Source of the DNA: Algibacter sp. L1A34
Lineage (GTDB): Bacteria > Bacteroidota > Bacteroidia > Flavobacteriales > Flavobacteriaceae
Assembly: GCF_009796805.1 (NCBI RefSeq)
Contig: NZ_CP047029.1
Span: forward strand, 1,415,501-1,479,500
Reading direction: 5' to 3'
DNA length: 64,000 nt
Shown piece after piece: positions 1 through 64,000 of this stretch; position 1 is the stretch's first letter; every line of letters begins with the position of its first letter. The notes beneath the pieces are model-generated. The model was not told where the DNA came from, searched no databases, and saw only the letters and a program-made list of their open reading frames with translations. The translations under genes were made by a program, and so were the position numbers.

Positions 1-905
1 TAGTTTTTAAAATATTTATTGTACTAGCTGTTATCGGCTCTTTTTACTCTATGTATGCTATTTATCTTGATATTGGAGGTTTAGACGGGATGATATCTTT
101 AATTCAAAACAACCAAGCCAATGAATTAAAAAGAAGCTTGTATAGAGAATATTCAATAGGTTTAAAAAGTTTGCGTTATGTATCTATACACGCTGTTACG
201 TTAGCTTTGATTAGGAGAATCGTTTTTAAAAAGAAATCACTAAAATTAGATTTAACAGCTCTTGCTACATTATTAATGTGCGCTATAATTTCGAGTAGAT
301 TATCAATCATTGTTACCATTGTTCAAACTGTGTTAATTCTTGTTTTATACAATAAAATTAAACTTAAACCGCGGCGAGTTTTAATTGGTGGCGTTCTATT
401 TTATCTTCTTATAAGCACTTTTAATTACACAAGAAATTATGGCTTTTATAAAAAATTTGGAAACATGAATTTTTTTGAAGCTGGCGCAGCAGATATGATA
501 GTGTATCTAGGTACTCCTTTTCAAGGGGCTGTTTCGGTTGGAGAAAATACTCAAATGATAAGAGCAGAACCACTGAACTGGTATAAATATTCTGGAATAC
601 CACTCAGTCTTACAACAAATTCTTCTTTTTTATACTATTTTAGAGCTCATGGTTGGATGTGTTTTCTGGTCGCTTCGTTTTTTCTTTTTACTTATGCCTT
701 TATGGCTGGAATATTTATTAAGTTTAAAAGTAATGTTTTGATTTTAGTTTATACTACTATAATGTATATATTTGCAGAGTTTTGGCGCGTATATTTGTTT
801 TATCAAGGCATCATGATTGCTCTAATTGTTACTCCTATATTAGTGCTGTTAACCGTTTTAATAATTAAAGCGATTTCTTATAAAAAAGCAAAATCAATTG
901 AATGA
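1..905 (+). CDS. Oligosaccharide repeat unit polymerase (Wzy-like), 5' end outside window
   Basis: This is a polytopic membrane protein that probably polymerises lipid-linked oligosaccharide repeat units for exopolysaccharide or O-antigen. The frame is already open at base 3, so the ATG at 51 is an internal Met and the real start lies upstream of the window. Counting from that Met, hydrophobic segments alternate with basic loops. An SSRLS stretch follows a membrane segment (81-85), and a loop carries TRNYGFY (127-133) and YLGTPFQ (152-158), the loop pattern I associate with repeat-unit polymerases of this type. The stop overlaps the next gene by 8 bases, so the two are probably translated together. 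The family call rests on topology, loop motifs and glycosyltransferase neighbours, because these polymerases are poorly conserved. Confidence 0.72.
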   Translation, partial: VFKIFIVLAVIGSFYSMYAIYLDIGGLDGMISLIQNNQANELKRSLYREYSIGLKSLRYVSIHAVTLALIRRIVFKKKSLKLDLTALATLLMCAIISSRLSIIVTIVQTVLILVLYNKIKLKPRRVLIGGVLFYLLISTFNYTRNYGFYKKFGNMNFFEAGAADMIVYLGTPFQGAVSVGENTQMIRAEPLNWYKYSGIPLSLTTNSSFLYYFRAHGWMCFLVASFFLFTYAFMAGIFIKFKSNVLILVYTTIMYIFAEFWRVYLFYQGIMIALIVTPILVLLTVLIIKAISYKKAKSIE

Positions 906-1998
906 TAAAATCATAAAATATGACCTGGTAATTGACGCTAGAATGTTAGGGGCTTCAGGGATAGGTGAATATATTGAACATACTGTGAAAGGAATAACTA
1001 TTTCTAGTGATTTTAAAATATTGTTGATGGTTTTTGATGACTATTTAAATTTTTTTGGTCCAAAGCATAGTAACTTACATTATATAGTGCTAAAACACAA
1101 AGTTTACAACCCTCTAGAGAACCTTGAATTGGCTTTAAAAATACCTAAGTCAATAATTTATTGGACACCTCATTTTAACACAACAATATTGCCGACACGA
1201 GCAGAAAAGAGGTTAACAACAATACATGACGTCTTTCATCTAGCAAACCCATCATATTTTAGTTTTTTTAAATATAGGTATCTTAAATTTCTATATACAA
1301 TGGCAGGATTTTTATCAGAAAAGATAATTACTGTCTCAAAATTTTCTAAGGATGAAATTGAAGTTTATTTAGGTGAAAACGTATCGAAAAAAGTTGAAAT
1401 TGTTTATAATGGCTTTAAAAAATCTTCAATATCAAAATATAAAAAAGAAACACAAGACGCTCCGAAAATACTTTTTGTTGGTAATCTAAAACCACATAAA
1501 AACTTAGGTGTATTGTTAGATGCTTTTGAAGCTTTAAGTTTGAAAAGAAAGTTAAAATTAGTTATTATTGGAAAAATTACTGGATTTATTAATCCAGTAT
1601 CCAATAATATCATAGATAAAATTAAAGCAAATAAAAACATTGAACTTACGGGTTATGTCTCAAATGAAGAACTAGAGAGCCACTATCAAACATCATCAAT
1701 ATTTGTGTTTCCATCTCTTTATGAAGGGTTTGGCTTGCCTATTTTGGAAGCTTATTCGAATAACGTACCTACTATTGTTTCAAATATTCCTCCTTTTAAA
1801 GAAGTCGCATCAGATGCTTCTATTTATTTCGACCCTAGTGATTCAGGTGATTTAGTAAATAAAATTATTTATCTGCTAGATTCAGAGATAGAATCAGAGA
1901 AACTCATAGAAAAAGGATATAAAAGGTTAGATGATTTTTCTTGGGAAAAAGCGGTTGATGAGCACATATTACTTATTAAATCTATGATTTTAAATTAA
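898..1998 (+). CDS. Glycosyltransferase family 4 (GT-B fold)
   Basis: A 366-residue cytoplasmic retaining glycosyltransferase that adds one sugar from a nucleotide-sugar donor to the growing repeat unit. The N-terminal domain opens with DARMLGASGIGEY, typical of this family. The C-terminal Rossmann domain has KILFVGNLKPHKN and the donor-binding block YEGFGLPILEAY, which contains the EX7E-type glutamates, at about residues 273-284. The start is a TTG at 898 overlapping the preceding stop. The next Met (in DARML) falls inside the conserved first strand, so TTG is the better start. The next gene begins six bases after the stop. Acceptor and donor sugars cannot be read from sequence. Confidence 0.88.
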   Translation: MNDKIIKYDLVIDARMLGASGIGEYIEHTVKGITISSDFKILLMVFDDYLNFFGPKHSNLHYIVLKHKVYNPLENLELALKIPKSIIYWTPHFNTTILPTRAEKRLTTIHDVFHLANPSYFSFFKYRYLKFLYTMAGFLSEKIITVSKFSKDEIEVYLGENVSKKVEIVYNGFKKSSISKYKKETQDAPKILFVGNLKPHKNLGVLLDAFEALSLKRKLKLVIIGKITGFINPVSNNIIDKIKANKNIELTGYVSNEELESHYQTSSIFVFPSLYEGFGLPILEAYSNNVPTIVSNIPPFKEVASDASIYFDPSDSGDLVNKIIYLLDSEIESEKLIEKGYKRLDDFSWEKAVDEHILLIKSMILN

Positions 1999-2004
1999 AT
2001 TAAA

Positions 2005-3183
2005 TTGAACAACGAAAAATATTATATAACAAAGCAGTCATTACTTTTATTTGTGGTGTGCTTGTTTATGCCGTATATTTTTGCAAGCATAGCTTTAGCA
2101 ATTAGTATAACAGCCTTTTTAACAGAAAGCTTTATGTTGAAAGAAATTAAATTTGAAAAAAGTCATTTGGTTTTTTCAAGCTTAATTATGATGTTTATTG
2201 CTAACATGTTATATTTTGGTTTTGATAGTAAAGTATTAGAAAAACTACTTAGAATAGTTCCAATTCTTTTTTTTCCAATTCTTTTTTTTAATGTACAGTT
2301 AAACTCAAAAGAGTTAAATAGGATCTTAGATTTTTTCCTAGGCTCACTTATCATGTTTTGTGTGTTTTCAATAGGTTATGTTTCTATTAATTATTGGTTA
2401 ACGGAAACCCGCGAACATTTATTAACTTTAGAGAAAACTATTCTAGTAGGTCAGGTATATATATCAAGGGTTTTTGAGTTTCATACACCTTATCTTAGTT
2501 TTTATTTATTAACAGGTTGTATTATTTGTTACCATAAGGCATTTAGGCAAAAAAAATACATTTATATGTTTTGTTTATTATTAGTGTTTATGCTTTATTT
2601 TACCGGAAGAACATCTCTTTTTTTGGCTCTGCTATTGTTTGTGCTACTCTTAAAATCGTTTTTTAAGTCAACAAAAAAAGCTGTTATCTTGTTAACGTGT
2701 ATTGTTTTTTTTATAGGATACGCTTGTTATAATTTTCCAATGTTAAATGAGAAAACAATGCGTGTTTTTGAAAAAGGTTTTGGAGTATATCAAAGATATT
2801 ATTATTTGGAAGCCGCTTTTATTGCTGTAAAAGAAAATATCATTTTAGGGTTAGGCTTAGTAAACTATCAAGTTGAGTTATCTAAGTTTTTACCAAATGG
2901 AGTAATAGCCAATACACACAACCAGTATTTAGAGTTTTTTGTGTCCACTGGTTTATTCGGTTTAGTTACTTATTTATATTTGAAGTTTGAAATTTTAAAA
3001 AAAGCGATTGTACAGCGCCCAAGGACGCTATTGATTTTTATTATCTTTTTTAGCCTAGCAGAATTAACAGAAGCATTGCTTTATAGGCAAAGGGGAATAA
3101 TGCTATTTGCATTTATCACTAGTTTGCTGTTTTATAGTAATCTTACAGAAAAAAAGGTATACTCATATCGAAATAATGTTTAA
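2005..3183 (+). CDS. O-antigen ligase/polymerase family membrane protein
   Basis: A 392-residue protein with roughly ten hydrophobic segments. The large periplasmic loop ends in NTHNQYLEFFVSTGLFG (around residue 305), matching the H-N-x-Y-L-E...TG-x-x-G signature of the Wzy_C/WaaL superfamily, which transfers or polymerises undecaprenyl-linked glycans. The start codon is TTG at 2005. As the cluster already has a repeat-unit polymerase at its left end, this copy may instead ligate finished glycan to an acceptor, but polymerase and ligase cannot be separated by sequence alone. It appears co-transcribed with the two genes before it. A 120-bp AT-rich gap separates it from the next gene. Confidence 0.82.
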   Translation: MNNEKYYITKQSLLLFVVCLFMPYIFASIALAISITAFLTESFMLKEIKFEKSHLVFSSLIMMFIANMLYFGFDSKVLEKLLRIVPILFFPILFFNVQLNSKELNRILDFFLGSLIMFCVFSIGYVSINYWLTETREHLLTLEKTILVGQVYISRVFEFHTPYLSFYLLTGCIICYHKAFRQKKYIYMFCLLLVFMLYFTGRTSLFLALLLFVLLLKSFFKSTKKAVILLTCIVFFIGYACYNFPMLNEKTMRVFEKGFGVYQRYYYLEAAFIAVKENIILGLGLVNYQVELSKFLPNGVIANTHNQYLEFFVSTGLFGLVTYLYLKFEILKKAIVQRPRTLLIFIIFFSLAELTEALLYRQRGIMLFAFITSLLFYSNLTEKKVYSYRNNV

Positions 3184-3306
3184 CGTTTTTTTTTTTGAAG
3201 ATAAGTATCTAAAAATTAACATAATATAAGATCTTTTTCGTTTATGTGGTAATTGTTCTTAAATTAATAAAACAATATCATAACTTTGTTGAAATTAAAA
3301 ATAACC

Positions 3307-4062
3307 ATGAATAAAACAGTAATGATTTTTGGAGGAGCCGGATATATCGGAATTCATCTTTTAAAAAAATTACTGGCAGAAAATACAAATAAATTTGCTA
3401 GAGATTTTAATATTAAAAACATATTTTTCACAAGTAGTATTGCGCCTTACAGTTGGTCTTTAAAGCAAAGAACAGGATCATCAACATTATACCCCGAAAC
3501 CGCTTATGGCATATCGAAAGGGTTTGCCGAAAAAATCCATAAAGAATTGATGGCTGAGAATACAACAAGACGATTGGTTATAGTAAGACCAAGTGTTATC
3601 TTTGGACCCAAAGACCTTGGTAGTGTTTATAGAATGATTAAAGCCCTTAAAAAAGGAACATTTATTCTTCCTAATGGTGGTAATGTAATTAAAGGTTGTA
3701 GATGCGTTTATGGTTTAGTGGAAAGCATGTTAGTTACTATTAATAAATTGGAGAGGTTTATATTGTATAATTATGCGGAAAATCCAGTAGAACCCCTGAG
3801 CAAAATGGTACTTATTGCTAAAGAATATTTGAATATTAAAAAACCAACATTAAAATTACCAGTTTCCATATTGGCTGTAATTACATTTTTTGTTCAAATT
3901 TTGTTCAAATTAATAGGTAAAACCTCAGATATCCATCTTGTGAGGGTTAGAAAAGCAGGTTTTCCTACTAATACTAAACTGCAATATTTAATAGATGAAG
4001 GTTTTGGTTTTAAAAGAGCTTTAGAGAATTGGAATTCTATTCCACTAGATGTTTTTAAATAA
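3307..4062 (+). CDS. NAD-dependent epimerase/dehydratase with an internal deletion, probably non-functional
   Basis: An extended SDR-type sugar epimerase that starts normally with the nucleotide-binding GGAGYIG (residues 9-15 from the ATG at 3307) and later shows FTSSIAPY and the catalytic YGISK. Only about 25 residues lie between the glycine loop and FTSSIA, where intact relatives have roughly 90-100. The acidic residue after beta-2, the D-V/I strand and the NAA-type loop are therefore missing. Other conserved spots look eroded, such as KGCRCVYG where a G-Y-x-Y-G block is expected. The frame is intact and the C-terminal third looks normal. I chose ATG 3307 over an upstream TTG at 3286 because it directly precedes the first beta strand. 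The stop overlaps the next start by one base. An active enzyme seems unlikely. Confidence 0.7.
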   Translation: MNKTVMIFGGAGYIGIHLLKKLLAENTNKFARDFNIKNIFFTSSIAPYSWSLKQRTGSSTLYPETAYGISKGFAEKIHKELMAENTTRRLVIVRPSVIFGPKDLGSVYRMIKALKKGTFILPNGGNVIKGCRCVYGLVESMLVTINKLERFILYNYAENPVEPLSKMVLIAKEYLNIKKPTLKLPVSILAVITFFVQILFKLIGKTSDIHLVRVRKAGFPTNTKLQYLIDEGFGFKRALENWNSIPLDVFK

Positions 4063-5180
4063 TGAAAGTAGCTATTATACATTATTGGTTTATAACTAGA
4101 AGAGGTGGTGAGAAAGTTATCGAATCTATTTTAAGTTTATTTCCAGGTGCAGATATTTATACGCTTTTTTACGATAAAGAAATTTATGGAGATTATCTTA
4201 AAAACCATAAAGTGTACACTTCAAATTTAAACATCCCGTTTCTAAAAAAAAGATACCAAAAAATTTTCCCATTATATCCTATTGGTATTAAATCCTTGAA
4301 ATTAAAGGATGATTACGATTTGATTATTTCTTCAGAATCTGGACCAGCTAAGGGAATTTTAAATAAAAATGGAATACCTCATATTTGTTATATTCATTCT
4401 CCTATGAGGTATTGTTGGGGCTTTACCGACAAGTATTTACTATCTGTAAATAAAATGCTAAGGCCTATATTATCATTTTTTTTTAATAGACTAAGAGAAT
4501 GGGATAAAACAACTATTGATGGAGTTGATTTGTACATAGCAAATTCTGAAAACGTGGCTAAACGTGTAAACCATTTTTATAATCGTGAAGCAGAAGTTGT
4601 ATATCCTCCTATTGCAGACAATCTCTTTGATAAACCATTAGTTATTAATGAAAATAGGGATGTTTATTTAAGCTTTGGAGCTATTACACCTTATAAAAGA
4701 ATAGATTTATTAGTAGACACTTTTAATATAAATGGAAAAAAACTTATAGTTATTGGAAGAGGGTCTGAAATGGAAAAACAAAAAAAGAGAGCAAAAAGCA
4801 ATATAGAATTTAAAGGTGAATTACCATGGGAGGAGATAGAAGGTATTCTTTCTAGGTCTAAAGCTTTATTATTTCCAGGAGAAGAAGATTTTGGAATGAT
4901 ACCACTAGAAATTATGTCCTATGGTATTCCTGTAATAGCTTATAATAAAGGGGGGGCGTTAGAAACAGTTGTTGAAAATTTATTGAAGGTAGAGGAGTCT
5001 TCTGGGGTGTTTTTTGAGAATCAAGAAGTTAATTCGTTAGAAGGGGCTATTGGGCGTTTTGAAAAACTTGAGAATGGATTTAATTCAGTTTGGATAAGAA
5101 ATCATGCTAAAAGATTTTCTGAAAAGATTTTTTTAGAAAAAATGCAGTTTCAAATAGATTTTTTTCTGAAAAATAAATAG
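4062..5180 (+). CDS. Glycosyltransferase family 4, mannosyltransferase-like
   Basis: A 372-residue GT-B glycosyltransferase. The N-terminus reads HYWFITRRGGEKVIE, with the GGxE nucleotide/acceptor loop, and is followed by CYIHSPMRYCWG, a block seen in GT4 enzymes adding mannose-like residues to surface glycans. The C-terminal domain has SFGAITPYKRIDLLV and GEEDFGMIPLEIMSYGIPV, which carries the EX7E-type donor site near residues 271-279. The ATG overlaps the previous stop (TAATG), implying translational coupling. A degraded glycosyltransferase follows it. Specificity is inferred only from resemblance. Confidence 0.88.
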   Translation: MKVAIIHYWFITRRGGEKVIESILSLFPGADIYTLFYDKEIYGDYLKNHKVYTSNLNIPFLKKRYQKIFPLYPIGIKSLKLKDDYDLIISSESGPAKGILNKNGIPHICYIHSPMRYCWGFTDKYLLSVNKMLRPILSFFFNRLREWDKTTIDGVDLYIANSENVAKRVNHFYNREAEVVYPPIADNLFDKPLVINENRDVYLSFGAITPYKRIDLLVDTFNINGKKLIVIGRGSEMEKQKKRAKSNIEFKGELPWEEIEGILSRSKALLFPGEEDFGMIPLEIMSYGIPVIAYNKGGALETVVENLLKVEESSGVFFENQEVNSLEGAIGRFEKLENGFNSVWIRNHAKRFSEKIFLEKMQFQIDFFLKNK

Positions 5181-5400
5181 CAGTTTTAAATAATTCATAT
5201 TATGAATATCAAAAATATATGTTATGCTTTTGGCCCTAATATGTGGGCAGTCACTAAGCCAATGTCCAAATAAAAAGTGACCGATAACGATTTAAACGAA
5301 AGCGCTTTAAACTTGGTTTATGAATCTCAAATTTTAGAATCTTGATTATTTAAACACATGTTTACTCGAGGACAATAGAAACCTAATAAAAGTAGACAAT
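5181..5400 (+). other. Non-coding gap upstream of the GT2 remnant
   Basis: No convincing gene. A 23-codon frame from 5202 (starting MNIKNICYAFG) ends in TAA and is not recognised. The frame leading into the GT2 remnant is open from about 5338, but its translation resembles no part of a GT2 domain. The stretch may be decayed sequence from the same inactivation event. Confidence 0.4.
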
Positions 5401-5701
5401 GATTTATATAAATCATTTAAAATTATGATTGGTGAAATCTATATGTCAAATGTATATAAAAAGACAAGATTGGAGATTTTGGTTTAATATTTTAGATAAA
5501 ACAGAAAAGGCTACAGGTATTAAATAACCCTTGGCTTTTTATAGAACATCAAACAGCTCTTTAGGTAAGAATAAATTCTTGCTAATCAAGGAGAATTTTA
5601 ACTTTTTTAGGTTGTTTTTAAAAAAGAACGTTTTTGAAAGTTTTTTAATGTTAACTAATTTTTTGGTATTTCATTTTTATTTTAGAATATTTGGACATTA
5701 G
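5401..5701 (+). pseudogene. Remnant of a GT2 glycosyltransferase (frameshift plus stop codon)
   Basis: The gap before the sugar-phosphate transferase encodes the C-terminal part of a GT2 enzyme in two frames. Frame one reads IGEIYMSNVYKK. After a run of five A at 5457-5461 the sense shifts to a second frame reading RQDWRFWF, then PLAFYRTSNSSLGKNK and LIKENFNFF, ending at a TAG at 5699. One TAA at 5525-5527 replaces the Glu expected before PLA. The intact GT2 protein at 8402-9184 has the parallel blocks RQDWLIWL, SLAYYRIHENSMSSNK and LVKHNYWVY at the same spacing. The catalytic N-terminal domain is not found upstream, so the copy is truncated as well as broken. Confidence 0.75.
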
Positions 5702-5731
5702 AAAGATTTCATTCTTAATAAAGAAAATTAA

Positions 5732-7084
5732 ATGAGTTATAAACAAGGACGTTATTCTAAATTAATAAAACCAGTTATTAGATTGATTGATTTAATAATT
5801 CTAAATGGTGCGGTTTTTTTGTTTCCAATTAATTTAAGCAATCATTATTTATTTGTTTGCTATATATCCGTTTCATGGGTAATTATAGCTGTAAGGAATA
5901 ATTTTTATGAAGTATATAGGCATACACGAATTATTCAGGTTACTAGATTACTAGTTAATCAACTTGTTTTTTTTACATTTATTTTGTATGCTTACATGGG
6001 GTTTTTTAAACAACCGCACATAGGCAGAGTTGCTTTAGCTAAATACCTTTTATTTACAATAATTTTAATTTTCTTGTTTAAGTTTATAACTTTTTATTTT
6101 TTTAAAAAATTCCGTTCTGTTTTACAAGGAAATCAAAGAGATGTTATTGTTATTGGAGAAAACACCAAAATAAGACAACTTATACAAACCTTTAAAAATC
6201 AACCAGATTTTGGTCTAAGATTTAGAGCTCAATTTTGTTCTAATGATAAAGATTTTTCGTTAAAAAAATGTTTTAAATATGTTGTAGAAAACAATATTGA
6301 CGAAATATTTGTTTCGGTTTCAGAATTAAGTAATAAGGAAATGAATTTACTTATAAACTTTGCAGATAACAATTTAAGAACGTTGAAGTTTATACCTGAT
6401 AATAAAGATATTTTTTCAAAAAGATTGCAATATGAATATTACGATTTTACTCCAATTTTATCTTTAAGAAAAATTGCAGTCCACGAACCATTAAATGCTT
6501 TTGTTAAGCGAGCTTTAGATGTAATTGTTTCATCAATTGCTACAGTTTTTTTATTATCATGGTTAACACCTTTAATTGCTTTATTAATAAGGTTAGAGTC
6601 TAAAGGACCAATATTTTTTAAACAAAAAAGACATGGCTTAGATGGTCATGAATTTGGATGTCTAAAGTTTAGGTCTATGGCTGTTAATAAAATAACAGAT
6701 GATTTACATGTTAAAAAAAACGATATGCGTGTAACTAAGATTGGCAGATTTATTAGAAAGACAAGTATAGATGAATTACCACAGTTTTATAATGTGCTTT
6801 TAGGGCATATGTCTGTAGTAGGACCTAGACCTCACATGACATCTTTATCTGAAGTTTATTCGAAAAAGGCGAATAAATATATGGTCCGGCATAATGTTAA
6901 ACCAGGTATTACTGGTTTAGCTCAAGTAAGTGGTTGTAGAGGCGAAGTAGAAACCGATTTCGATATTATTAACAGAACAAAATATGATATTTTTTATATT
7001 GAAAACTGGTCGTTTTTATTAGATATTAATATTATTTTACAAACGATTGTGAATGTTTTTCAAGGAGAAGATAAAGCTTATTAA
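5732..7084 (+). CDS. Polyprenyl-phosphate glycosyl-1-phosphate transferase (WcaJ/CpsE family)
   Basis: This 450-residue inner-membrane enzyme starts repeat-unit synthesis by moving a sugar-1-phosphate onto undecaprenyl phosphate. The first 130 residues hold about four membrane segments. A CoA-binding-like Rossmann segment begins at VIVIGENTKIRQLIQ. The bacterial sugar transferase domain starts at KRALDVIVSSIATVF, with a membrane re-entrant helix, followed by GPIFFKQKRHG, CLKFRSM, TSIDELPQFYNVLLG and SVVGPRPHM, all hallmark blocks of the family. The length is normal for the Bacteroidota long form. It marks the repeat-unit initiation step of this cluster. The sugar is unknown. Confidence 0.93.
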   Translation: MSYKQGRYSKLIKPVIRLIDLIILNGAVFLFPINLSNHYLFVCYISVSWVIIAVRNNFYEVYRHTRIIQVTRLLVNQLVFFTFILYAYMGFFKQPHIGRVALAKYLLFTIILIFLFKFITFYFFKKFRSVLQGNQRDVIVIGENTKIRQLIQTFKNQPDFGLRFRAQFCSNDKDFSLKKCFKYVVENNIDEIFVSVSELSNKEMNLLINFADNNLRTLKFIPDNKDIFSKRLQYEYYDFTPILSLRKIAVHEPLNAFVKRALDVIVSSIATVFLLSWLTPLIALLIRLESKGPIFFKQKRHGLDGHEFGCLKFRSMAVNKITDDLHVKKNDMRVTKIGRFIRKTSIDELPQFYNVLLGHMSVVGPRPHMTSLSEVYSKKANKYMVRHNVKPGITGLAQVSGCRGEVETDFDIINRTKYDIFYIENWSFLLDINIILQTIVNVFQGEDKAY

Positions 7085-7222
7085 AACAATTTAAATGAAA
7101 ATTGATTAAGTTATTTCAATTCACATAAAGCAAGTAACCAAATTAGGTGTTTTTGATAGTATATTATTAACACTGAAATTTCTGAGTATTGAGAAAATTA
7201 AAAGTTTTTTAACTATATAAAC

Positions 7223-8209
7223 ATGAATACAATATTAATAACCGGAGCAGCAGGGTTTTTAGGTTCTCATTTGTGCGATCGTTTTCTTAAAGAGAATTTT
7301 AAAGTTTATGGTATGGATAATTTCATTACGGGAGATTCCAAAAACATTAATCATTTATCTGACAATTCCAATTTTGAATTTATTAACCACGATGTTACAG
7401 AGTACATCGAAATAGAGGGTGAGTTAGATTATATTCTTCATTTCGCTTCGCCAGCAAGCCCAATAGACTATTTAAAGATCCCAATTCAGACTTTAAAAGT
7501 AGGTTCGTTAGGTACACATAACTTGTTAGGTGTAGCGAAAGCTAAAAATGCGAGAATGCTTATAGCGTCTACTTCCGAAGTTTATGGAGATCCGTTAGTT
7601 CACCCTCAAACAGAGGATTATTATGGGAACGTTAATACAATAGGGCCTCGTGGTGTTTATGATGAAGCCAAACGTTTTCAAGAATCGATTACCATGGCAT
7701 ACCATAGGTTCCATGGTGTAGAGACTAGAATAGTAAGAATATTTAATACTTATGGACCTAGAATGAGACTTAACGACGGAAGAGTAATTCCGGCTTTTAT
7801 GGGGCAAGCTTTAAGAGGTGAAGATTTAACTGTTTTTGGTGATGGATCGCAAACAAGATCATTCTGTTATGTAGACGACCAAATTGAAGGTATTTACAGG
7901 TTATTGTTAAGTGATTATGTAGAACCCGTAAATATTGGTAACCCATTCGAAATAACGATAAAGGATTTCGCAGAAGAAATTATTAAATTAACAGGAACAA
8001 TGCAAAAAGTAATTTATAAAGATTTACCTGTTAATGACCCAATGCAAAGACAACCAGATATTTCATTAGCGAAAAAGCTTTTGGGTTGGGAGCCTAAGGT
8101 ACAAAGAGCCGAAGGAATGAAAATAACTTTTGATTATTTTAAAAGCTTAACAGAAGAGGAGCTATATAAAAGTGAGCATAAAGATTTTACTGGCTATATA
8201 AATAAATAG
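7223..8209 (+). CDS. UDP-glucuronate decarboxylase (UDP-xylose synthase family SDR)
   Basis: A 328-residue extended SDR enzyme that oxidises and decarboxylates UDP-glucuronate to UDP-xylose using bound NAD. It has the glycine loop [10 protein letters not shown], the [10 protein letters not shown] segment, STSEVYGDP with the catalytic Ser/Thr region, and [11 protein letters not shown] with catalytic Tyr and Lys. The YDEAKR block together with NTYGPRM and RSFCYVDD is characteristic of UXS rather than of dTDP-glucose dehydratases, which have YSASKA. Its presence suggests that the glycan made here contains xylose or a xylose-derived pentose. It stands alone, with gaps of about 140 and 190 bases on either side. 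Confidence 0.88.
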
Positions 8210-8401
8210 TAAATTTATATTTTTTCTTCTTAAATATTTATAACGATAAGCATTTATTGTTTATAATCATTAGGGTCGAATCTAAGTGGAACCTGATATC
8301 AATCTTATAAAAGATGATGTTTTTTATGTTTAGAATTGATCATTATTATGACGATTAAAATTATATTAATAAGAGATAATAATGTGTGTTAAAACAATTC
8401 A

Positions 8402-9184
8402 ATGATAACCCCTTCAGTCTCCATAATAACACCCATGTTTAATTCTGAAGTCTTTATTTCAGAAACTATAGGCAGTGTTATAAATCAAACTTATAAAAAT
8501 TGGGAGTTGTTATTAATTGATGATTGTTCTAACGACAATACTTTAAAAATAATTCAACCTTTCTTGCAAGCGCATTCCAATATAAAACTTATTAAAAACC
8601 AAGTTAATTCTGGCGCCGCGATTTCTAGAAACAAAGGTATTCAAGCTGCAAAGGGTGATTATATTACTTTTTTAGATGCTGACGACCTTTGGAGGCCAGA
8701 AAAACTTAAAACTCAAATTACTTTTATCGAAAAAGAAAATTGTGATGTGTGTTTTTGTAGCTATGATTTAATAAACGAAAAAGGAGACAAATTAAACAAA
8801 CGAGTTAAAGCTTTAGAAATACTTAGCTACACCAAACTTTTAAAGAGTAATTACATTGGTAATTTAACGGGTATGTATAATGCTCGTGTTTTAGGTGAAA
8901 TAACAACGTCTAATCTAAGAAAACGGCAAGATTGGCTCATATGGTTAGCTGCAATTAAAAAGTCAGGAAAACCCGCCAGAGGCATTCAAGAATCATTGGC
9001 TTACTATCGTATTCACGAAAATTCAATGTCTTCAAATAAGTTAAGTTTGGTAAAGCATAATTATTGGGTTTATAAAAAAGGATTGAGGTTTTCTACGGTA
9101 AAGTCAATTTTTTCGATGTTTGTATTTTTAAATGAGCACTTTTTTGTAAAGTCGAAGCAAACCATTAAGGTAAATAAGACTTAA
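8402..9184 (+). CDS. Glycosyltransferase family 2 (GT-A fold)
   Basis: A 260-residue cytoplasmic inverting glycosyltransferase. The N-terminus has VSIITPMFNSEVFISETI, then the nucleotide-binding Asp block LLIDDCSNDNT and the metal-binding DADD (in FLDADDLW). RQDWLIWL near residue 179 is the conserved acceptor/base region. It has no membrane anchor. A related but dead copy lies at 5401-5701. The last 20 bases overlap the 3' end of the convergent gene on the minus strand, leaving no room for a separate terminator. It closes the polysaccharide cluster. Confidence 0.9.
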   Translation: MITPSVSIITPMFNSEVFISETIGSVINQTYKNWELLLIDDCSNDNTLKIIQPFLQAHSNIKLIKNQVNSGAAISRNKGIQAAKGDYITFLDADDLWRPEKLKTQITFIEKENCDVCFCSYDLINEKGDKLNKRVKALEILSYTKLLKSNYIGNLTGMYNARVLGEITTSNLRKRQDWLIWLAAIKKSGKPARGIQESLAYYRIHENSMSSNKLSLVKHNYWVYKKGLRFSTVKSIFSMFVFLNEHFFVKSKQTIKVNKT

Positions 9185-10475
9185 ATTGCTTTAGTTTACC
9201 ACTTTTAGAGCGCTCAAGTTTTTCTTTACGTTCAAACACAACAATTAAATGAGGTTCTAGATATTTTGAAATCGCTTTTTTTATGTGTTCTAAATTTTCC
9301 TCAGTTAAAAGCTTATTACTAACATAGCTAATCTTGAAGGTGTCCAACTTTAGTTGCTCAATAATAAACTCTTTTACATTGCCATCATTCTCTATAATGG
9401 TTTTTGTAACGTAATAAAAAGTTAATCCGGCCGCTTTTTTTCCGCTGGGTAGCATCACCAAATCACTAGTTCGTCCTACTAATTTTTCTAGAATAGGTTT
9501 TTGTAACGTGCTTTTTTTAGATAGAGTTCCAATATCGCCTAAATCGTATCGGATAAGGGGATGCGCTTTATTGTAAAGCGACGTAATAACAATACACCCT
9601 TCTTCGCCGTAAGGTAATACGTTATTATTTTTATCTAAAATTTCAACAAATAAATCTTCAGTATTAACTACCCATTGGTCAGTTTTGTTTTGGAAAGCAA
9701 TTAAGCCTAATTCGGCAGCTCCATATTCATTAATAACAGGGATACCTAGTTGTGCTTCTAAAAGGTTTTTATCTTCGCGAAAAAGCATTTCTGAAGTTGT
9801 AATACAAGCTTTTAAGGATGGACAAATCGTTTTTAAAACAATATTATGTTGTTCTAAATATTTTGCAAATTGAACAATAGAACTTGTGTAACCGTTAATA
9901 TAATCGAACTTAGTTTTGCTGAATTTCTCAATATTTTTTTCTAATTGAGAATCACTTAAATCGAAAACGGAAAAGCGAAACCGATTACTTAATGCATCTT
10001 TAAAACGTTCTTTATAATAGTCTTTTTTACCTAAAGGAATTCCATAGAAACGGGCTTGTTTAGAGTGATTCAAATCTAAATTAAAGCAACTGTATCTATC
10101 CATAAAATTTGCCCAAATTAAGGCATGGCAAAATTTATCTTTCGCAAAAATAAAGGGTGTACCCGATGATCCAGAAGTTTTATTAATAAAAACAGTTTTG
10201 GCAGTAAATCCTTCAGAAAGTCTTTGTTCTAGAGGTTGCTGTAAATCACGTTTTGTCATTACAGGAATGCTATTCCAATCGCTTAAATCTACGTTTTTTA
10301 CAAACTGTTTATAAAACGGATTATGTTTTAAATGATGAGCTAGAATATCACGTTTTGAGGTTTCAATATAACTTTCAAAATCTAATTTTTGTTTACTTTG
10401 GATTGTTTTCAAAAAGGCCTTAGCTTCCTTTATCGGGAAGCCTTTTAATTTTAAAGACAAGTTGAATAATTTCAA
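9165..10475 (-). CDS. Phenylacetate-CoA ligase family protein (PaaK/CapK-like)
   Basis: A 436-residue member of the ANL adenylate-forming superfamily, in the branch containing PaaK and the capsule protein CapK. The phosphate-binding loop is NKTSGSSGTPFIF near residues 98-110. NEYGAAELG is the aromatic/acidic core motif, RYDLGDIG the hinge-proximal Asp motif, and LVGRTSDLVMLPSGK leads into the C-terminal lid. It presumably adenylates a carboxylate. Next to a surface-glycan cluster it may activate an acyl or amino-acid decoration rather than phenylacetate, but this is inference. It diverges from purD across 154 bases and overlaps the GT2 gene tail-to-tail. Confidence 0.85.
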   Translation of the reverse strand: MKLFNLSLKLKGFPIKEAKAFLKTIQSKQKLDFESYIETSKRDILAHHLKHNPFYKQFVKNVDLSDWNSIPVMTKRDLQQPLEQRLSEGFTAKTVFINKTSGSSGTPFIFAKDKFCHALIWANFMDRYSCFNLDLNHSKQARFYGIPLGKKDYYKERFKDALSNRFRFSVFDLSDSQLEKNIEKFSKTKFDYINGYTSSIVQFAKYLEQHNIVLKTICPSLKACITTSEMLFREDKNLLEAQLGIPVINEYGAAELGLIAFQNKTDQWVVNTEDLFVEILDKNNNVLPYGEEGCIVITSLYNKAHPLIRYDLGDIGTLSKKSTLQKPILEKLVGRTSDLVMLPSGKKAAGLTFYYVTKTIIENDGNVKEFIIEQLKLDTFKISYVSNKLLTEENLEHIKKAISKYLEPHLIVVFERKEKLERSKSGKLKQFKSYLP

Positions 10476-10543
10476 AATAAAATAGAGTATAATAGTTTTT
10501 GTAAAGTAAATAAAAAATATTCGTGTTTTCGTGGCATTAGTTT

Positions 10544-10551
10544 TATTTTTG
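10544..10551 (+). promoter_or_regulatory. Candidate -7 promoter element for purD
   Basis: A perfect match to the Bacteroidota -7 consensus TAnnTTTG lies 78 bases upstream of the purD ATG. No clear TTG-type -33 element is seen at the usual distance. The two inverted repeats that follow would lie in the 5' leader or around the transcription start. Confidence 0.4.
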
Positions 10552-10553
10552 TC

Positions 10554-10569
10554 TTTCGTAATTACGAAA
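10554..10569. promoter_or_regulatory. Perfect 16-bp palindrome upstream of purD
   Basis: TTTCGTAATTACGAAA is a perfect dyad just after the candidate -7 element, and a second inverted repeat, TTCCGT-4-ACGGAA, follows at 10593-10608. Together they look like operator half-sites for a dimeric repressor or a hairpin in the leader. No regulator is identified. Confidence 0.4.
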
Positions 10570-10629
10570 AATAATAATCAACAATTTGTTATTTCCGTGT
10601 AAACGGAAGTATAAAAACATCGAAAAATA

Positions 10630-11901
10630 ATGAATATTTTAATTCTTGGTTCAGGCGGAAGAGAACATACATTTGCTTGGAAAATTGCTCAAAGTCCTTT
10701 ATGTAATCAGCTTTTTGTTGCTCCTGGAAATTCGGGAACTGCAAACGTGGCAACCAATGTAAATATTGGTGTTACCGATTTTGATGCTATTAAAGAATTG
10801 GTGTTAGACAAACAAATCGATATGGTTGTTGTTGGTCCAGAAGATCCTTTAGTGCAAGGTGTTCACGATTTTTTCTTGAATGATGATACTATCAAGCATG
10901 TCTCTGTTATTGGGCCGCAAAAAGTGGCAGCTGAGTTAGAAGGCAGTAAAGAATTTGCAAAAGAATTTTTATACCGTCACAATATTCCAACCGCAGCTTA
11001 TGAGAGTTTTACAAAAGAAACTGTAGAAAAAGGTTATGCTTTTTTAGAAACTTTAAACGCGCCTTACGTATTAAAAGCCGATGGGTTAGCAGCTGGTAAA
11101 GGTGTTGTTATTCTTAATGATTTAGATGAAGCTAAAGCTGAACTAAAAAGTATGTTGGTTGATGCTAAATTTGGAGAAGCTAGTAACAAAGTGGTTATTG
11201 AAGAATTCCTTGACGGCATAGAATTAAGCTGTTTTGTTTTAACCGATGGAGAAAATTATAAAATTTTACCAACAGCAAAAGATTACAAACGTATTGGCGA
11301 AGGTGATACCGGTTTAAATACAGGTGGTATGGGAGCTGTTTCTCCAGTGCCTTTTGCGACAGATGAATTTTTAAGCAAAATTGAAGAACGTATTGTAAAA
11401 CCAACAATTAGTGGTTTTAAGAAAGATAATTTACCTTATGTAGGCTTTGTGTTTATCGGTTTAATTAAAGTTGGAGACGACCCAAAAGTTATTGAGTATA
11501 ACGTGCGCATGGGAGATCCAGAAACCGAAGTGGTTTTACCAAGATTGAAAAATGATTTTGTTGAAATTCTTCAAGCTATGGCAAACGGTACTTTAGATAA
11601 AATTAATATTGAAATCGACGAACGCGCTGCAACAACCATAATGTTAGTATCTGGTGGGTATCCAGAAGCTTATGAGAAAGGTAAAGAAATTACAGGAGTA
11701 GATACTATTGAAGATTCTATAGCTTTTCATGCAGGTGCACAACTACAAGATGGAAAAATTGTAACCTCTGGAGGCCGAGTTATGGCAATAACATCTTATG
11801 GAAATACGTACCAAGAGGCCATAAAAAAATCTTACCAAAACATAGATAAACTAAATTTTGATAAGATGAATTATCGTAAAGATATTGGATTCGATTTATA
11901 A
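10630..11901 (+). CDS. purD: Phosphoribosylamine-glycine ligase (GAR synthetase)
   Basis: Second step of de novo purine synthesis: ATP-dependent joining of 5-phosphoribosylamine and glycine. All family blocks are present in 423 residues, the usual length: LGSGGREHTFAWKI at the N-terminus, GPEDPLVQG, the ATP-grasp segments LKADGLAAGKGVVI and GGMGAVSP, and the metal-binding EYNVRMGDPETEVVLPRL. The C-terminal AIRC-like end has GGRVMAI. It is a single-gene unit whose stop overlaps by six bases with the convergent small membrane-protein gene. Two inverted repeats lie in its upstream region. Confidence 0.97.
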   Translation: MNILILGSGGREHTFAWKIAQSPLCNQLFVAPGNSGTANVATNVNIGVTDFDAIKELVLDKQIDMVVVGPEDPLVQGVHDFFLNDDTIKHVSVIGPQKVAAELEGSKEFAKEFLYRHNIPTAAYESFTKETVEKGYAFLETLNAPYVLKADGLAAGKGVVILNDLDEAKAELKSMLVDAKFGEASNKVVIEEFLDGIELSCFVLTDGENYKILPTAKDYKRIGEGDTGLNTGGMGAVSPVPFATDEFLSKIEERIVKPTISGFKKDNLPYVGFVFIGLIKVGDDPKVIEYNVRMGDPETEVVLPRLKNDFVEILQAMANGTLDKINIEIDERAATTIMLVSGGYPEAYEKGKEITGVDTIEDSIAFHAGAQLQDGKIVTSGGRVMAITSYGNTYQEAIKKSYQNIDKLNFDKMNYRKDIGFDL

Positions 11902-12123
11902 GTAAGAATGAGCAGAAATGCTTTTGTTTTCTTCGTTATTATCGTTGAAACTTTTTAATTGTAACATCCAGTAAACCATTGCTGCAAAGCCAATGATTAC
12001 AAAAATCCAAGAAATAGTACTTGCTGCAAACCAATTTTCAAGTTCTAAAGCTCTTAAAGCATCCATAGGAGTTAAAAGAACATTAACAAATAAATCTTGT
12101 ATTGCGTAAAAGAAATCTTTCAT
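11896..12123 (-). CDS. Small conserved membrane protein (probably DUF6341 family)
   Basis: A 75-residue protein with one clear membrane helix (about residues 36-55, ISWIFVIIGFAAMVYWML) and a polar Asn/Glu-rich tail. The N-terminus DFFYAIQDLFVNVLLTPMDALRALELENWF is probably amphipathic. I recognise it as a small Flavobacteriia protein usually found between purD and upp, without known function; the DUF number is from memory. It overlaps purD by six bases at its 3' end and diverges from the next membrane-protein gene, with 46 bases between the starts. Confidence 0.75.
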   Translation of the reverse strand: MKDFFYAIQDLFVNVLLTPMDALRALELENWFAASTISWIFVIIGFAAMVYWMLQLKSFNDNNEENKSISAHSYL

Positions 12124-12193
12124 GTGTGGTATATTATTTCTAACTTGGTTAGATTGTTAGTATATTTACATGGCAAAAATACAAAAACAGTTA

Positions 12194-13117
12194 ATGATTA
12201 CAAGTATTTTTAGTAAATCTAAGCCAATAAATTTCATTATCGTATTTTTTATTACGCTATTGGCATTTATTGTGGGGCGGATAGGTTTGCCAACCGAAGA
12301 GGTTACAACGCTTTTGGTATTGGAAGAATTCGGGCTATTTTGCGTTTGTTATGCCTCTATTTTACTTGTTAATTTTATAGTTAGTAAAAATAGTTTAAGC
12401 GGAAAAAGTAACTACGAAATCTTGTTATTTAGTCTGTTTTTATTCAGCTTAACGCAAACTACGAGCAATATAAATATTTTATTTTCTAACTTTTTTGTAT
12501 TGTTGGGCTTACGGCGTGTTATAAGTTTACGTTCTCAAATCCAGATGAATAAAAAGTTGTTTGATGCAGCATTTTGGTTTGCTATTGCGGCACTTTTTTA
12601 CTTTTGGGCCATTTTGTTTTTCATACTAATTTTAGTGTCGTTGGCCCTATATAACGATATAAAAGTAAACCATTGGTTTATTCCTTTTACAGGAGTTGGT
12701 GCCGTATTTGTTATCACTTCGGCTGTTTCTATTGTTTATTATGATAGTTTTTTTGATACATTTAAAAGCCTTCCAGAAGTTAGTTTTAACTTTAACAGTT
12801 ACAATTCCGCCTCCTATATTATTGCAATAACCATCCTTTTATCCTTCGGTATTTGGTCTTCCTTTTATTATATAAAGAGTATTAAAGAGAAGAAAAAAGC
12901 ATTTCGAGTATCATTTAAGTCTATTTTGCTTTCTGCGATAATAGGCTCTGCCATAGTAGTGTTATCGCCAATAAAAGATGGTAGTGAGTTTTTATTTGTA
13001 TTTGCACCTTTGGCAATAGTTATAGCCAATTATATTGAGATTATTGAAGAGAATTGGTTTAAAGAAACCTTTCTTGCTATATTATTTATTCTCCCTTTTG
13101 CACTGTTATTGTTGTAG
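12194..13117 (+). CDS. Polytopic membrane protein of unknown function (DUF6427-like)
   Basis: About 307 residues with some eight hydrophobic helices. Relatives I recall from Flavobacteriia begin MITSIF, so I prefer the ATG at 12194 to the one 24 bases upstream at 12170. A basic loop (LRRVISLRSQIQMNKKLFDA) follows the third or fourth helix, which suggests cytoplasmic exposure. No catalytic motif is visible. The usual neighbours are purD, the small membrane protein and upp, as here. It overlaps upp tail-to-tail by 12 bases. Function unknown. Confidence 0.7.
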   Translation: MITSIFSKSKPINFIIVFFITLLAFIVGRIGLPTEEVTTLLVLEEFGLFCVCYASILLVNFIVSKNSLSGKSNYEILLFSLFLFSLTQTTSNINILFSNFFVLLGLRRVISLRSQIQMNKKLFDAAFWFAIAALFYFWAILFFILILVSLALYNDIKVNHWFIPFTGVGAVFVITSAVSIVYYDSFFDTFKSLPEVSFNFNSYNSASYIIAITILLSFGIWSSFYYIKSIKEKKKAFRVSFKSILLSAIIGSAIVVLSPIKDGSEFLFVFAPLAIVIANYIEIIEENWFKETFLAILFILPFALLLL

Positions 13118-13765
13118 TTTTTGGCCAAAAGCTAAATCTCCAGCATCACCAAGTCCGGGAATAATATAACCTTTATCATTCAGTTTTTTATCAATAGCAG
13201 CGATCCACAAATTTGTATTTTTATCAAAATGTTTTTCAATAAAATCTACACCTTCTTGTGCTCCAATTATGCAAGCTAAATGAACTTCTTTTGGCGTCCC
13301 AAAAGGTTTTAAGGCTTCAAAAGTTGCAAGCATAGATTGTCCCGTGGCTAACATGGGATCTGCTAGAATTAGTGTTTTATTTTCTAAATCCGGACAAGCT
13401 AAATATTCAACTATAATCTCAAAACTTTCAGGCTCATGTTTATGGTGACGGTATGCAGAAATAAAAGCATTTTCTGCAGTATCAAAATAGTTTAGTAAGC
13501 CATTATGCAAAGGCACACCAGCTCGCAAAATAGAGCATAAAACTATATTGTTATCCAACTCATTAATAACACAATCTCCTAAGGGTGTTTTAATTGTGGA
13601 AGATTTAAAGTTGAAGTTTTTACTCATTTCATAACCCAAAATTTCACCGATACGTTCTATATTTCTACGGAAGCGCATGCTGTCTTTTTGAATTTCAATA
13701 TCTCTCATTTCAGCGAGAAACGTGTTTAACACAGAGTTTTGTTCAGATAAATGATGAATATGCAT
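13106..13765 (-). CDS. upp: Uracil phosphoribosyltransferase
   Basis: Pyrimidine salvage: uracil plus PRPP gives UMP. A 219-residue protein with the PRPP-binding loop ILADPMLATGQSM near residues 132-144, the SILRAGVPLHNGLL block that positions the pyrophosphate, and a C-terminal GLGDAGDLAFG matching the UPRT signature PGLGDAGDR except that Leu replaces Arg. It is monocistronic and diverges from the DUF4254 gene with 72 bases between the starts. Its stop lies inside the convergent membrane-protein gene. Confidence 0.95.
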   Translation of the reverse strand: MHIHHLSEQNSVLNTFLAEMRDIEIQKDSMRFRRNIERIGEILGYEMSKNFNFKSSTIKTPLGDCVINELDNNIVLCSILRAGVPLHNGLLNYFDTAENAFISAYRHHKHEPESFEIIVEYLACPDLENKTLILADPMLATGQSMLATFEALKPFGTPKEVHLACIIGAQEGVDFIEKHFDKNTNLWIAAIDKKLNDKGYIIPGLGDAGDLAFGQKLQQ

Positions 13766-13809
13766 AATGTTGTTCGAATTTCTATCAGTAAAGTTAAGTA
13801 AATATCAAG

Positions 13810-13817
13810 TATATTTG
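13810..13817 (+). promoter_or_regulatory. Candidate -7 promoter element for the DUF4254 gene
   Basis: TATATTTG, a perfect TAnnTTTG match, lies 20 bases before the ATG at 13838, in the short gap between the divergent upp and DUF4254 genes. Confidence 0.45.
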
Positions 13818-13837
13818 TACTTTAAAATTTATACAAT

Positions 13838-14443
13838 ATGTTTACAACTAAAGCTAATAAAATTTTTCAGGACGTTATTGCCAAATACCACATTATTAAT
13901 ACAGTCGATCAACCTTTTACAAACGCTTACGCGGAAAGTGATTTACTAGAACATTTATTATATAGAAAATGTTGGATTGATACCGTGCAATGGCATTATG
14001 AAGATATTATTCGTGATCCACAAATAGACCCGGTTGCAGCGTTAACTTTAAAACGTAAGATTGATGCATCTAACCAAGATAGAACAGATATGGTAGAATA
14101 TATCGACAGCTATTTTCTTGAAAAATATAAAGATGTTAAGGTTAAAGATGGTGCTACAATTAATACAGAGAGCCCAGCTTGGGGTGTAGATCGTTTATCA
14201 ATTTTGGCGCTAAAAGTATACCATATGAATGAAGAAGCAACGCGTACAGATGCTTCCGATACTCATAGAACAGCTTGCCAAACAAAGCTTGATATTTTGT
14301 TAGAACAACGTGTAGACTTATCTACTGCTATCGATACGCTTTTAACCGATATTGAAAAAGGTGATAAATACATGAAAGTGTACAAGCAGATGAAAATGTA
14401 TAATGATGATGAATTGAACCCTGTTTTAAGAGGGCAAAAATAA
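13838..14443 (+). CDS. DUF4254 domain-containing protein
   Basis: A 201-residue soluble, mostly helical protein without a signal peptide. It matches the DUF4254 family of Bacteroidota, with conserved stretches LLYRKCWIDTVQWHYEDIIR, LKRKIDASNQDRTDMVEYID and NTESPAWGVDRLSILALK. The function is not established. The Arg/Asp/His-rich helices hint at a ligand-binding bundle, but this is a guess. It precedes a GT9 glycosyltransferase gene, from which a strong intrinsic terminator separates it. Confidence 0.88.
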   Translation: MFTTKANKIFQDVIAKYHIINTVDQPFTNAYAESDLLEHLLYRKCWIDTVQWHYEDIIRDPQIDPVAALTLKRKIDASNQDRTDMVEYIDSYFLEKYKDVKVKDGATINTESPAWGVDRLSILALKVYHMNEEATRTDASDTHRTACQTKLDILLEQRVDLSTAIDTLLTDIEKGDKYMKVYKQMKMYNDDELNPVLRGQK

Positions 14444-14456
14444 TTTATAGAATTAT

Positions 14457-14497
14457 AAAACGGATTGTGCTTTTTTTTGGTTCAATCCGTTTTTTTT
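14457..14497 (+). terminator. Intrinsic terminator after the DUF4254 gene
   Basis: The stem CGGATTG (14461-14467) pairs with CAATCCG (14483-14489), extended by AAAA/TTTT, with a 15-base loop and then seven T. Confidence 0.8.
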
Positions 14498-14511
14498 AGT
14501 GTTGAAATTTA

Positions 14512-15531
14512 ATGCCTAAACCAAAACAACATATTTTAGTTATCCGTTTATCAGCAATGGGAGACGTAGCTATGGTGGTGTCCGTTATACGTGGTTTAGT
14601 TGGTAAGTATCCAGATGTAAAAATCACAGTGCTAACCAGAGAATTTTTTACTCCATTTTTTAGAGATTTACCTCAAGTAACCGTTTTTCCTGCCGATCTA
14701 AAAGGTAGGCATAAAGGCGTTTTTGGTCTTTGGAAACTTTCAAAAGAATTAAAGGTCTTTAAAATTGATGTTATTGCCGATTTACACAATGTATTGCGAA
14801 GTAATATTTTGAAATTATTTTTCTTCGGAAAACGAACAGTTCAAATTGATAAGGGGCGAGCAGAAAAGAAAGCATTGGTTTCTGGTAAAAAATTTCAGCA
14901 ATTAAAAACTACACATCAACGTTATGCTGATGTTTTTGGTAAGTTAGGTTTTCCAATTGATATTTCTAACCCCACATTTCCAGAAAGAGTAGTTTTAAGT
15001 TCTAAGCTTCAAACGCTTATTGGGCACAGTTTTAAAAAAATTATTGGTATTGCACCTTTTGCAGCTCACGAAGGTAAAATGTATCCTTTAACTTTAATGA
15101 AAAAAGTTATTGATGCACTTTCAAAAGATTATCAAATTGTATTATTTGGTGGTGGAAAAAAGGAAGTGGAGGCTTTAAATGATATAGAAAATACATTTGA
15201 AAACGTTGTGAGTGCCGCAGGAAAACTTAGTTTAAACGAGGAATTGGACCTTATTTCTAATTTGGATGGTATGTTAGCCATGGATTCGGGAAATGCGCAC
15301 ATGGCAGCTATGATGGGCGTAAAAACAATAACTATTTGGGGTGTAACGCATCCGTTTGCTGGTTTCGCACCATTTAATCAACCTAAAGATTACGCTTTGG
15401 TTGCCAATAGAGATCTATTCCCTGAAATTCCAACTTCTATTTTTGGTAATAAATATCCCGAAAACTATAAAGATGCAGCAGGAAGTATTAGTCCGGAAAC
15501 TATTATTTCAAAAGTAAAAGGTAGTATTTAA
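14512..15531 (+). CDS. Glycosyltransferase family 9 (heptosyltransferase-like)
   Basis: A 339-residue GT-B enzyme of the ADP-heptose:LPS heptosyltransferase type, working at the cytoplasmic face of the inner membrane on lipopolysaccharide core. It starts with ILVIRLSAMGDVAMVVSVIRGL, the family signature including the acceptor-base Asp region. The C-terminal donor domain has GIAPFAAHEGKMYPL, VLFGGGKKEVE and the diagnostic MDSGNAHMAAMMGVKTITIWG. It lies alone between a terminator upstream and a convergent ATPase gene. Donor sugar uncertain. Confidence 0.88.
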   Translation: MPKPKQHILVIRLSAMGDVAMVVSVIRGLVGKYPDVKITVLTREFFTPFFRDLPQVTVFPADLKGRHKGVFGLWKLSKELKVFKIDVIADLHNVLRSNILKLFFFGKRTVQIDKGRAEKKALVSGKKFQQLKTTHQRYADVFGKLGFPIDISNPTFPERVVLSSKLQTLIGHSFKKIIGIAPFAAHEGKMYPLTLMKKVIDALSKDYQIVLFGGGKKEVEALNDIENTFENVVSAAGKLSLNEELDLISNLDGMLAMDSGNAHMAAMMGVKTITIWGVTHPFAGFAPFNQPKDYALVANRDLFPEIPTSIFGNKYPENYKDAAGSISPETIISKVKGSI

Positions 15532-15572
15532 ACCATTTTTTGTTTCAAGACAACGCCTCTAATGTTGAGGTT

Positions 15573-16061
15573 TTATTTTTTAATTATAATTCCGTTAGTC
15601 ATTTCAATATCACCAGGTTTTTCAAACCAAGTTTCCATAAAATCAAAATCGGTTTTACTAACTTCAAATTCAAAAGTATCACCTTTTTCAATATTTCTTT
15701 TTAAAACTCTTTCGTAGCGTATTTCTTTAGAGATATCTAGAAAATGTGTAGTGAGTTTATAGCCGTTTTCAGAAGAAAACGTTCTGAATTTTTCGCGATG
15801 TTTAAATTTTGATAGTCCTAAATCTAAAATAGAATCAGTTGCAGCTTTTTCTAGTTGATGGATTAAATCCAAAATTATGGTTTCAGAGCGTTCAATACGC
15901 TCAAGAAACCAGTCTAAACTATCTGTTGGTTTTTTATCCGGAAGAAACAAATTTTTATTCCATGTATCAATAGAAAAAAGAACAGCTTTAGATTTTTCTT
16001 TTAAACTATTTGCATAGGTTGTTTTCCCAGAACCCGTATTCCCAACAATTAAGTGAATCAT
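15573..16061 (-). CDS. P-loop ATPase/kinase-like protein (AAA_33 type)
   Basis: A 162-residue protein with an N-terminal Walker A loop VGNTGSGKTTYA (residues 6-17) and an Asp after the second strand (FSIDTWN). A basic lid-like segment ERVLKRNIEKG resembles small kinases of the AAA_33/zeta-toxin-like group, which phosphorylate small molecules or nucleotides. No antitoxin gene adjoins it, so a toxin role is not supported. The start is 13 bases after the stop of the reductase gene upstream on the same strand, so the two are probably co-transcribed. Substrate unknown. Confidence 0.75.
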   Translation of the reverse strand: MIHLIVGNTGSGKTTYANSLKEKSKAVLFSIDTWNKNLFLPDKKPTDSLDWFLERIERSETIILDLIHQLEKAATDSILDLGLSKFKHREKFRTFSSENGYKLTTHFLDISKEIRYERVLKRNIEKGDTFEFEVSKTDFDFMETWFEKPGDIEMTNGIIIKK

Positions 16062-16074
16062 TAAAACTTATTTT

Positions 16075-17133
16075 TTAAACATCATCAAAATCTACCGTAA
16101 TAGTTTCTGTTGTTGGGTGTGCCTGGCAGGTTAAAATTAAACCTTCGGCAACTTCACTTTCGGTTAAAATATTGTTTTGGCGCATAGTGGCTTCTCCTTC
16201 AGTAATACGGGCTAAACAACTACTGCAAATACCGCCTTGGCAGGAGTAAGGCGCATCTAAATCTTCATCTAAAGCAGCTTCAAGAATAGTTTGTTTTTGC
16301 GACATTTCAAAAGTTGTGCTTTCATCGTCAACGGTAACTGTAATTTTAGTTTTTCCGTTAGGAGTAGCACTGTCTTCGTTAATTTCAGCAGGTTTTGATG
16401 CTTTAAAAAGTTCAAAATGAATGCGGTTTTCATCAATATCATGTCCTGTTAAAACATCTTTCACCATATGTATCATAGCCTCTGGGCCACAAAGGTAAAA
16501 GGCATCTACTTCAATATGTTTATGTTTGTTTTTTATAACATAATTAACCGTGCTTTTTTCGATTCTACCAAAAATGGCATCGTCTTGATCTTGCTGACTA
16601 AAAACAAATTGTACAGAAAAACGATCTTTATGAGCATGTTGAAGTTCTAAAATTTCATCAAAAAACATAGTGTCTTCTTTAGTTTTGTTACCATAAACTA
16701 AAATAACATTACTATGTGTTTCTTCTTCTAAAGCACATTTTATAATACTTAAAACAGGTGTAATACCACTACCAGCAACAAAAGCGGCAATATTTTTGGT
16801 TTTGCTATCGTTGGGTGTAAAAGTAAAACGACCTTTTGGTGGTGCAACATCTAGAGTATCTCCAACTTTTAAAGTATTGTTGGCATAAGCCGAAAAGGTG
16901 CCATCTTTCACTTCTTTTACGGCAACTTTAAGTTCACCGCTTTTTGGCGAAACGCATAGTGAATAATCACGACGTATTTCGTTACCATTAATTTCGGTTT
17001 TTAGGGTAATATATTGTCCCGCCGAAAAAGAAAAAGTTTCTTTTAAATTGTCCGGTAAATTAAAAGCAATGCTAATAGATTTTTCGGTTTCTCTAGTTAT
17101 GGTCTTAACAGATAGTTTATGGAATGATGACAT
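16075..17133 (-). CDS. Ferredoxin-NADP reductase with C-terminal 2Fe-2S domain (PaaE-like)
   Basis: A 352-residue flavoprotein reductase. The FAD domain has RRDYSLCVSP, matching the family RxYS flavin motif. The NAD(P) domain has FVAGSGITPVLSIIK and a YLCGPEAMI block. A plant-type ferredoxin domain ends the chain, with cluster ligands C298, C303, C306 and C336. The order FNR, NAD, 2Fe-2S matches PaaE and similar electron-transfer components. No paaABCD oxygenase genes lie nearby, so in this genome it is more likely a general reductase serving another oxygenase or desaturase. It probably shares a transcript with the ATPase gene downstream. Confidence 0.9.
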   Translation of the reverse strand: MSSFHKLSVKTITRETEKSISIAFNLPDNLKETFSFSAGQYITLKTEINGNEIRRDYSLCVSPKSGELKVAVKEVKDGTFSAYANNTLKVGDTLDVAPPKGRFTFTPNDSKTKNIAAFVAGSGITPVLSIIKCALEEETHSNVILVYGNKTKEDTMFFDEILELQHAHKDRFSVQFVFSQQDQDDAIFGRIEKSTVNYVIKNKHKHIEVDAFYLCGPEAMIHMVKDVLTGHDIDENRIHFELFKASKPAEINEDSATPNGKTKITVTVDDESTTFEMSQKQTILEAALDEDLDAPYSCQGGICSSCLARITEGEATMRQNNILTESEVAEGLILTCQAHPTTETITVDFDDV

Positions 17134-17149
17134 GTGTATTAATTTTTAA

Positions 17150-17157
17150 CAAAAATA
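17150..17157 (-). promoter_or_regulatory. Candidate -7 promoter element for the PaaE-like reductase
   Basis: On the minus strand the bases read TATTTTTG, a perfect TAnnTTTG match, 16 bases before the start codon. Confidence 0.4.
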
Positions 17158-17271
17158 GTGAAGCTTTAAGTTTTTGCCGAAAATTTTTTAACTTACTTTG
17201 TAACAAATCACTTAAATTTCTTACTAACAATCATAATTCAATTAAGTATAACCTATTAAATTTCGATTAAA

Positions 17272-17679
17272 ATGAAAAAAGTACTACTCGTTTGTCTATT
17301 TATGGTGGCTTTCGCTACAAAATCTAACGCACAAGATTCTTCAGAATTTAAAAATGAAACTGTTGAGTTTATTAAAATTACTGGGGCCGCTAGCGCCTTC
17401 GAGAATGCTATCGCGCAATTAGGTATGATGGTTTCTGATGAAAATAAGGAAGCTTACACTACAGAAGCAAACGGAACTTTAGTTGGTCTATACGATAAAA
17501 TGGCTGATTTATATATGAGTGAATTCACGCAAGGTGAAATTCAGGAATTGGTTAAATTTTACCACACCGATTTAGGTAAAAAGTTAGCGACTAAGCAATT
17601 AAAACTAACACAACGCGCCATGGCTTTTGGACAATCTTGGGGGATAGAAGTACAGGGAATCGCAGCAAAATATAATTAA
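17272..17679 (+). CDS. DUF2059 domain-containing exported protein
   Basis: A 135-residue protein with a signal peptide (MKKVLLVCLFMVAFATKSNAQ, cleavage expected after NAQ or nearby) and a helical DUF2059 domain. The segments LYDKMADLYMSEFTQGEIQELVKFYHTDLGKKLATKQ and QRAMAFGQSWG follow the family pattern: helix, FT..E...L..FY.S..G.K. Such proteins are periplasmic or secreted and of unknown function. It lies eight bases upstream of the ABC permease gene, so it is probably in the same operon, though a link to export is only positional. Confidence 0.85.
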   Translation: MKKVLLVCLFMVAFATKSNAQDSSEFKNETVEFIKITGAASAFENAIAQLGMMVSDENKEAYTTEANGTLVGLYDKMADLYMSEFTQGEIQELVKFYHTDLGKKLATKQLKLTQRAMAFGQSWGIEVQGIAAKYN

Positions 17680-17687
17680 GACGCACC

Positions 17688-19160
17688 ATGATTAAACTAT
17701 TTTTAAGTTTAGAATGGAAAGCATTTTTTAGGTCGGCTTCATTTAAAATGAATCTGGTTTTTAAAATCCTATTGGGATTTAGTGCACTATGGATGCTCGT
17801 TACTTTTCTTGGTTTAGGTGTTGGCGCTTATTATTTAATTGAAAAACAATTGCATTTAGATCCATTAACAACCATTAATAATCTGTTGCTTTTTTATTTA
17901 GTTTTCGATTTAGTATTTCGCTATTTTCTCCAAAAAATGCCAATCGTTAATATCAGGCCATTGCTTTATTTACCTATTAAAAAGAGTAAAGTTGTAGGTT
18001 TTGCTTTGAACAAAACTATTCTATCTTTTTTTAATATTTTACACGCCTTCTTTTTTGTCCCGTTTTCCGTGATCTTGGTTATTGAAGGACATCCATTTAT
18101 CAATGTTTTAGGGTGGCATGTGGCAATTTTAGCATTAATTTATTGCAATAATTTTATTAATGTTTTTGTAAATAGTAAAGATTCTGTTTTTTATTCTATT
18201 CTTAGTCTTTTTGTTATTCTTGGTGGACTAAAATATTTTAATGTATTTGATATAGCGAGTTTTACAGAACCGATATTTCAAGCATTTTATAACGCTCCTT
18301 ATTTTGCTTTAATTCCAATTTTGGGTTTAGGTATATTATATAAAACAGCGTTTAGTTATTTTAGAAGAAATTTATATCTCGATGCTGGTTTAGCGAAAAA
18401 GGTGAAAATTGTAAAAACTGAAGATTTTGCATGGTTGAATCGTTTTGGAAGTCTATCAACTTTTTTAAAGAATGATATTCGGTTATTAAAAAGAAATAAA
18501 CGTTCTAGAACGACTTTATTAATGAGTGGTTTATTTATTTTTTACGGACTTCTATTTTTTACAAATTCAATAGAAGCTTACAATGGTCCTTTTTGGAAAA
18601 TTTTTGCTGGTATTTTTGTTTCTGGTGGCTTTTTGTTCAATTTCGGACAGTTTGTTCCAAGTTGGGATAGTGCATATTACCCGTTAATTATGAGTCAGAA
18701 TATTAGATACAAAGAGTATCTATCTTCTAAATGGTATTTAATGGTTTTCGCAACTATCGTATCGACCATCTTCGCTTCATTTTATTTATATTTTGGATGG
18801 CAAGCGTACGCAGCTGTAGTGGTAGGAGCTATTTATAATATTGGTGTAAACTCACATATGGTACTTTGGGGAGGCGCTTATATTAAAACACCAATAGATT
18901 TAACATCTAATAAAAAGGCTTTTGGCGATAAAAAATCGTTTAATGCCAAAACATTATTATTAACTATTCCTAAGTTAGTTTTACCTATGGTTATTTATGC
19001 TATTGGTCATTTTGCTTTAGGAGAAGTATTTGGTTTTGTACTAGTATCACTCGTCGGTATTGCAGGATTTTTATTTAAAAACAAGGTTTTTGGTATTATT
19101 GAAAAAGTGTATAAAGCAGAGAAATACAAAACTATATCAGCTTACAAACAAAATAATTAA
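17688..19160 (+). CDS. DUF5687-type ABC exporter permease subunit
   Basis: A 490-residue inner-membrane protein with about eleven hydrophobic segments. The N-terminus LFLSLEWKAFFRSASFKMNLVFKI is typical of the Bacteroidota DUF5687 permeases. It lies directly upstream of an ATPase gene (six-base gap), so the pair forms an ABC-2-like exporter. The soluble loop FLKNDIRLLKRNKRSRTTLLM (around residues 260-280) is basic and probably cytoplasmic, contacting the ATPase. The exported substrate cannot be deduced. Confidence 0.82.
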   Translation: MIKLFLSLEWKAFFRSASFKMNLVFKILLGFSALWMLVTFLGLGVGAYYLIEKQLHLDPLTTINNLLLFYLVFDLVFRYFLQKMPIVNIRPLLYLPIKKSKVVGFALNKTILSFFNILHAFFFVPFSVILVIEGHPFINVLGWHVAILALIYCNNFINVFVNSKDSVFYSILSLFVILGGLKYFNVFDIASFTEPIFQAFYNAPYFALIPILGLGILYKTAFSYFRRNLYLDAGLAKKVKIVKTEDFAWLNRFGSLSTFLKNDIRLLKRNKRSRTTLLMSGLFIFYGLLFFTNSIEAYNGPFWKIFAGIFVSGGFLFNFGQFVPSWDSAYYPLIMSQNIRYKEYLSSKWYLMVFATIVSTIFASFYLYFGWQAYAAVVVGAIYNIGVNSHMVLWGGAYIKTPIDLTSNKKAFGDKKSFNAKTLLLTIPKLVLPMVIYAIGHFALGEVFGFVLVSLVGIAGFLFKNKVFGIIEKVYKAEKYKTISAYKQNN

Positions 19161-19166
19161 AGGATT

Positions 19167-19877
19167 ATGATAACAACATCAAACTTATCAAAAACATATA
19201 ACGGAATTCAAGTTTTAAACATTGAATCTTTAGACATCCCCAAAGGCCAAAGCTTTGGTTTAGTTGGTAATAATGGAGCCGGGAAAACTACTTATTTTAG
19301 CTTGCTTTTAGATTTAATACAACCCACAACGGGCTTTATTACAAATAATGGTGTGCAAGTTAACACTAGTGAAGATTGGAAACCCTTTACTTCTGCCTTT
19401 ATAGATGAAAGTTTTCTGATAGGTTATTTAACACCAGAAGAGTATTTCTATTTTATAGGTGAATTAAGGAATCAAAACAAAGCAGATGTTGATGCGTTGA
19501 TAGGTCAATTTGCTGATTTTTTTCACGGTGAAATTTTAGGTCAGAAAAAGTACTTACGTGATTTAAGTAAAGGAAATCAAAAGAAAGCGGGTATTGTTGC
19601 CGCACTTATTGGCAATCCTGAAGTTATAATTCTAGATGAACCTTTTGCGAATTTAGATCCAACTACACAAATCCGTTTAAAAGGTATTATTAAAGATTTA
19701 GCCGAAAAACAAGGCGTTACCGTATTAGTTTCTAGTCACGATTTATCGCATGTAACAGATGTTTGCGAGCGTATTGTAGTTTTAGAAAAAGGAATGGTAG
19801 TGAAAGATTTACAAACTAGTGAAGCAACTCTAAAAGAATTGGAGGCACATTTTGCTGGTGAAGAAGTTGTAGAATAG
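19167..19877 (+). CDS. ABC transporter ATP-binding protein
   Basis: A 236-residue nucleotide-binding subunit that powers the permease encoded just before it. Walker A is GNNGAGKTT (residues 34-42), the signature motif is the variant LSKGNQKKAG (usually LSGGQ), Walker B is VIILDEPFANLDP, and the switch His is in SSHDLSHV. The length is normal for ABC-2-type ATPases. Its stop is only four bases from the stop of the convergent EnvC-like gene, with no hairpin between. Confidence 0.93.
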   Translation: MITTSNLSKTYNGIQVLNIESLDIPKGQSFGLVGNNGAGKTTYFSLLLDLIQPTTGFITNNGVQVNTSEDWKPFTSAFIDESFLIGYLTPEEYFYFIGELRNQNKADVDALIGQFADFFHGEILGQKKYLRDLSKGNQKKAGIVAALIGNPEVIILDEPFANLDPTTQIRLKGIIKDLAEKQGVTVLVSSHDLSHVTDVCERIVVLEKGMVVKDLQTSEATLKELEAHFAGEEVVE

Positions 19878-19881
19878 AAAA

Positions 19882-21111
19882 TTACATTTTATAAATCCAA
19901 CTCGCCGGATTTTGAGTATTCGTATCTTTAGAAATTACAAAACTCAAAATAGTTTCTCCAGTTGAAGGATTGGTAAATACCTCACCAATATCCTGCTTTG
20001 TAGTTACTTTATCTCCGGTTTTCACATAGATTTTAGACAAGTTTTTGTAATAGGTAATATAATTTCCGTGTTGAATAATTACAAACGGATTCACATTTTT
20101 ATTAGCAACAACTCCAATTACTTCGCCATTAAAAACAGCTCTAGCTTTTGCGCCTTTTTCGGTTGCAATACGCACACCGTTACTATTTATAGTTAGCGAT
20201 TTTATTACTGGGTGAGGTTGTTTACCATAACCCATTTGTACGACACCTTTACTTACTGGCCAAACTAATTTACCACGGTTGGCTTCAAAGTTTTTAGCTA
20301 ATGCTAAGCCTTCCGGCGTTAGAGCAAAAGTTTTTGAACTCGTCGATTTACCTGCCTTTTTATTCGATTTTGCTATAGCTGCTCTAATAATTTTATTTAT
20401 TTCTGCATCAATACGTTTGGCTTCTTTTTCTTTTTTCTTAATTTGATTAGCGTAACGTGAAATGTTACCTTGAATCTCTTTCATTAAAGCTTGCTGCTGT
20501 CTGCGCTCACTTTCTAAAGATTTTTGTGTCACCTTGTTTTCAGCAATAAGTTTGTTTTTAATCCCTTTTTGCTTTAATAGGCTGGTGTTTATTGTTTGTA
20601 ATTCCAGTGTTTTTGCTTTAATTGTTTCACCTTGTTTTTTTTGGTGATCCGCATATTGTTGCATGTATTGCACGCGTTTGTAAGCTTGTTTAAAATTGTT
20701 TGAAGACAATAAAAACATAATCCTGCTTTGCTGATTTTTACTTTTATAAGACTTTACAATCATTGCGGCATATTCAGCCTTCAATTGCTTGAGTTCGTCT
20801 CTTAAACTGGTTATTTTGTTCTGGTTTGTGTTTATTTCACGCGTTAGTAAATTGGCTTGGCGGTTGGTAACCTTAATTAAGTTATCCAACACATTTATTT
20901 TGTGATTAAAATCTTCGATTAAAGAAAGTTTCGACTTAGCAATCGTTTTGTTTTCGGTACGTAATTCGTTTATTTTCTGAATTTCGCGACGTAATTCCTG
21001 ACGACGTGTTTCTAACTCTTTTTGTTTATTGTTTTGAGAAAAACTAAGAGAGCCACAAAGCAAAAAGCCTAGTAGAAATATTATTTTATATGAAGATTTT
21101 CCTAAAATCAT
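19882..21111 (-). CDS. EnvC-like murein hydrolase activator, degenerate M23/LytM domain
   Basis: A 409-residue exported protein with a signal peptide ending near SLSFSQ, long coiled coils (about residues 25-245, Lys/Gln/Glu-rich) and a C-terminal LytM fold (about 285-409). The zinc ligands of active M23 peptidases are missing: the H-x3-D site reads NGVRIAT and the final H-x-H site reads LSFVISK. That is the EnvC pattern, where the domain activates an amidase at the division septum instead of cutting peptidoglycan. The start overlaps the DUF4292 gene by four bases (ATGA), so the two are translationally coupled. Confidence 0.88.
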   Translation of the reverse strand: MILGKSSYKIIFLLGFLLCGSLSFSQNNKQKELETRRQELRREIQKINELRTENKTIAKSKLSLIEDFNHKINVLDNLIKVTNRQANLLTREINTNQNKITSLRDELKQLKAEYAAMIVKSYKSKNQQSRIMFLLSSNNFKQAYKRVQYMQQYADHQKKQGETIKAKTLELQTINTSLLKQKGIKNKLIAENKVTQKSLESERRQQQALMKEIQGNISRYANQIKKKEKEAKRIDAEINKIIRAAIAKSNKKAGKSTSSKTFALTPEGLALAKNFEANRGKLVWPVSKGVVQMGYGKQPHPVIKSLTINSNGVRIATEKGAKARAVFNGEVIGVVANKNVNPFVIIQHGNYITYYKNLSKIYVKTGDKVTTKQDIGEVFTNPSTGETILSFVISKDTNTQNPASWIYKM

Positions 21112-21878
21112 TCCAATTCAATTTTTTTGAAACCTGAAGGTATTTTAAACGGAAAACGTAGGTCTTCGTTTAAAGCAACACTTTTAAATTCGAGATTTAT
21201 AATGGTTTCTTCATTACCTTCCACAGCAATTACTTTTATATTTTCTGGAAGAATTTGTTTTTCAACCTCTTGATGTGATAAATAATCGATTTGTAAATGT
21301 CTGAATTCTTTAGGTTGACTTATTTGTTGCGATTTTATTTTAAATAAAGACGGATCTATTAAAAAGAAAATTTCAAATAAAAGCTGTTGTTTTTTAGGTT
21401 GAAGTACATAGGCTTCATCAATAATCGAAGTGCTGTAAGAACCACTATTTAAGTTGAAAATAGCATCGCCTAAAAGTAAATTTTGTACTTTTTGAAAATC
21501 GAGCTCTGTTCCTAATAATTTGCTTAAATAACTAAAATCACCTTCAAAATAAGTATTGTCTAATTTGTTGTAGAAGCCAACTTTTTCGGGTGTTATCATG
21601 GCTCTAATTACCGAAAATGGAGCGTTCATCCATAATACTTCATCCTTTTTAGCTCTAAAACTTACGGTATTGGTTTGCGACTTTCCGTTTTTATTAAAGT
21701 TAATTCTAAGTTTAGCTTGCAGTGTTTTAAAATCTGGTCTTTTCTTAGTGTTCTCTTTAATAACAGCTTTGGACGACATGTTTAAATCGCCAGCTCCACC
21801 AGTAATTGTTCGCACCGATTTACAGCTAAAACTTAGTAGGAGGATAAAACTTAAAATGTAATATATAGATTTGTTCAT
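21108..21878 (-). CDS. DUF4292 lipoprotein
   Basis: A 256-residue lipoprotein with lipobox LLSFSC (Cys19), then a beta-rich domain of the DUF4292 family found across Bacteroidota. It resembles the LolA/LolB-like lipoprotein-handling folds in strand pattern (LQAKLRINFN..., EVLWMNAPFSVIRAMITPEKVGFYNKLDNTYFEG), so a role in envelope lipid or lipoprotein traffic is possible but unproven. It is coupled by one base to the TPR gene before it and by four bases to the EnvC-like gene after it, a tight three-gene unit. Confidence 0.85.
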   Translation of the reverse strand: MNKSIYYILSFILLLSFSCKSVRTITGGAGDLNMSSKAVIKENTKKRPDFKTLQAKLRINFNKNGKSQTNTVSFRAKKDEVLWMNAPFSVIRAMITPEKVGFYNKLDNTYFEGDFSYLSKLLGTELDFQKVQNLLLGDAIFNLNSGSYSTSIIDEAYVLQPKKQQLLFEIFFLIDPSLFKIKSQQISQPKEFRHLQIDYLSHQEVEKQILPENIKVIAVEGNEETIINLEFKSVALNEDLRFPFKIPSGFKKIELE

Positions 21879-23233
21879 TAATTTTTTAATTGTTGTGCCT
21901 TGTCACTAAACGTTTTCGCTTTGTCGGTATTGTTTAAAAGTGTGTAAGCTTTACTTAATTGGCTGTAAAAATCGGCTTCCATTTTAACATCATCAATAAT
22001 ATAATCTAAACCAATTTCTAAAGCATCGATTGCTTTTTTAGGTTTGTTTAGGTTATTTAAAGCCACGCCGTTTATTAAGTATAGCAAAGGTTGCGATGGG
22101 TATTTTTCTAAAGCGTCTGTACTTTTTTCTTCAACCTGTTTATAATCTTGTAAATCTATTTGAAGCAATAAAATATTTTTTAGGACCGCAAAATTATTGC
22201 TGTCTTGAGCTAAAGCTTTTTCGAAATACTCTAGAGCTTTTGGTTTATCATTTTTAGACAAGTAATACTGGCCCATTTCTAATAACGATTTTTCGTTATC
22301 TTCCTGGCTTACCATAGCTGTGGCTTCTAGTAAATCGGCTTCGTATTGTGGGTTTTGTTTAACGAAATTCACAAAATCTGATAATACTTTTACTTTAGCT
22401 TCAGGTTTAATTTGTGTGCTTTGCACAACAATTTTCATAGATTCAATAGCTTTGTCTGTATTGTTTTCATCTAAATAAAACTTGTACAATGCCAAATGTA
22501 CTAATTGCGAATTCGGGTTCGCTTTAAGAAGTTCCTTTGCTGTTTCAAAAGCCTTTTCTTTGTTATTGTTTTCGCTGTAGCGGAAAATTAACGCTAAATA
22601 ATTCGACTCTTTATCAGGGTTGTTTTCAACACGAGATTCTAAATTTTCTATCTGATCTTTTTTACGACCTGTCGCTTCATATGCTATATTTCGTAAACGA
22701 TCTCTAGCGATAGAAACTCCAAACTTGGTATCTAATTCATCTAAAAGTTGAAGAGCCTCGTCGTACTTTTTAGTTTTCACATAAAGTGATGCTAAATCTT
22801 CTTTGTAATCGGGATGATAACTAACAAGTTGCTTAACCGTTTTAATGGCATTGTCTAAATCGTTTTGTCCTGCATAAAAACCGTAAAGTTCATCTAGAAA
22901 CCATTCGTTATCGGGCTCTAAATCTACTGCTTTTTTCAAAGCATCTTCGGCAGCGTTATAATTTTTAAGTTTAAAATAGCTTTTCCCTAATTCAAAATAT
23001 AAAACAGGAACTGCTTTATTTAAAGCAATACATTTCTGAAAATTTTCAGCCGCGCGATCGAAATTCTCAATGCTTTTCTGTTTTAAAGCTTCGTAAAATA
23101 ACTCTTGGAACTCATCGTCATTATTACCTAAATCATCATTTGGTAATTTGTTAAAATCCACTTGCGCATAGTTCACCTCCGGAAAGATTAACATTCCAAT
23201 GGTAAAAATGAATAAGTAGATTTTTTGTTTCAT
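21878..23233 (-). CDS. Exported tetratricopeptide repeat protein
   Basis: About 451 residues. A signal peptide (MKQKIYLFIF...NYAQ) is followed by roughly ten TPR-like helix pairs, for example LYFELGKSYFKLKNYNAAEDALKKAVDLEP split across two helices and the repeat around ALEYFEKALAQDSNN. I take ATG 23233 as the start because the signal peptide begins there; a TTG at 23251 would add six residues. It is probably a periplasmic scaffold. Position directly ahead of the DUF4292 and EnvC-like genes suggests a shared role in envelope assembly or division, by context only. Confidence 0.82.
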   Translation of the reverse strand: MKQKIYLFIFTIGMLIFPEVNYAQVDFNKLPNDDLGNNDDEFQELFYEALKQKSIENFDRAAENFQKCIALNKAVPVLYFELGKSYFKLKNYNAAEDALKKAVDLEPDNEWFLDELYGFYAGQNDLDNAIKTVKQLVSYHPDYKEDLASLYVKTKKYDEALQLLDELDTKFGVSIARDRLRNIAYEATGRKKDQIENLESRVENNPDKESNYLALIFRYSENNNKEKAFETAKELLKANPNSQLVHLALYKFYLDENNTDKAIESMKIVVQSTQIKPEAKVKVLSDFVNFVKQNPQYEADLLEATAMVSQEDNEKSLLEMGQYYLSKNDKPKALEYFEKALAQDSNNFAVLKNILLLQIDLQDYKQVEEKSTDALEKYPSQPLLYLINGVALNNLNKPKKAIDALEIGLDYIIDDVKMEADFYSQLSKAYTLLNNTDKAKTFSDKAQQLKN

Positions 23234-23336
23234 TTTAAAAAGACCTTTCAACTATCATTAAAGTTGAGAGTTAGATTTTAATTAATAATGTAAACTTCAA
23301 TTTATAAAATTTCCTGTTTCACGGGAGTGGACAAAA

Positions 23337-24356
23337 TTATTCTAAAACAGAATAATCACCAATACTAATACTTGTAAAATCTCCGTCGTATTTCACGTGA
23401 TTTCCAATCATAGCATTATCTAAATTTGCGTTTTTAATGTTTGAATTTGTTTGAATTAAACTGTTTTTAATAGTCGAATTTTCAACAACTGTATTATTTC
23501 CGATAGATACAAAAGGTCCAACCGTAGCATCGTTAAGCACTACATTTTCACCAATAAAGCATGGTTCTATAATGTTCGAGTTTTCTAATTTCGCCGATGA
23601 AGCTACTAATTGCTCTTCACCATCTGCCTTTAAAAAACCTAACATACGTTGGTTAGTTTCGATGGTAATAGCTTTGTTTCCACAATCCATCCACTCATCT
23701 ACAGTTCCGGTTTTAAACACTTTGCCTTCGGCCATCATGCGTTTTATACCGTCGTTAATTTGGTATTCGCCACCGTTCATAATGTTTTCGTCAAGAATTT
23801 CTTGTAGCTTTCCTTTTAAAACAGCAACATCTTTAAAGTAATAAATACCAATTACGGCTTGATTGCTAACAAAAGATTCTGGTTTTTCAACAAGCTCTAT
23901 AATTTCCTTATTATCGTTTAACTTTACAACACCATAAGCTTCTGGATTATCTACTTGTTTAGTCCAGATAACACTATCGGCAGTTGGATCTAAATCGAAT
24001 TCGGCACGTATTAATGTATCGGCGTAAGCAATAACTGCTGGGCCAGAAAGTGAAGGCTCTGCACACATAATAGCGTGGCCAGTTCCTAATGGTTTATCTT
24101 GACGATAAATAGAGGCTTTTGCCCCTAAGTTTTCGGCTAATGCTTTTAGACTATCTACAACATCGTCACCAAACCAAGCAGGATCGCCTAAAACAAAGGC
24201 AATTTCTTCGATAGGTTGTTTTAAAACTTTTGCAATATCTTTTACCAAACGATGAACAATAGGTTGCCCGGCGACTGGGATTAATGGTTTTGGTACGGTT
24301 AAGCTATGTGGACGTAAACGAGATCCTCGTCCTGCCATTGGAACTATTATTTTCAT
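23337..24356 (-). CDS. Sugar-1-phosphate nucleotidyltransferase with left-handed beta-helix tail
   Basis: A 339-residue enzyme that makes an NDP-sugar from NTP and a sugar-1-phosphate. The N-terminal NTP-transferase fold has the signature PMAGRGSRLRPHSL and catalytic TVPKPLIPVAG, then DKPLGTGHAI and YADTLI (metal-binding Asp). From about residue 255 hexapeptide repeats begin (IIEPCFIGENVVLNDATVG, then SIGNNTVV), forming a left-handed beta-helix like those of dTDP-glucose or UDP-GlcNAc pyrophosphorylases. No C-terminal acetyltransferase site is evident. It lies in the envelope operon after dut. The exact sugar is open. Confidence 0.87.
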   Translation of the reverse strand: MKIIVPMAGRGSRLRPHSLTVPKPLIPVAGQPIVHRLVKDIAKVLKQPIEEIAFVLGDPAWFGDDVVDSLKALAENLGAKASIYRQDKPLGTGHAIMCAEPSLSGPAVIAYADTLIRAEFDLDPTADSVIWTKQVDNPEAYGVVKLNDNKEIIELVEKPESFVSNQAVIGIYYFKDVAVLKGKLQEILDENIMNGGEYQINDGIKRMMAEGKVFKTGTVDEWMDCGNKAITIETNQRMLGFLKADGEEQLVASSAKLENSNIIEPCFIGENVVLNDATVGPFVSIGNNTVVENSTIKNSLIQTNSNIKNANLDNAMIGNHVKYDGDFTSISIGDYSVLE

Positions 24357-24405
24357 AGTAAGTCTATTTTATTCCTTTGTGAGGAATTGGTTTTGTTTAA
24401 GTTGA

Positions 24406-24840
24406 TTATCTTACGCCTGTACTTCCAAATCCGCCTTCACCTCTTGAGGTTTCAGATAATTCTTCGACAGCTATCCATTCGGCACGTTCATGCTTGGCAA
24501 TTACTAATTGTGCAATACGTTCACCATTTTCAATAATGAAATCCTCGTTTGAAATATTAACTAAAATCACACCAATTTCACCACGATAATCAGCATCAAC
24601 GGTTCCTGGTGCGTTTAAAACGGTTACACCTTTTTTTGCAGCTAAGCCACTTCGTGGGCGTACTTGTGCTTCAAAACCTATTGGTAACTCGATAAAAAGC
24701 CCTGTTTTTACAATAGTTCTCGCTAAAGGTTTTAACGTGATAGCTTCTGATATATTTGCTCGTAAATCCATACCCGCCGATGCTATGGTTTCATAGTGCG
24801 GTAACTCGTGGCTAGATTTATTTATTATTTTTATTTGCAT
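24406..24840 (-). CDS. dut: dUTP diphosphatase
   Basis: Hydrolyses dUTP to dUMP and pyrophosphate, keeping uracil out of DNA and feeding dTMP synthesis. The 144-residue chain has all five trimeric dUTPase motifs: [18 protein letters not shown], the uracil-binding/catalytic [22 protein letters not shown] and the C-terminal [11 protein letters not shown] that closes over the active site. It lies 16 bases after the flippase gene in the same operon. Confidence 0.97.
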
Positions 24841-24856
24841 GGTTTTTACTAACGTT

Positions 24857-26320
24857 TTACTTCGTTTTTAAGATTTTTTTAATATCATCTTTCTCTGAAA
24901 AATAAACGATTCCCAAAAATACAATTAACATTGATATGCCTACAACATAATTGCCTCTAAATTGATAAAAGGACAATATGGCTAGACCAATGGAAAGGAT
25001 AAGATATAATAATATTTTTTTTAGATTATATGGAATTGGATAATATTTTCGTCCAAAATAATAGGATAAAATCATCATAAAGGCATAAGCTGAAAGTGTA
25101 GCCACGGCAGATGCTTTATAGCTATATTCTTTTATAAAAAGGATATTGATTGTTAGAGTTATAATGGCGCCAGCTATTGAGATGTAAGCACCAAATTTTG
25201 TTTTGTCTGTAATTTTGTACCAAACCGATAGATTATGATAAATACCTAAGAAAAAGTTTGCCATTAAAATAATAGGCACTACCCACATAGCTTCCCAGTA
25301 ATCTTCGCTTCTAACAATTATTGGTTTTAAAACATCGGCAAAAACAACAACGCCAAGCAAAATAATGGACCCTAGTGCTACGTAAAACTCTAGTATTCTA
25401 GCATAGTTCTTTTGCGGATTTTTAGTTTTTGCGTGACTGAAAAAATAAGGTTCAATACCTAAGCGATAGGCTGTTGCAAAAAGCGTCATAAACAGTGCTA
25501 GCTTATAACATGCAGAATACATGCCAATATCGGTATCGGCAATGTTTTCTGGTAATAGTTTTTTTAGTAGAATACGATCGAATGTTTCATTTATAGAAAA
25601 AGCAACGCCAGCAATTAAAACGGGGTAGGCGTAACGCATCATACGTTTCCATAGATCGGAATTGAATATATATTTAACTCTCGTGTAGAAAGGAAACATT
25701 AAAAGTAGAGTTATTCCGCTTGCAATTAGATTAGCTATAAATATGTAACTAATTTCAAAGTTGTCTTTACAAATACTATCGAAAATTGAAAAGTTATATG
25801 ATAAATCTTTTAAAGCGAGTAAAAAGAAGAGGTTTAATCCTAAGTTAATAGCGACATTCAAAATTTTTATTACAGCATAGCGCATGGGTTGCTGCGTTGC
25901 TCTTAGCCACGCAAAAGGTATAATAACTAAAGCGTCTAAAAGTAGTATCCAAATAACAAGGTTAATGTATTTTACGTCAATATCTATAAATGAAGCAATT
26001 TGGTTTTGAAAAAATAATGCCAAAACGAAAAAGAATATTGACGAAATGATAAGTGATATTGTTGAAGTTCCTGTAACAGTAGTGTTATCCTCTTCGTTAT
26101 TGAAAAATCTAAAAAAAGCCGTTTCCATACCATAGGCAAGTATGACGTTGAATAGTACGAAATATGAAAAAATAACCGATACCTTACCATATTCACTAAC
26201 CGATGAAAGCACGCCATCACTTGTATAGAGAGGTACAAGCATAAAACTTAACATTCTTGGCAAAACCGTGGCTAAACCATAAATAAAAGTTTGTTTGAAT
26301 AGTGATTTAAGTGCGCTCAA
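24857..26320 (-). CDS. Oligosaccharide flippase family protein (Wzx/MVF-like)
   Basis: A 487-residue protein with about fourteen membrane helices. The N-terminus [30 protein letters not shown] is the conserved first amphipathic helix and TM1 of polysaccharide flippases. The arrangement, with basic short loops and a YGME-type block in TM2, fits proteins that flip undecaprenyl-linked glycans to the periplasm. It heads the envelope operon rather than lying in the polysaccharide cluster, so it may serve another glycan. A good -7 element lies 49 bases upstream. Confidence 0.87.
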
Positions 26321-26368
26321 TGATTGCTTGTTTGATGGGCTAAAAATACGGTTTTAGCTAACGTAATG

Positions 26369-26376
26369 CAAAGATA
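26369..26376 (-). promoter_or_regulatory. Candidate -7 promoter element for the envelope operon
   Basis: On the minus strand the bases read TATCTTTG, a perfect TAnnTTTG match, 48 bases before the flippase ATG. It lies between the flippase gene and the preceding lipoprotein gene. Confidence 0.4.
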
Positions 26377-26378
26377 AG

Positions 26379-26879
26379 TTATTGCTTGTTAGGTGTTGTG
26401 CTTGGATAGTTAATTGATGGTTTTTCAGAGATATTCAAGATTTTATAATACATAGTTTTTTCACCATGTTTAAAGGTAATTACGCATTCGTCATTGTTTA
26501 AAACAAAGGGAATCGGTTTTGTCTGCTTTTGGATGGTATTCCCATATTCTTCTTCACGATTACTACTTAGGTTTATATGAGGTTTTTGTTTTGTTATAAA
26601 ATGTGCAACGTATATGTTGTTTTTTAATAGCTCTAGCTTTTTAACCTGATTTTTAAAGTAGACGCTATCTAAAGCAGTTTCATTATTGGCATTGATGGAA
26701 ATATATAAATTTGTGCCTGAATCACCATGTTTTATACCAGAATTCCAGTTTTGAAAGTAAGTCTCTCCAAGATCAAACGGTATTTTTTTTTGTAACTTTT
26801 GTGAGCTTGCACATTGTGTAAAAGCAAACGATATAACTAAAAGTAAAAAAGCAGATGATATGAGTTTTAAAAATTTCAT
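26379..26879 (-). CDS. Hypothetical lipoprotein
   Basis: A 166-residue protein with a lipoprotein signal peptide (lipobox FTQC, Cys23) and a beta-rich mature part. I do not recognise a named domain; it looks like a single small sandwich of a type common in Flavobacteriia. Its segment KHGDSGTNLYISI and the pairing of a charged middle with a Pro-rich tail give no functional clue. It is monocistronic or nearly so: the ATP synthase terminator lies upstream and the flippase promoter overlaps its end. Confidence 0.7.
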   Translation of the reverse strand: MKFLKLISSAFLLLVISFAFTQCASSQKLQKKIPFDLGETYFQNWNSGIKHGDSGTNLYISINANNETALDSVYFKNQVKKLELLKNNIYVAHFITKQKPHINLSSNREEEYGNTIQKQTKPIPFVLNNDECVITFKHGEKTMYYKILNISEKPSINYPSTTPNKQ

Positions 26880-26933
26880 TTTAATATTCGTTTGAATTTA
26901 TAAAAGCATAGTTTCAATTTTAATGCCAAAAAG

Positions 26934-26971
26934 AAAAGGCCCTTCAGGTTATATAACTTGAAGGGCCTTTT
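26934..26971 (-). terminator. Strong intrinsic terminator of the ATP synthase operon
   Basis: A 17-base inverted repeat, AAAAGGCCCTTCAGGTT against AACTTGAAGGGCCTTTT with one G-T pair, has an ATAT loop and, on the minus strand, is followed by a T-rich tract. It lies 50 bases after the atpG stop. Confidence 0.9.
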
Positions 26972-27021
26972 AATATTTTAATGAGCTACTGAAAATCTCT
27001 TTAGCTAATATAAAGTTTCGT

Positions 27022-27882
27022 CTAATTATTTAATGCTTCTGCACCACCAACAATTTCTAAAATCTCGTTAGTAATAGAAGCTTGACGTGCTTTGTTGTAA
27101 GTTAATTTAAGTTGATCTCTTAGCTCGGTTGCATTATCTGTTGCTTTGTGCATAGCAGTCATACGAGCGCCGTGTTCACTTGCAAAAGAATCGCGAATAC
27201 CTTTATATAATTGTGTTTTTAAAGACTTAGGAATCAATTCCTCTACAATTTCTAGTTTTGATGGTTCGAAAACATAATAAGGAATATTATCTACTCCGCC
27301 CTCAACTGGTTCAACAGGTAAAAATTGCTCTGTTGTTACAATTTGTGTTGCTGCATTTTTAAATCTATTATAAACCATTACGATTTTATCGAATTCGGCG
27401 GTAATAAATTTATCCATTAACATTTCGGCAATTTCAGAAACGTTATCAAAAGTTAAATGATCGTAAATATCACTTTTGTTATCAATAACATTATTAGTTT
27501 TCTTAAAGGCATCATTTCCTTTTTTACCTATAGCAAGATAAGAAACCTCTTGGTTTGCATAAGTTTCAGAAGTCAATTTCGCAACTTCTTTAATAATGTT
27601 AGAGTTAAAAGCACCAGCTAAACCTCTGTTAGAGGTTATTGTTACAATTAGCACCTTTTTTACTTCACGTTGCGTTGCGTATGCACTTCCAGAATCATCA
27701 TCCAAAGTGGCGCTCAAACTTTGTAAAAGTTCGGTTAACTTATCTGAATAAGGACGCATTGCGGTAATAGCATCTTGTGCCTTTTTTAACTTTGCAGCCG
27801 ATACCATTTTCATGGCACTGGTAATTTGCATCGTTGAAGATACCGATGATATTCTGTTACGTATTTCTTTAAGATTAGCCAT
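27022..27882 (-). CDS. atpG: F1Fo ATP synthase subunit gamma
   Basis: The 286-residue central rotor shaft of the F1 sector. It has the N-terminal coiled-coil start NLKEIRNRISSVSSTMQITSAMKMVSAAKLKKAQ and the C-terminal helix ASEHGARMTAMHKATDNA...NKARQASITNEILEIVGGA, both diagnostic. It is the last gene of the atpB-E-F-H-A-G operon and is followed by a strong terminator. The gap from atpA is 106 bases, larger than elsewhere in the operon. Confidence 0.97.
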   Translation of the reverse strand: MANLKEIRNRISSVSSTMQITSAMKMVSAAKLKKAQDAITAMRPYSDKLTELLQSLSATLDDDSGSAYATQREVKKVLIVTITSNRGLAGAFNSNIIKEVAKLTSETYANQEVSYLAIGKKGNDAFKKTNNVIDNKSDIYDHLTFDNVSEIAEMLMDKFITAEFDKIVMVYNRFKNAATQIVTTEQFLPVEPVEGGVDNIPYYVFEPSKLEIVEELIPKSLKTQLYKGIRDSFASEHGARMTAMHKATDNATELRDQLKLTYNKARQASITNEILEIVGGAEALNN

Positions 27883-27988
27883 TCTTTATTTTTATAAAGA
27901 CTCTGTGATTGCCATCAGAGTGACGTTAATTTTATAATTTAAAAGAATTTATGAGTTAGACAATTCTAACTCATAAATTCAAAATGTT

Positions 27989-29569
27989 TTATGCTTTATA
28001 TTTAGCTGAAAGCTCTTTACATACAGATGATAATGTATCTGTAACTTCATCAGTTAATTTACCTGCTTTTAAAGTATCTAAAACACCTCTATGTTTAGCG
28101 TTTAGGAATTCAAGATAATCTCTTTCGAATTCTTTAATTTTATTAACAGGAACGTCTTTTAATAAGTTTTTAGATCCAGCATAAATAATTGCTACTTGAT
28201 CTTCAACTTTAAAAGGATCGTTTTGTGCTTGCTTTAAAATCTCAACGTTACGTTTTCCTTTATTAATTACGTTTAAAGTAACTGCATCTAAATCTGAACC
28301 AAACTTAGCGAAAGCTTCTAGCTCACGGTATTGTGCTTGATCTAATTTTAAAGTACCAGATACTTTTTTCATTGATTTAATCTGTGCATTACCACCAACA
28401 CGAGACACCGAAATACCTACGTTAATTGCTGGACGTACACCAGAGTTAAATAAATCTCCATCTAAGAAAATCTGACCATCTGTAATAGAAATCACATTGG
28501 TTGGGATATATGCAGAAACATCTCCTGCTTGTGTTTCAATAATTGGTAAAGCAGTTAAAGAACCACCACCTTTTACTAATGGTTTTAATGAATCTGGCAA
28601 GTCATTCATTTCACTAGCAATAGCATCATTATTGATGATTTTTGCAGAACGCTCTAATAAACGAGAGTGTAAGTAAAATACATCTCCAGGATATGCTTCA
28701 CGTCCCGGTGGACGACGTAATAATAAAGATACCTCACGGTAAGCAACAGCTTGTTTTGATAAATCATCAAATACAATTAAAGCTGGTCTACCAGTATCTC
28801 TAAAATACTCTCCAATAGATGCTCCTGTAAAAGGTGCATAAACTTGCATTGCAGCAGGATCTGATGCATTTGCAGCTACTATTGTTGTGTAAGCTAAAGC
28901 GCCTTTTTCTTCTAAAGTTTTAGCAATAAGTGCTACTGTTGAAGCTTTTTGACCTATAGCAACATATATACAATATACAGGCTCGCCTGCATCGTAAAAT
29001 TCTTTTTGATTTAAGATAGCATCAATACAAACTGCAGTTTTACCTGTTTGTCTGTCACCAATTACTAACTCACGTTGACCTCTACCAACTGGAATCATAG
29101 CATCAATTGCTTTAATACCTGTTTGTAACGGTTCTGTTACTGGTTCTCTATAGATAACACCAGGAGCTTTACGTTCTAAAGGCATTTCATAAGTTGTTCC
29201 AGCTATTGGTCCTTTACCATCAATTGGGTTACCTAATGTATCAACAACACGACCAACAATACCTTCTCCTACTTTTACAGAAGCAATACGGTTAGTACGT
29301 TTAACTGTAGAACCTTCTCTAACTCCTACTGAAGTTCCTAAAAGTACAATACCTACATTGTCTTCTTCAAGGTTAAGTACGATGCCTTCTAAACCACCAT
29401 CGAATTCTACTAATTCGCCGTATTGGGCATTAGCTAATCCGTAAGCACGAACAATACCATCCCCTACAGTTAATACAGTTCCTACTTCATCTAAAGTAGC
29501 ACTTGCTTCGAAACCTGCAAGTTGTTGTTTTAAGATTGCTGATATTTCAGCTGGTTTTACTTCTGCCAT
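27989..29569 (-). CDS. atpA: F1Fo ATP synthase subunit alpha
   Basis: The 526-residue non-catalytic nucleotide-binding subunit of F1. The Walker A loop GDRQTGKT is at residues 171-178, the N-terminal barrel carries [17 protein letters not shown], and the family signature [14 protein letters not shown] includes the arginine finger. The length is typical of Bacteroidota. The gene for its catalytic partner beta (atpD) is not in this operon. Confidence 0.98.
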
Positions 29570-29596
29570 CTTATTGTTTATTTAGATCTAAAGACC

Positions 29597-30133
29597 TTAG
29601 TTTAATGTAAATTCTCTTTTTAGTTTGTTAAGCTGATTGGCAATACTTGCGTTGTACTGCAAGTCACCAATACGTAAAATGAAACCACCAATAATGTTTT
29701 CATCTATAATATTTTCTACTTCTACATCTTTTCCTGTAAAAGTTTTAGCTTTTGCTAAAACACTTTTCTTTAATGTATCTGTTAGCGCTACTGCTGTAGT
29801 AACGGTTGCTACTTCAATTCCTTTAGATTTATCTAATAATTGACTGTATTTTACAGCGATATCGCCCAAAATATTAATTCTATTATTAGTAATTAAAGTA
29901 TCAATTAAATTATTTGTTAAATTATTAGAGTTTTTAAAAACTTCTAATAAAGTTGATTTTTTAATTGAAGATGGAATTACAGGACTTTGAAGTGCTTCGC
30001 TTAAATCTAAACTTGTAGCCAAAGTATTAGAGATTAGCTTCATATCATTGCCAACAGCATCGGCTGTATTTTGATCTGATGCTAAACTTAATAATGCTTT
30101 AGCGTAACGTATTGCTGCTCTTGCTCCCGCCAT
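29597..30133 (-). CDS. atpH: F1Fo ATP synthase subunit delta
   Basis: A 178-residue peripheral-stalk subunit (OSCP family) that joins F1 to the b subunits. The N-terminus GARAAIRYAKALLSLA matches the OSCP signature, and the C-terminal stretch IIGGFILRIGDLQYNASIANQLNKLKR matches the end of family members. It lies between atpF and atpA with short gaps, as in a normal operon. Confidence 0.94.
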   Translation of the reverse strand: MAGARAAIRYAKALLSLASDQNTADAVGNDMKLISNTLATSLDLSEALQSPVIPSSIKKSTLLEVFKNSNNLTNNLIDTLITNNRINILGDIAVKYSQLLDKSKGIEVATVTTAVALTDTLKKSVLAKAKTFTGKDVEVENIIDENIIGGFILRIGDLQYNASIANQLNKLKREFTLN

Positions 30134-30139
30134 TATAAT

Positions 30140-30640
30140 TTAGTTTAATGATTTTTCAGCTAACATCGTTTCAACCAATTGTAATTGCTTGTCGTTGTTA
30201 GATAATTCTGTACGCATTACTTTTTCGGCAATTTCTAAAGAAATACCAGCAACTTGGCTTTTAAGTTCTGCTAATGCGGCTTTCTTTTCGCTTTCAATAG
30301 CAGCTTGCGCTTGAACTATCATTTTATTAGCTTGAGTTTGTGCTTCAGATTTGGCTGACTCGATCATGTTGTTTTTCATGTCGCGTGCTTCTTTAAGCAT
30401 ACCTTCACGTTCAGCTCTAGCTTCTTGCAATAACTTTTGGTTATCTGCTTGAAGGTTTTCCATTTCTAATTTTGCGTTTTTCGCAGATTTTAAAGCATCC
30501 TCTATACCACTTTCTCTCTTCTCTACAGCGTCAAGTATTGGCTTCCATGCAAATTTCCTTAGAAGTAGCACTAATGCAATAAACAATACAAATTGCCAAA
30601 AGAACAATCCTATTGAAAACTCGTTAATTAACTTTTCCAT
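30140..30640 (-). CDS. atpF: F1Fo ATP synthase subunit b
   Basis: The 166-residue peripheral-stalk subunit with one N-terminal membrane helix (about residues 10-28, GLFFWQFVLFIALVLLLRKF) and a long charged coiled coil rich in Glu, Lys and Ala. WKPILDAVEKRESGIEDAL after the helix is typical. It is in its expected place between atpE and atpH. Confidence 0.95.
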   Translation of the reverse strand: MEKLINEFSIGLFFWQFVLFIALVLLLRKFAWKPILDAVEKRESGIEDALKSAKNAKLEMENLQADNQKLLQEARAEREGMLKEARDMKNNMIESAKSEAQTQANKMIVQAQAAIESEKKAALAELKSQVAGISLEIAEKVMRTELSNNDKQLQLVETMLAEKSLN

Positions 30641-30715
30641 TTATATATTTTTTTAATAAATCTTTAATTTTAAAAAAGAAGCTTTAACCAACCGTTAAAG
30701 CTGCTTTTTGTTTTT

Positions 30716-30907
30716 TTAAGATGCAAATAATGCAGCAAATCCGATACCTTCAATAAGGGCTGCAGCAATAAGCATAGCAGTTTGGATTTTTCCAGATGCT
30801 TCTGGTTGACGTGCAATTGCGTCCATAGCCGATCCACCAATTTTACCGATACCTAAACCAGCACCAATAACGATTAAACCTGCTCCTACAATAGTTGGAA
30901 TTGTCAT
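30716..30907 (-). CDS. atpE: F1Fo ATP synthase subunit c
   Basis: The 63-residue rotor-ring proteolipid: two membrane helices around the polar loop ARQPEASGKI. The ion-binding carboxylate is E53 in helix 2 (AALIEGIGF). Helix 1 lacks the Gln, and E53 is followed by Gly rather than Ser or Thr, so the sodium-binding signature is absent and the ring is expected to be proton-driven. Confidence 0.96.
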   Translation of the reverse strand: MTIPTIVGAGLIVIGAGLGIGKIGGSAMDAIARQPEASGKIQTAMLIAAALIEGIGFAALFAS

Positions 30908-30944
30908 AATGTATATATAAATTAAAAATTAAACATTCAAAGTT

Positions 30945-32045
30945 TTAGTGATCATCTCCGTGTTCCTCAACGGCCGATCCAAAATATAAAGCAGATAACA
31001 TTGTAAATATATATGCTTGTAAAGCGGCTACTAAAAGCTCTAGCAATGATAAAGCAAATGCTAAACCAAATGATAATGAACTTCCTAGCCAGTTTTTAAA
31101 TATAAACATTAAACCGATAATACTCATTAACACAATGTGTCCTGCTGTAATATTAGCATATAAACGAATCATTAATGAAAAAGGTTTAATTAGCGTACCT
31201 AATAATTCAATTGGAGCTAGTATAATTTTCATTGGCCACGGCACACCCGGCATCCAAAAAATATGTGCCCAGTAGTTTCTGTTAGCTGTAAATGTTGTAA
31301 GAAAATATGTTGTTAATGCTAAAGCTAAAGTTACTGCAATGTTATTAGTAACATTTACACCCAACGGTGTTAGACCTAACAAGTTAATGATCCAAACAAA
31401 AAAGAAAACAGTTAATAGATATGGTAAATAACGTTTGTATTTCTTTGGTCCAATGTTAGGGACAGCAATATCATCTCTAATATAAAGAATGATAGGCTCT
31501 AAGAATCTACCCATTCCTTTAGGCATGCTTCCTGTTTTGTATTTTTTAGCCATTCTGCTAAACATAGCAAACATAAGTAAACCAACTAAAAATATTGTAA
31601 ACACATTTTTAGTTATTGAAAAATCAATTGGTTTTTTATTTGAAGCGTGGTGATGCTCATCTAAGTTTATAGTTCCAGCAGCATCCGTTTTGTAAATTTT
31701 ATTATGGTGTAATGCATAATAATTTCCATCTACCTCGGCAACCGATTCACCGTGGTGTAGTTTTGATGAAGAGAATACTTTTAATCCTGCATCCCATAAA
31801 ATTACAGGTAAAGGGAAACCAATGTATTTGTGCTCACCATTATCTGCTTCATAAGAAAACAAACTAAAATCGTGTGAGTCTAATAAGTGATGATTAATGT
31901 ATTCTTTTATTTCTGTTTTAACATCTGATTTATCTTGAGTTTCAACAGCAATCTTTTCCAAATGCATCTCTTGTTGAGCGAAAGAAATGCTTGTTAGAAA
32001 AACAAACAATAAACAAATATTTTTTAAAGACATTATATTTTGCAT
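30945..32045 (-). CDS. atpB: F1Fo ATP synthase subunit a, with long exported N-terminal extension
   Basis: A 366-residue stator channel subunit. The C-terminal membrane core holds the essential Arg helix (SLMIRLYANITAGH) and the preceding WPMKIILAPIELLG block. The N-terminus has a signal-peptide-like start (NICLLFVFLTSISFAQ) and about 120 periplasmic residues rich in His (HHGES, EHHHASNK), the extended form known from Bacteroidota. ATG 32033 is an alternative start four residues in. A -7-like element upstream may provide an internal promoter for the atp genes. Confidence 0.95.
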   Translation of the reverse strand: MQNIMSLKNICLLFVFLTSISFAQQEMHLEKIAVETQDKSDVKTEIKEYINHHLLDSHDFSLFSYEADNGEHKYIGFPLPVILWDAGLKVFSSSKLHHGESVAEVDGNYYALHHNKIYKTDAAGTINLDEHHHASNKKPIDFSITKNVFTIFLVGLLMFAMFSRMAKKYKTGSMPKGMGRFLEPIILYIRDDIAVPNIGPKKYKRYLPYLLTVFFFVWIINLLGLTPLGVNVTNNIAVTLALALTTYFLTTFTANRNYWAHIFWMPGVPWPMKIILAPIELLGTLIKPFSLMIRLYANITAGHIVLMSIIGLMFIFKNWLGSSLSFGLAFALSLLELLVAALQAYIFTMLSALYFGSAVEEHGDDH

Positions 32046-32078
32046 ATCACTTTATTAATAGTGGGCTTAAAATCGCTG

Positions 32079-32086
32079 CAAAGGTA
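32079..32086 (-). promoter_or_regulatory. Candidate internal -7 promoter element before atpB
   Basis: On the minus strand the bases read TACCTTTG, a perfect TAnnTTTG match, 33 bases before the atpB ATG in the 91-base gap after the DUF6168-like gene. A TTTG at 32111-32114 (minus strand) could act as -33 element, though the spacing is slightly long. Confidence 0.45.
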
Positions 32087-32136
32087 TGTTTTTATATTAA
32101 AAGTGAAAAACAAAATTTTAAATTATTTACTGTGCT

Positions 32137-32532
32137 CTATTTTGACGCTTTAGAACCATCTAAATCATTGAGGAACCTTGATAAAATAGAGCATTCGGTA
32201 ATTAGGCAAATTACATATGGTATAAAAAAAGCTAAAAATTCTATTCGTTTTAAATCTCCTTCAGCATTATAGTTTGGGTAAAAAAGAAGAAAAACGAAAA
32301 TAAGCTTAATCATACTTGCTGCCATAAAAACAAACCCTAATTGATCTTTAAATTTATTTTGAAGGAAAAACATTAATATTATAACACCAAAAGCCATTAG
32401 AACATTAACACTGTAAGAATAAATAAGTTTATTAATTTCAATAGACCGATTTACTAAAAAATGAATAAAAAACGAAGTTACAGCAACCGCAATAAGGATG
32501 AAGCCGTTAATAATGAGTTTTTTAATTGTCAA
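32137..32532 (-). CDS. DUF6168-like small membrane protein (AtpI position)
   Basis: A 131-residue protein with four hydrophobic helices. Its place between atpZ and atpB, and the helix pattern, suggest an AtpI-like assembly or ion-uptake helper for the c ring; I recognise it as the DUF6168 family of Flavobacteriia from memory. The start overlaps the atpZ stop by four bases. The name AtpI is not justified by a clear motif. Confidence 0.78.
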   Translation of the reverse strand: MTIKKLIINGFILIAVAVTSFFIHFLVNRSIEINKLIYSYSVNVLMAFGVIILMFFLQNKFKDQLGFVFMAASMIKLIFVFLLFYPNYNAEGDLKRIEFLAFFIPYVICLITECSILSRFLNDLDGSKASK

Positions 32533-32756
32533 GGGTCTAATTTATTTATTTGTTTTAATACAGCATACAAAGATATAGCAACACCTGCTAGGGTGAAAAC
32601 TATTAAAAAAAGTTTACCAGAGGGGTTGTAACTCGAATCTAACCATTTGCCAAAAACCACAAATAGATATATGGTAATTCCCATTTGTATGGCAATCCCT
32701 GATAGCGTTGCAATTTGTTTAAGTTGTTTTTTGGGTTGCTTTTTGTTGTCCGCCAT
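32529..32756 (-). CDS. AtpZ/AtpI family protein
   Basis: About 75 residues with two membrane helices and a basic N-terminus (NKKQPKKQLKQIATLSGIA). The pattern IATLSGIAIQMGITIYLFVVFGKWLD matches the AtpZ family, linked in other bacteria to divalent-cation handling or assembly of the ATP synthase. ATG 32756 is preferred; ATG 32765 would add three residues. The 5' end overlaps the end of the bactofilin gene by about 38 bases, an unusually long same-strand overlap. Confidence 0.85.
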   Translation of the reverse strand: MADNKKQPKKQLKQIATLSGIAIQMGITIYLFVVFGKWLDSSYNPSGKLFLIVFTLAGVAISLYAVLKQINKLDP

Positions 32757-33132
32757 TATTTCCATCTTTTTTGTAACCCTTCATAGCACATGACACATTA
32801 AACGTAGCGCCAGGTTCAACGGCTAATTTTCCAGCCACAACGTCGCCTTCAATGTTTGCGGTAGATTTTAATGTTAAGGTTCCAGCTAAATTGAGCTTCC
32901 CAATAAAGGACCCTTCAAAATGTGCATCGGTACCTTGTAAAGAGCCCTTGATAGATCCAGATTTACCAACCACAACTTTGCCCGTAGTTTTAATGTTGCC
33001 TTCGACGTCGCCATCAATTCTAAAATCGCCTTCGCTAATTAAATCACCAACGATTTTGGTGCCTTTGGCTATAATATTTTGGTTTGTAGTAGCATCTGCC
33101 ATTTTTTTGTTTTTTTTGTTATCTGAAAACAT
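32719..33132 (-). CDS. Bactofilin (polymer-forming cytoskeletal protein)
   Basis: A 137-residue protein whose central region is a right-handed beta-helix of short repeats: GTKIVGDLISEGDFRIDGDVEGN, then KVVVGKSGSIKGSL, NIEGDVVAGKLAVEPGA. Bactofilins polymerise without nucleotide and scaffold envelope or motility machinery. The ends are polar and disordered. It starts six bases after the sprE-like gene and overlaps atpZ, so it is in one transcription unit with both. Confidence 0.92.
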   Translation of the reverse strand: MFSDNKKNKKMADATTNQNIIAKGTKIVGDLISEGDFRIDGDVEGNIKTTGKVVVGKSGSIKGSLQGTDAHFEGSFIGKLNLAGTLTLKSTANIEGDVVAGKLAVEPGATFNVSCAMKGYKKDGNNGGQQKATQKTT

Positions 33133-33138
33133 AACGTG

Positions 33139-35706
33139 TTATTGATTATTTATAGTTAAGTAAGATTCTAGATTTTTATGAGTTTGAACAACTTGATAAT
33201 TCGCCGATGAAATTACGAAGAAAGGTTTAATAATCTTCTTTTTGTTTTTATCGGTTAATAATTGAGTAAATGTTTTAGCTACGGTTTCATTTTTTAATCC
33301 ATGAGCTAAAACAAAGGTCGTATTGGGACTGTATAAATCTACAGATGATGATAATTTATAATATTTAATATCTTTTAAAACAGAATCCAGTGTTTTTTGA
33401 AATTCTGGAATATTTGCTCGTTCCGAATTTTTAAACTGAAAAACTACTTTGTAATGTGCTGGAATACTATCTATAGCTTCAATAAAATCGGTGCTTGCAA
33501 TTTTTGGAAGCACTTCATTTATTATCTTTTGGGCTTGTTTACCTTCGTTAGTGTTGGCATAAGTTACAGATAAATGATTGATGCCTTTTTTGTAAGCCTC
33601 AAAACCATTTAGACGCCCGTTTGCAGTTGCTTTTAAAAGTTCTAACTTCGGAACAATAGGTTCGCCATCAAAGCGTTTTATATAGTCTTCACTTTTAGAA
33701 ATAACTTCTGCATAGTTTTGCTTTCCATGCAAGCTATATAAAGCTTCATATAAGCTTTCTGGGCTGTTTTCATCTTTATCAGAAACTAATTCCGGATGCT
33801 CTAAAATATTTGCATAGCGAGAGTCGGGATAGTCTTTAATAATTTCAGATTTTGCAATCGAGGCTTCATCATTTTCACCTAAAAGCTCATAGATTTTATA
33901 TAAATTATATTTTGAAGGAAGAATTAATCGTTCCTCAGGATCGCTTTCTAGTAAGTTTTGAAACTTAGTTTTGGATAACTGATATTCTTTGAATTTCTCT
34001 TTATATATTAATCCTAATTGATAATAAGCATAGTTCCTTTCTTTAGAAATACTGTCGATTTCTTTTTCTTCTGCAGGAATTTTAGAAATATAAAACTGCG
34101 GATCAAATTTTTCTTCATCTGATGCTAAAGCTAATAAATCGTTGGCCGATCCTGCAGCATTATTACTAGTAATGTTATTGCTTTTACTAGACCATCTCCA
34201 ATTATCTTCTAAAGCACGGTTGCCCCAAACTTTAACAAATTCGTTTTTACCGTAAGATGTTGTGGTTGGATTGTAGAAATAAAATAGTGCAGCCTGGCCG
34301 GGTAAACCACCTCGCGAGCCAATAGTATTATTGTTATTTGTTGTAATTAACCCTGTATTAGAATTCCGTTCTGCAGCTTCCGTTTTTTCCTTTTCTTCTT
34401 CTGCTTTAATTTTAAGTTCGCTTATAAAGGATTCGAAAATAATTAATCTTTCAGCTTCTGGTAAGTTAACTAAGTGTAAAATGCTATCGTTTGTTTTAGC
34501 GATAGCTTCGTAATAAATAACATCTTCTAAGTTATCACGTTTGCGCTTAATAACTCGAAAAGGTTTTGAATTAAGCTTTAAATTACTCATGGTACTATCG
34601 AAATAAGCACCGGCTCTCGCATATTCCGAATTATCGAAATACATATCACCAAGGGTTTCGTAGTCTTTTGATTTTAATATGTTATCTCGGGAATTGGTGC
34701 GTAATGACTTATTGTAATAGGCAACAGCCAAAGAATCTGATCCATTATTTAAATAAAAATCACCAATTTGATAATAAATTTTATCTAAAAACGGACGGTT
34801 TTCTCGGTTCTCCTCAAGTTCTGTAAGTAATTCTACGGCCTCTAGCTTATTCCCGTTTTCGAAATCGAAGTTTTTAAATTTTTCGAGATAAGCGGTAATC
34901 ATATAAATCCTTGGTGTTCTTCGATTAAGATCTATAACCTTGTCGAAAGCATAATTAGCACTATCTTTTAGGCCGAGTTGGTTGTAAAGTTGTCCTTGAA
35001 TAAAACGGTATCGCCCACGCTCGTCGTTATTTTTCGTTGAGTTAGATGCGATTTCTAATTCGGTAATTGCACTATCTATAGATTTTGTGTTTAAATATGC
35101 TTGTGCTAACATGGATGTAGCATCGGCTAAATCTTGACCTTCTAATTCCTCTTGTTTTAAAAGGCGTTTTAAGTTTTTAATAGCCAACTCGTTATTATCC
35201 AGACGCATATTGGTTTTTTCACGCCACACTTTAGCTTGGTTTATTTTATCGCTCGCAGGGTATTTGTAAAGAATATAGTTGAAAGCTTCTATGGCAGGTA
35301 CAAAACGCTGATCGAAATATCTTGCTTTACCGAGTAGGAGGTAAGCCTCGTCCATTTGTGGGTTTATTTCTTTACCCCTAATATTCATGCTGTGTTTCTG
35401 GATGGCTTTAACTGCTTTTTCTTCGGCACGAGAAAAGTTTTCGTTTTTAGATTGGCCAGGCAGCATTACTTCTTCCGAAATCTGCATACGTTCTATAGGT
35501 AGCAAATCCCAATAGTTATCAAAGTAAGCGTCGTTTAAACTTGTTCTACCTTCTTCTAAAGCATTGTAACCATTAAAAAGCGGATTGAATTCGGCGGTGA
35601 CTGCGTGGAAATTTCGACTAATGAATTTGTCTTTTTTTCGTGAGCAACTCACTATTAAAATAGTCGCTATTAAAAGGAATAATATAGTTTTAAACGATGT
35701 TTTCAA
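33139..35706 (-). CDS. sprE: SprE/PorW-type gliding-motility and type IX secretion lipoprotein
   Basis: An 855-residue lipoprotein (lipobox ILIVSC, Cys21) with many tetratricopeptide-like repeats through the first 450 residues, for example the one around GKARYFDQRFVPAIEAFNYI. The N-terminus FNPLFNGYNALEEGR and the overall length match SprE of Flavobacterium and PorW of Porphyromonas, outer-membrane-associated proteins needed for type IX secretion. The C-terminal half is less repetitive. It starts the bactofilin-atp transcription unit. The type IX sorting tail on the amylase in this window implies that the same genome uses the system. Confidence 0.87.
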   Translation of the reverse strand: MKTSFKTILFLLIATILIVSCSRKKDKFISRNFHAVTAEFNPLFNGYNALEEGRTSLNDAYFDNYWDLLPIERMQISEEVMLPGQSKNENFSRAEEKAVKAIQKHSMNIRGKEINPQMDEAYLLLGKARYFDQRFVPAIEAFNYILYKYPASDKINQAKVWREKTNMRLDNNELAIKNLKRLLKQEELEGQDLADATSMLAQAYLNTKSIDSAITELEIASNSTKNNDERGRYRFIQGQLYNQLGLKDSANYAFDKVIDLNRRTPRIYMITAYLEKFKNFDFENGNKLEAVELLTELEENRENRPFLDKIYYQIGDFYLNNGSDSLAVAYYNKSLRTNSRDNILKSKDYETLGDMYFDNSEYARAGAYFDSTMSNLKLNSKPFRVIKRKRDNLEDVIYYEAIAKTNDSILHLVNLPEAERLIIFESFISELKIKAEEEKEKTEAAERNSNTGLITTNNNNTIGSRGGLPGQAALFYFYNPTTTSYGKNEFVKVWGNRALEDNWRWSSKSNNITSNNAAGSANDLLALASDEEKFDPQFYISKIPAEEKEIDSISKERNYAYYQLGLIYKEKFKEYQLSKTKFQNLLESDPEERLILPSKYNLYKIYELLGENDEASIAKSEIIKDYPDSRYANILEHPELVSDKDENSPESLYEALYSLHGKQNYAEVISKSEDYIKRFDGEPIVPKLELLKATANGRLNGFEAYKKGINHLSVTYANTNEGKQAQKIINEVLPKIASTDFIEAIDSIPAHYKVVFQFKNSERANIPEFQKTLDSVLKDIKYYKLSSSVDLYSPNTTFVLAHGLKNETVAKTFTQLLTDKNKKKIIKPFFVISSANYQVVQTHKNLESYLTINNQ

Positions 35707-35962
35707 TGCTGGTGTTTTAAGTCTAAAATAATAACAAGAAACTCAGGGTATTATTATATAGTGTCGTAAAAATAAGCATCTTTTTGGATTTAAACCTTTT
35801 ACTTTATGAAATTAGTTGGGTTTTGGATGTTTAATAGAAAGTTAGTTTTACTTTATTGTTTTTTTTACCATTAATTTTAATGGTTGGTGCCAGTTGCTTT
35901 TGAATAGCTTGTTTGGGTTGAAAAATGTTTTTATAAAAAAGGAAGAATTTGTTTTTTAGTAT

Positions 35963-35970
35963 TAAATTTG
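35963..35970 (+). promoter_or_regulatory. Candidate -7 promoter element before the small Cys protein
   Basis: TAAATTTG is a perfect TAnnTTTG match. It ends only four bases before the GTG taken as start, which would give a leaderless message or mean that the true start is a later GTG or TTG codon. Confidence 0.35.
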
Positions 35971-35974
35971 CATA

Positions 35975-36352
35975 GTGAAAGACAAATTAAATATAAGAAA
36001 AACGAATGTTGTGATCTCTACTTTGGGGTTAGCGATTTTGTTATTGCTTTCGCCATGCAAGGTTAGGAAATTTATCCAATTGGAACTCGGGACTCTTCAA
36101 ACTGAAGTTTTAAATAAGAGTAAAACAACTATTGGTAATTCAAATTGCAATACGTTTGAAGTAACCGATAGTGTATTAACAGTTTCAAGATTATCCCTTC
36201 AGTTTTTACCTGCTTGTGCACTAAACTTAGTTCATTATTTTAGTGTAATTGAACATAGGAGGCAACCTTTTGACTCTTATAAAACAAAGAATCACTCCAT
36301 TTCTTTTGTTCCTTACTATATTTTGTATCGGAACTTTAAAGTTTATCTATAA
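35975..36352 (+). CDS. Conserved small protein with SPCKVRKFIQ motif, function unknown
   Basis: A 125-residue protein that I recognise as an unnamed Flavobacteriia family. A hydrophobic helix (VVISTLGLAILLLL) leads straight into SPCKVRKFIQLELG, followed by a Ser/Thr-rich stretch with a second Cys (NSNCNTFEV), and it ends with VPYYILYRNFKVYL. The GTG at 35975 is a tentative start because a -7 element lies only four bases before it; in-frame alternatives include GTG 36011. The helix is probably an anchor or signal peptide. It precedes the DoxD-DoxA fusion gene by 73 bases on the same strand. Confidence 0.65.
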   Translation: MKDKLNIRKTNVVISTLGLAILLLLSPCKVRKFIQLELGTLQTEVLNKSKTTIGNSNCNTFEVTDSVLTVSRLSLQFLPACALNLVHYFSVIEHRRQPFDSYKTKNHSISFVPYYILYRNFKVYL

Positions 36353-36425
36353 GCATCTTTTTTTTAAAAAATGTTATCCAGTGTACTTTGCTGGGTGTTT
36401 ATTAATTTTAGATAAGTAAAATAAA

Positions 36426-37442
36426 ATGAAAAATATTAGTATAAAAAATGATGCAGGACTCTTAGTTCTTGCTCTTAGATTGGTTGTGGGTTGGACATAT
36501 TTTTCTGCTTTTTTTAGGCGGACGATTTTAGCAGATAAGTTAGATCCAGATTTAGCAGGATATATTGGAGTTAAGTTTAATCACTTTTTGCCAAACGCAT
36601 TGGGTATAAAACCTATTATTCAATATTTAGTAGAAAATCCAGATGTTTTATGGATAAATATGGTTGCCTTTACTATTGTAGAAGGTATTGTGGGCTTGTT
36701 TATAATGTTCGGTTTGTTTACTCGAATTATGAGTATTGGTGTTTTTGGTTTAGCAATGGGTATTCTTCTTGGTTCGGGCTGGATAGGCACAACTTGTTTA
36801 GATGAATGGCAAATTGGGGTGTTAGGTATAGCCGCCGGATTTGTGTTATTTCTAAGTGGTAGTAGTAAGTATTCCGTGGATAATTACTTAATTAAGAATG
36901 GTTTTTCTATTACTAATAAGAAGTGGTTTTCGTGGCTAGGTTCAGGTATGTTGCCTGTTAGAGAAGGAGTGTTTCCTAAGGTTGTTTTAATTGGTTCTAT
37001 TTTGATTTTTGGAATGACTTTAATGACAAACCAAATATTTCATGGTGGATTATGGGGGACGCTGCATAACAAATCGGTAAAACCGAAGTTAGAAATTACT
37101 AATGGCATGATTGATAATAATAAACTTTCGTTTGATGTTTTTAGAACTGAAGGCGTTGATGTTTACGGAGCTTGGATAATTGGTATAGAATTGTTGGATG
37201 AGCAAAATAGCACTGTTATTAAATATGCTCAAGATGATTTGGCTTTATTAGAAGATGAAAGTATTTTAAATTATTATGTTGCTAAGGTAAAGGCTGGTGC
37301 GCATAGTTTAATTGTGCCTTTAGGAGCGAAAGCAAAAATTAATTTATTTAATAAGGGTTTAGATAGTTTGCCTAAAGGTAATTATACTATTAAAATCACC
37401 GATATAAGTGATGCTTTTTGGGTGGTTAAATTAAAAAAATGA
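36426..37442 (+). CDS. DoxD-DoxA fusion (thiosulfate:quinone oxidoreductase-like)
   Basis: A 338-residue membrane protein. The N-terminal part (about 1-150) has four helices of the DoxD type, starting LALRLVVGWTYFSAFFRR and including GLFTRIMSIGVFGLAMG. A fifth helix near residues 185-205 leads into a periplasmic beta domain resembling DoxA (FHGGLWGTLHNKSVKPKLEI to the end). In archaea DoxD and DoxA are separate subunits of an enzyme oxidising thiosulfate to tetrathionate with a quinone. The fused form occurs in Bacteroidota, where the activity is generally unproven. A terminator follows. Confidence 0.87.
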   Translation: MKNISIKNDAGLLVLALRLVVGWTYFSAFFRRTILADKLDPDLAGYIGVKFNHFLPNALGIKPIIQYLVENPDVLWINMVAFTIVEGIVGLFIMFGLFTRIMSIGVFGLAMGILLGSGWIGTTCLDEWQIGVLGIAAGFVLFLSGSSKYSVDNYLIKNGFSITNKKWFSWLGSGMLPVREGVFPKVVLIGSILIFGMTLMTNQIFHGGLWGTLHNKSVKPKLEITNGMIDNNKLSFDVFRTEGVDVYGAWIIGIELLDEQNSTVIKYAQDDLALLEDESILNYYVAKVKAGAHSLIVPLGAKAKINLFNKGLDSLPKGNYTIKITDISDAFWVVKLKK

Positions 37443-37464
37443 CAACTAATAAAAGATGAAAAAA

Positions 37465-37503
37465 AAGAACGACTTTAAAATTTGTTCAAAGTTGCTCTTT
37501 TTT
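37465..37503 (+). terminator. Intrinsic terminator after the DoxD-DoxA gene
   Basis: AAGAACGACTTT pairs with AAAGTTGCTCTT (one mismatch, one G-T pair) around an 11-base loop, followed by a run of T. Confidence 0.7.
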
Positions 37504-37579
37504 ATTTATAAGAAGTTTTACGATTAGAAAAAGCGATTTTTAGTTTATAGCCTAAAACAAAAATACATAAGACGAATTT

Positions 37580-37662
37580 GCGTTAGGGATTGAACGGCTT
37601 GTTTGAGCTCCCGACCTTAGGAGGAGCGAGTAGTGAAAGCCCGACCCTTTTGGGTAACGCCC
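37580..37662. ncRNA. Structured non-coding element with nested stems after queD
   Basis: A GC-richer 83-base block between the DoxDA terminator and the queD stop. Outer arm GCGTTA (37580-37585) pairs with TAACGC (37655-37660). Inside it GGG (37586-37588) pairs with CCC (37645-37647) and GCTT (37597-37600) with AAGC (37637-37640). The core hairpin is GCTCC (37607-37611) with GGAGC (37623-37627). The blocks GCGTTAGGGATTGAA and GAAAGCCCGACCC look like a dispersed element I associate with Flavobacteriaceae intergenic regions, from memory. It touches the queD stop codon on the minus strand. Which strand is transcribed, and what it does, are unknown. Confidence 0.5.
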
Positions 37663-38117
37663 TAAATATTATCGTGAGCAAACCACTGCGCGAACGAGCT
37701 ATCTGTTTCTTGTAATTTTAGTGAGTGTAATTTGATATGATTTGGTAAACGTTTCTGGATTTTGTTTGAAAAATCAATTACCATCATTTCGCTAGTTGGT
37801 TGGTAATCTACCAATAACACATTGTGATCGCGAGCTTGAAGTTCTTTTGCTAGTTCTACGTGTGGTGTGTTTTTATTGAAAACTGTGGCATGATCGAAAA
37901 CATCTACAATTTCTTCTTTTACAATTTTTTTAAGATCGCCAAAGTCGATAACCATACCGTATTTTACATTGGTGTTATCTGTAATAGGTTCGCCAATTAC
38001 GGTTACGGATAGCTTGTAGCTATGGCCGTGTACGTTTTTACATTTTCCGTCGTAGCCATATAGTGCGTGACCGGTTTCGAAAGCGAATTTTTTTGTAATA
38101 CGAATGTTATTGCCCAT
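37662..38117 (-). CDS. queD: 6-carboxytetrahydropterin synthase (QueD/PTPS family)
   Basis: A 151-residue enzyme converting 7,8-dihydroneopterin triphosphate to 6-carboxytetrahydropterin in queuosine synthesis. Zinc ligands are H17 (in FETGHALYG), H30 and H32 (VHGHSY), with catalytic C26 just before (CKNVHGH). ETDSSFAQW near the C-terminus is the substrate-binding Glu block. The start overlaps the stop of a 32-codon gene (TAATG). No other queuosine gene lies in the window. Eukaryote-like pterin synthase activity cannot be ruled out by sequence alone. Confidence 0.92.
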   Translation of the reverse strand: MGNNIRITKKFAFETGHALYGYDGKCKNVHGHSYKLSVTVIGEPITDNTNVKYGMVIDFGDLKKIVKEEIVDVFDHATVFNKNTPHVELAKELQARDHNVLLVDYQPTSEMMVIDFSNKIQKRLPNHIKLHSLKLQETDSSFAQWFAHDNI

Positions 38118-38215
38118 TATCTTCTTTTTCTACGGTTTACTACGTAAACAACGATTAATACTATGGCTAATAGCAGAAATAATCCATTTCCGCTTATAAA
38201 TGAGAGAATATCCAT
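38117..38215 (-). CDS. 32-residue membrane microprotein coupled to queD
   Basis: A short frame on the minus strand (starting MDILSFISG) encodes one hydrophobic helix, LFLLLAIVLIVVYVV, ended by NRRKRR. Its TAA overlaps the queD ATG by one base, and its ATG follows the stop of the next small gene by one base. Such tight packing, plus a helix with a positive tail in the correct place for an inner-membrane protein, supports real translation. Function unknown. Confidence 0.5.
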   Translation of the reverse strand: MDILSFISGNGLFLLLAIVLIVVYVVNRRKRR

Positions 38216-38216
38216 A

Positions 38217-38393
38217 TTATAAAAATTTATTGTTATTTTTATTATATCTGTAAATAAGGTAAGCTAAAAGTACGAGTAGAATAAAAGGCAGCATTGCGCC
38301 AATAAAAACACCTATTTCATAAGCTTTATCGGGGGCGTCTTGTATTTTTTTTTCAATGCTATTTTCTTGAAAAAAACTTATTAATAAACTCAT
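38217..38393 (-). CDS. 58-residue membrane microprotein between the MATE gene and queD
   Basis: A minus-strand frame starting MSLLISFFQENSIEKK has a Lys/Asp-rich amphipathic segment (IQDAPDKAYEIG) and one strong helix, VFIGAMLPFILLVLLAYLIY, then a basic Asn-rich tail. The spacing is 42 bases after the MATE stop and one base before the 32-residue gene. The pattern looks like a conserved Flavobacteriia small protein, but I cannot name it. Confidence 0.55.
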   Translation of the reverse strand: MSLLISFFQENSIEKKIQDAPDKAYEIGVFIGAMLPFILLVLLAYLIYRYNKNNNKFL

Positions 38394-38435
38394 TATAATT
38401 TTTAGCGTATTTTATATAATAATTACGATACAAAG

Positions 38436-39770
38436 TTAATGTTTTTGAGACAGCGGAATAAATATTTTTCGGAATTTTATAATTAAAGGAATACCGCGTG
38501 CAATAATCCAGAAGGTGAGCGCAATGAATATGCCGTGAAGTTGGTAGCCTAGAGAATCTAGCCAAAATAAAATGGGTAGAAATACGAGTCCTGTGGCACA
38601 TAAAAGTACGTTTCTTAGAAATTTCATTCTCCCTAAACCTTTAAACATACCATCGAAAATAAAAGCTAAGGCGCAAAACGGTTGCATGATTAACACTAGC
38701 CAAAAGGTACTATAAAATAACGAAAGAACTTCGGGGTCTTTGGTGAACAAACGCCCTAAGGGATAATAAAAAAGGGCTCCGAAAACAGCTAGCATGATGC
38801 CAACAATAATGCCGTAGCGTATAAGTTTATTACTTAGTTTTAGTAATGTAGAATACGCTGTTTGCCCATACAGTTTACCTGATAAAATATTGCCAGCGCT
38901 TGCGTAGCCATCGACAAAAAAAGCTGCAAAAAACCATAAATTTATGCAAATAGTATAAGCTGCTATTTGTGTTGGGCCGTAACCTGTGGCAAAGCGTGTG
39001 GCGAAATATAATGTGATGTTTAGAGCTAAGGTACGCACGAATAAATTAAGAATCATGACAACCAATTTGTTGATTTCTTGGTTTAATGGAAACGTTGGTT
39101 TTAGTGGGATATCGGTTTTTTTAAGTAAATAAATGGCTGCTAAAATTGCCATAATAATTTGAGCAATTAAACTGGCGTAGGCTGCACCTTTTATATTCAT
39201 GGCAGGAACGTAGTTTTCTATGCCGAAAACAAAAATATAATCGAGTCCAATGTTTAAAAATGCGCCAATAGTGGCAATTATCATCGGGTAATAGGTGTTT
39301 TGTAAACCGCGGAATACTCCAAAAACAGCCATAGTAAATAAGGTAAAAGGGAAGCCGAAAACACGAATTCTGTAATAATCGACACTGTAATCTAAAATGA
39401 TGTTTGTGGCATTGTATAGCTTGAAAATTGAGGTCGCGAATGGATAGGTACCAATTATTATGAGCAGGCTTAGCATAGTTACTAAAAAAATAGCTTGTGC
39501 TGGCAGGTTTTTAATTTCATGTAATTTGTTAGCTCCCAAATATTGAGAAATAATGGACGAAATAGCACTTCTAGTTTGTCCCAAAATCCAAATAAGCATG
39601 GAAATAAATGTACCCACAATGCCTACAGCTGCGAGAGACTCTGTTGCGTTGCTATCTATGTTTCCAATAATGGCGGTGTCGGTAATAGATAAGATGGGTT
39701 CTGCAATTCCGGCTATTAATGCTGGTATTGCCAATTTATTTATATGTTTAAAACTAATGTTTGTGCTCAC
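38436..39770 (-). CDS. MATE family efflux transporter
   Basis: A 444-residue inner-membrane protein with twelve helices in two repeats: the first half begins FKHINKLAIPALIAGIAEPILSITDTAIIG, and the second has FFVDGYASAGNILSGKLYG. This is the NorM/DinF type exchanging Na+ or H+ for organic cations. GLQNTYYPMIIA and its counterpart GLGRMKFLRNV support internal duplication. Substrate unknown. Two microprotein genes and queD follow on the same strand. Confidence 0.9.
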   Translation of the reverse strand: MSTNISFKHINKLAIPALIAGIAEPILSITDTAIIGNIDSNATESLAAVGIVGTFISMLIWILGQTRSAISSIISQYLGANKLHEIKNLPAQAIFLVTMLSLLIIIGTYPFATSIFKLYNATNIILDYSVDYYRIRVFGFPFTLFTMAVFGVFRGLQNTYYPMIIATIGAFLNIGLDYIFVFGIENYVPAMNIKGAAYASLIAQIIMAILAAIYLLKKTDIPLKPTFPLNQEINKLVVMILNLFVRTLALNITLYFATRFATGYGPTQIAAYTICINLWFFAAFFVDGYASAGNILSGKLYGQTAYSTLLKLSNKLIRYGIIVGIMLAVFGALFYYPLGRLFTKDPEVLSLFYSTFWLVLIMQPFCALAFIFDGMFKGLGRMKFLRNVLLCATGLVFLPILFWLDSLGYQLHGIFIALTFWIIARGIPLIIKFRKIFIPLSQKH

Positions 39771-39840
39771 AAGGTGTGTTTGATTTTGTATATTTAGCTA
39801 GCAATTTTTATATTGCAGTTAAATGAATCGTTTTAATGTT

Positions 39841-39848
39841 TACTTTTG
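39841..39848 (+). promoter_or_regulatory. Candidate -7 promoter element for the universal stress protein gene
   Basis: TACTTTTG, a perfect TAnnTTTG match, lies 40 bases before the ATG. A TTG at 39813-39815 could be the -33 element, with a spacing (25) slightly above the usual range. Confidence 0.45.
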
Positions 39849-39888
39849 CTTCTTTAAACAGCAAATTTAATATATAATATTAGTTATT

Positions 39889-40683
39889 ATGAAGAATATT
39901 TTAGTTCCTGTTGGGTCGTCGAAAAATGCGTTAAGTCATTTACAATATGCAGTAGATTTTGCAGAAGCCGTTGGTGCTAAGCTTTTTGTAGTGCAAGTGT
40001 ATAATGTTTATACAAAGGCTGGAACTATGATTCGGGTTGATGGGCCAATACAACGCGAAAGTAAAGAGTTTTTAGATAGTTTAGTTTCTAAAATTGATAC
40101 TAAGAATGTTGATGTTATTGTAAAAGTTTTAAAAGGAAAATTAATTGATACGTTAGAGTTGGCTTGTAAAACTGGAGATGTAGATTTAATTTTAGTCGAG
40201 CCTAGAACTAATTCCATAAAAGATGAAGTTTATTTAGGTAAAACCTCGGGTAAGATTATAAAACAAACTAATATTCCAGCGCTTATAGTGCCGGAAGGTT
40301 ATGTTTTTAAGCCGGTAACAAGTATTTTATTAGCAATGAAATCGGCTATAATCAAAAATAAAAAAGCATTAAATCCATTAAAAGAAGTAAAAGAAATATT
40401 TAAAGCTGAAGTGAATTTATTACTTGTTAAAACGCCATATTACAATGATGGTGATTTTGATGTTAATGAAACTTTAGGAGAGTTAGCAAGTAGTGTAACT
40501 AAAAGCGGGAACGCTACCACATTCCAAGGTGTTTTAGAACATTACAGATCGCACAATCCAGATATGCTTTGTGTGGTACGCCGTAAGCGTGGTTTCTTTG
40601 TTAAAAAATGGGAAAAAAATGTCATTCTTAAAAAGGATTTCTACAGCAACTTACCTGTTTTAGTGCTACGTGGATTGAAATAA
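39889..40683 (+). CDS. Universal stress protein family, tandem UspA domains
   Basis: A 264-residue soluble protein with an N-terminal UspA fold (MKNILVPVGSSKNALSHLQYAVDFAEAVGAKLFVVQVY; conserved VPVGSS phosphate loop) and a weaker second copy from about residue 145 (ILLAMKSAIIKNKKALNPL). The ATP-binding glycine motif of the first domain reads LGKTSGKIIKQTNIPALIVP, close to the usual G-x2-G-x9-GS/T-x form. It is likely a stress-related nucleotide-binding protein of the cytoplasm. A tRNA gene begins five bases after its stop. Confidence 0.87.
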   Translation: MKNILVPVGSSKNALSHLQYAVDFAEAVGAKLFVVQVYNVYTKAGTMIRVDGPIQRESKEFLDSLVSKIDTKNVDVIVKVLKGKLIDTLELACKTGDVDLILVEPRTNSIKDEVYLGKTSGKIIKQTNIPALIVPEGYVFKPVTSILLAMKSAIIKNKKALNPLKEVKEIFKAEVNLLLVKTPYYNDGDFDVNETLGELASSVTKSGNATTFQGVLEHYRSHNPDMLCVVRRKRGFFVKKWEKNVILKKDFYSNLPVLVLRGLK

Positions 40684-40688
40684 TATTT

Positions 40689-40762
40689 GGGGATGTAGCT
40701 CAGTTGGCTAGAGTGCTTGACTGGCAGTCAAGAGGTCGTCGGTTCGAGCCCGATCTTCTCCA
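40689..40762 (+). tRNA. tRNA-Ala (anticodon GGC)
   Basis: A full cloverleaf can be folded. The acceptor stem is GGGGATG with CTTCTCC, containing the alanine identity pair G3-U70 and one U-U mismatch at position 6. The anticodon stem CTTGA/TCAAG has loop CTGGCAG, giving anticodon GGC at 40723-40725. The T arm is GTCGG/CCGAT with loop TTCGAGC. Discriminator A is at 40762. CCA is not encoded. It starts five bases after the universal stress protein stop, so it may be processed from a shared transcript. Confidence 0.9.
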
Positions 40763-40767
40763 CAGAT

Positions 40768-40811
40768 AAAACCTGTAAAGCGCTTTTTTTTAGGTGTTTT
40801 GCGGGTTTTTA
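40768..40811 (+). terminator. Intrinsic terminator after tRNA-Ala
   Basis: AAAACCTGTAAAG pairs with the downstream TGTTTTGCGGGTTTT (with G-T pairs), followed by T, placed six bases after the tRNA. Confidence 0.65.
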
Positions 40812-41242
40812 TGTTTTAAATTTGTACGATTTGTGTACGGTAAATTGAATTAAATTAATTCTGTTTGATGTTATTTTTTATTTAAGAATGATTCAAATTG
40901 AGGCATTACATCCTTTTTTTTCTCTGTTTGAAATATCGACATTAATAGCTGTTATTAATTAAGCTTTTAAATGTATAAATATAATTTAATAATGAATTAC
41001 GGTTTACCTCATTCACTTTGTCTTCCTTATTGAGTAATGCTATGTGGTTAAAAAAAGTTTTTTTTTGGTTTATGCTTTATACAGCTAATATTGGTGCTCT
41101 TTTTTTTGTCTAATACAATTGGGAAATATGGTATTACCTATAATTTTATCGCTCTAAATTTGTTCCAGTAAAAGTTAATATTAAGTTATTTTAAAGTAGG
41201 TTATATTTGCTTTAAATCTTTTAAGAATAACTTGTTTTCGGT
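40812..41242. other. AT-rich intergenic region before the PUL regulator
   Basis: No gene or clear repeat in about 430 bases. Its only supported element is the -7 motif at 41202-41209. The rest is very AT-rich, as expected for a regulatory upstream region. Confidence 0.5.
41202..41209 (+). promoter_or_regulatory. Candidate -7 promoter element for the PUL regulator
   Basis: TATATTTG, a perfect TAnnTTTG match, lies 33 bases before the regulator ATG. Confidence 0.45.
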
Positions 41243-44011
41243 ATGAAAATCCCCCTGTGCTTTTTGTTGCTTTTGTTTTGCTTTTTAGGGTTTGGACAAG
41301 AGTTGCCGCCAATTGAAAGATTTACTACAGAGGATTACAGTGGTGATAATCAAAACTGGATGATTTCTCAGGCTGAAAATCAATTTATATATGTAGCAAA
41401 TAATAAAGGTTTGCTGGAGTATAATGGCTCAGAATGGAAAACGTATAGCTCACCAAATAAAACTATTATTAGAGCCGTTAACGCTATTGGAGATAGAATT
41501 TATACGGGCTGTTATGCCGATTTAGGGTATTGGGAAAAAAATAACGTAGGTACTTTAATTTATACTTCACTAAGGCCTAAGTTAGAGGTTGGAGTTTTAA
41601 ACGACAATCAAGTTTGGAATATTTTGGAGTATAATGAGTGGGTTGTTTTTCAAACAAGTAAAAGAATTTACTTTTATAATCCTAAAACTGAAACATTCAA
41701 AATTGTTTCTGCAACACAGAATATCTATAAAATATTCAAAGTTAAAAATAGAATATATTATCATGTAGCTAATCAAGGAATTTACCTTGTAGAAAATGGA
41801 AAATCCAAACTAATAGCTGCAGACGAGGTTTTAAAAACAGATCGTGTTATTAATATTTTTGAAAGCAATCAAAATTTAGTGCTAGTAACACGGAGTTCAG
41901 GTTTTTTTAATTTGTCCGATAATAAATTAACAGCCTGGGATATTTCAGCCGCAGCTTTATTAAGCGACATCGATATATTTAGCAGTATTCAATTAAAAGA
42001 TGATAGTTTTATTATTGGCACAATTTCCGATGGAGTTATTCATTTAAGTTCTAAAGGAGATTTTAAGTATCAAATTAATCAGAAAAAAGGGCTAACAAAT
42101 AATACGGTTTTATCGTTGTTTGAGGATCATGCTAAAAATGTTTGGGCGGCATTGGATAATGGGGTTAATTGCATTAATGTAAAATCTCCAATTAAAAGCT
42201 TTATCGATTACGAAGGTGTTTTGGGAACCGTTTATACTACACAAGTTTTTAAAAATAATTTATACATCGGTACAAACCAAGGTTTGTTTTATAGAGAGCT
42301 TCACGAAGTTAATAATGCTTTTAAGTTTATTGAAGGTACTGCTGGTCAGGTTTGGGAGTTGTTTAATTTAAATGATGAGTATTTGTTTTGCGGTCATCAT
42401 TTTGGCACCTTTATTATTGATAGTGATAAATCGGAAAAAATTAGTGATACACTTGGTGCATGGGGTTTCAAAACCATACCTCAACATAAAAATTATCTAC
42501 TTCAAGGGAATTATAGCGGACTTTTAGTATTAGAAAAGTTGGATAATAAATGGCGGGTTAGAAATAAAGTTGAAGGCTTTGAAAACTCCTCGAGGTATTT
42601 TGAAATAAACCATCAAAACCAAGTTTGGGTTAATCACGAATATAAAGGGGTTTTTAAGTTGAAGCTCGACGATAGTTTAACTAAAGTAGAAAAGCTAGAT
42701 ATTGAAGCAAGCTTGCCTTTAGGTGAAAGTTCTAGTTTAATAAAGTATAAGGATAATGTGCTATATGCATCTGAATATGGTGTTTATAAGTATTCTGAAG
42801 AAAATAGGGCCTTTAAGCGTGATAGCTTATTGAGTACTATTATTGATAAAAGCGATTATATATCAGGGAGGCTTGTAGTTGATAAAATAGAAAGGTTATG
42901 GACTTTTTCTAAAAAAAATGTAAGTTTCATTGAAAATGATAATTTTACAAACGCATCGGTAATAACCAATATTCCCATTCCATTAAAATTTCGAAAAGGT
43001 ATTTTTGGGTTTGAAAATATTTCATCTATTACGCCATCTACTTATGTATTGGGAACAGCAAATGGATATATTACATTAGACTTTAATGAGACTCATAAAA
43101 TAGATAGGCATTTAATTTATTTAAACAAAGTCGCATTGCATACTAATAATGATTCTGTCGTTCCTCAGGTTATTAGCACAAAGGGAGTTTTTAAGTTTAA
43201 ATACGGTTTATTAGAGTTTAATTATGCCGTTCCGGAATACGAGCGTTACGTGGGTGTAAAGTATCAATATATTCTGGAAGGTGATACCGATAAATGGAGT
43301 AAATGGAAAGAAGCATCGGCAGTTACATTCGAGAATTTATCTTTTGGTACTTATACCTTTAAGGTTAAAGCGAAAATAGGTAACATATTATCTCAAAATA
43401 TAGCAGCTTATACTTTTGAAGTTTGTAGGCCGTGGTATTTTACAAATACAGCTATTGCGGCTTATGTTCTGTTGTTTTTTGTAATTGTGTTTATTACGCA
43501 CAAGGCTTATAAACGTTATTATATTAAAAAATTCGAGAAAGAACAATTGAAGAGCCAGCAGCTAGTCATGAAAATAAAAAATGAAAAACTGAATAGTAAT
43601 ATTGAGAGTAAAAATAGAGAGTTAGCTATTTCTACCATGAGTATTATTAAAAAGAATAAGGTTTTAAACAAGATTAAAAAAGAAATTAAAAATAGCAAAG
43701 ACAACGATAACATTGAAGCAATAAAGCTTATTGATAATAATTTAAACGACAATAAAGATTGGTCGTTTTTTGAGAAAGCCTTTAACAATGCAGACAAAGA
43801 TTTTTTTGGTAAAATTAAAAAGGAGCATCCAGATTTAACACCAAACGATTTACGTTTTTGTGCATATTTAAGGCTTAATTTATCTTCAAAAGAAATGGCT
43901 CCACTTTTAAATATTTCAACTAAAAGTGTCGAGACCAAACGTTACCGTTTACGTAAAAAATTAGGTTTAGAGCATGAGGACAGTCTAGTTAACTATATGT
44001 TAAAGTTCTAG
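41243..44011 (+). CDS. One-component membrane sensor/regulator: beta-propeller, Y_Y_Y and LuxR-type HTH
   Basis: A 922-residue protein that probably senses a glycan breakdown product in the periplasm and switches on the adjoining susCD genes. Signal peptide (ends FGQ near 19); propeller-type repeats to about 640 (blocks such as VYTTQVFKNNLYIGTNQGLFYRE and NVWAALDNGVNCI); a Y_Y_Y beta domain at about 655-725; one membrane helix near 735-755; a Lys/Glu coiled coil; and a C-terminal GerE/LuxR helix-turn-helix (LSSKEMAPLLNISTKSVETKR). It lacks histidine-kinase and receiver domains, so it differs from the common hybrid two-component PUL regulators. It is encoded 297 bases upstream of susC on the same strand. 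Confidence 0.88.
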   Translation: MKIPLCFLLLLFCFLGFGQELPPIERFTTEDYSGDNQNWMISQAENQFIYVANNKGLLEYNGSEWKTYSSPNKTIIRAVNAIGDRIYTGCYADLGYWEKNNVGTLIYTSLRPKLEVGVLNDNQVWNILEYNEWVVFQTSKRIYFYNPKTETFKIVSATQNIYKIFKVKNRIYYHVANQGIYLVENGKSKLIAADEVLKTDRVINIFESNQNLVLVTRSSGFFNLSDNKLTAWDISAAALLSDIDIFSSIQLKDDSFIIGTISDGVIHLSSKGDFKYQINQKKGLTNNTVLSLFEDHAKNVWAALDNGVNCINVKSPIKSFIDYEGVLGTVYTTQVFKNNLYIGTNQGLFYRELHEVNNAFKFIEGTAGQVWELFNLNDEYLFCGHHFGTFIIDSDKSEKISDTLGAWGFKTIPQHKNYLLQGNYSGLLVLEKLDNKWRVRNKVEGFENSSRYFEINHQNQVWVNHEYKGVFKLKLDDSLTKVEKLDIEASLPLGESSSLIKYKDNVLYASEYGVYKYSEENRAFKRDSLLSTIIDKSDYISGRLVVDKIERLWTFSKKNVSFIENDNFTNASVITNIPIPLKFRKGIFGFENISSITPSTYVLGTANGYITLDFNETHKIDRHLIYLNKVALHTNNDSVVPQVISTKGVFKFKYGLLEFNYAVPEYERYVGVKYQYILEGDTDKWSKWKEASAVTFENLSFGTYTFKVKAKIGNILSQNIAAYTFEVCRPWYFTNTAIAAYVLLFFVIVFITHKAYKRYYIKKFEKEQLKSQQLVMKIKNEKLNSNIESKNRELAISTMSIIKKNKVLNKIKKEIKNSKDNDNIEAIKLIDNNLNDNKDWSFFEKAFNNADKDFFGKIKKEHPDLTPNDLRFCAYLRLNLSSKEMAPLLNISTKSVETKRYRLRKKLGLEHEDSLVNYMLKF

Positions 44012-44308
44012 TAACACGACAATCGTAAATTTCACCACGACATTACCACTACAACAGCTGTTAACCCTTGTTATTATTGACTTGTTGTTTGCTTTTTTTA
44101 AAAATGCGATTTATCCCTTATTGCTAGAGGTTTCCGATGCAATCGCTCGATTTTTACATTCAATTAATACAATGTTCGTTTTTTATCGACTTTAAAAATT
44201 AGAGCCTTTTTATTTTTAGAGATTAACTTTACATAGACTTAATTTTATTTTCGAGTAAAAAATTCATTCAAGTTTTAATTTTGACATCAAACTTAAAACA
44301 ACATTTTT
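44012..44308. other. Regulator-susC intergenic region
   Basis: No gene in 297 bases. The stretch carries a TAACTTTA near-match to the -7 motif around 44223 and a short palindrome AACAGCTGTT around 44055. The latter is a possible regulator site, but without a second copy I cannot weigh it. Confidence 0.35.
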
Positions 44309-47300
44309 ATGAAACTAAAACGATGTAATCAAAAAACAAAAACAATACTATGTATGCTGTTTTTGTTTGTGGCTACAATGTCGACGACACAAGCTCAAAA
44401 TATAATAAATGGAACCGTGCTAGACGAGGCAAGAATGCCTTTACCTGGTGCTTCCGTAATTCTAAAAGGAACTAATAATGGAACATCTACCGATTTTGAT
44501 GGTAAATTTTCTATAAATGTAACAAAAGACGACGCTATTTTAGAGGTGTCTTACGTGGGTTACATCACTAAAGAAGTTTCTATTTCTAGCCAATCTCTTA
44601 CTATTATACTACAACCAGATGTTAAAGCTTTAGACGAAGTTGTTGTTACGGCCTTAGGTATAAAGAGAGAACAAAAAGCACTGGGATATTCAGTACAAGA
44701 AATAAGTGGAGAAACTATTCAAAAAGTATCAGGCGTAGATATTGGTACATCACTTTCGGGAAAGGTTGCTGGGCTTTTGGTAAATAATTCAACCGATTTT
44801 AATGTAGCTCCGGAAATAACAATTAGAGGGGAAGAGCCATTATTGGTAATAGATGGTATTGCATATCAAAATAGAACGCTTAGTGATATTTCTTCAGAAG
44901 ATGTTGAGTCTATGTCTGTTCTAAAAGGAGCAACGGCTTCTGCTTTATATGGTTTTCGTGGAGCCAACGGTGCTATTTTAATCACAACAAAAAACGGAAG
45001 TACTGGTGACGATGGTTTTAGTGTTAATTTAACAAGTAACACCATGTATTCGGCAGGGTTTTTAGCTATTCCAGAGCGTCAAAGTGTTTACGGTCGAGGT
45101 ACTAACAATACTTATAACATAAATACCGACGAATCTTGGGGGCAAGTGATGGATGGCTCGTTGCAAACGCAATGGGACCCTATTGCTAAGGTGTTTAGTG
45201 AGTTTGAGTATTCTGCAATTGGTAAGGATAATTTTAAAAACTTTTTAGAGCAAGGTTCTATTACAAATAATAATATAAGTATTGCATTTAAGGAAGATAA
45301 AATTGCTTTACGAAGTTCTGTTAACTGGATAGAGCAAAAAGGACAATATCCAAATTCTAAGTTAGATAAATTCACCTATTCTTTTGGTGGAGATGTTAAT
45401 TTAGATAAGTTTAAATTAAGTTCAAACATCTCTTATTCTAAAAGAGAATCACCAAACATGGGGTCTAACGGTTATACATCTTACGACCCAATGTATTCTT
45501 TATTAATTTGGAGTCCTGCAGATTGGGATGTACGTGATTACAAAGATAATTATTGGTTAATTCCTGGGGAGTTACAAAACAACCATTACGGATACGATTT
45601 TGAAAACAATAATTATAGCGGTAAAAATCAAAACAATCCTTATTTTGATAGATATCAAAAAACCAACGAAGTATCTCGCGACATTTTTAATGCTGATTTA
45701 ACCATGAGTTATGATGTGGCAGATTGGTTAAAAGCAACGGTGCGTTCTGGGTTAGATTTTTTCGTTGATCGTGGTCAGCTTAGAGTGTCTCAAGGGTCTT
45801 ATACATCTACAGGAAATACATCTGTACCTGGTGCGTCTTCTACATGGAATGGCTCAAGAACAGGTGCTTATGTAACAGGTAAAACTCAAGGTTTCAGTAT
45901 AAATAATGATGTATTACTTTCTGGTGATAGAAAATTTCTTGATGATAAATTTGAGGTTGAATACCTTGCCGGAGGAACGATATATTACCAAAGGAATGAT
46001 AATTTAACGGCAAATACTGAAGGAGGTATTTCTATTCCCGAATTTTTCTCATTAAATGCTTCTGTAAATCCTGCTTCTGTAAATGAAAGTATAAGTCAAC
46101 AACAAGTTAATTCGGTTTTTGGTCGATTAGGTTTGTCTTGGAATAAGTTAATTTATGTTGATATCACGGGGCGTAACGATTGGAGTTCTACTTTGGCTGG
46201 CCCAGGTATTCCAGACTCAAAACAATCTTATTTTTACCCATCTTTCTCAGGGAGTTTTGTGGTGTCAGAATTAATAAAGGAATCTACTAGAGATTGGTTG
46301 GATTTGTTGAAAATAAGAAGCTCATGGACACAATCTAAAAAACCTGCAGGTATTTACGATATTAATAGTGTTTTTAGTACATCTCCAGGTACTTGGAATG
46401 ATTTAAACGGAGCAAGTGCTCCTAATAATTTATACAATTTATCAAGTATAAGTCCAGAAAGCGCAAATACTTACGAGGTTGGGTTGCAAGCGATGTTCTT
46501 TAAAAAACGCTTTACTATTGATGCGTCTTACTACAAGAAACACATGTACGATTTTTTAGAAACAGGTGCGTTATCTGCAGCATCTGGTTACACAGGAGTT
46601 GTGCTTAATAAAGATGATGAAGTAGATCGTAAAGGTTGGGAATTAGCGCTTACCGGAACTCCAATTAAAACAGACGATTTTCAATGGGATTTAGGTGTTA
46701 ACTGGTCAACTTATAAAGATGTTTATGCTAAAATAGATCAAACATATACGCAAAATGATAGTAGACCATGGATTAAAGTAGGGGAACGCACCGATCATTA
46801 TGTAGGAGCAGAGTTTATGACGGATCCAACAACAGGTCAACACGTTTACAGCAATGGACGGATAGTTAAAAATCCATACAGTTCTGTATACGGATACTCT
46901 AATCCAGATTGGATATGGGGAGCAAACTCAACGTTACGTTATAAAGATTTTAGTTTATTTCTCTCTTTTGATGGTTTAGTTGGCGGTCTATCTAGTTCTA
47001 GAACCGAGAGTTATATGTGGCAATCAGGTGTGCATCCAGATTCGGTAACACCAGAAAGAGCCTTAGATGTTGCAACACCAGGATCATCAAATTATATAGG
47101 TGAAGGTGTTATGGTTACCAGCGGAACAGTTGAGTTTGATACCGATGGTACCATCCTTAGTGATACTCGCGTTTTTGAAACAAATAATATAGCAACAACA
47201 TATTTAAGAGCAGCCAAAGATTTGCATGCCAGTAGCGCTTGGGGAGGCACAGGAACAACAACCGATGCTTTTTCTAGAACCTATCTTAAACTACGTGAAA

Positions 47301-47494
47301 TATCTTTAAGTTACAGTATTCCTTCAATGTATTTAAGTAGTTGGGGTGCTAAAAGTGCATCTATTAGTTTAATAGGTCAAAACGTGTTGTTATGGTCAAA
47401 AGATTATAAATATTCCGATCCAGATAATAGAACTGAAGATTTTGCCGATCCATCAGTTAGATATCTTGGTGCCAATATTAAAGTTTCATTTTAG
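44309..47494 (+). CDS. SusC-like TonB-dependent outer-membrane receptor (first PUL)
   Basis: A 1061-residue TonB-linked channel importing an oligosaccharide with its SusD partner. Signal peptide ends TTQAQ; a carboxypeptidase-D-like domain follows (GTVLDEARMPLPGASVILKG); then the TonB-box region (LDEVVVTALG), the plug (LLVIDGIAYQN, SALYGFRGANGAILITTKNG), and the beta-barrel to the end (final strand ANIKVSF). This order is the standard SusC architecture. The RGEEPLLVIDG segment is shorter than in many relatives, which usually have extra residues between RG and PL. A regulator lies upstream and the SusD gene downstream. Confidence 0.93.
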   Translation: MKLKRCNQKTKTILCMLFLFVATMSTTQAQNIINGTVLDEARMPLPGASVILKGTNNGTSTDFDGKFSINVTKDDAILEVSYVGYITKEVSISSQSLTIILQPDVKALDEVVVTALGIKREQKALGYSVQEISGETIQKVSGVDIGTSLSGKVAGLLVNNSTDFNVAPEITIRGEEPLLVIDGIAYQNRTLSDISSEDVESMSVLKGATASALYGFRGANGAILITTKNGSTGDDGFSVNLTSNTMYSAGFLAIPERQSVYGRGTNNTYNINTDESWGQVMDGSLQTQWDPIAKVFSEFEYSAIGKDNFKNFLEQGSITNNNISIAFKEDKIALRSSVNWIEQKGQYPNSKLDKFTYSFGGDVNLDKFKLSSNISYSKRESPNMGSNGYTSYDPMYSLLIWSPADWDVRDYKDNYWLIPGELQNNHYGYDFENNNYSGKNQNNPYFDRYQKTNEVSRDIFNADLTMSYDVADWLKATVRSGLDFFVDRGQLRVSQGSYTSTGNTSVPGASSTWNGSRTGAYVTGKTQGFSINNDVLLSGDRKFLDDKFEVEYLAGGTIYYQRNDNLTANTEGGISIPEFFSLNASVNPASVNESISQQQVNSVFGRLGLSWNKLIYVDITGRNDWSSTLAGPGIPDSKQSYFYPSFSGSFVVSELIKESTRDWLDLLKIRSSWTQSKKPAGIYDINSVFSTSPGTWNDLNGASAPNNLYNLSSISPESANTYEVGLQAMFFKKRFTIDASYYKKHMYDFLETGALSAASGYTGVVLNKDDEVDRKGWELALTGTPIKTDDFQWDLGVNWSTYKDVYAKIDQTYTQNDSRPWIKVGERTDHYVGAEFMTDPTTGQHVYSNGRIVKNPYSSVYGYSNPDWIWGANSTLRYKDFSLFLSFDGLVGGLSSSRTESYMWQSGVHPDSVTPERALDVATPGSSNYIGEGVMVTSGTVEFDTDGTILSDTRVFETNNIATTYLRAAKDLHASSAWGGTGTTTDAFSRTYLKLREISLSYSIPSMYLSSWGAKSASISLIGQNVLLWSKDYKYSDPDNRTEDFADPSVRYLGANIKVSF

Positions 47495-47585
47495 TAAAAA
47501 CACATATAGAAATAAGCAAGGTTGCAATGTCAATATTAAATACCAAGCAAATTCTATTTTACTGATAACAATTAAATAAAAACAA

Positions 47586-49112
47586 ATGAAAAATTTAAAA
47601 TATATATATTTATTAACAGTCTTAGTTGCTTTTACATATTCATGTAGCAATTTTGAAGATATAAATACAAATCCAGATGCATCTACCATTGTTGCTCCAG
47701 ATATGTTAGCAACCCAAGTATTGAAAAATACATTTACAACCAACGGAAGTGGAGTCTTTGAGTTTGTATCAGGTAACTTATTCAATAAACATATTGCTGC
47801 CTTAGATCCAAGTATTCCAAGTTCAGCACAATATTATTTTGCATCTTTTGGTAGTTTTGGTGATTATAGTATGCTTACCGATTTGAAGTTTATGACGCAA
47901 TTTGCCGAAGGAAACCAAGCTGAAGCATCTTATAAGGGTTTAGCGTTATATCTAAAAGCATATTACGGCTTATCGGCAACATTAGCGATGGGTGATGTGC
48001 CTTATTCTGAAGCAGGTATGGCGGACGAAGGGATTACACGACCTATTTACGACAAACAAGCAGATGTATTTGTTCAAATTTTAGACGATTTACAAACAGC
48101 AGAAGCCTATTTTGCCCAAGGTTATAATTTTGATGGAGATATTATGTATGATGGTGATGCTGCAAAATGGCAAAAGCTATGTAATGCTATGCAGTTAAAA
48201 GTGATACAAACCATAAGTAAACAAGCTACAGATGATCAAAAGGCTCGTTTTGCTGCTGTAGTAAGTGCAGGTAATTTATTGGAAAGTAACGATGATAATT
48301 TCAAATTGGTTTACACCGAAATTTCAAATGCTAACCATCAATTCTATAATGGTGAAAACCTTAGAATTAATACAGCTATTTCAAAACTAACTGTCGATTT
48401 CTTGAAAACAAATAAAGATCGCAGATTGTTTTATTTTGCCGAACCTGCACAAATATTATTAGATGCTGGAAATTCTGCTTCTGATTTTGATGCCTACGAA
48501 GGTGCTTTAACATCTTTAGATCCAACTACATTAGCTTTTAACAAAGATAATGGCGATTATTCTTTATTAAACTCACGTTATGTTAATTTTATGGATGGAG
48601 AGCCCTTGTTGCGTTTTACTTTTGCCGAACAATGTTTTATTATTGCTGAAGCTATTGAAGAAGGTTGGGTTACCGGAAATGCTCAAGAATATTACGAAAA
48701 TGGAGTAAAAGCTATGCTTGAATATTATAAAGATTTGCCAAATACAGATGGTTATGTTCAGGGTATGGCTATCGATCAAGCTTATATTGATAATTATTTT
48801 ACTGGAGACGCAGTTTATGCCACTACAGGAACCAAAGCAGATAGATTAAAACAAATTTTAACACAACGTTGGTTAATAGATTTCTTTCAGGGTAATGGAG
48901 GTAATTATCCCCAATTTTTAAGAACTGGTTTTCCTGAATATCCGTTAGATCCAGCAACAAGTTTAAATCCTGATGATACTTCGGTTTACCCAAAGCGTTG
49001 GAAATATCCGGTGTCAGAACAAACAACAAACCCTGATAATTATCAAAAGGCTATTGATGATCAGTACGATGGGTATGATGGTATAAATAAAACACCTTGG
49101 TACTTGCAGTAA
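47586..49112 (+). CDS. SusD/RagB-like outer-membrane lipoprotein (SusD-like 2 branch)
   Basis: A 508-residue glycan-binding lipoprotein sitting on the SusC channel. Lipobox FTYSC (Cys20) is followed by the SNFEDINTNPD signature of the SusD-like-2 branch, distinct from classical SusD. GLALYLKAYYGLSATLAMGDVPYSEA and a C-terminal region with LKQILTQRWLIDFFQGNG fit. It belongs with the SusC gene 91 bases upstream. A strong terminator follows it, so the enzyme genes beyond may be transcribed at lower level. Ligand unknown, possibly beta-glucan fragments given GH16 downstream. Confidence 0.9.
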   Translation: MKNLKYIYLLTVLVAFTYSCSNFEDINTNPDASTIVAPDMLATQVLKNTFTTNGSGVFEFVSGNLFNKHIAALDPSIPSSAQYYFASFGSFGDYSMLTDLKFMTQFAEGNQAEASYKGLALYLKAYYGLSATLAMGDVPYSEAGMADEGITRPIYDKQADVFVQILDDLQTAEAYFAQGYNFDGDIMYDGDAAKWQKLCNAMQLKVIQTISKQATDDQKARFAAVVSAGNLLESNDDNFKLVYTEISNANHQFYNGENLRINTAISKLTVDFLKTNKDRRLFYFAEPAQILLDAGNSASDFDAYEGALTSLDPTTLAFNKDNGDYSLLNSRYVNFMDGEPLLRFTFAEQCFIIAEAIEEGWVTGNAQEYYENGVKAMLEYYKDLPNTDGYVQGMAIDQAYIDNYFTGDAVYATTGTKADRLKQILTQRWLIDFFQGNGGNYPQFLRTGFPEYPLDPATSLNPDDTSVYPKRWKYPVSEQTTNPDNYQKAIDDQYDGYDGINKTPWYLQ

Positions 49113-49136
49113 TAATTCTGTAAGATATAAACTTAT

Positions 49137-49175
49137 AAAAAATCTAAAGACGAATTATTTGTCTTTAGATTTTTT
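49137..49175 (+). terminator. Intrinsic terminator between susD and the GDPD-GH16 gene
   Basis: The stem AAAAAATCTAAAGAC (49137-49151) pairs perfectly with GTCTTTAGATTTTTT (49161-49175) around a 9-base loop. It lies inside the PUL, between transport and enzyme genes. Confidence 0.85.
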
Positions 49176-49205
49176 GATGCTTAAAATATTTAATGACTAT
49201 AGATT

Positions 49206-50792
49206 ATGTTAAAACTAATAAGTAAAATTTTTTCAATACTATTAATAGTTTGTTTTTATTCCTGTGATGAAAATTCTAACACAAAAATAAATTTTGCCAA
49301 AAACCCGGTTATAGCGCACCGTGGCGCATGGAAAAGTCAAAATTTACCTAAAAATTCAATAGCTTCATTAAAGCAAGCTATTGCTCTCGGATGCACAGGT
49401 TCGGAGTTTGATGTTAGAATGACTGCAGATAATGTACTCATTGTTGCTCACGATGCAGAATATCACGGATTAGAGGTGGAAAAATCTACTTATGCAGAAT
49501 TGTCCAAATTCAAATTATCAAACGGTGAAATACTCCCCACTTTAAAAGCATATATTTTGGCAGGAATAACCAATAATGATTCTACAGGTTTGGTCTGCGA
49601 AATAAAACCTTCTAAAATTAAAGGGCGAAATGCGGACATTGCCGAAAACGTTGTCTCTTTGGTTAAAGAGCTAAAGGCGGATCCTTATATTTTGACTTAT
49701 ATTAGTTTTAGTTACGATACTCTCAAGAAAATTAAAACGCTTGATGCGCAAGCAAAAACCCAGTATCTAGATGGGTCAAAGGCACCAGAAACATTAAGTT
49801 TAGATGGTATTTCAGGATTAGATTATTTGGTTTATAAGTTGAAAAAACATCCGGAATGGATTTCGTCGGCCAAAAAAATGGGATTAACGCTAAATGCTTG
49901 GACAGCTAATAAGGCTGAAAACATTGAGTGGTTACTTGTAAATAATTTCGATTATATTACAACAGACGAACCTGAATTGGTTTTTAAAAGCATTGATAAG
50001 AGCCCTATAAATAAAGGATATCAACTTGTTTGGAGCGATGAGTTTAACTATGAAGGCAAGCCCGATTCAGCAAAATGGACCTATGATTATGGGTTTAAAG
50101 CTAATAATGAAAAACAGTATTTTACCGATAGTTTAAAAAATGCAAGGGTAGAAAACGGGTATTTAATTATTGAAGCTCATAAAGAGAAAGTTGCTAATAA
50201 GGATTTTAAAAACCCTGAGATTAAGGGATGGCAAAAATATAAGTCTGAAATTGATAGTGCCCAGTATACATCGGTTCGATTAAAAACAGAAGGTCTTGCA
50301 GCATGGGAATACGGCCGTATTGAGGCTAGAGCAAAATTACCTAAAGGTCGCGGTATGTGGCCAGCAATTTGGATGCTGAGTGAAAAGAGGGAAGGTATAG
50401 ATTGGCCGGAAAGTGGCGAAATTGATATCATGGAGCATGTTGGTTATGATAATGATACCATTCATGGTACTATACACACTAAGGCTTACAATCATACAAA
50501 AGGGACGCAAAAGGGCAAAACTATTTTTATTGATAAGCCTAATGATACATTTCATATGTTTGCTGTAGAATGGACGCCCGAAAAAATAGATTTTATTTTG
50601 GATGGAGTGGTGTACAATCATATTGAAAATGAACATAAAACCACTGCAGAATGGCCTTTTGATAATCAGTTTTATTTAATAATGAATGTTTCCGTTGGTG
50701 GTATGTGGGGCGGGAGACAAGGCATAGATGATTCTATTTTTCCCCAGAAAATGGTGGTCGATTATGTACGCGTTTTTCAACAAAAAAACTAA
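49206..50792 (+). CDS. GDPD-GH16 fusion: glycerophosphodiester phosphodiesterase plus beta-glucanase
   Basis: A 528-residue lipoprotein (lipobox FYSC, Cys20) that joins two enzymes in one open frame. Residues 33-262 are a GDPD barrel with its catalytic set: HRG (H38, R39), E67 and D69 in EFDVRMTADN, H82 in AHDAE, and E132/K134 in CEIKPS. Residues 272-525 are a GH16 domain with WSDEFNYEGKPDSAKW and the catalytic GEIDIME block (E405, D407, E410), as in laminarinases cutting beta-1,3-glucans. Both sites look intact. Known roles: GDPD hydrolyses phosphodiester groups with glycerol, GH16 cuts beta-glucans. The natural substrate may be a beta-glucan with glycerophosphate groups, which is inference. 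An ATG start after the terminator and an EEP gene next fit a PUL enzyme set. Confidence 0.92.
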   Translation: MLKLISKIFSILLIVCFYSCDENSNTKINFAKNPVIAHRGAWKSQNLPKNSIASLKQAIALGCTGSEFDVRMTADNVLIVAHDAEYHGLEVEKSTYAELSKFKLSNGEILPTLKAYILAGITNNDSTGLVCEIKPSKIKGRNADIAENVVSLVKELKADPYILTYISFSYDTLKKIKTLDAQAKTQYLDGSKAPETLSLDGISGLDYLVYKLKKHPEWISSAKKMGLTLNAWTANKAENIEWLLVNNFDYITTDEPELVFKSIDKSPINKGYQLVWSDEFNYEGKPDSAKWTYDYGFKANNEKQYFTDSLKNARVENGYLIIEAHKEKVANKDFKNPEIKGWQKYKSEIDSAQYTSVRLKTEGLAAWEYGRIEARAKLPKGRGMWPAIWMLSEKREGIDWPESGEIDIMEHVGYDNDTIHGTIHTKAYNHTKGTQKGKTIFIDKPNDTFHMFAVEWTPEKIDFILDGVVYNHIENEHKTTAEWPFDNQFYLIMNVSVGGMWGGRQGIDDSIFPQKMVVDYVRVFQQKN

Positions 50793-50804
50793 ATAGAAGT
50801 AGAT

Positions 50805-51656
50805 ATGAAATACAATATTTTAGTATGTTTCACTCTAATTTTGAGTATAATGAGTTGTAATAATGAAATTAAAAAGGAAGGTCAAAACTTAAAGATGATG
50901 ACTTACAATATCCGTTTAGATGTCGCCTCAGATGGAGATAATGCATGGCCAAACAGAAAAGATTTTTTAAGTGAGCAAGTATTGTTTAATAGTCCAGATA
51001 TTTTGGGGGTTCAGGAAGCGAAACCAAATCAAATGGCCGATTTAAAAAGAGCTTTAACGGGCTATAACGCCATCGGTGTTGGTCGTGATGGTAAAAATAT
51101 AGGCGAATTTTCTGCAATATTTTATAATGCTGAAAAGCTAAAAGTTGAGAATGAAAACACGTTTTGGCTTTCAGAAACACCAAATCAAATTTCTAAAGGT
51201 TGGGATGCTGCATATCCCAGAATTTGCACATACGGTTTGTTTACAAACTTAGAAAATAACACCAAGTTTTGGGTGCTTAATACCCATTTAGACCATAAAG
51301 GGCACGAAGCGCAATTGCAGGGTGTTGCTCTAATTCAGGATAAAATAAAAGCGCTTAACACAAATAATTTGCCTATTGTTTTAATGGGAGATTTTAATGC
51401 CGAACCTAACACCGAGTTAATTACGGAACTTAGACAAAGTATGGACGATTCTAAAGGCTTAGCAAAAGTAATTTTTGGCTCTAATGGTACTTTTAATGGT
51501 TTTAAGACTGAAAAACTAGTTACTCGTAGAATTGATTATATTTTTGTTTCTAAAACTAATATTGAAGTTGAAAAATATGGTGTGTTATCGAGTTTGGTGG
51601 ATTTGAAATATCCTTCAGATCACTTTCCTGTTTTAACCGAATTAATCATTAAATAA
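50805..51656 (+). CDS. Secreted endonuclease/exonuclease/phosphatase-family enzyme
   Basis: A 283-residue lipoprotein (lipobox SIMSC, Cys18) with an EEP fold: MMTYNIRLDV at the first strand, the metal-binding Glu in GVQEAK (E71), TRRIDYIFVS, GDFNAEP and the catalytic SDHFPV. This superfamily cuts phosphodiesters in DNA, lipids or sugars. Secretion and a PUL setting, 12 bases after the GDPD-GH16 gene, make a nuclease role less likely and a phosphodiesterase or phosphatase acting on a phosphorylated glycan or glycerol-phosphate product plausible (inference). It ends the first PUL. Confidence 0.85.
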   Translation: MKYNILVCFTLILSIMSCNNEIKKEGQNLKMMTYNIRLDVASDGDNAWPNRKDFLSEQVLFNSPDILGVQEAKPNQMADLKRALTGYNAIGVGRDGKNIGEFSAIFYNAEKLKVENENTFWLSETPNQISKGWDAAYPRICTYGLFTNLENNTKFWVLNTHLDHKGHEAQLQGVALIQDKIKALNTNNLPIVLMGDFNAEPNTELITELRQSMDDSKGLAKVIFGSNGTFNGFKTEKLVTRRIDYIFVSKTNIEVEKYGVLSSLVDLKYPSDHFPVLTELIIK

Positions 51657-51698
51657 CTCTCTAAAAGAAGAACGTTTCAGAATACTTTATTTAATAAG

Positions 51699-51752
51699 AA
51701 ACACTTTTGAAGCCTGATATAAATTACATCAGGTCTCAAAGTGTTTTTTTTT
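51699..51752. terminator. Shared terminator between the two convergent PULs
   Basis: Stems AAACACTTTTGA and CCTGAT pair with ATCAGG and TCAAAGTGTTT around a 9-base loop, with a small 2x2 mismatch, a one-base bulge and nine T after it. It is placed to end both the plus-strand PUL and the minus-strand alpha-glucan PUL. Confidence 0.8.
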
Positions 51753-51762
51753 AAGTTGAGCT

Positions 51763-52470
51763 TTATTGAACGGTAAACTCAAAAACCTGAGATTCCGAAG
51801 TGTTGTTATTATCATCTTTAGTGATAACACGCCAAAAATAAGTATTGCCAGAGCCCACGGTTATCGAAACATTATTGCTGCTTGTGGTAGCCTGCGATTG
51901 TATTGGCGGATTTACGGTTCCAAAAAGGACTTCGTATTCTGTAATATCATTATCAACATCTTCTCCCGACCATTGTAGAGATAAGTTAGTGGTCGATGCT
52001 GCTAAGGAAACTGATAGAGCAGGACTAACTAATTCCGCTGGAAATGGCGCATAAGAGGATGTTGCTTCGCCTGCGTTATAAAATTTCCAAGTATTACTTT
52101 GTGCTGTTTCTGTTACTGTATTTTTAGAAACCACATACCAAGAATATGGCGTGCCTCGTAAAATAGCAACACTTTTTTCTGAAACCGAACTTGTGTAATT
52201 GGTTGTAGTTTGTGTGTCTAAATTTTTAATGAATAATTGATATGATGTTGCATTTTGAGCATCATTCCATTTGAATAGAATAGTACTTTCTGTACTTGTT
52301 ATGTTAGAACCTTCGGTGCACTCCGAGTTTTCACTAGGAAAAATTAAAGTTGTCGCCTTTGGAGCATCGATTTCATTTTCTGTATTTCCATCATTATCAC
52401 TGCTGCTGCAGTTTAAAAGTAACAGACAAAAAATAAAGCTTCCGAAGATATATTTAGTTGAATTTCTCAT
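51763..52470 (-). CDS. Small lipoprotein with two fibronectin-III-like domains
   Basis: A 235-residue lipoprotein (lipobox LLLLNC, Cys21) followed by two beta-sandwich domains, about residues 35-125 (KATTLIFPSEN, then YSWYVVSKN) and 140-235 (PAELVSPALSVS, then FWRVITKDD). The pattern resembles the FN3-type N-terminal domains of SusE-like proteins. No catalytic residues are visible; it may bind glycan at the cell surface. Its start overlaps the amylase stop by one base, so the two are coupled and in the alpha-glucan PUL. Confidence 0.75.
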   Translation of the reverse strand: MRNSTKYIFGSFIFCLLLLNCSSSDNDGNTENEIDAPKATTLIFPSENSECTEGSNITSTESTILFKWNDAQNATSYQLFIKNLDTQTTTNYTSSVSEKSVAILRGTPYSWYVVSKNTVTETAQSNTWKFYNAGEATSSYAPFPAELVSPALSVSLAASTTNLSLQWSGEDVDNDITEYEVLFGTVNPPIQSQATTSSNNVSITVGSGNTYFWRVITKDDNNNTSESQVFEFTVQ

Positions 52471-55400
52471 TAGTTCTTAATTATTTTAAAGCTGTTATTC
52501 ACTGTTTTTGTAACCACTTTTAGTATATAAATACCTTTATTGAATTTAGAGGCATCAATTTTAAGTGTATTGGTTTTTGTTTCGTTGTTATAAACGCGTT
52601 TTCCTAAAAGAGAATATATTTCTACGTTAGCTTTTTCGCCTTGTAATTCACCTAAATAAAGGGTTAATTCGTTGTTTGATATAGGATTAGGAAAAACCGA
52701 CATGCTGTTATTGTAAAACATAGATTCTTCATATTTACCTTGACAAATTTTATCGGTTTCTACGGTGATTTGGTTTTCTCCTGTTTGTAAATCCAGTTCA
52801 ATGGCAGAATTAGAAGTTTCTGTAATGGTGCCATTGAGCGTGATTTTGTAAAGTGTGCCTCCGCTTAAATTTAGTGTAATCCCTTTTTTGTCGTTTGTTT
52901 GTCTAGAAAGTACAGATAAGTTTTCTGGTTCTGTAATGGTTACATTGTAGCATTGCTTATATTCTGGCTCATCTTCAACGGTAATACAGATGTTGTAATC
53001 GCCTGCGTTTAAGTCATTTTTAATAAAAGTACTTGTAAAAGTATCTTCACTATTCAGGTTATTTCCAATAATTGTTGCGGTGTAATTTAGGTTTTTTTCT
53101 GCGGAAATATTAATGTAGCCATTGTTGCTGTTTCTGCAAGTTTCATTACCTATTTGTAAGCTAAAATTATTGGCCGGCAAGCTAAATATTTCACAGCCAT
53201 TGGCATCTACAGTAGCTCCTAAGGTTGTGTTGCTGCAACTATCATCTTCATTTAAAACACCATCGCTATCTAAATCTTCTGGATTAATAAAAGGTTTATC
53301 GGCATAGATAATATATTCTCCAGCTTTTAGAGTAATGGAAGCGGTTGCATTTGTAACTTCCATAGGTGTATTTCTATTTAAAATATTATACCAAGTGCCT
53401 GTTTGTTGAAAATCTGGAGTGATGTTTTGTGCAGTAATTCCGAAATTACCAAGAATGGTGACATATTTTATTTGATCTTCCGTGGCGCTCTCTAAGGTCA
53501 GGTGTATAGATTTTACGCCTGATGTTTTATCGGTATCTACTTCAAAATTAGAAGTTTTAAAAATAGGTTCCTCAAGCTTAAGCCTAATTAAATTGCGCCA
53601 AGTATCATGAACAGATTTCCTATTAACGTTATCTAAATAGTCCCAAAGAATAGGTTTGTTACCAACTCTTCCGTTTTCATCAATCGAAATATCATAACCT
53701 AATTCACCAAATTGCCAAATCATTTTTGGACCAGGAACGGTGAAGAAAAATGCGCCTGCAGTTTCTACACGTTTTAAAGCGGTATTTAAATCTTTTACAT
53801 TGTAAAGTGTATTTGAAGCTCCAAAATTTAGGTTTCTGTACATCATGCGTTCTTCATCATGACTTTCCATATAACTCACTGATGATGTTGCTTGTGCAAA
53901 ACCTTTTTGTTTATATGAAACGTTTCCGAAGTTCGATTTTCCATTATCAAAGAAACCCATAGTAGCGTCGCTATAAGAACCGTTTAAATTATTCCAAAGC
54001 ATAATGCCTTTGCCTTCGTTTACACGGTAGTTTGCCCATTCGCTTTCTTCGGTTATACCACCTAAATGTTCAAAAATTATATAGAAATCATCTTTTTTAT
54101 CCCATTGATAATCGGCATATAGTTTTAAAACATCTACACGGTCTTGTTGATAACTACCTGTACAACTCTCATTGTTTTCGGTACAATTTTGTGTAAAACC
54201 TTTGGTTAGATCCCATCGGAAACCATCAATATTATATTCATCAATCCAAAATTGCGTAACGCGTTTTACATAGTCTCGTGTGGCTGTTTCACTGTGGTTA
54301 AAGTCGTTAAAAACACCGTAAGCATGCTTTGCTGTTTGGTTAAAAAAGGGATTATCGGCAGATGCTGTTCCTCCGTAATTTCCGTTATCGGTGTTCCAAA
54401 GGCGGTAATATGGGTTTTGCCCTGAAGCATGATTAAAAACGACATCGACAATAATGGCAATACCACGACGATGACATTCATCCACAAGAGCTTTAAAAGC
54501 ATTTTGTGTGCCATAATATTTATCGAGCGCCATATGGAACGATGGGTTGTAACCCCAACTTTCATTACCATCAAATTCATTTAAAGGCATTAACTCTATG
54601 GCGTTTATACCGAGATTTTCAATATAATCGAGTCTGCTTTTTAAAGCATCAAAACTGTGTAAGGCATCAAAGTCACGAAGTAATAATTCGTAAATTACTA
54701 AATCGGTTTTTTCTGGTGGTGTAAAATTAGTTGTTTGCCAATTATATGTTGCATCCCCTGTTCTTAATAACGTGACGCTATGATTGGTTTTTCCTGTTGG
54801 ATATGCTGGTAAATCTGGATAGGTTACCGCATTAATATATTGGTCGTTAGATTCTGCTAAAACTACTGGGGAATAAGGATCTGCAATTCTTATTGAAGCA
54901 TCAACCATATATTGATACATGTGGTTGGTTTGTGGTGTTAATCCTGTTAATTCAATCCAAAAACGATCTTTACTACTGTCCTTTTTCATTAAAAAAGCAT
55001 CATCAATTGTCCAGTCATTAAAATCGCCTATAACATGTACAAATTGTTTCCCTGGTGCGTAAAGTACTAAAGTAGCCTTTGTATTATCGGCTTCATTGTA
55101 ATTAATACCATCCAATAAATCTGTTGGTAAAGCAGCTTCTGTAACTGTTGGAGTTACTATGGCTTCAAAAGTTTTAGATTGGGTTTGTGTGCCATCGGTA
55201 ATTTGTAATTCGAATGTTGTAGTTTCGTTTACTATATAATTGTTGGTATATGTTGTAACTCCCGTTGCTATATCTACAGAAATGTTATTAGCTAAAAGTG
55301 TGAAATCGGCTGTTGTACTTGAAGTTGCATTGATAGGTAATGTTTCTCCAGCATTTAAAATGGTTGTTGTTTCTGTAGGCATGTTTAAAAATAGTTGAAA

Positions 55401-55829
55401 AGAACCAATATCGAAAAAGAAATCGGAACAACCTGATGCTTTTAATTCTTGATTTCCCGATGCGTTTCTAAAAACCATACCCATTTTGGTAGATTCATTT
55501 TGTTGCTCGGTTGTTAAACTATAATAAACGGATGGTGTTATAGTAATGCTCCATGTACCGTTGTTATTGTTTGTCATTTCGCCAATGCCATCGTCAACGC
55601 CCCAATTACCTATGGTTTTAATACCCCAAGCATCAGCATCGTTTCCTACGCCAGAGTGCATATATACTTTGTTAGGTGAGGAAATACTATTGCAGTCTGT
55701 TGCGGTACTGTTTAAGTCCACTGTTATGGTGATTTCGCTTGTAACTTCAAAAGTATTAGGTAAAATAGTAACTTGCGAAATAGCTGTTAAACTAAGTAGC
55801 AAGAAAGAAAATAGTAACAGTTTTTTCAT
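52470..55829 (-). CDS. Large GH13 alpha-amylase with type IX secretion sorting domain
   Basis: A 1119-residue secreted enzyme cutting alpha-1,4-glucans. Signal peptide; an N-terminal beta domain (20-150); an Ig-like part (150-230); a CBM48-type E-set domain (APGKQFVHVIGDFNDW, 258-273); then the GH13 barrel with region I DVVFNH (462-467), nucleophile D540 in GFRWDL, acid/base E587 in IIFEHLG and D658 in ESHDEE. Residues 852-880 (LDSDGVLNEDDSC) look like a calcium-binding thrombospondin-3-type repeat. The last 75 residues (SVFPNPISNN to FKIIKN) are a type IX sorting tail, for outer-membrane export and possibly surface attachment. Confidence 0.93.
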   Translation of the reverse strand: MKKLLLFSFLLLSLTAISQVTILPNTFEVTSEITITVDLNSTATDCNSISSPNKVYMHSGVGNDADAWGIKTIGNWGVDDGIGEMTNNNNGTWSITITPSVYYSLTTEQQNESTKMGMVFRNASGNQELKASGCSDFFFDIGSFQLFLNMPTETTTILNAGETLPINATSSTTADFTLLANNISVDIATGVTTYTNNYIVNETTTFELQITDGTQTQSKTFEAIVTPTVTEAALPTDLLDGINYNEADNTKATLVLYAPGKQFVHVIGDFNDWTIDDAFLMKKDSSKDRFWIELTGLTPQTNHMYQYMVDASIRIADPYSPVVLAESNDQYINAVTYPDLPAYPTGKTNHSVTLLRTGDATYNWQTTNFTPPEKTDLVIYELLLRDFDALHSFDALKSRLDYIENLGINAIELMPLNEFDGNESWGYNPSFHMALDKYYGTQNAFKALVDECHRRGIAIIVDVVFNHASGQNPYYRLWNTDNGNYGGTASADNPFFNQTAKHAYGVFNDFNHSETATRDYVKRVTQFWIDEYNIDGFRWDLTKGFTQNCTENNESCTGSYQQDRVDVLKLYADYQWDKKDDFYIIFEHLGGITEESEWANYRVNEGKGIMLWNNLNGSYSDATMGFFDNGKSNFGNVSYKQKGFAQATSSVSYMESHDEERMMYRNLNFGASNTLYNVKDLNTALKRVETAGAFFFTVPGPKMIWQFGELGYDISIDENGRVGNKPILWDYLDNVNRKSVHDTWRNLIRLKLEEPIFKTSNFEVDTDKTSGVKSIHLTLESATEDQIKYVTILGNFGITAQNITPDFQQTGTWYNILNRNTPMEVTNATASITLKAGEYIIYADKPFINPEDLDSDGVLNEDDSCSNTTLGATVDANGCEIFSLPANNFSLQIGNETCRNSNNGYINISAEKNLNYTATIIGNNLNSEDTFTSTFIKNDLNAGDYNICITVEDEPEYKQCYNVTITEPENLSVLSRQTNDKKGITLNLSGGTLYKITLNGTITETSNSAIELDLQTGENQITVETDKICQGKYEESMFYNNSMSVFPNPISNNELTLYLGELQGEKANVEIYSLLGKRVYNNETKTNTLKIDASKFNKGIYILKVVTKTVNNSFKIIKN

Positions 55830-55924
55830 CTGTTTTAGGTTTTAGTTAAGTTGGAATACTTTAAATAAAAGATGTTATTGAAGAAAACTATAATTGACAG
55901 TTTTATTCTACAACCTTCTTTTTA

Positions 55925-55957
55925 GAGAAAAAAAAGGCTGATAAAAACCAGCCTCTT
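55925..55957 (-). terminator. Intrinsic terminator between the SusF-type gene and the amylase gene
   Basis: On the minus strand AGGCTG and CAGCCT pair around an 8-base loop, followed by eight T. It lies inside the PUL, between transport/binding genes and the enzyme gene. Confidence 0.75.
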
Positions 55958-55973
55958 TTGTATGTTGAATAAT

Positions 55974-57440
55974 TTAGTTCGGAATTATATTATAACTTCC
56001 ATCTAAATCGTTGAACCAGAAATCGTAACTTCCTGTTTCTGCGTTAAACGGAATGTTGTCTCCGCCGCCAGATAAATTAGCTTTACCATAAAGTTCATTA
56101 GATCCTGAATATCTCCAAACATCTGCCCAATCATCATTTGCTCTAATTAAGATAAAACCTCCATTTGTTAATGTTACACCATTGATGTACCATAAGTGTG
56201 GGTTATTTGCATCTTGAGTAAAATTAGTGTCATTATCACCATCCCAACCGTTTGGTGTAGCGTCTCCAATAATAGCCATAGAAGTATATGTTGGTGCTGT
56301 TGAAGCATCGTAAGCTTCTACTGTAAAACTTCCAGATTCTCCAACTGTAGTAAAATTATAAGAGTAATAACCTGCAGTTGCTACATTGAATGTTCCTGGG
56401 TCTGAACCACTACCGGTATTTACTGCTAAAGCAGCTCCGTCGTTTGTTCCCCATTGTGGTTGCCATGTGCCTTTAGTTTCTAGTAATTTAAAATCTCCTG
56501 CTCCAAAATACCCAATATAAACATAATTGTTTGGTACATCTTGATTTCTAAACAATGGTGTGTTGTTGTTATCATTGCTCCATCCTGGTGATGTTGCGTC
56601 TCCAACTACATATAAGTTAGGGAAGGCAGAAAGGTAAGGTGTAACAGAAACGGTTACCACTTCTGAAATTCTAGTTAATTCGTTTCCTCCTGCATTTATA
56701 TTTTTAGCAATAATTCTAATATCCATATCGCCAGCAACTTCTGGTGTTAAACCAATTCCGATAGCAACAGCATTTAATTCTGAATGTGTTGATGATACCG
56801 TATTAGCGTTAGTTGTAGTTCCAATAGAAACAGGACTTGCAAAATCGCTTCCTGCTATAGCGGCTTCAATGGTGTAGTTTATGTCGATTCCTAAAGAAGA
56901 TTCTAAAACAGCATCCGTCCAATTTACAGTTAATACAGTTTCATCTACAGAGCCTATTGATAATACAAAAGCATCACTTTCTAGAGGGCTAGAAATTACC
57001 GGTGCATCTGTTGGATAACGGGTTGCTAGTAATAAAATACTGTTAGAGATTTCACTTCCAGCTGAAACTCTCATGTACGCTGGTACGTCTCTAAAGGTTG
57101 TTACTCCAGTGCTTGCAATTGCATTGTTGAATTCTGCAACCGTCATTGAAAAATTTTTCGCTTCGGTTGTTCCTAAAGTTATAGGTGATGTAAATTCAGC
57201 ATCGGTTGACATTTCGATGGTGTATGAGCTGCTTCCTGTAACCTCATCTTCCCATGACAATGTAAATGCAGGATTATCTGGCAATGCAAAATTTAAAAAC
57301 ACTGTACTAATGCCAGGTGTATTTAGAACAAACTCAGCATCTGGTGCGGTAATTGTTAGGCTCTCTTCGGTTTCGCACGAAGCGAAAAGCATTGTTGACA
57401 AAAGCAACAGAAAGCTTATTTTGTTTATATAAAATTTCAT
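55974..57440 (-). CDS. SusE/SusF-type outer-membrane starch-binding lipoprotein
   Basis: A 488-residue surface lipoprotein (lipobox LFASC, Cys22). Two SusE-type sandwich domains (about 35-140, with PAFTLSWEDEVTGSSSYTI, and 150-265) precede two starch-binding domains (about 270-375 beginning LYVVGDATSPGWSND, and 385-488 beginning IIGDATPNGWDGDND), each with the Trp-rich pattern of SusE/F glycan sites. It lies between the SusE-type gene and the amylase in the alpha-glucan locus. Naming it SusF is by position and size, not by a clear subfamily match. Confidence 0.87.
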   Translation of the reverse strand: MKFYINKISFLLLLSTMLFASCETEESLTITAPDAEFVLNTPGISTVFLNFALPDNPAFTLSWEDEVTGSSSYTIEMSTDAEFTSPITLGTTEAKNFSMTVAEFNNAIASTGVTTFRDVPAYMRVSAGSEISNSILLLATRYPTDAPVISSPLESDAFVLSIGSVDETVLTVNWTDAVLESSLGIDINYTIEAAIAGSDFASPVSIGTTTNANTVSSTHSELNAVAIGIGLTPEVAGDMDIRIIAKNINAGGNELTRISEVVTVSVTPYLSAFPNLYVVGDATSPGWSNDNNNTPLFRNQDVPNNYVYIGYFGAGDFKLLETKGTWQPQWGTNDGAALAVNTGSGSDPGTFNVATAGYYSYNFTTVGESGSFTVEAYDASTAPTYTSMAIIGDATPNGWDGDNDTNFTQDANNPHLWYINGVTLTNGGFILIRANDDWADVWRYSGSNELYGKANLSGGGDNIPFNAETGSYDFWFNDLDGSYNIIPN

Positions 57441-57465
57441 ATTTTTTCTATTAAGTGGATTAATA

Positions 57466-58593
57466 TTATAAGTTTAATGGCACAAGAATGTAACGACCAG
57501 TGAAGTCGTTAAACCAAACATCGTAATCATCTTCTACTATTACAGGAACTTGTTCGCCACCATCGGTAGCTACTCCAGAGAATCCTGTTGAGCCACCCCA
57601 AGTAGAGCCAGCGTTTGTTAAAAATGAAATATCTCCTGGTGTTAAATGTATAGCTGCTGCATACCACATGTGGCTGTCAATAGTCAATGGTGTTAAAGCG
57701 GTTGTTGCTGTACTTGACCCTTGGATATCAATACTAGAAAAATCTGTTGCTCCAGAATAATCAAACGGAGTTAATGTGTATTTTTTAGTAGAAAAATCGA
57801 TTGTAAATTGATAATAACCAGCATTTGGTACTCCAAAACGTCCTGGGTCTCCAGATTGTGTTGTTGGATTTCCGGCAATATCACCCGCTTCTGCAGGGGT
57901 ATCATCTCCTTCATTTGGAGTAACTCCCCATTGTGGTTGCCATAAACCTCGGCTCTCTAAAATTTTGAATCGACCTTCGTCAAATCCTCCTGCGTTAGCA
58001 AAATAACCAGTATAGTAATATAAATTTTGGTTATCGGCATCTCTAAATAATGGTGGATTGTTAAGGTTGTTGTTCCAGCCTGGAGCCACGCCGTTTCCTA
58101 CTAAATAGTAATCGTTAAATACGTAGTTGTAATACGGGTATACATCAAATTGTATTGCGTTTGATGCTGTCGATTCTCCATTTTGTGATCCTAAAGATGC
58201 TACTACTCTTGTGTATAAAGTAGCCCAACTAAAAGGATCTAAACCAGCACTACCTGCTGCTGCATTTATTTCGCTTGTAGATAATGTAAGGTTATTACGC
58301 CCAGTTACGGTAGATGCGGTTACAGGTGTTGTAAAAGCCTCGTCGTTTGCGAACTGTACCGCGTAATTAATAGAGGTTTGTTGTCCGTAATCCGATTCTT
58401 CCCAGTTTAGTGATAAAGCTGGGTTGTTTGAGTTATCGGCATCAAGTTCTATTTGGCTAAAGTTTAAATCGGCTAAAATTGGTGCTGATGGCGTTGAAAC
58501 TTTATATATATCGGTAGTGTCGTCGCAAGAACTCAGGCATAGTAAAACTAAACCAATAATGCTAAACACTGAAATGTTTTTAAATTTTTTCAT
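57466..58593 (-). CDS. SusE-type outer-membrane starch-binding lipoprotein
   Basis: A 375-residue lipoprotein (lipobox LCLSSC, Cys23) with an N-terminal SusE-type sandwich (about 30-145, with NPALSLNWEESDYG) and two starch-binding domains, 155-265 (YYLVGNGVAPGWNNNLNNPP) and 280-375 (DYDVWFNDFTGRYILVPL). The layout is shorter by one sandwich than the gene product after it. It holds alpha-glucan at the cell surface for the SusC/SusD pair. It is 20 bases downstream of the SusD-like gene, in one operon. Confidence 0.88.
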   Translation of the reverse strand: MKKFKNISVFSIIGLVLLCLSSCDDTTDIYKVSTPSAPILADLNFSQIELDADNSNNPALSLNWEESDYGQQTSINYAVQFANDEAFTTPVTASTVTGRNNLTLSTSEINAAAGSAGLDPFSWATLYTRVVASLGSQNGESTASNAIQFDVYPYYNYVFNDYYLVGNGVAPGWNNNLNNPPLFRDADNQNLYYYTGYFANAGGFDEGRFKILESRGLWQPQWGVTPNEGDDTPAEAGDIAGNPTTQSGDPGRFGVPNAGYYQFTIDFSTKKYTLTPFDYSGATDFSSIDIQGSSTATTALTPLTIDSHMWYAAAIHLTPGDISFLTNAGSTWGGSTGFSGVATDGGEQVPVIVEDDYDVWFNDFTGRYILVPLNL

Positions 58594-58613
58594 GGTCTTT
58601 ATTTGTTTTTAAT

Positions 58614-60215
58614 TTAGTACCCTGGATTTTGAGTAAGGTTAGGGTTTGCTGCAATACTAGCTGTTGGAATTGGGTACACATTAAAATGTGATGGTAAAGA
58701 AATACCATTACTTCCGTTGCCTTTCCATGCCCAATTGTAGTTTCCGCCTGTAAACTTATTGTAACGAATTAAATCTTGTCTACGGTGAGCTTCCCAATGT
58801 AATTCACGAGCACGTTCATCTAAAATAAAATCTAATGTTAAATCTCCAGAAGAAATGGTGTTTGGGTTGTGTGCTCTAGTTCTTAAAGCATTTACATAAG
58901 CAACAGCGTCGGTAATGGTACCACCACCACCTCTTAAGTGGGCTTCGGCATACATTAAGTATACATCTGCCAATCTAAATAAAGGGAAATCGGTATCAAC
59001 AAACGTTTGGTCTGCTCCAGCACCTCCTGTTGAGGTTGCATTCGAGTATTTTGTAATAACGTATCCAGTATCTTTATCAGAGATTTCAATAATATCAATA
59101 GGTCTGTCTGCCGAGATTATGGTGTTTCTATCATCGTCTGCAAAAGAAGAATCGAATAAATTTGCTAATTGCTTTCTAATTCTAAGTGCACCGCCCCAAC
59201 CTGGTTTACTAACACCTAGTTCTAGTCCGTTTTCTTCTAAACTTCCAACTTCACCATTAATCATAACGGTTGTTGGTCCGTAATTTTGAGTTGTTGTACC
59301 ATCGGAAACTATTGGGAAAATAATTTCGTTTACAGCAGAGTTTGTATTGTTGTCTGCCATAAAGTTGTATAAATAATTAGGTGATAATGTATAACCACCA
59401 TCCATTATTTTTTCGCAATAAGTTAAACAATCTGTATAATGGTTTTCGCCAATGTATACTTCAGAATTTAAATACATTTTAGCTAAAATCATATAAGCGA
59501 CAGATTTATCTGCACGGCCATATTCATTTTGTCTAGAGTCTACTAAATCAGTATCAATTGCAATTAATTCAGATTCAATAAAGTTGAATAACTCTGTTCT
59601 CTCATAAACAGGAGGAAAGGAATTAAGCGCATCATTTTCGGTAACAAAGTTTGCTTTCCCAAAAATATCCATCATGTAGTAATAAGCCATGGCGCGCATT
59701 AAGCGAGCTTCTGCTCTATAAGCTACAATTTCGGTTCTAATCGCTGTAGATACGTTTCTTTCATCGAGTTTATCATCTGTAGTCTCTCTTAAAAAGTTGT
59801 TAGCTAAAGCAACAGAAAGGTGTGCTCTACTAAACATTCCTAGTAATAAAGGGTTTTGAGCTGTCCAGGTGTTTCTTTGAATTTCTCTAGCACCAGGGTC
59901 ATTTTCGTAAGACCAAATCATTTGGTCGGCCGATAAGGTTTGTACATATAAAAGTACGCGTCCAAACTGGCTAGTTCCAGCATCAATGTTTTTTAGATTT
60001 GAGTTTCCTGGCCCATCTGTTCCTGTAAGTGCTAAGTTGGCATAAATACCTGCTAACACTTGTTTGTATGCAGCTTCGTTAGTAAAAAGATCGTCACTTA
60101 ATGTGGTTTGATCATCATTAGGAACAATATCTAAATCATCCGTGCACGATGTTAGTGTCGCGAAAAAAAGTAGTGCGATCCCAACGGTATTTTGTATTTT
60201 AAATCTTGGTTTCAT
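58614..60215 (-). CDS. SusD/RagB-type outer-membrane lipoprotein (alpha-glucan PUL)
   Basis: A 533-residue glycan-binding lid of the SusC channel. Lipobox TLTSC (Cys24), then DDLDIVPNDDQTTLSDDLF, the classical SusD N-terminal pattern, and helical TPR-like arrays (AEARLMRAMAYYYMMDIFGKAN). RLADVYLMYAEAHLRGGG and the C-terminal ERARELHWEAHRRQDLIRYNKF are the RagB/SusD signature ends. It lies 11 bases after the SusC gene. Its partner genes (SusE types, GH13) point to maltodextrin as ligand. Confidence 0.94.
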   Translation of the reverse strand: MKPRFKIQNTVGIALLFFATLTSCTDDLDIVPNDDQTTLSDDLFTNEAAYKQVLAGIYANLALTGTDGPGNSNLKNIDAGTSQFGRVLLYVQTLSADQMIWSYENDPGAREIQRNTWTAQNPLLLGMFSRAHLSVALANNFLRETTDDKLDERNVSTAIRTEIVAYRAEARLMRAMAYYYMMDIFGKANFVTENDALNSFPPVYERTELFNFIESELIAIDTDLVDSRQNEYGRADKSVAYMILAKMYLNSEVYIGENHYTDCLTYCEKIMDGGYTLSPNYLYNFMADNNTNSAVNEIIFPIVSDGTTTQNYGPTTVMINGEVGSLEENGLELGVSKPGWGGALRIRKQLANLFDSSFADDDRNTIISADRPIDIIEISDKDTGYVITKYSNATSTGGAGADQTFVDTDFPLFRLADVYLMYAEAHLRGGGGTITDAVAYVNALRTRAHNPNTISSGDLTLDFILDERARELHWEAHRRQDLIRYNKFTGGNYNWAWKGNGSNGISLPSHFNVYPIPTASIAANPNLTQNPGY

Positions 60216-60226
60216 AGTTGTGTTTT

Positions 60227-63148
60227 TTAAAATTTAAAATTAGCTCCAGCCAAAATAGTTCTTGGTCTTGGATATATGTTATTGTCTATTCCTTGATCTG
60301 TACCAACCGATACTTCTGGATCTAATCCGCTATAATTTGTTATAGTGAATACGTTTTGAAGTCCAGCCCATAAACGGATGCTTTTTAACTTTTTAGAAAC
60401 TTTCGGGAACGTATATCCTAAAGTAATATTATCCATTTTTAAGAATGAAGCATCTTCTACATAAATATCAGAGATAATAACATCTGCTGTACGTTGAAAG
60501 TTGTTATCTAACACCGATGTTGGTAGGTTTCCTAAAACTGCATTATCTTGAATTATTTGGTATTGTGCTCTAGATGAATTGACGTTATTATAAACGTAGT
60601 TTCCTAGGTTGGCTCTCATGTTAAATGAGAAATCGAAGTTTTTGTAGTTTACGTTAGATTGAAAACCTAAAATAGCATCTGCACCAGGGTTTTCTTTTAA
60701 ATAACGGTCGTCTTCATTAATAACATTATCGCCATTTAAATCTACATAAGCACCTTCGATAGCATTTCCTGAGGTATCATAAAGTTGTTTGTACACATTA
60801 AAAGAGTTTGGCGCAAAACCTTCTCTTAGCATTTGAATGTTGTTACCTGTACCACCAGAAATCCCTCCAGTTTTTACATCTTGACCTTGAGCAAGTTCTT
60901 TAATTTCACGATCTAAGAAGGTTGCGTTAAAGTTGAAGTCGATTGTGAAATCTTCCTGTTTGATAATATCGGCATTAATTGAGAATTCCATACCGCGAGT
61001 TTGTAATTCGCCAATGTTTTGGATAATATTGTTTGAAAAGTTAGTACCATCTGCAACTGCTGCAGAGAATAATAAATCTGTAGAGTTCTTCTGGAAGAAA
61101 TTTAATGAACCAGAAACTCTATTATCAAAAACACCGTAATCTATACCAAATTCTATAGTTGCTGTTTCTTCCCATTTAATATCTGGATTTATTTCTGAAG
61201 CAATAAGAGATTGAATCACTTGGTTTCCAAATTGATATTGTGAATTAGCATCACCACCCCTATATCTATTTAAGAAAATATCTTTCTCACTAATAGATTG
61301 CTGACCTGTAATACCATACCCTGCTCTTAATTTTAAGTTCGAAATGGTTTTAGAATCTTTTAAGAAATCTTCATCACTAATATTCCAAGCTACAGCAGCA
61401 GCAGGAAAGTTTCCCCAACGATTTTTATCGCTAAAACGAGAAGTTCCATCACGTCTATATGTTAAAGTTACTAAGTATTTCTCTAAAAATGTCAAGTTTG
61501 CTCTACCAAAAAAGCCAATTAAAACCACATCTGGATCGGCATAAGTATTTGCAAAAGTTTGAGGATCTCTTAAGTTGCCTGTATCGTTTCCGTTAAAGGT
61601 GAATTTTTGATAAGAATAACCGGCCATTAACTCAGTTCGGAAATTTTCGAATTCTTTGCTATAGTTTAAGTAACCATCTAATAATTTGTTGGTTCTATTT
61701 TCGTAACGACGCAACGTGTTCCCCTTTACAGGATCGTTTGTTGGCATGTTGTAAGATGTTGACTGAATTTCTTTAGCCTCAGTTTCATCATAACCAATGT
61801 TTATAACAGCTTTTAATTCTGGTAAAAAATGAAATTTATAATCGAAATTTAAATTACCATAAACTCTATTAGAATCTCCTGCGTTGTTAGTTTGAAGTAA
61901 AGAAGCAACAGGGTTTGTAGTTCCGTTTAATACTGTTGTTCCATTACGGTGTTGATAGTAACCATCAAAAGGAGATGATGTATCATAAACTGGTTGTGTT
62001 GGATCATAAGATAAAGCCGAACCTATTTGTCCTGAGTCTGCAAAACGGTTATCTTCAAAAGACATGTTTGCGTTTAAATTAATTTTTAAATGATCGTCAA
62101 AAAGTGAAGGGTTTAAAGCCAAACCTAAATTTCTACGTTCAAATTCCGAAGTCATTAAAGCGCCTTCTTGGTTGGTTAGCCCAAAAGAAAAACGCGTTGG
62201 GATGGCTTTAAATAAAGACCCTTGCATAGAAATATTGTGTTGAGAGGACACCGTATTTCTAAAAATTTCGTCTTGCCAATCTGTACTAGTTGGTCCTAGT
62301 AAACTTTCATCTAAAGTTGTTCCATTTAAAGGTTGCGATGCTATAAGCGCTCTGTATTCATCTCCAGAAAATACATCGATATGGTTAGCTATTTCGCCAA
62401 AACTGTATTGCGTATCATAAGTTGCGCTAAATGTAGATTTACCTTTTTTAGTTACAATAATAATAACACCGTTTGATGCTCTAGAACCATAAATAGCTGT
62501 TGCTGAAGCATCTTTTAAAACAGAAAAAGAATCGATGTCGTTTGGGTTAATACTTGCCAAAACACCACGCGATCCTTTTACACTATTGTTATCTATTGGT
62601 AAGCCATCTATAATAATAAGTGGATCGTTAGACCCATTAATAGATGAACCACCACGAATTCTAATTTGAGAACCAGAACCCGGCGCACCGCTTGTGGTAA
62701 CGCTAACACCCGATACACGGCCGCTTAATAAGTTTTCTGGTGTTACAATGTTTCCTCTAGTAAAATCTTTCGAAGTTATGGCTTCTACTGAGCCAGTGGC
62801 GTCTTTTTTAGTGGTAGAACCATATCCAATAACTACTATTTCGCTAAGTTGAGCAGCATCTTCACTAAGTTCAATGTTAAGTGATGCTTGTCCCGAATAT
62901 GTAATTTCTTGTGATTGAAAGCCTACATAAGTAACAACAAGGATGTCGCCGTTATTAGCTTCAAGTTGATAATGACCGTCAAAATCTGTTGCTGTTCCCG
63001 TTGAGGTACCTTTAATTACAATATTTACCCCAGGAAGTGGAATAGAAGTTGCTTTTTCTGTTACTGTTCCTTTTAGCTTAGTTTGCCCGAACATTAAAGT
63101 AGGTGCAAACAGTAAAAAGAAGAGCAATCTTTTAATAGTTGTCTTCAT
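60227..63148 (-). CDS. SusC-like TonB-dependent outer-membrane receptor (alpha-glucan PUL)
   Basis: A 973-residue importer of alpha-glucan oligosaccharides. Signal peptide (ends MFGQ), carboxypeptidase-D-like domain (LKGTVTEKATSIPLPGVNIV), TonB-box region (LSEIVVIGYGSTTKKDATG), plug (RIRGGSSINGSNDPLIIIDG, YGSRASNGVIIIVTKKG) and barrel to the terminal GANFKF. The arrangement is complete. It heads the minus-strand operon susC-susD-susE-susF-amylase, with a perfect palindrome and divergent LacI-type regulator upstream. Confidence 0.95.
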   Translation of the reverse strand: MKTTIKRLLFFLLFAPTLMFGQTKLKGTVTEKATSIPLPGVNIVIKGTSTGTATDFDGHYQLEANNGDILVVTYVGFQSQEITYSGQASLNIELSEDAAQLSEIVVIGYGSTTKKDATGSVEAITSKDFTRGNIVTPENLLSGRVSGVSVTTSGAPGSGSQIRIRGGSSINGSNDPLIIIDGLPIDNNSVKGSRGVLASINPNDIDSFSVLKDASATAIYGSRASNGVIIIVTKKGKSTFSATYDTQYSFGEIANHIDVFSGDEYRALIASQPLNGTTLDESLLGPTSTDWQDEIFRNTVSSQHNISMQGSLFKAIPTRFSFGLTNQEGALMTSEFERRNLGLALNPSLFDDHLKINLNANMSFEDNRFADSGQIGSALSYDPTQPVYDTSSPFDGYYQHRNGTTVLNGTTNPVASLLQTNNAGDSNRVYGNLNFDYKFHFLPELKAVINIGYDETEAKEIQSTSYNMPTNDPVKGNTLRRYENRTNKLLDGYLNYSKEFENFRTELMAGYSYQKFTFNGNDTGNLRDPQTFANTYADPDVVLIGFFGRANLTFLEKYLVTLTYRRDGTSRFSDKNRWGNFPAAAVAWNISDEDFLKDSKTISNLKLRAGYGITGQQSISEKDIFLNRYRGGDANSQYQFGNQVIQSLIASEINPDIKWEETATIEFGIDYGVFDNRVSGSLNFFQKNSTDLLFSAAVADGTNFSNNIIQNIGELQTRGMEFSINADIIKQEDFTIDFNFNATFLDREIKELAQGQDVKTGGISGGTGNNIQMLREGFAPNSFNVYKQLYDTSGNAIEGAYVDLNGDNVINEDDRYLKENPGADAILGFQSNVNYKNFDFSFNMRANLGNYVYNNVNSSRAQYQIIQDNAVLGNLPTSVLDNNFQRTADVIISDIYVEDASFLKMDNITLGYTFPKVSKKLKSIRLWAGLQNVFTITNYSGLDPEVSVGTDQGIDNNIYPRPRTILAGANFKF

Positions 63149-63257
63149 ACAAATTAGTTTAATTAATGTCTAAATTAGTTGTTTATATTTTCAATCCTCG
63201 TGTTAAAAATATGTAAAGAGAAAGTTAAACTGTAATTTTGAGTTACGAAATTCCTAG

Positions 63258-63271
63258 CGAAAACGTTTTCG
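63258..63271. promoter_or_regulatory. LacI-type operator candidate between susC and the regulator
   Basis: CGAAAACGTTTTCG is a perfect 14-bp palindrome with a central CG, the form recognised by LacI-family regulators. It lies in the 237-base gap between the divergent susC and LacI-type genes, about 110 bases from each start codon. A TAACTTTC near-match to the -7 motif on the susC side lies about 40 bases from its centre, so it could act as an activating or repressing site. Confidence 0.65.
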
Positions 63272-63385
63272 TGTTGATAAGTTTTCATTATTTAGCTCTT
63301 AAATTGTGAATTTCATAGAAACAGACTGTGTTAAATAATGAAATATCTATATGGCGTTAAGTATATTTTTTGTTATTTTACTTCA

Positions 63386-64000
63386 ATGAAAAGAAAGATA
63401 ACCCTTAAACAAATTGCTCGCGAATTAGAAGTCTCAATATCAACGGTTTCTAAAGCTTTAAGCGGTAGCAAAGAAATTAGCGAAGACACAACACAAAAAA
63501 TTCAGGCATTTGCTAAACTTTACAATTACAGACCAAACAATATAGCACTCAGTTTAAAAAACCGAAAGACGAAAACAATAGGTATTCTTATTCCAGAGAT
63601 TGTTCATCATTTCTTTTCTACCGTTATTTTTGGTATTGAAAGAGTAGCAAATAAACGCGGGTATAACGTAATTGTTGGGCTTTCTAACGAGTCGTTTACC
63701 AAAGAAATTATAAATATGGAAATGCTTGCCAATGGAAGTATTGACGGCTTTATTCTTTCTATTTCTAAGGAAACATTGCTTAAACAAGACTATCATCATT
63801 TTCATGCCACAATAAATCAAGGCATGCCAATTGTAATGTTTGATAGGGTTGTGAGTGAAGTAGATTGTGATAAGGTTATTGTGGACGATTTTAATGGAGC
63901 TTTAAAAGCAGTGAGTATGCTAGTTAGTAACGGTTGCAAAAATATAGCACTTTTAACCACCATGGATTATGTTAGTGTTGGTAGGTTGCGAACTCAGGGG
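63386..64000 (+). CDS. LacI-family transcriptional regulator, cut by the window end
   Basis: 205 residues are visible and the frame is still open at the right edge. The N-terminal helix-turn-helix begins RKITLKQIARELEVSISTVSKALSG, with the hinge region RPNNIALSLKNRKT, followed by the sugar-binding core, TIGILIPEIVHHFFSTVIFG, and the dimer/ligand segment MPIVMFDRVVSE. Regulators of this type bind maltose or maltotriose-like ligands in many alpha-glucan loci. A short DNA palindrome upstream is the likely site. The rest of the core lies outside the window. Confidence 0.93.
   Translation, partial: MKRKITLKQIARELEVSISTVSKALSGSKEISEDTTQKIQAFAKLYNYRPNNIALSLKNRKTKTIGILIPEIVHHFFSTVIFGIERVANKRGYNVIVGLSNESFTKEIINMEMLANGSIDGFILSISKETLLKQDYHHFHATINQGMPIVMFDRVVSEVDCDKVIVDDFNGALKAVSMLVSNGCKNIALLTTMDYVSVGRLRTQG

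Follow-up and report, generated by a model that had tools for sequence, protein, structure and literature searches.

The stretch of DNA analysed here (the window) comprises 64,000 nucleotides of the genome of Algibacter sp. L1A34, a single contig of 4.64 Mb, and contains a five-gene operon lying entirely on the forward strand. It encodes, in order, a regulator, a SusC-type transporter, a SusD-like lipoprotein, a fusion of a glycerophosphodiester phosphodiesterase (GDPD) to a family 16 glycoside hydrolase (GH16) and a protein of the EEP family (Table 1), beyond which the genes are oppositely oriented. A SusC/SusD pair adjoining a glycanase gene on one strand (44309-50792) is the gene arrangement of a polysaccharide utilisation locus (PUL). 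The regulator scores 27.5 bits for its Y_Y_Y domain (cut-off 26.6) and 19.3 bits for GerE, under the cut-off of 23.5. On the reverse strand, positions 51763-63148 hold a starch-type locus whose products are SusC, SusD, lipoproteins of SusE/F type and a large protein resembling alpha-amylase; a LacI-like regulator lies at 63338. These names were given by eye, the SusC similarity alone being computed.

Table 1. Coordinates of the operon genes and of the parts of the fusion protein, in window positions
Feature	Position	Strand	Evidence
Operon regulator, 922 aa, Y_Y_Y and weak C-terminal LuxR-type HTH	41243..44011	+	Pfam
SusC-type TonB-dependent transporter	44309..47494	+	TIGR04056, 516 bits (cut-off 368)
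SusD-like lipoprotein (SusD-like_2)	47586..49112	+	PF12771, 207 bits (cut-off 27); lipoprotein signal by eye
GDPD-GH16 fusion lipoprotein, 528 aa	49206..50792	+	One frame, both Pfam domains, full-length 7WW4 match
Lipoprotein signal peptide, lipobox cysteine C20	49206..49265	+	Sequence pattern; residues 1-25 pLDDT <50
GDPD catalytic domain, residues 38-257	49317..49976	+	Pfam; H38 R39 E67 D69 H82 E132 K134
GH16 domain, ~residue 272 to end	50019..50789	+	Pfam, laminarinase structures; E405 D407 E410
EEP-family protein, probably lipoprotein, possible sugar/glycerol phosphatase	50805..51656	+	PF03372 (Exo_endo_phos), 67 bits (cut-off 24.5)

A sequence-only reading of this DNA had described the fourth gene as one uninterrupted frame with complete GDPD and GH16 catalytic sets, anchored as a lipoprotein, and this description holds. 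The fusion is confirmed as genuine, a single frame with GDPD N-terminal to GH16 and with all ten named catalytic residues present and correctly numbered. Assignment to the GDPD family follows from the profile (PF03009, 81.1 bits, cut-off 23.6) together with the full catalytic set, and that to GH16 from the profile (Glyco_hydro_16, residues 347-520, 93.1 bits, cut-off 22) together with ExDxxE, the catalytic motif of this family; solved laminarinases align to the protein from residue 272. Lipoprotein anchoring is predicted from the lipobox LIVCFYS-C20, which both visual inspection and a simple pattern recognise. At least 56 distinct fusions were collected (59 minus three duplicates, the window's own counted). 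Among the matches listed, the seven GDPD positions, which we take to be catalytic in the fusion, are each kept in 56/56, as are E405 and D407 of GH16, and E410 is kept in 55/56 (Gln in L088). This invariance speaks against the idea that the GDPD half has lost its enzymatic activity and now has a structural or binding role, which appears very improbable, even though no published activity for this domain was found in the open-licence literature and the PDB titles of the two solved homologues, 7WW4 and 7WWC, mention a beta-1,3(4)-glucanase only.

Full-length fusions occur in 11 of 299 Flavobacteriaceae genomes and, in a phylum-wide draw, in 9 of 395 genomes, one of the nine having a stop inside the match; a scan of genome contigs yielded at least 79 loci. 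Fusions among the matches listed belong to named Flavobacteriaceae, Pedobacter, Runella, Fulvivirga, Draconibacterium, Saprospiraceae, Chitinophagaceae and others, and the fusion protein of the same-genus genome G153 is that of the Algibacter pacificus locus L067. The sequence-only reading had named two findings that would overturn it, a sequencing join and confinement to one genome. An assembly join is excluded because the window genome is a single contig and the full-length fusion is shared within the family, and the distinct fusions in several Bacteroidota groups rule out an oddity of a single genome.

The AlphaFold2 model of the fusion (31 sequences; pLDDT 90.7, pTM 0.85) is confident over both domains, and its best Foldseek match is 7WW4 (502 columns, TM 0.88/0.96, 48% identity), a full-length GDPD-GH16 homologue from Pedobacter terrae. 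The title of 7WWC describes a complex with laminaritriose, and the nearest GH16 structures (7wwc, 3iln and 6xof) are laminarinases or endo-beta-1,3(4)-glucanases. With its closest solved relatives named for beta-1,3-glucan, the GH16 half is classed by similarity as laminarinase-like. The osmoregulated periplasmic glucans (OPGs) of E. coli have a beta-1,2/1,6 backbone, and because of this backbone and the laminarinase-like GH16 domain a substrate of that type is judged unlikely. The sequence-only reading had put forward OPGs as an example of a phosphoglycerol-substituted glucan; they can carry this group (PMC10514313, excerpt), and the nearest GH16 structures lend the example no support. The GDPD-GH16 architecture is already known from the solved structures of a Pedobacter terrae protein (7WW4, 7WWC); 7WWC is described as a glucanase of this species without accompanying publication (PMC12448869, excerpt). 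In Table 2 of a wheat-straw metasecretome study, four Sphingobacterium-like proteins assigned to CAZy GH16 have glycerophosphodiester or glycerophosphoryl diester phosphodiesterases as best hits (PMC4666044, excerpt), and these four probably share the architecture. No discussion of a GDPD-GH16 fusion was found in the open-licence literature.

The gene context of the fusion was surveyed by counting same-strand relatives of seed proteins around the 56 fusion loci among the matches listed. The counts are lower bounds, because flanks extend at most ~10 kb and are often cut off by the end of a contig. SusD relatives accompany at least 28 of these loci, EEP at least 22 (21 within 50 bp), GH3 at least 17, GH30 at least three and phospholipase C at least 16, with GlpF at no fewer than 13, GlpK at no fewer than 12 and GlpD at no fewer than one. 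Relatives of both the regulator and SusD lie on the fusion's strand at 22 or more of the 56 loci; among the 22 listed, EEP is found at 20, GH3 at 16 and any glp gene at 13, the nine loci that have no glp gene including the window. In flavobacteria the fusion belongs to a SusC/SusD operon; EEP usually comes next, GH3 is often present, and glpD, glpK and glpF lie nearby in many genomes. The SusC/SusD position of the operon is filled by one of two distinct subtypes depending on the genome (L039-L072), which looks like a swap of the transporter pair.

The EEP gene starts 12 bp past the fusion gene. Its solved relatives are nearly tied, 3mpr (no stated function) at 178.4 bits and the mannosyl-6-phosphatase 4c1r at 177.8 bits, and the protein is a possible sugar or glycerol phosphatase by this similarity. 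N35, E71, H161, D196, N198, D244, D272 and H273, presumably active-site residues, are each kept in at least 28 of 29 sequences, and the model has a pLDDT of 85.3. A lipobox, IMSC, was recognised by eye; the simple lipobox pattern gave no match. An EEP-family phosphatase within a Bacteroidetes glycan locus is also a feature of the yeast-mannan PUL from which 4c1r comes, although there the substrate is reportedly mannan and the phosphodiester is said to be opened by GH92, not by GDPD.

Canonical laminarin PULs comprise GH16, GH17 and SusC/D. The window operon has in common with these the SusC/D pair and a laminarinase-type GH16, but it differs in adding GDPD and EEP and in lacking GH17, which a Pfam scan of its proteins failed to detect. 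A separate laminarin-type locus (L146, ~1.50-1.52 Mb) is present in the same genome, with two GH16 genes (one product with PKD) and GH17; it further holds SusC and SusD relatives and PKD and CBM4/9 proteins. This separate locus bears on the proposal that the operon is an ordinary laminarin locus to which a phosphorus-scavenging domain unrelated to glucan breakdown has become attached. The laminarinase-like GH16 half would suit such a view, as would the commonness of GDPD domains, of which the window's genome has five, the fusion counted. However, the genome already has its GH16/GH17 locus, and unfused relatives hold GDPD beside GH16 in some cases and beside glp genes in others, and the proposal is considered improbable.

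The link to glycerol genes was examined in the same 299 Flavobacteriaceae genomes, using thresholds of E<=1e-230 for the glpK type and E<=1e-55 for the GDPD type. The former occurs in 41 genomes and the latter in 23, with both present in 12; in ten of these 12, glpK and GDPD lie within 13 kb, against a chance expectation of ~0.65% per genome (a 26-kb span in ~4 Mb at random position), G297 being unlinked and G047 lying on a contig too short to be judged. The count of ten is inflated by kinship, because six of these genomes have a common gene order, possibly the outcome of a single inherited event; in G094, also among the ten, the GDPD is less closely related (47%) and its neighbourhood is different. 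The genes glpD-K-F lie upstream of the operon in G134, G209, G244, G119, G125 and G157. Elsewhere, glp genes are found downstream (G070), at the operon end (G133) or, as glpK-F, directly upstream of GDPD (G225), and the order glpD-GDPD-EEP occurs at L110 and L117. Such a variety of arrangements makes one ancestral accident less likely as the cause of the linkage. Conversely, 29 of the 41 glpK-type genomes have no GDPD of this type, and the window operon itself contains neither a GH3 nor a glp gene. The window genome has its glpF-K-D genes at ~157 kb, ~1.3 Mb from the operon, and at 2.50 Mb it encodes its closest counterpart (55% identity) to the linked GH3. No GlpK was detected at E<=1e-60 in three of the 11 fusion-bearing Flavobacteriaceae (G153, G173 and G181); the other eight in this comparison are G000 and G047, which were examined separately, and six more. 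Glycerol catabolism as an obligatory part of the system is ruled out by these three genomes and by the unlinked glp genes of the window genome.

Separate trees of the GDPD and GH16 domains, a step proposed in the sequence-only reading, suggest that the partnership has changed repeatedly; both are quick trees of modest support that do not distinguish gains from losses of the fusion. The fused/alone label requires at least ten changes on the GDPD tree, five of them forced by well-supported branches, and seven on the GH16 tree, three of them so forced. The fused GH16 domains of L047, L048, L081, L088 and L102 sit on a far branch (length 1.13, support 100). The GDPD domains of the first four, not that of L102, cluster with those of L074 and L075 and of unfused genes (support 88), and the fused GH16s of L074 and L075 belong elsewhere. 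This phylogenetic pattern makes it probable that GDPD has fused with different GH16 partners, which argues for a shared job. At five of the 21 GDPD-only loci among the matches listed, distinct GDPD and GH16 genes lie side by side on one strand. At the Fulvivirga locus L074 (9866-12324), a second, unfused GDPD gene shares 4 bp with the end of the fusion gene.

Other unfused loci have GDPD without GH16. In Winogradskyella (L106 and L109) and in G157, the regulator and SusC/D are kept and an unfused GDPD takes the place of the fusion; EEP is present at two of these three loci. No GH16 remnant was detected by tblastn (E<=1) in the fetched stretches of seven GDPD-only loci from six genomes, and GH16 therefore appears dispensable in L106, L109 and G157, where the operon with GDPD is kept and GH16 is absent from the stretches examined. 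A Ugp-type ABC transporter near unfused GDPD genes, suggested by gene lengths, was rejected when profile scans identified the genes as mevalonate pathway, UbiA, GH13, GH65 and other functions.

The Pedobacter fusions differ in their setting. A phospholipase C gene lies directly downstream of the fusion at 16 of the 22 Pedobacter loci among the matches listed (L105 ends too soon to be judged), and the sole copy scored, from P. terrae (L083, 11566-13947), scores as a phosphocholine-specific phospholipase C, with 743 bits against a cut-off of 580. Among the Pedobacter fusions listed, no convincing lipobox was recognised by the simple pattern (one weak match, L097), and their fetched flanks contained no relative of the window SusD or EEP. 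The Pedobacter terrae glucanase and the window protein have the same fold and full-length architecture (502 aligned columns, 48% identical), but the former has no convincing lipobox and no SusD relative in the fetched flanks, and phospholipase C is its neighbour.

These settings are pertinent to a looser relationship between the two activities, in which glycerophosphodiesters, such as phospholipid head groups, and beta-glucan are scavenged together from algal, plant or microbial debris. No covalent link between the two substrates would exist, the fusion would serve to co-localise the activities, and phosphorus and glycerol would be the main gain. The GDPD-EEP loci in which no GH16 gene was seen (L109 and G157, and L110 and L117 with glpD added) are consistent with this scheme, as are the phospholipase C neighbours in Pedobacter. 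On this view the locus would be akin to the phosphate utilisation systems (PUS) of Flavobacterium. Those systems offer a precedent, since they, like the window operon, combine SusC/D-like transporters with phosphodiesterases and are Pi-regulated (PMC8115612, main text); neither GDPD nor glucan is mentioned there, whereas the window fusion carries a glycanase. The GH3 and GH30 genes at 17 and three, respectively, of the 56 fusion loci listed and the fusion of GDPD to different GH16 partners across clades also weigh against joint scavenging, which is regarded as somewhat unlikely.

The sequence-only reading had suggested that the two domains serve a substrate in which a phosphodiester sits on, or blocks access to, a beta-glucan. 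This idea is strengthened by the recurrence of glp genes, the EEP gene, the Pedobacter phospholipase C, the adjacent GDPD and GH16 genes and the exchange of GH16 partners, and is tempered by the looser joint scavenging or phosphorus supply just described. From neighbourhood and conservation, we infer that the operon is, at close to even chances, a PUL for a beta-1,3-glucan (or mixed beta-1,3/1,6-glucan) bearing a glycerophosphate-type phosphodiester, with both fusion domains acting on the polymer. The GH16 half would cut the glucan chain at the cell surface, whilst the GDPD half would hydrolyse the phosphodiester substituent to release glycerol-3-phosphate (or glycerol and a sugar phosphate). 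EEP would then take the phosphate off glycerol phosphate or the sugar, SusC/SusD would import the oligosaccharide, and GH3, where present, would finish it. Glycerol would enter via GlpF and, where the genes are linked, be metabolised by GlpK and GlpD. In this scheme the surface location, the order of the steps, the nature of the substituent and the joint action of both domains on a single molecule are all presumed. Counted in its favour were the invariant GDPD residues, the laminaritriose of 7WWC, the EEP and glp linkage and the separate GH16/GH17 locus of the genome. Counted against it were the operons without a GH16 match, the unlinked glp and GH3 genes of the window genome, the fusion genomes with no GlpK at E<=1e-60, the glpK-type genomes with no GDPD of this type, the shared gene order and the Pedobacter fusions, with no convincing lipobox and no SusD or EEP relative in the fetched flanks.

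GlpQ belongs to the GDPD family and is, to our knowledge, not fused to a glycanase. Described as a glycerophosphodiesterase that degrades wall teichoic acid (PMC7086022, excerpt), it offers a precedent for such an enzyme acting on a glycerol-phosphate polymer, although its substrate is a Gram-positive wall polymer. Marine and soil bacteria may eat a beta-glucan decorated with glycerol phosphate. In its fullest form, this proposal holds that a glycerophosphate-decorated beta-1,3-glucan, unreported in the open-licence literature, exists in sea and soil and is met by a dedicated Bacteroidota machine of fused GDPD-GH16, EEP phosphatase and linked glycerol pathway that harvests glucose, glycerol and phosphate from one polymer; this is a speculative extension, rather doubtful as it stands. 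A phosphocholine form of the substrate in Pedobacter would fit the phospholipase C neighbour. If the decorated-glucan proposal is true, a phosphorylated beta-glucan that has yet to be described can be predicted from the operon, which also supplies the means of searching for it. A single bacterial locus would then tie polysaccharide turnover to the recycling of phosphorus and glycerol, and enzymes for detecting and stripping the decoration would become available.

Two further genes recur beside the glp genes. In several genomes the glp-operon block also contains a sulfatase gene and a gene of 250 aa, whose L177 copy, the one scored, is of DeoR type. The sulfatase-family gene, with a CSPSR motif, accompanies the glp-PUL block at L040 (7074-8552), L173, L174, L177, L178 and L179; it was found in seven of the 11 genomes searched and, in six of these seven, lies within ~15 kb of the operon.
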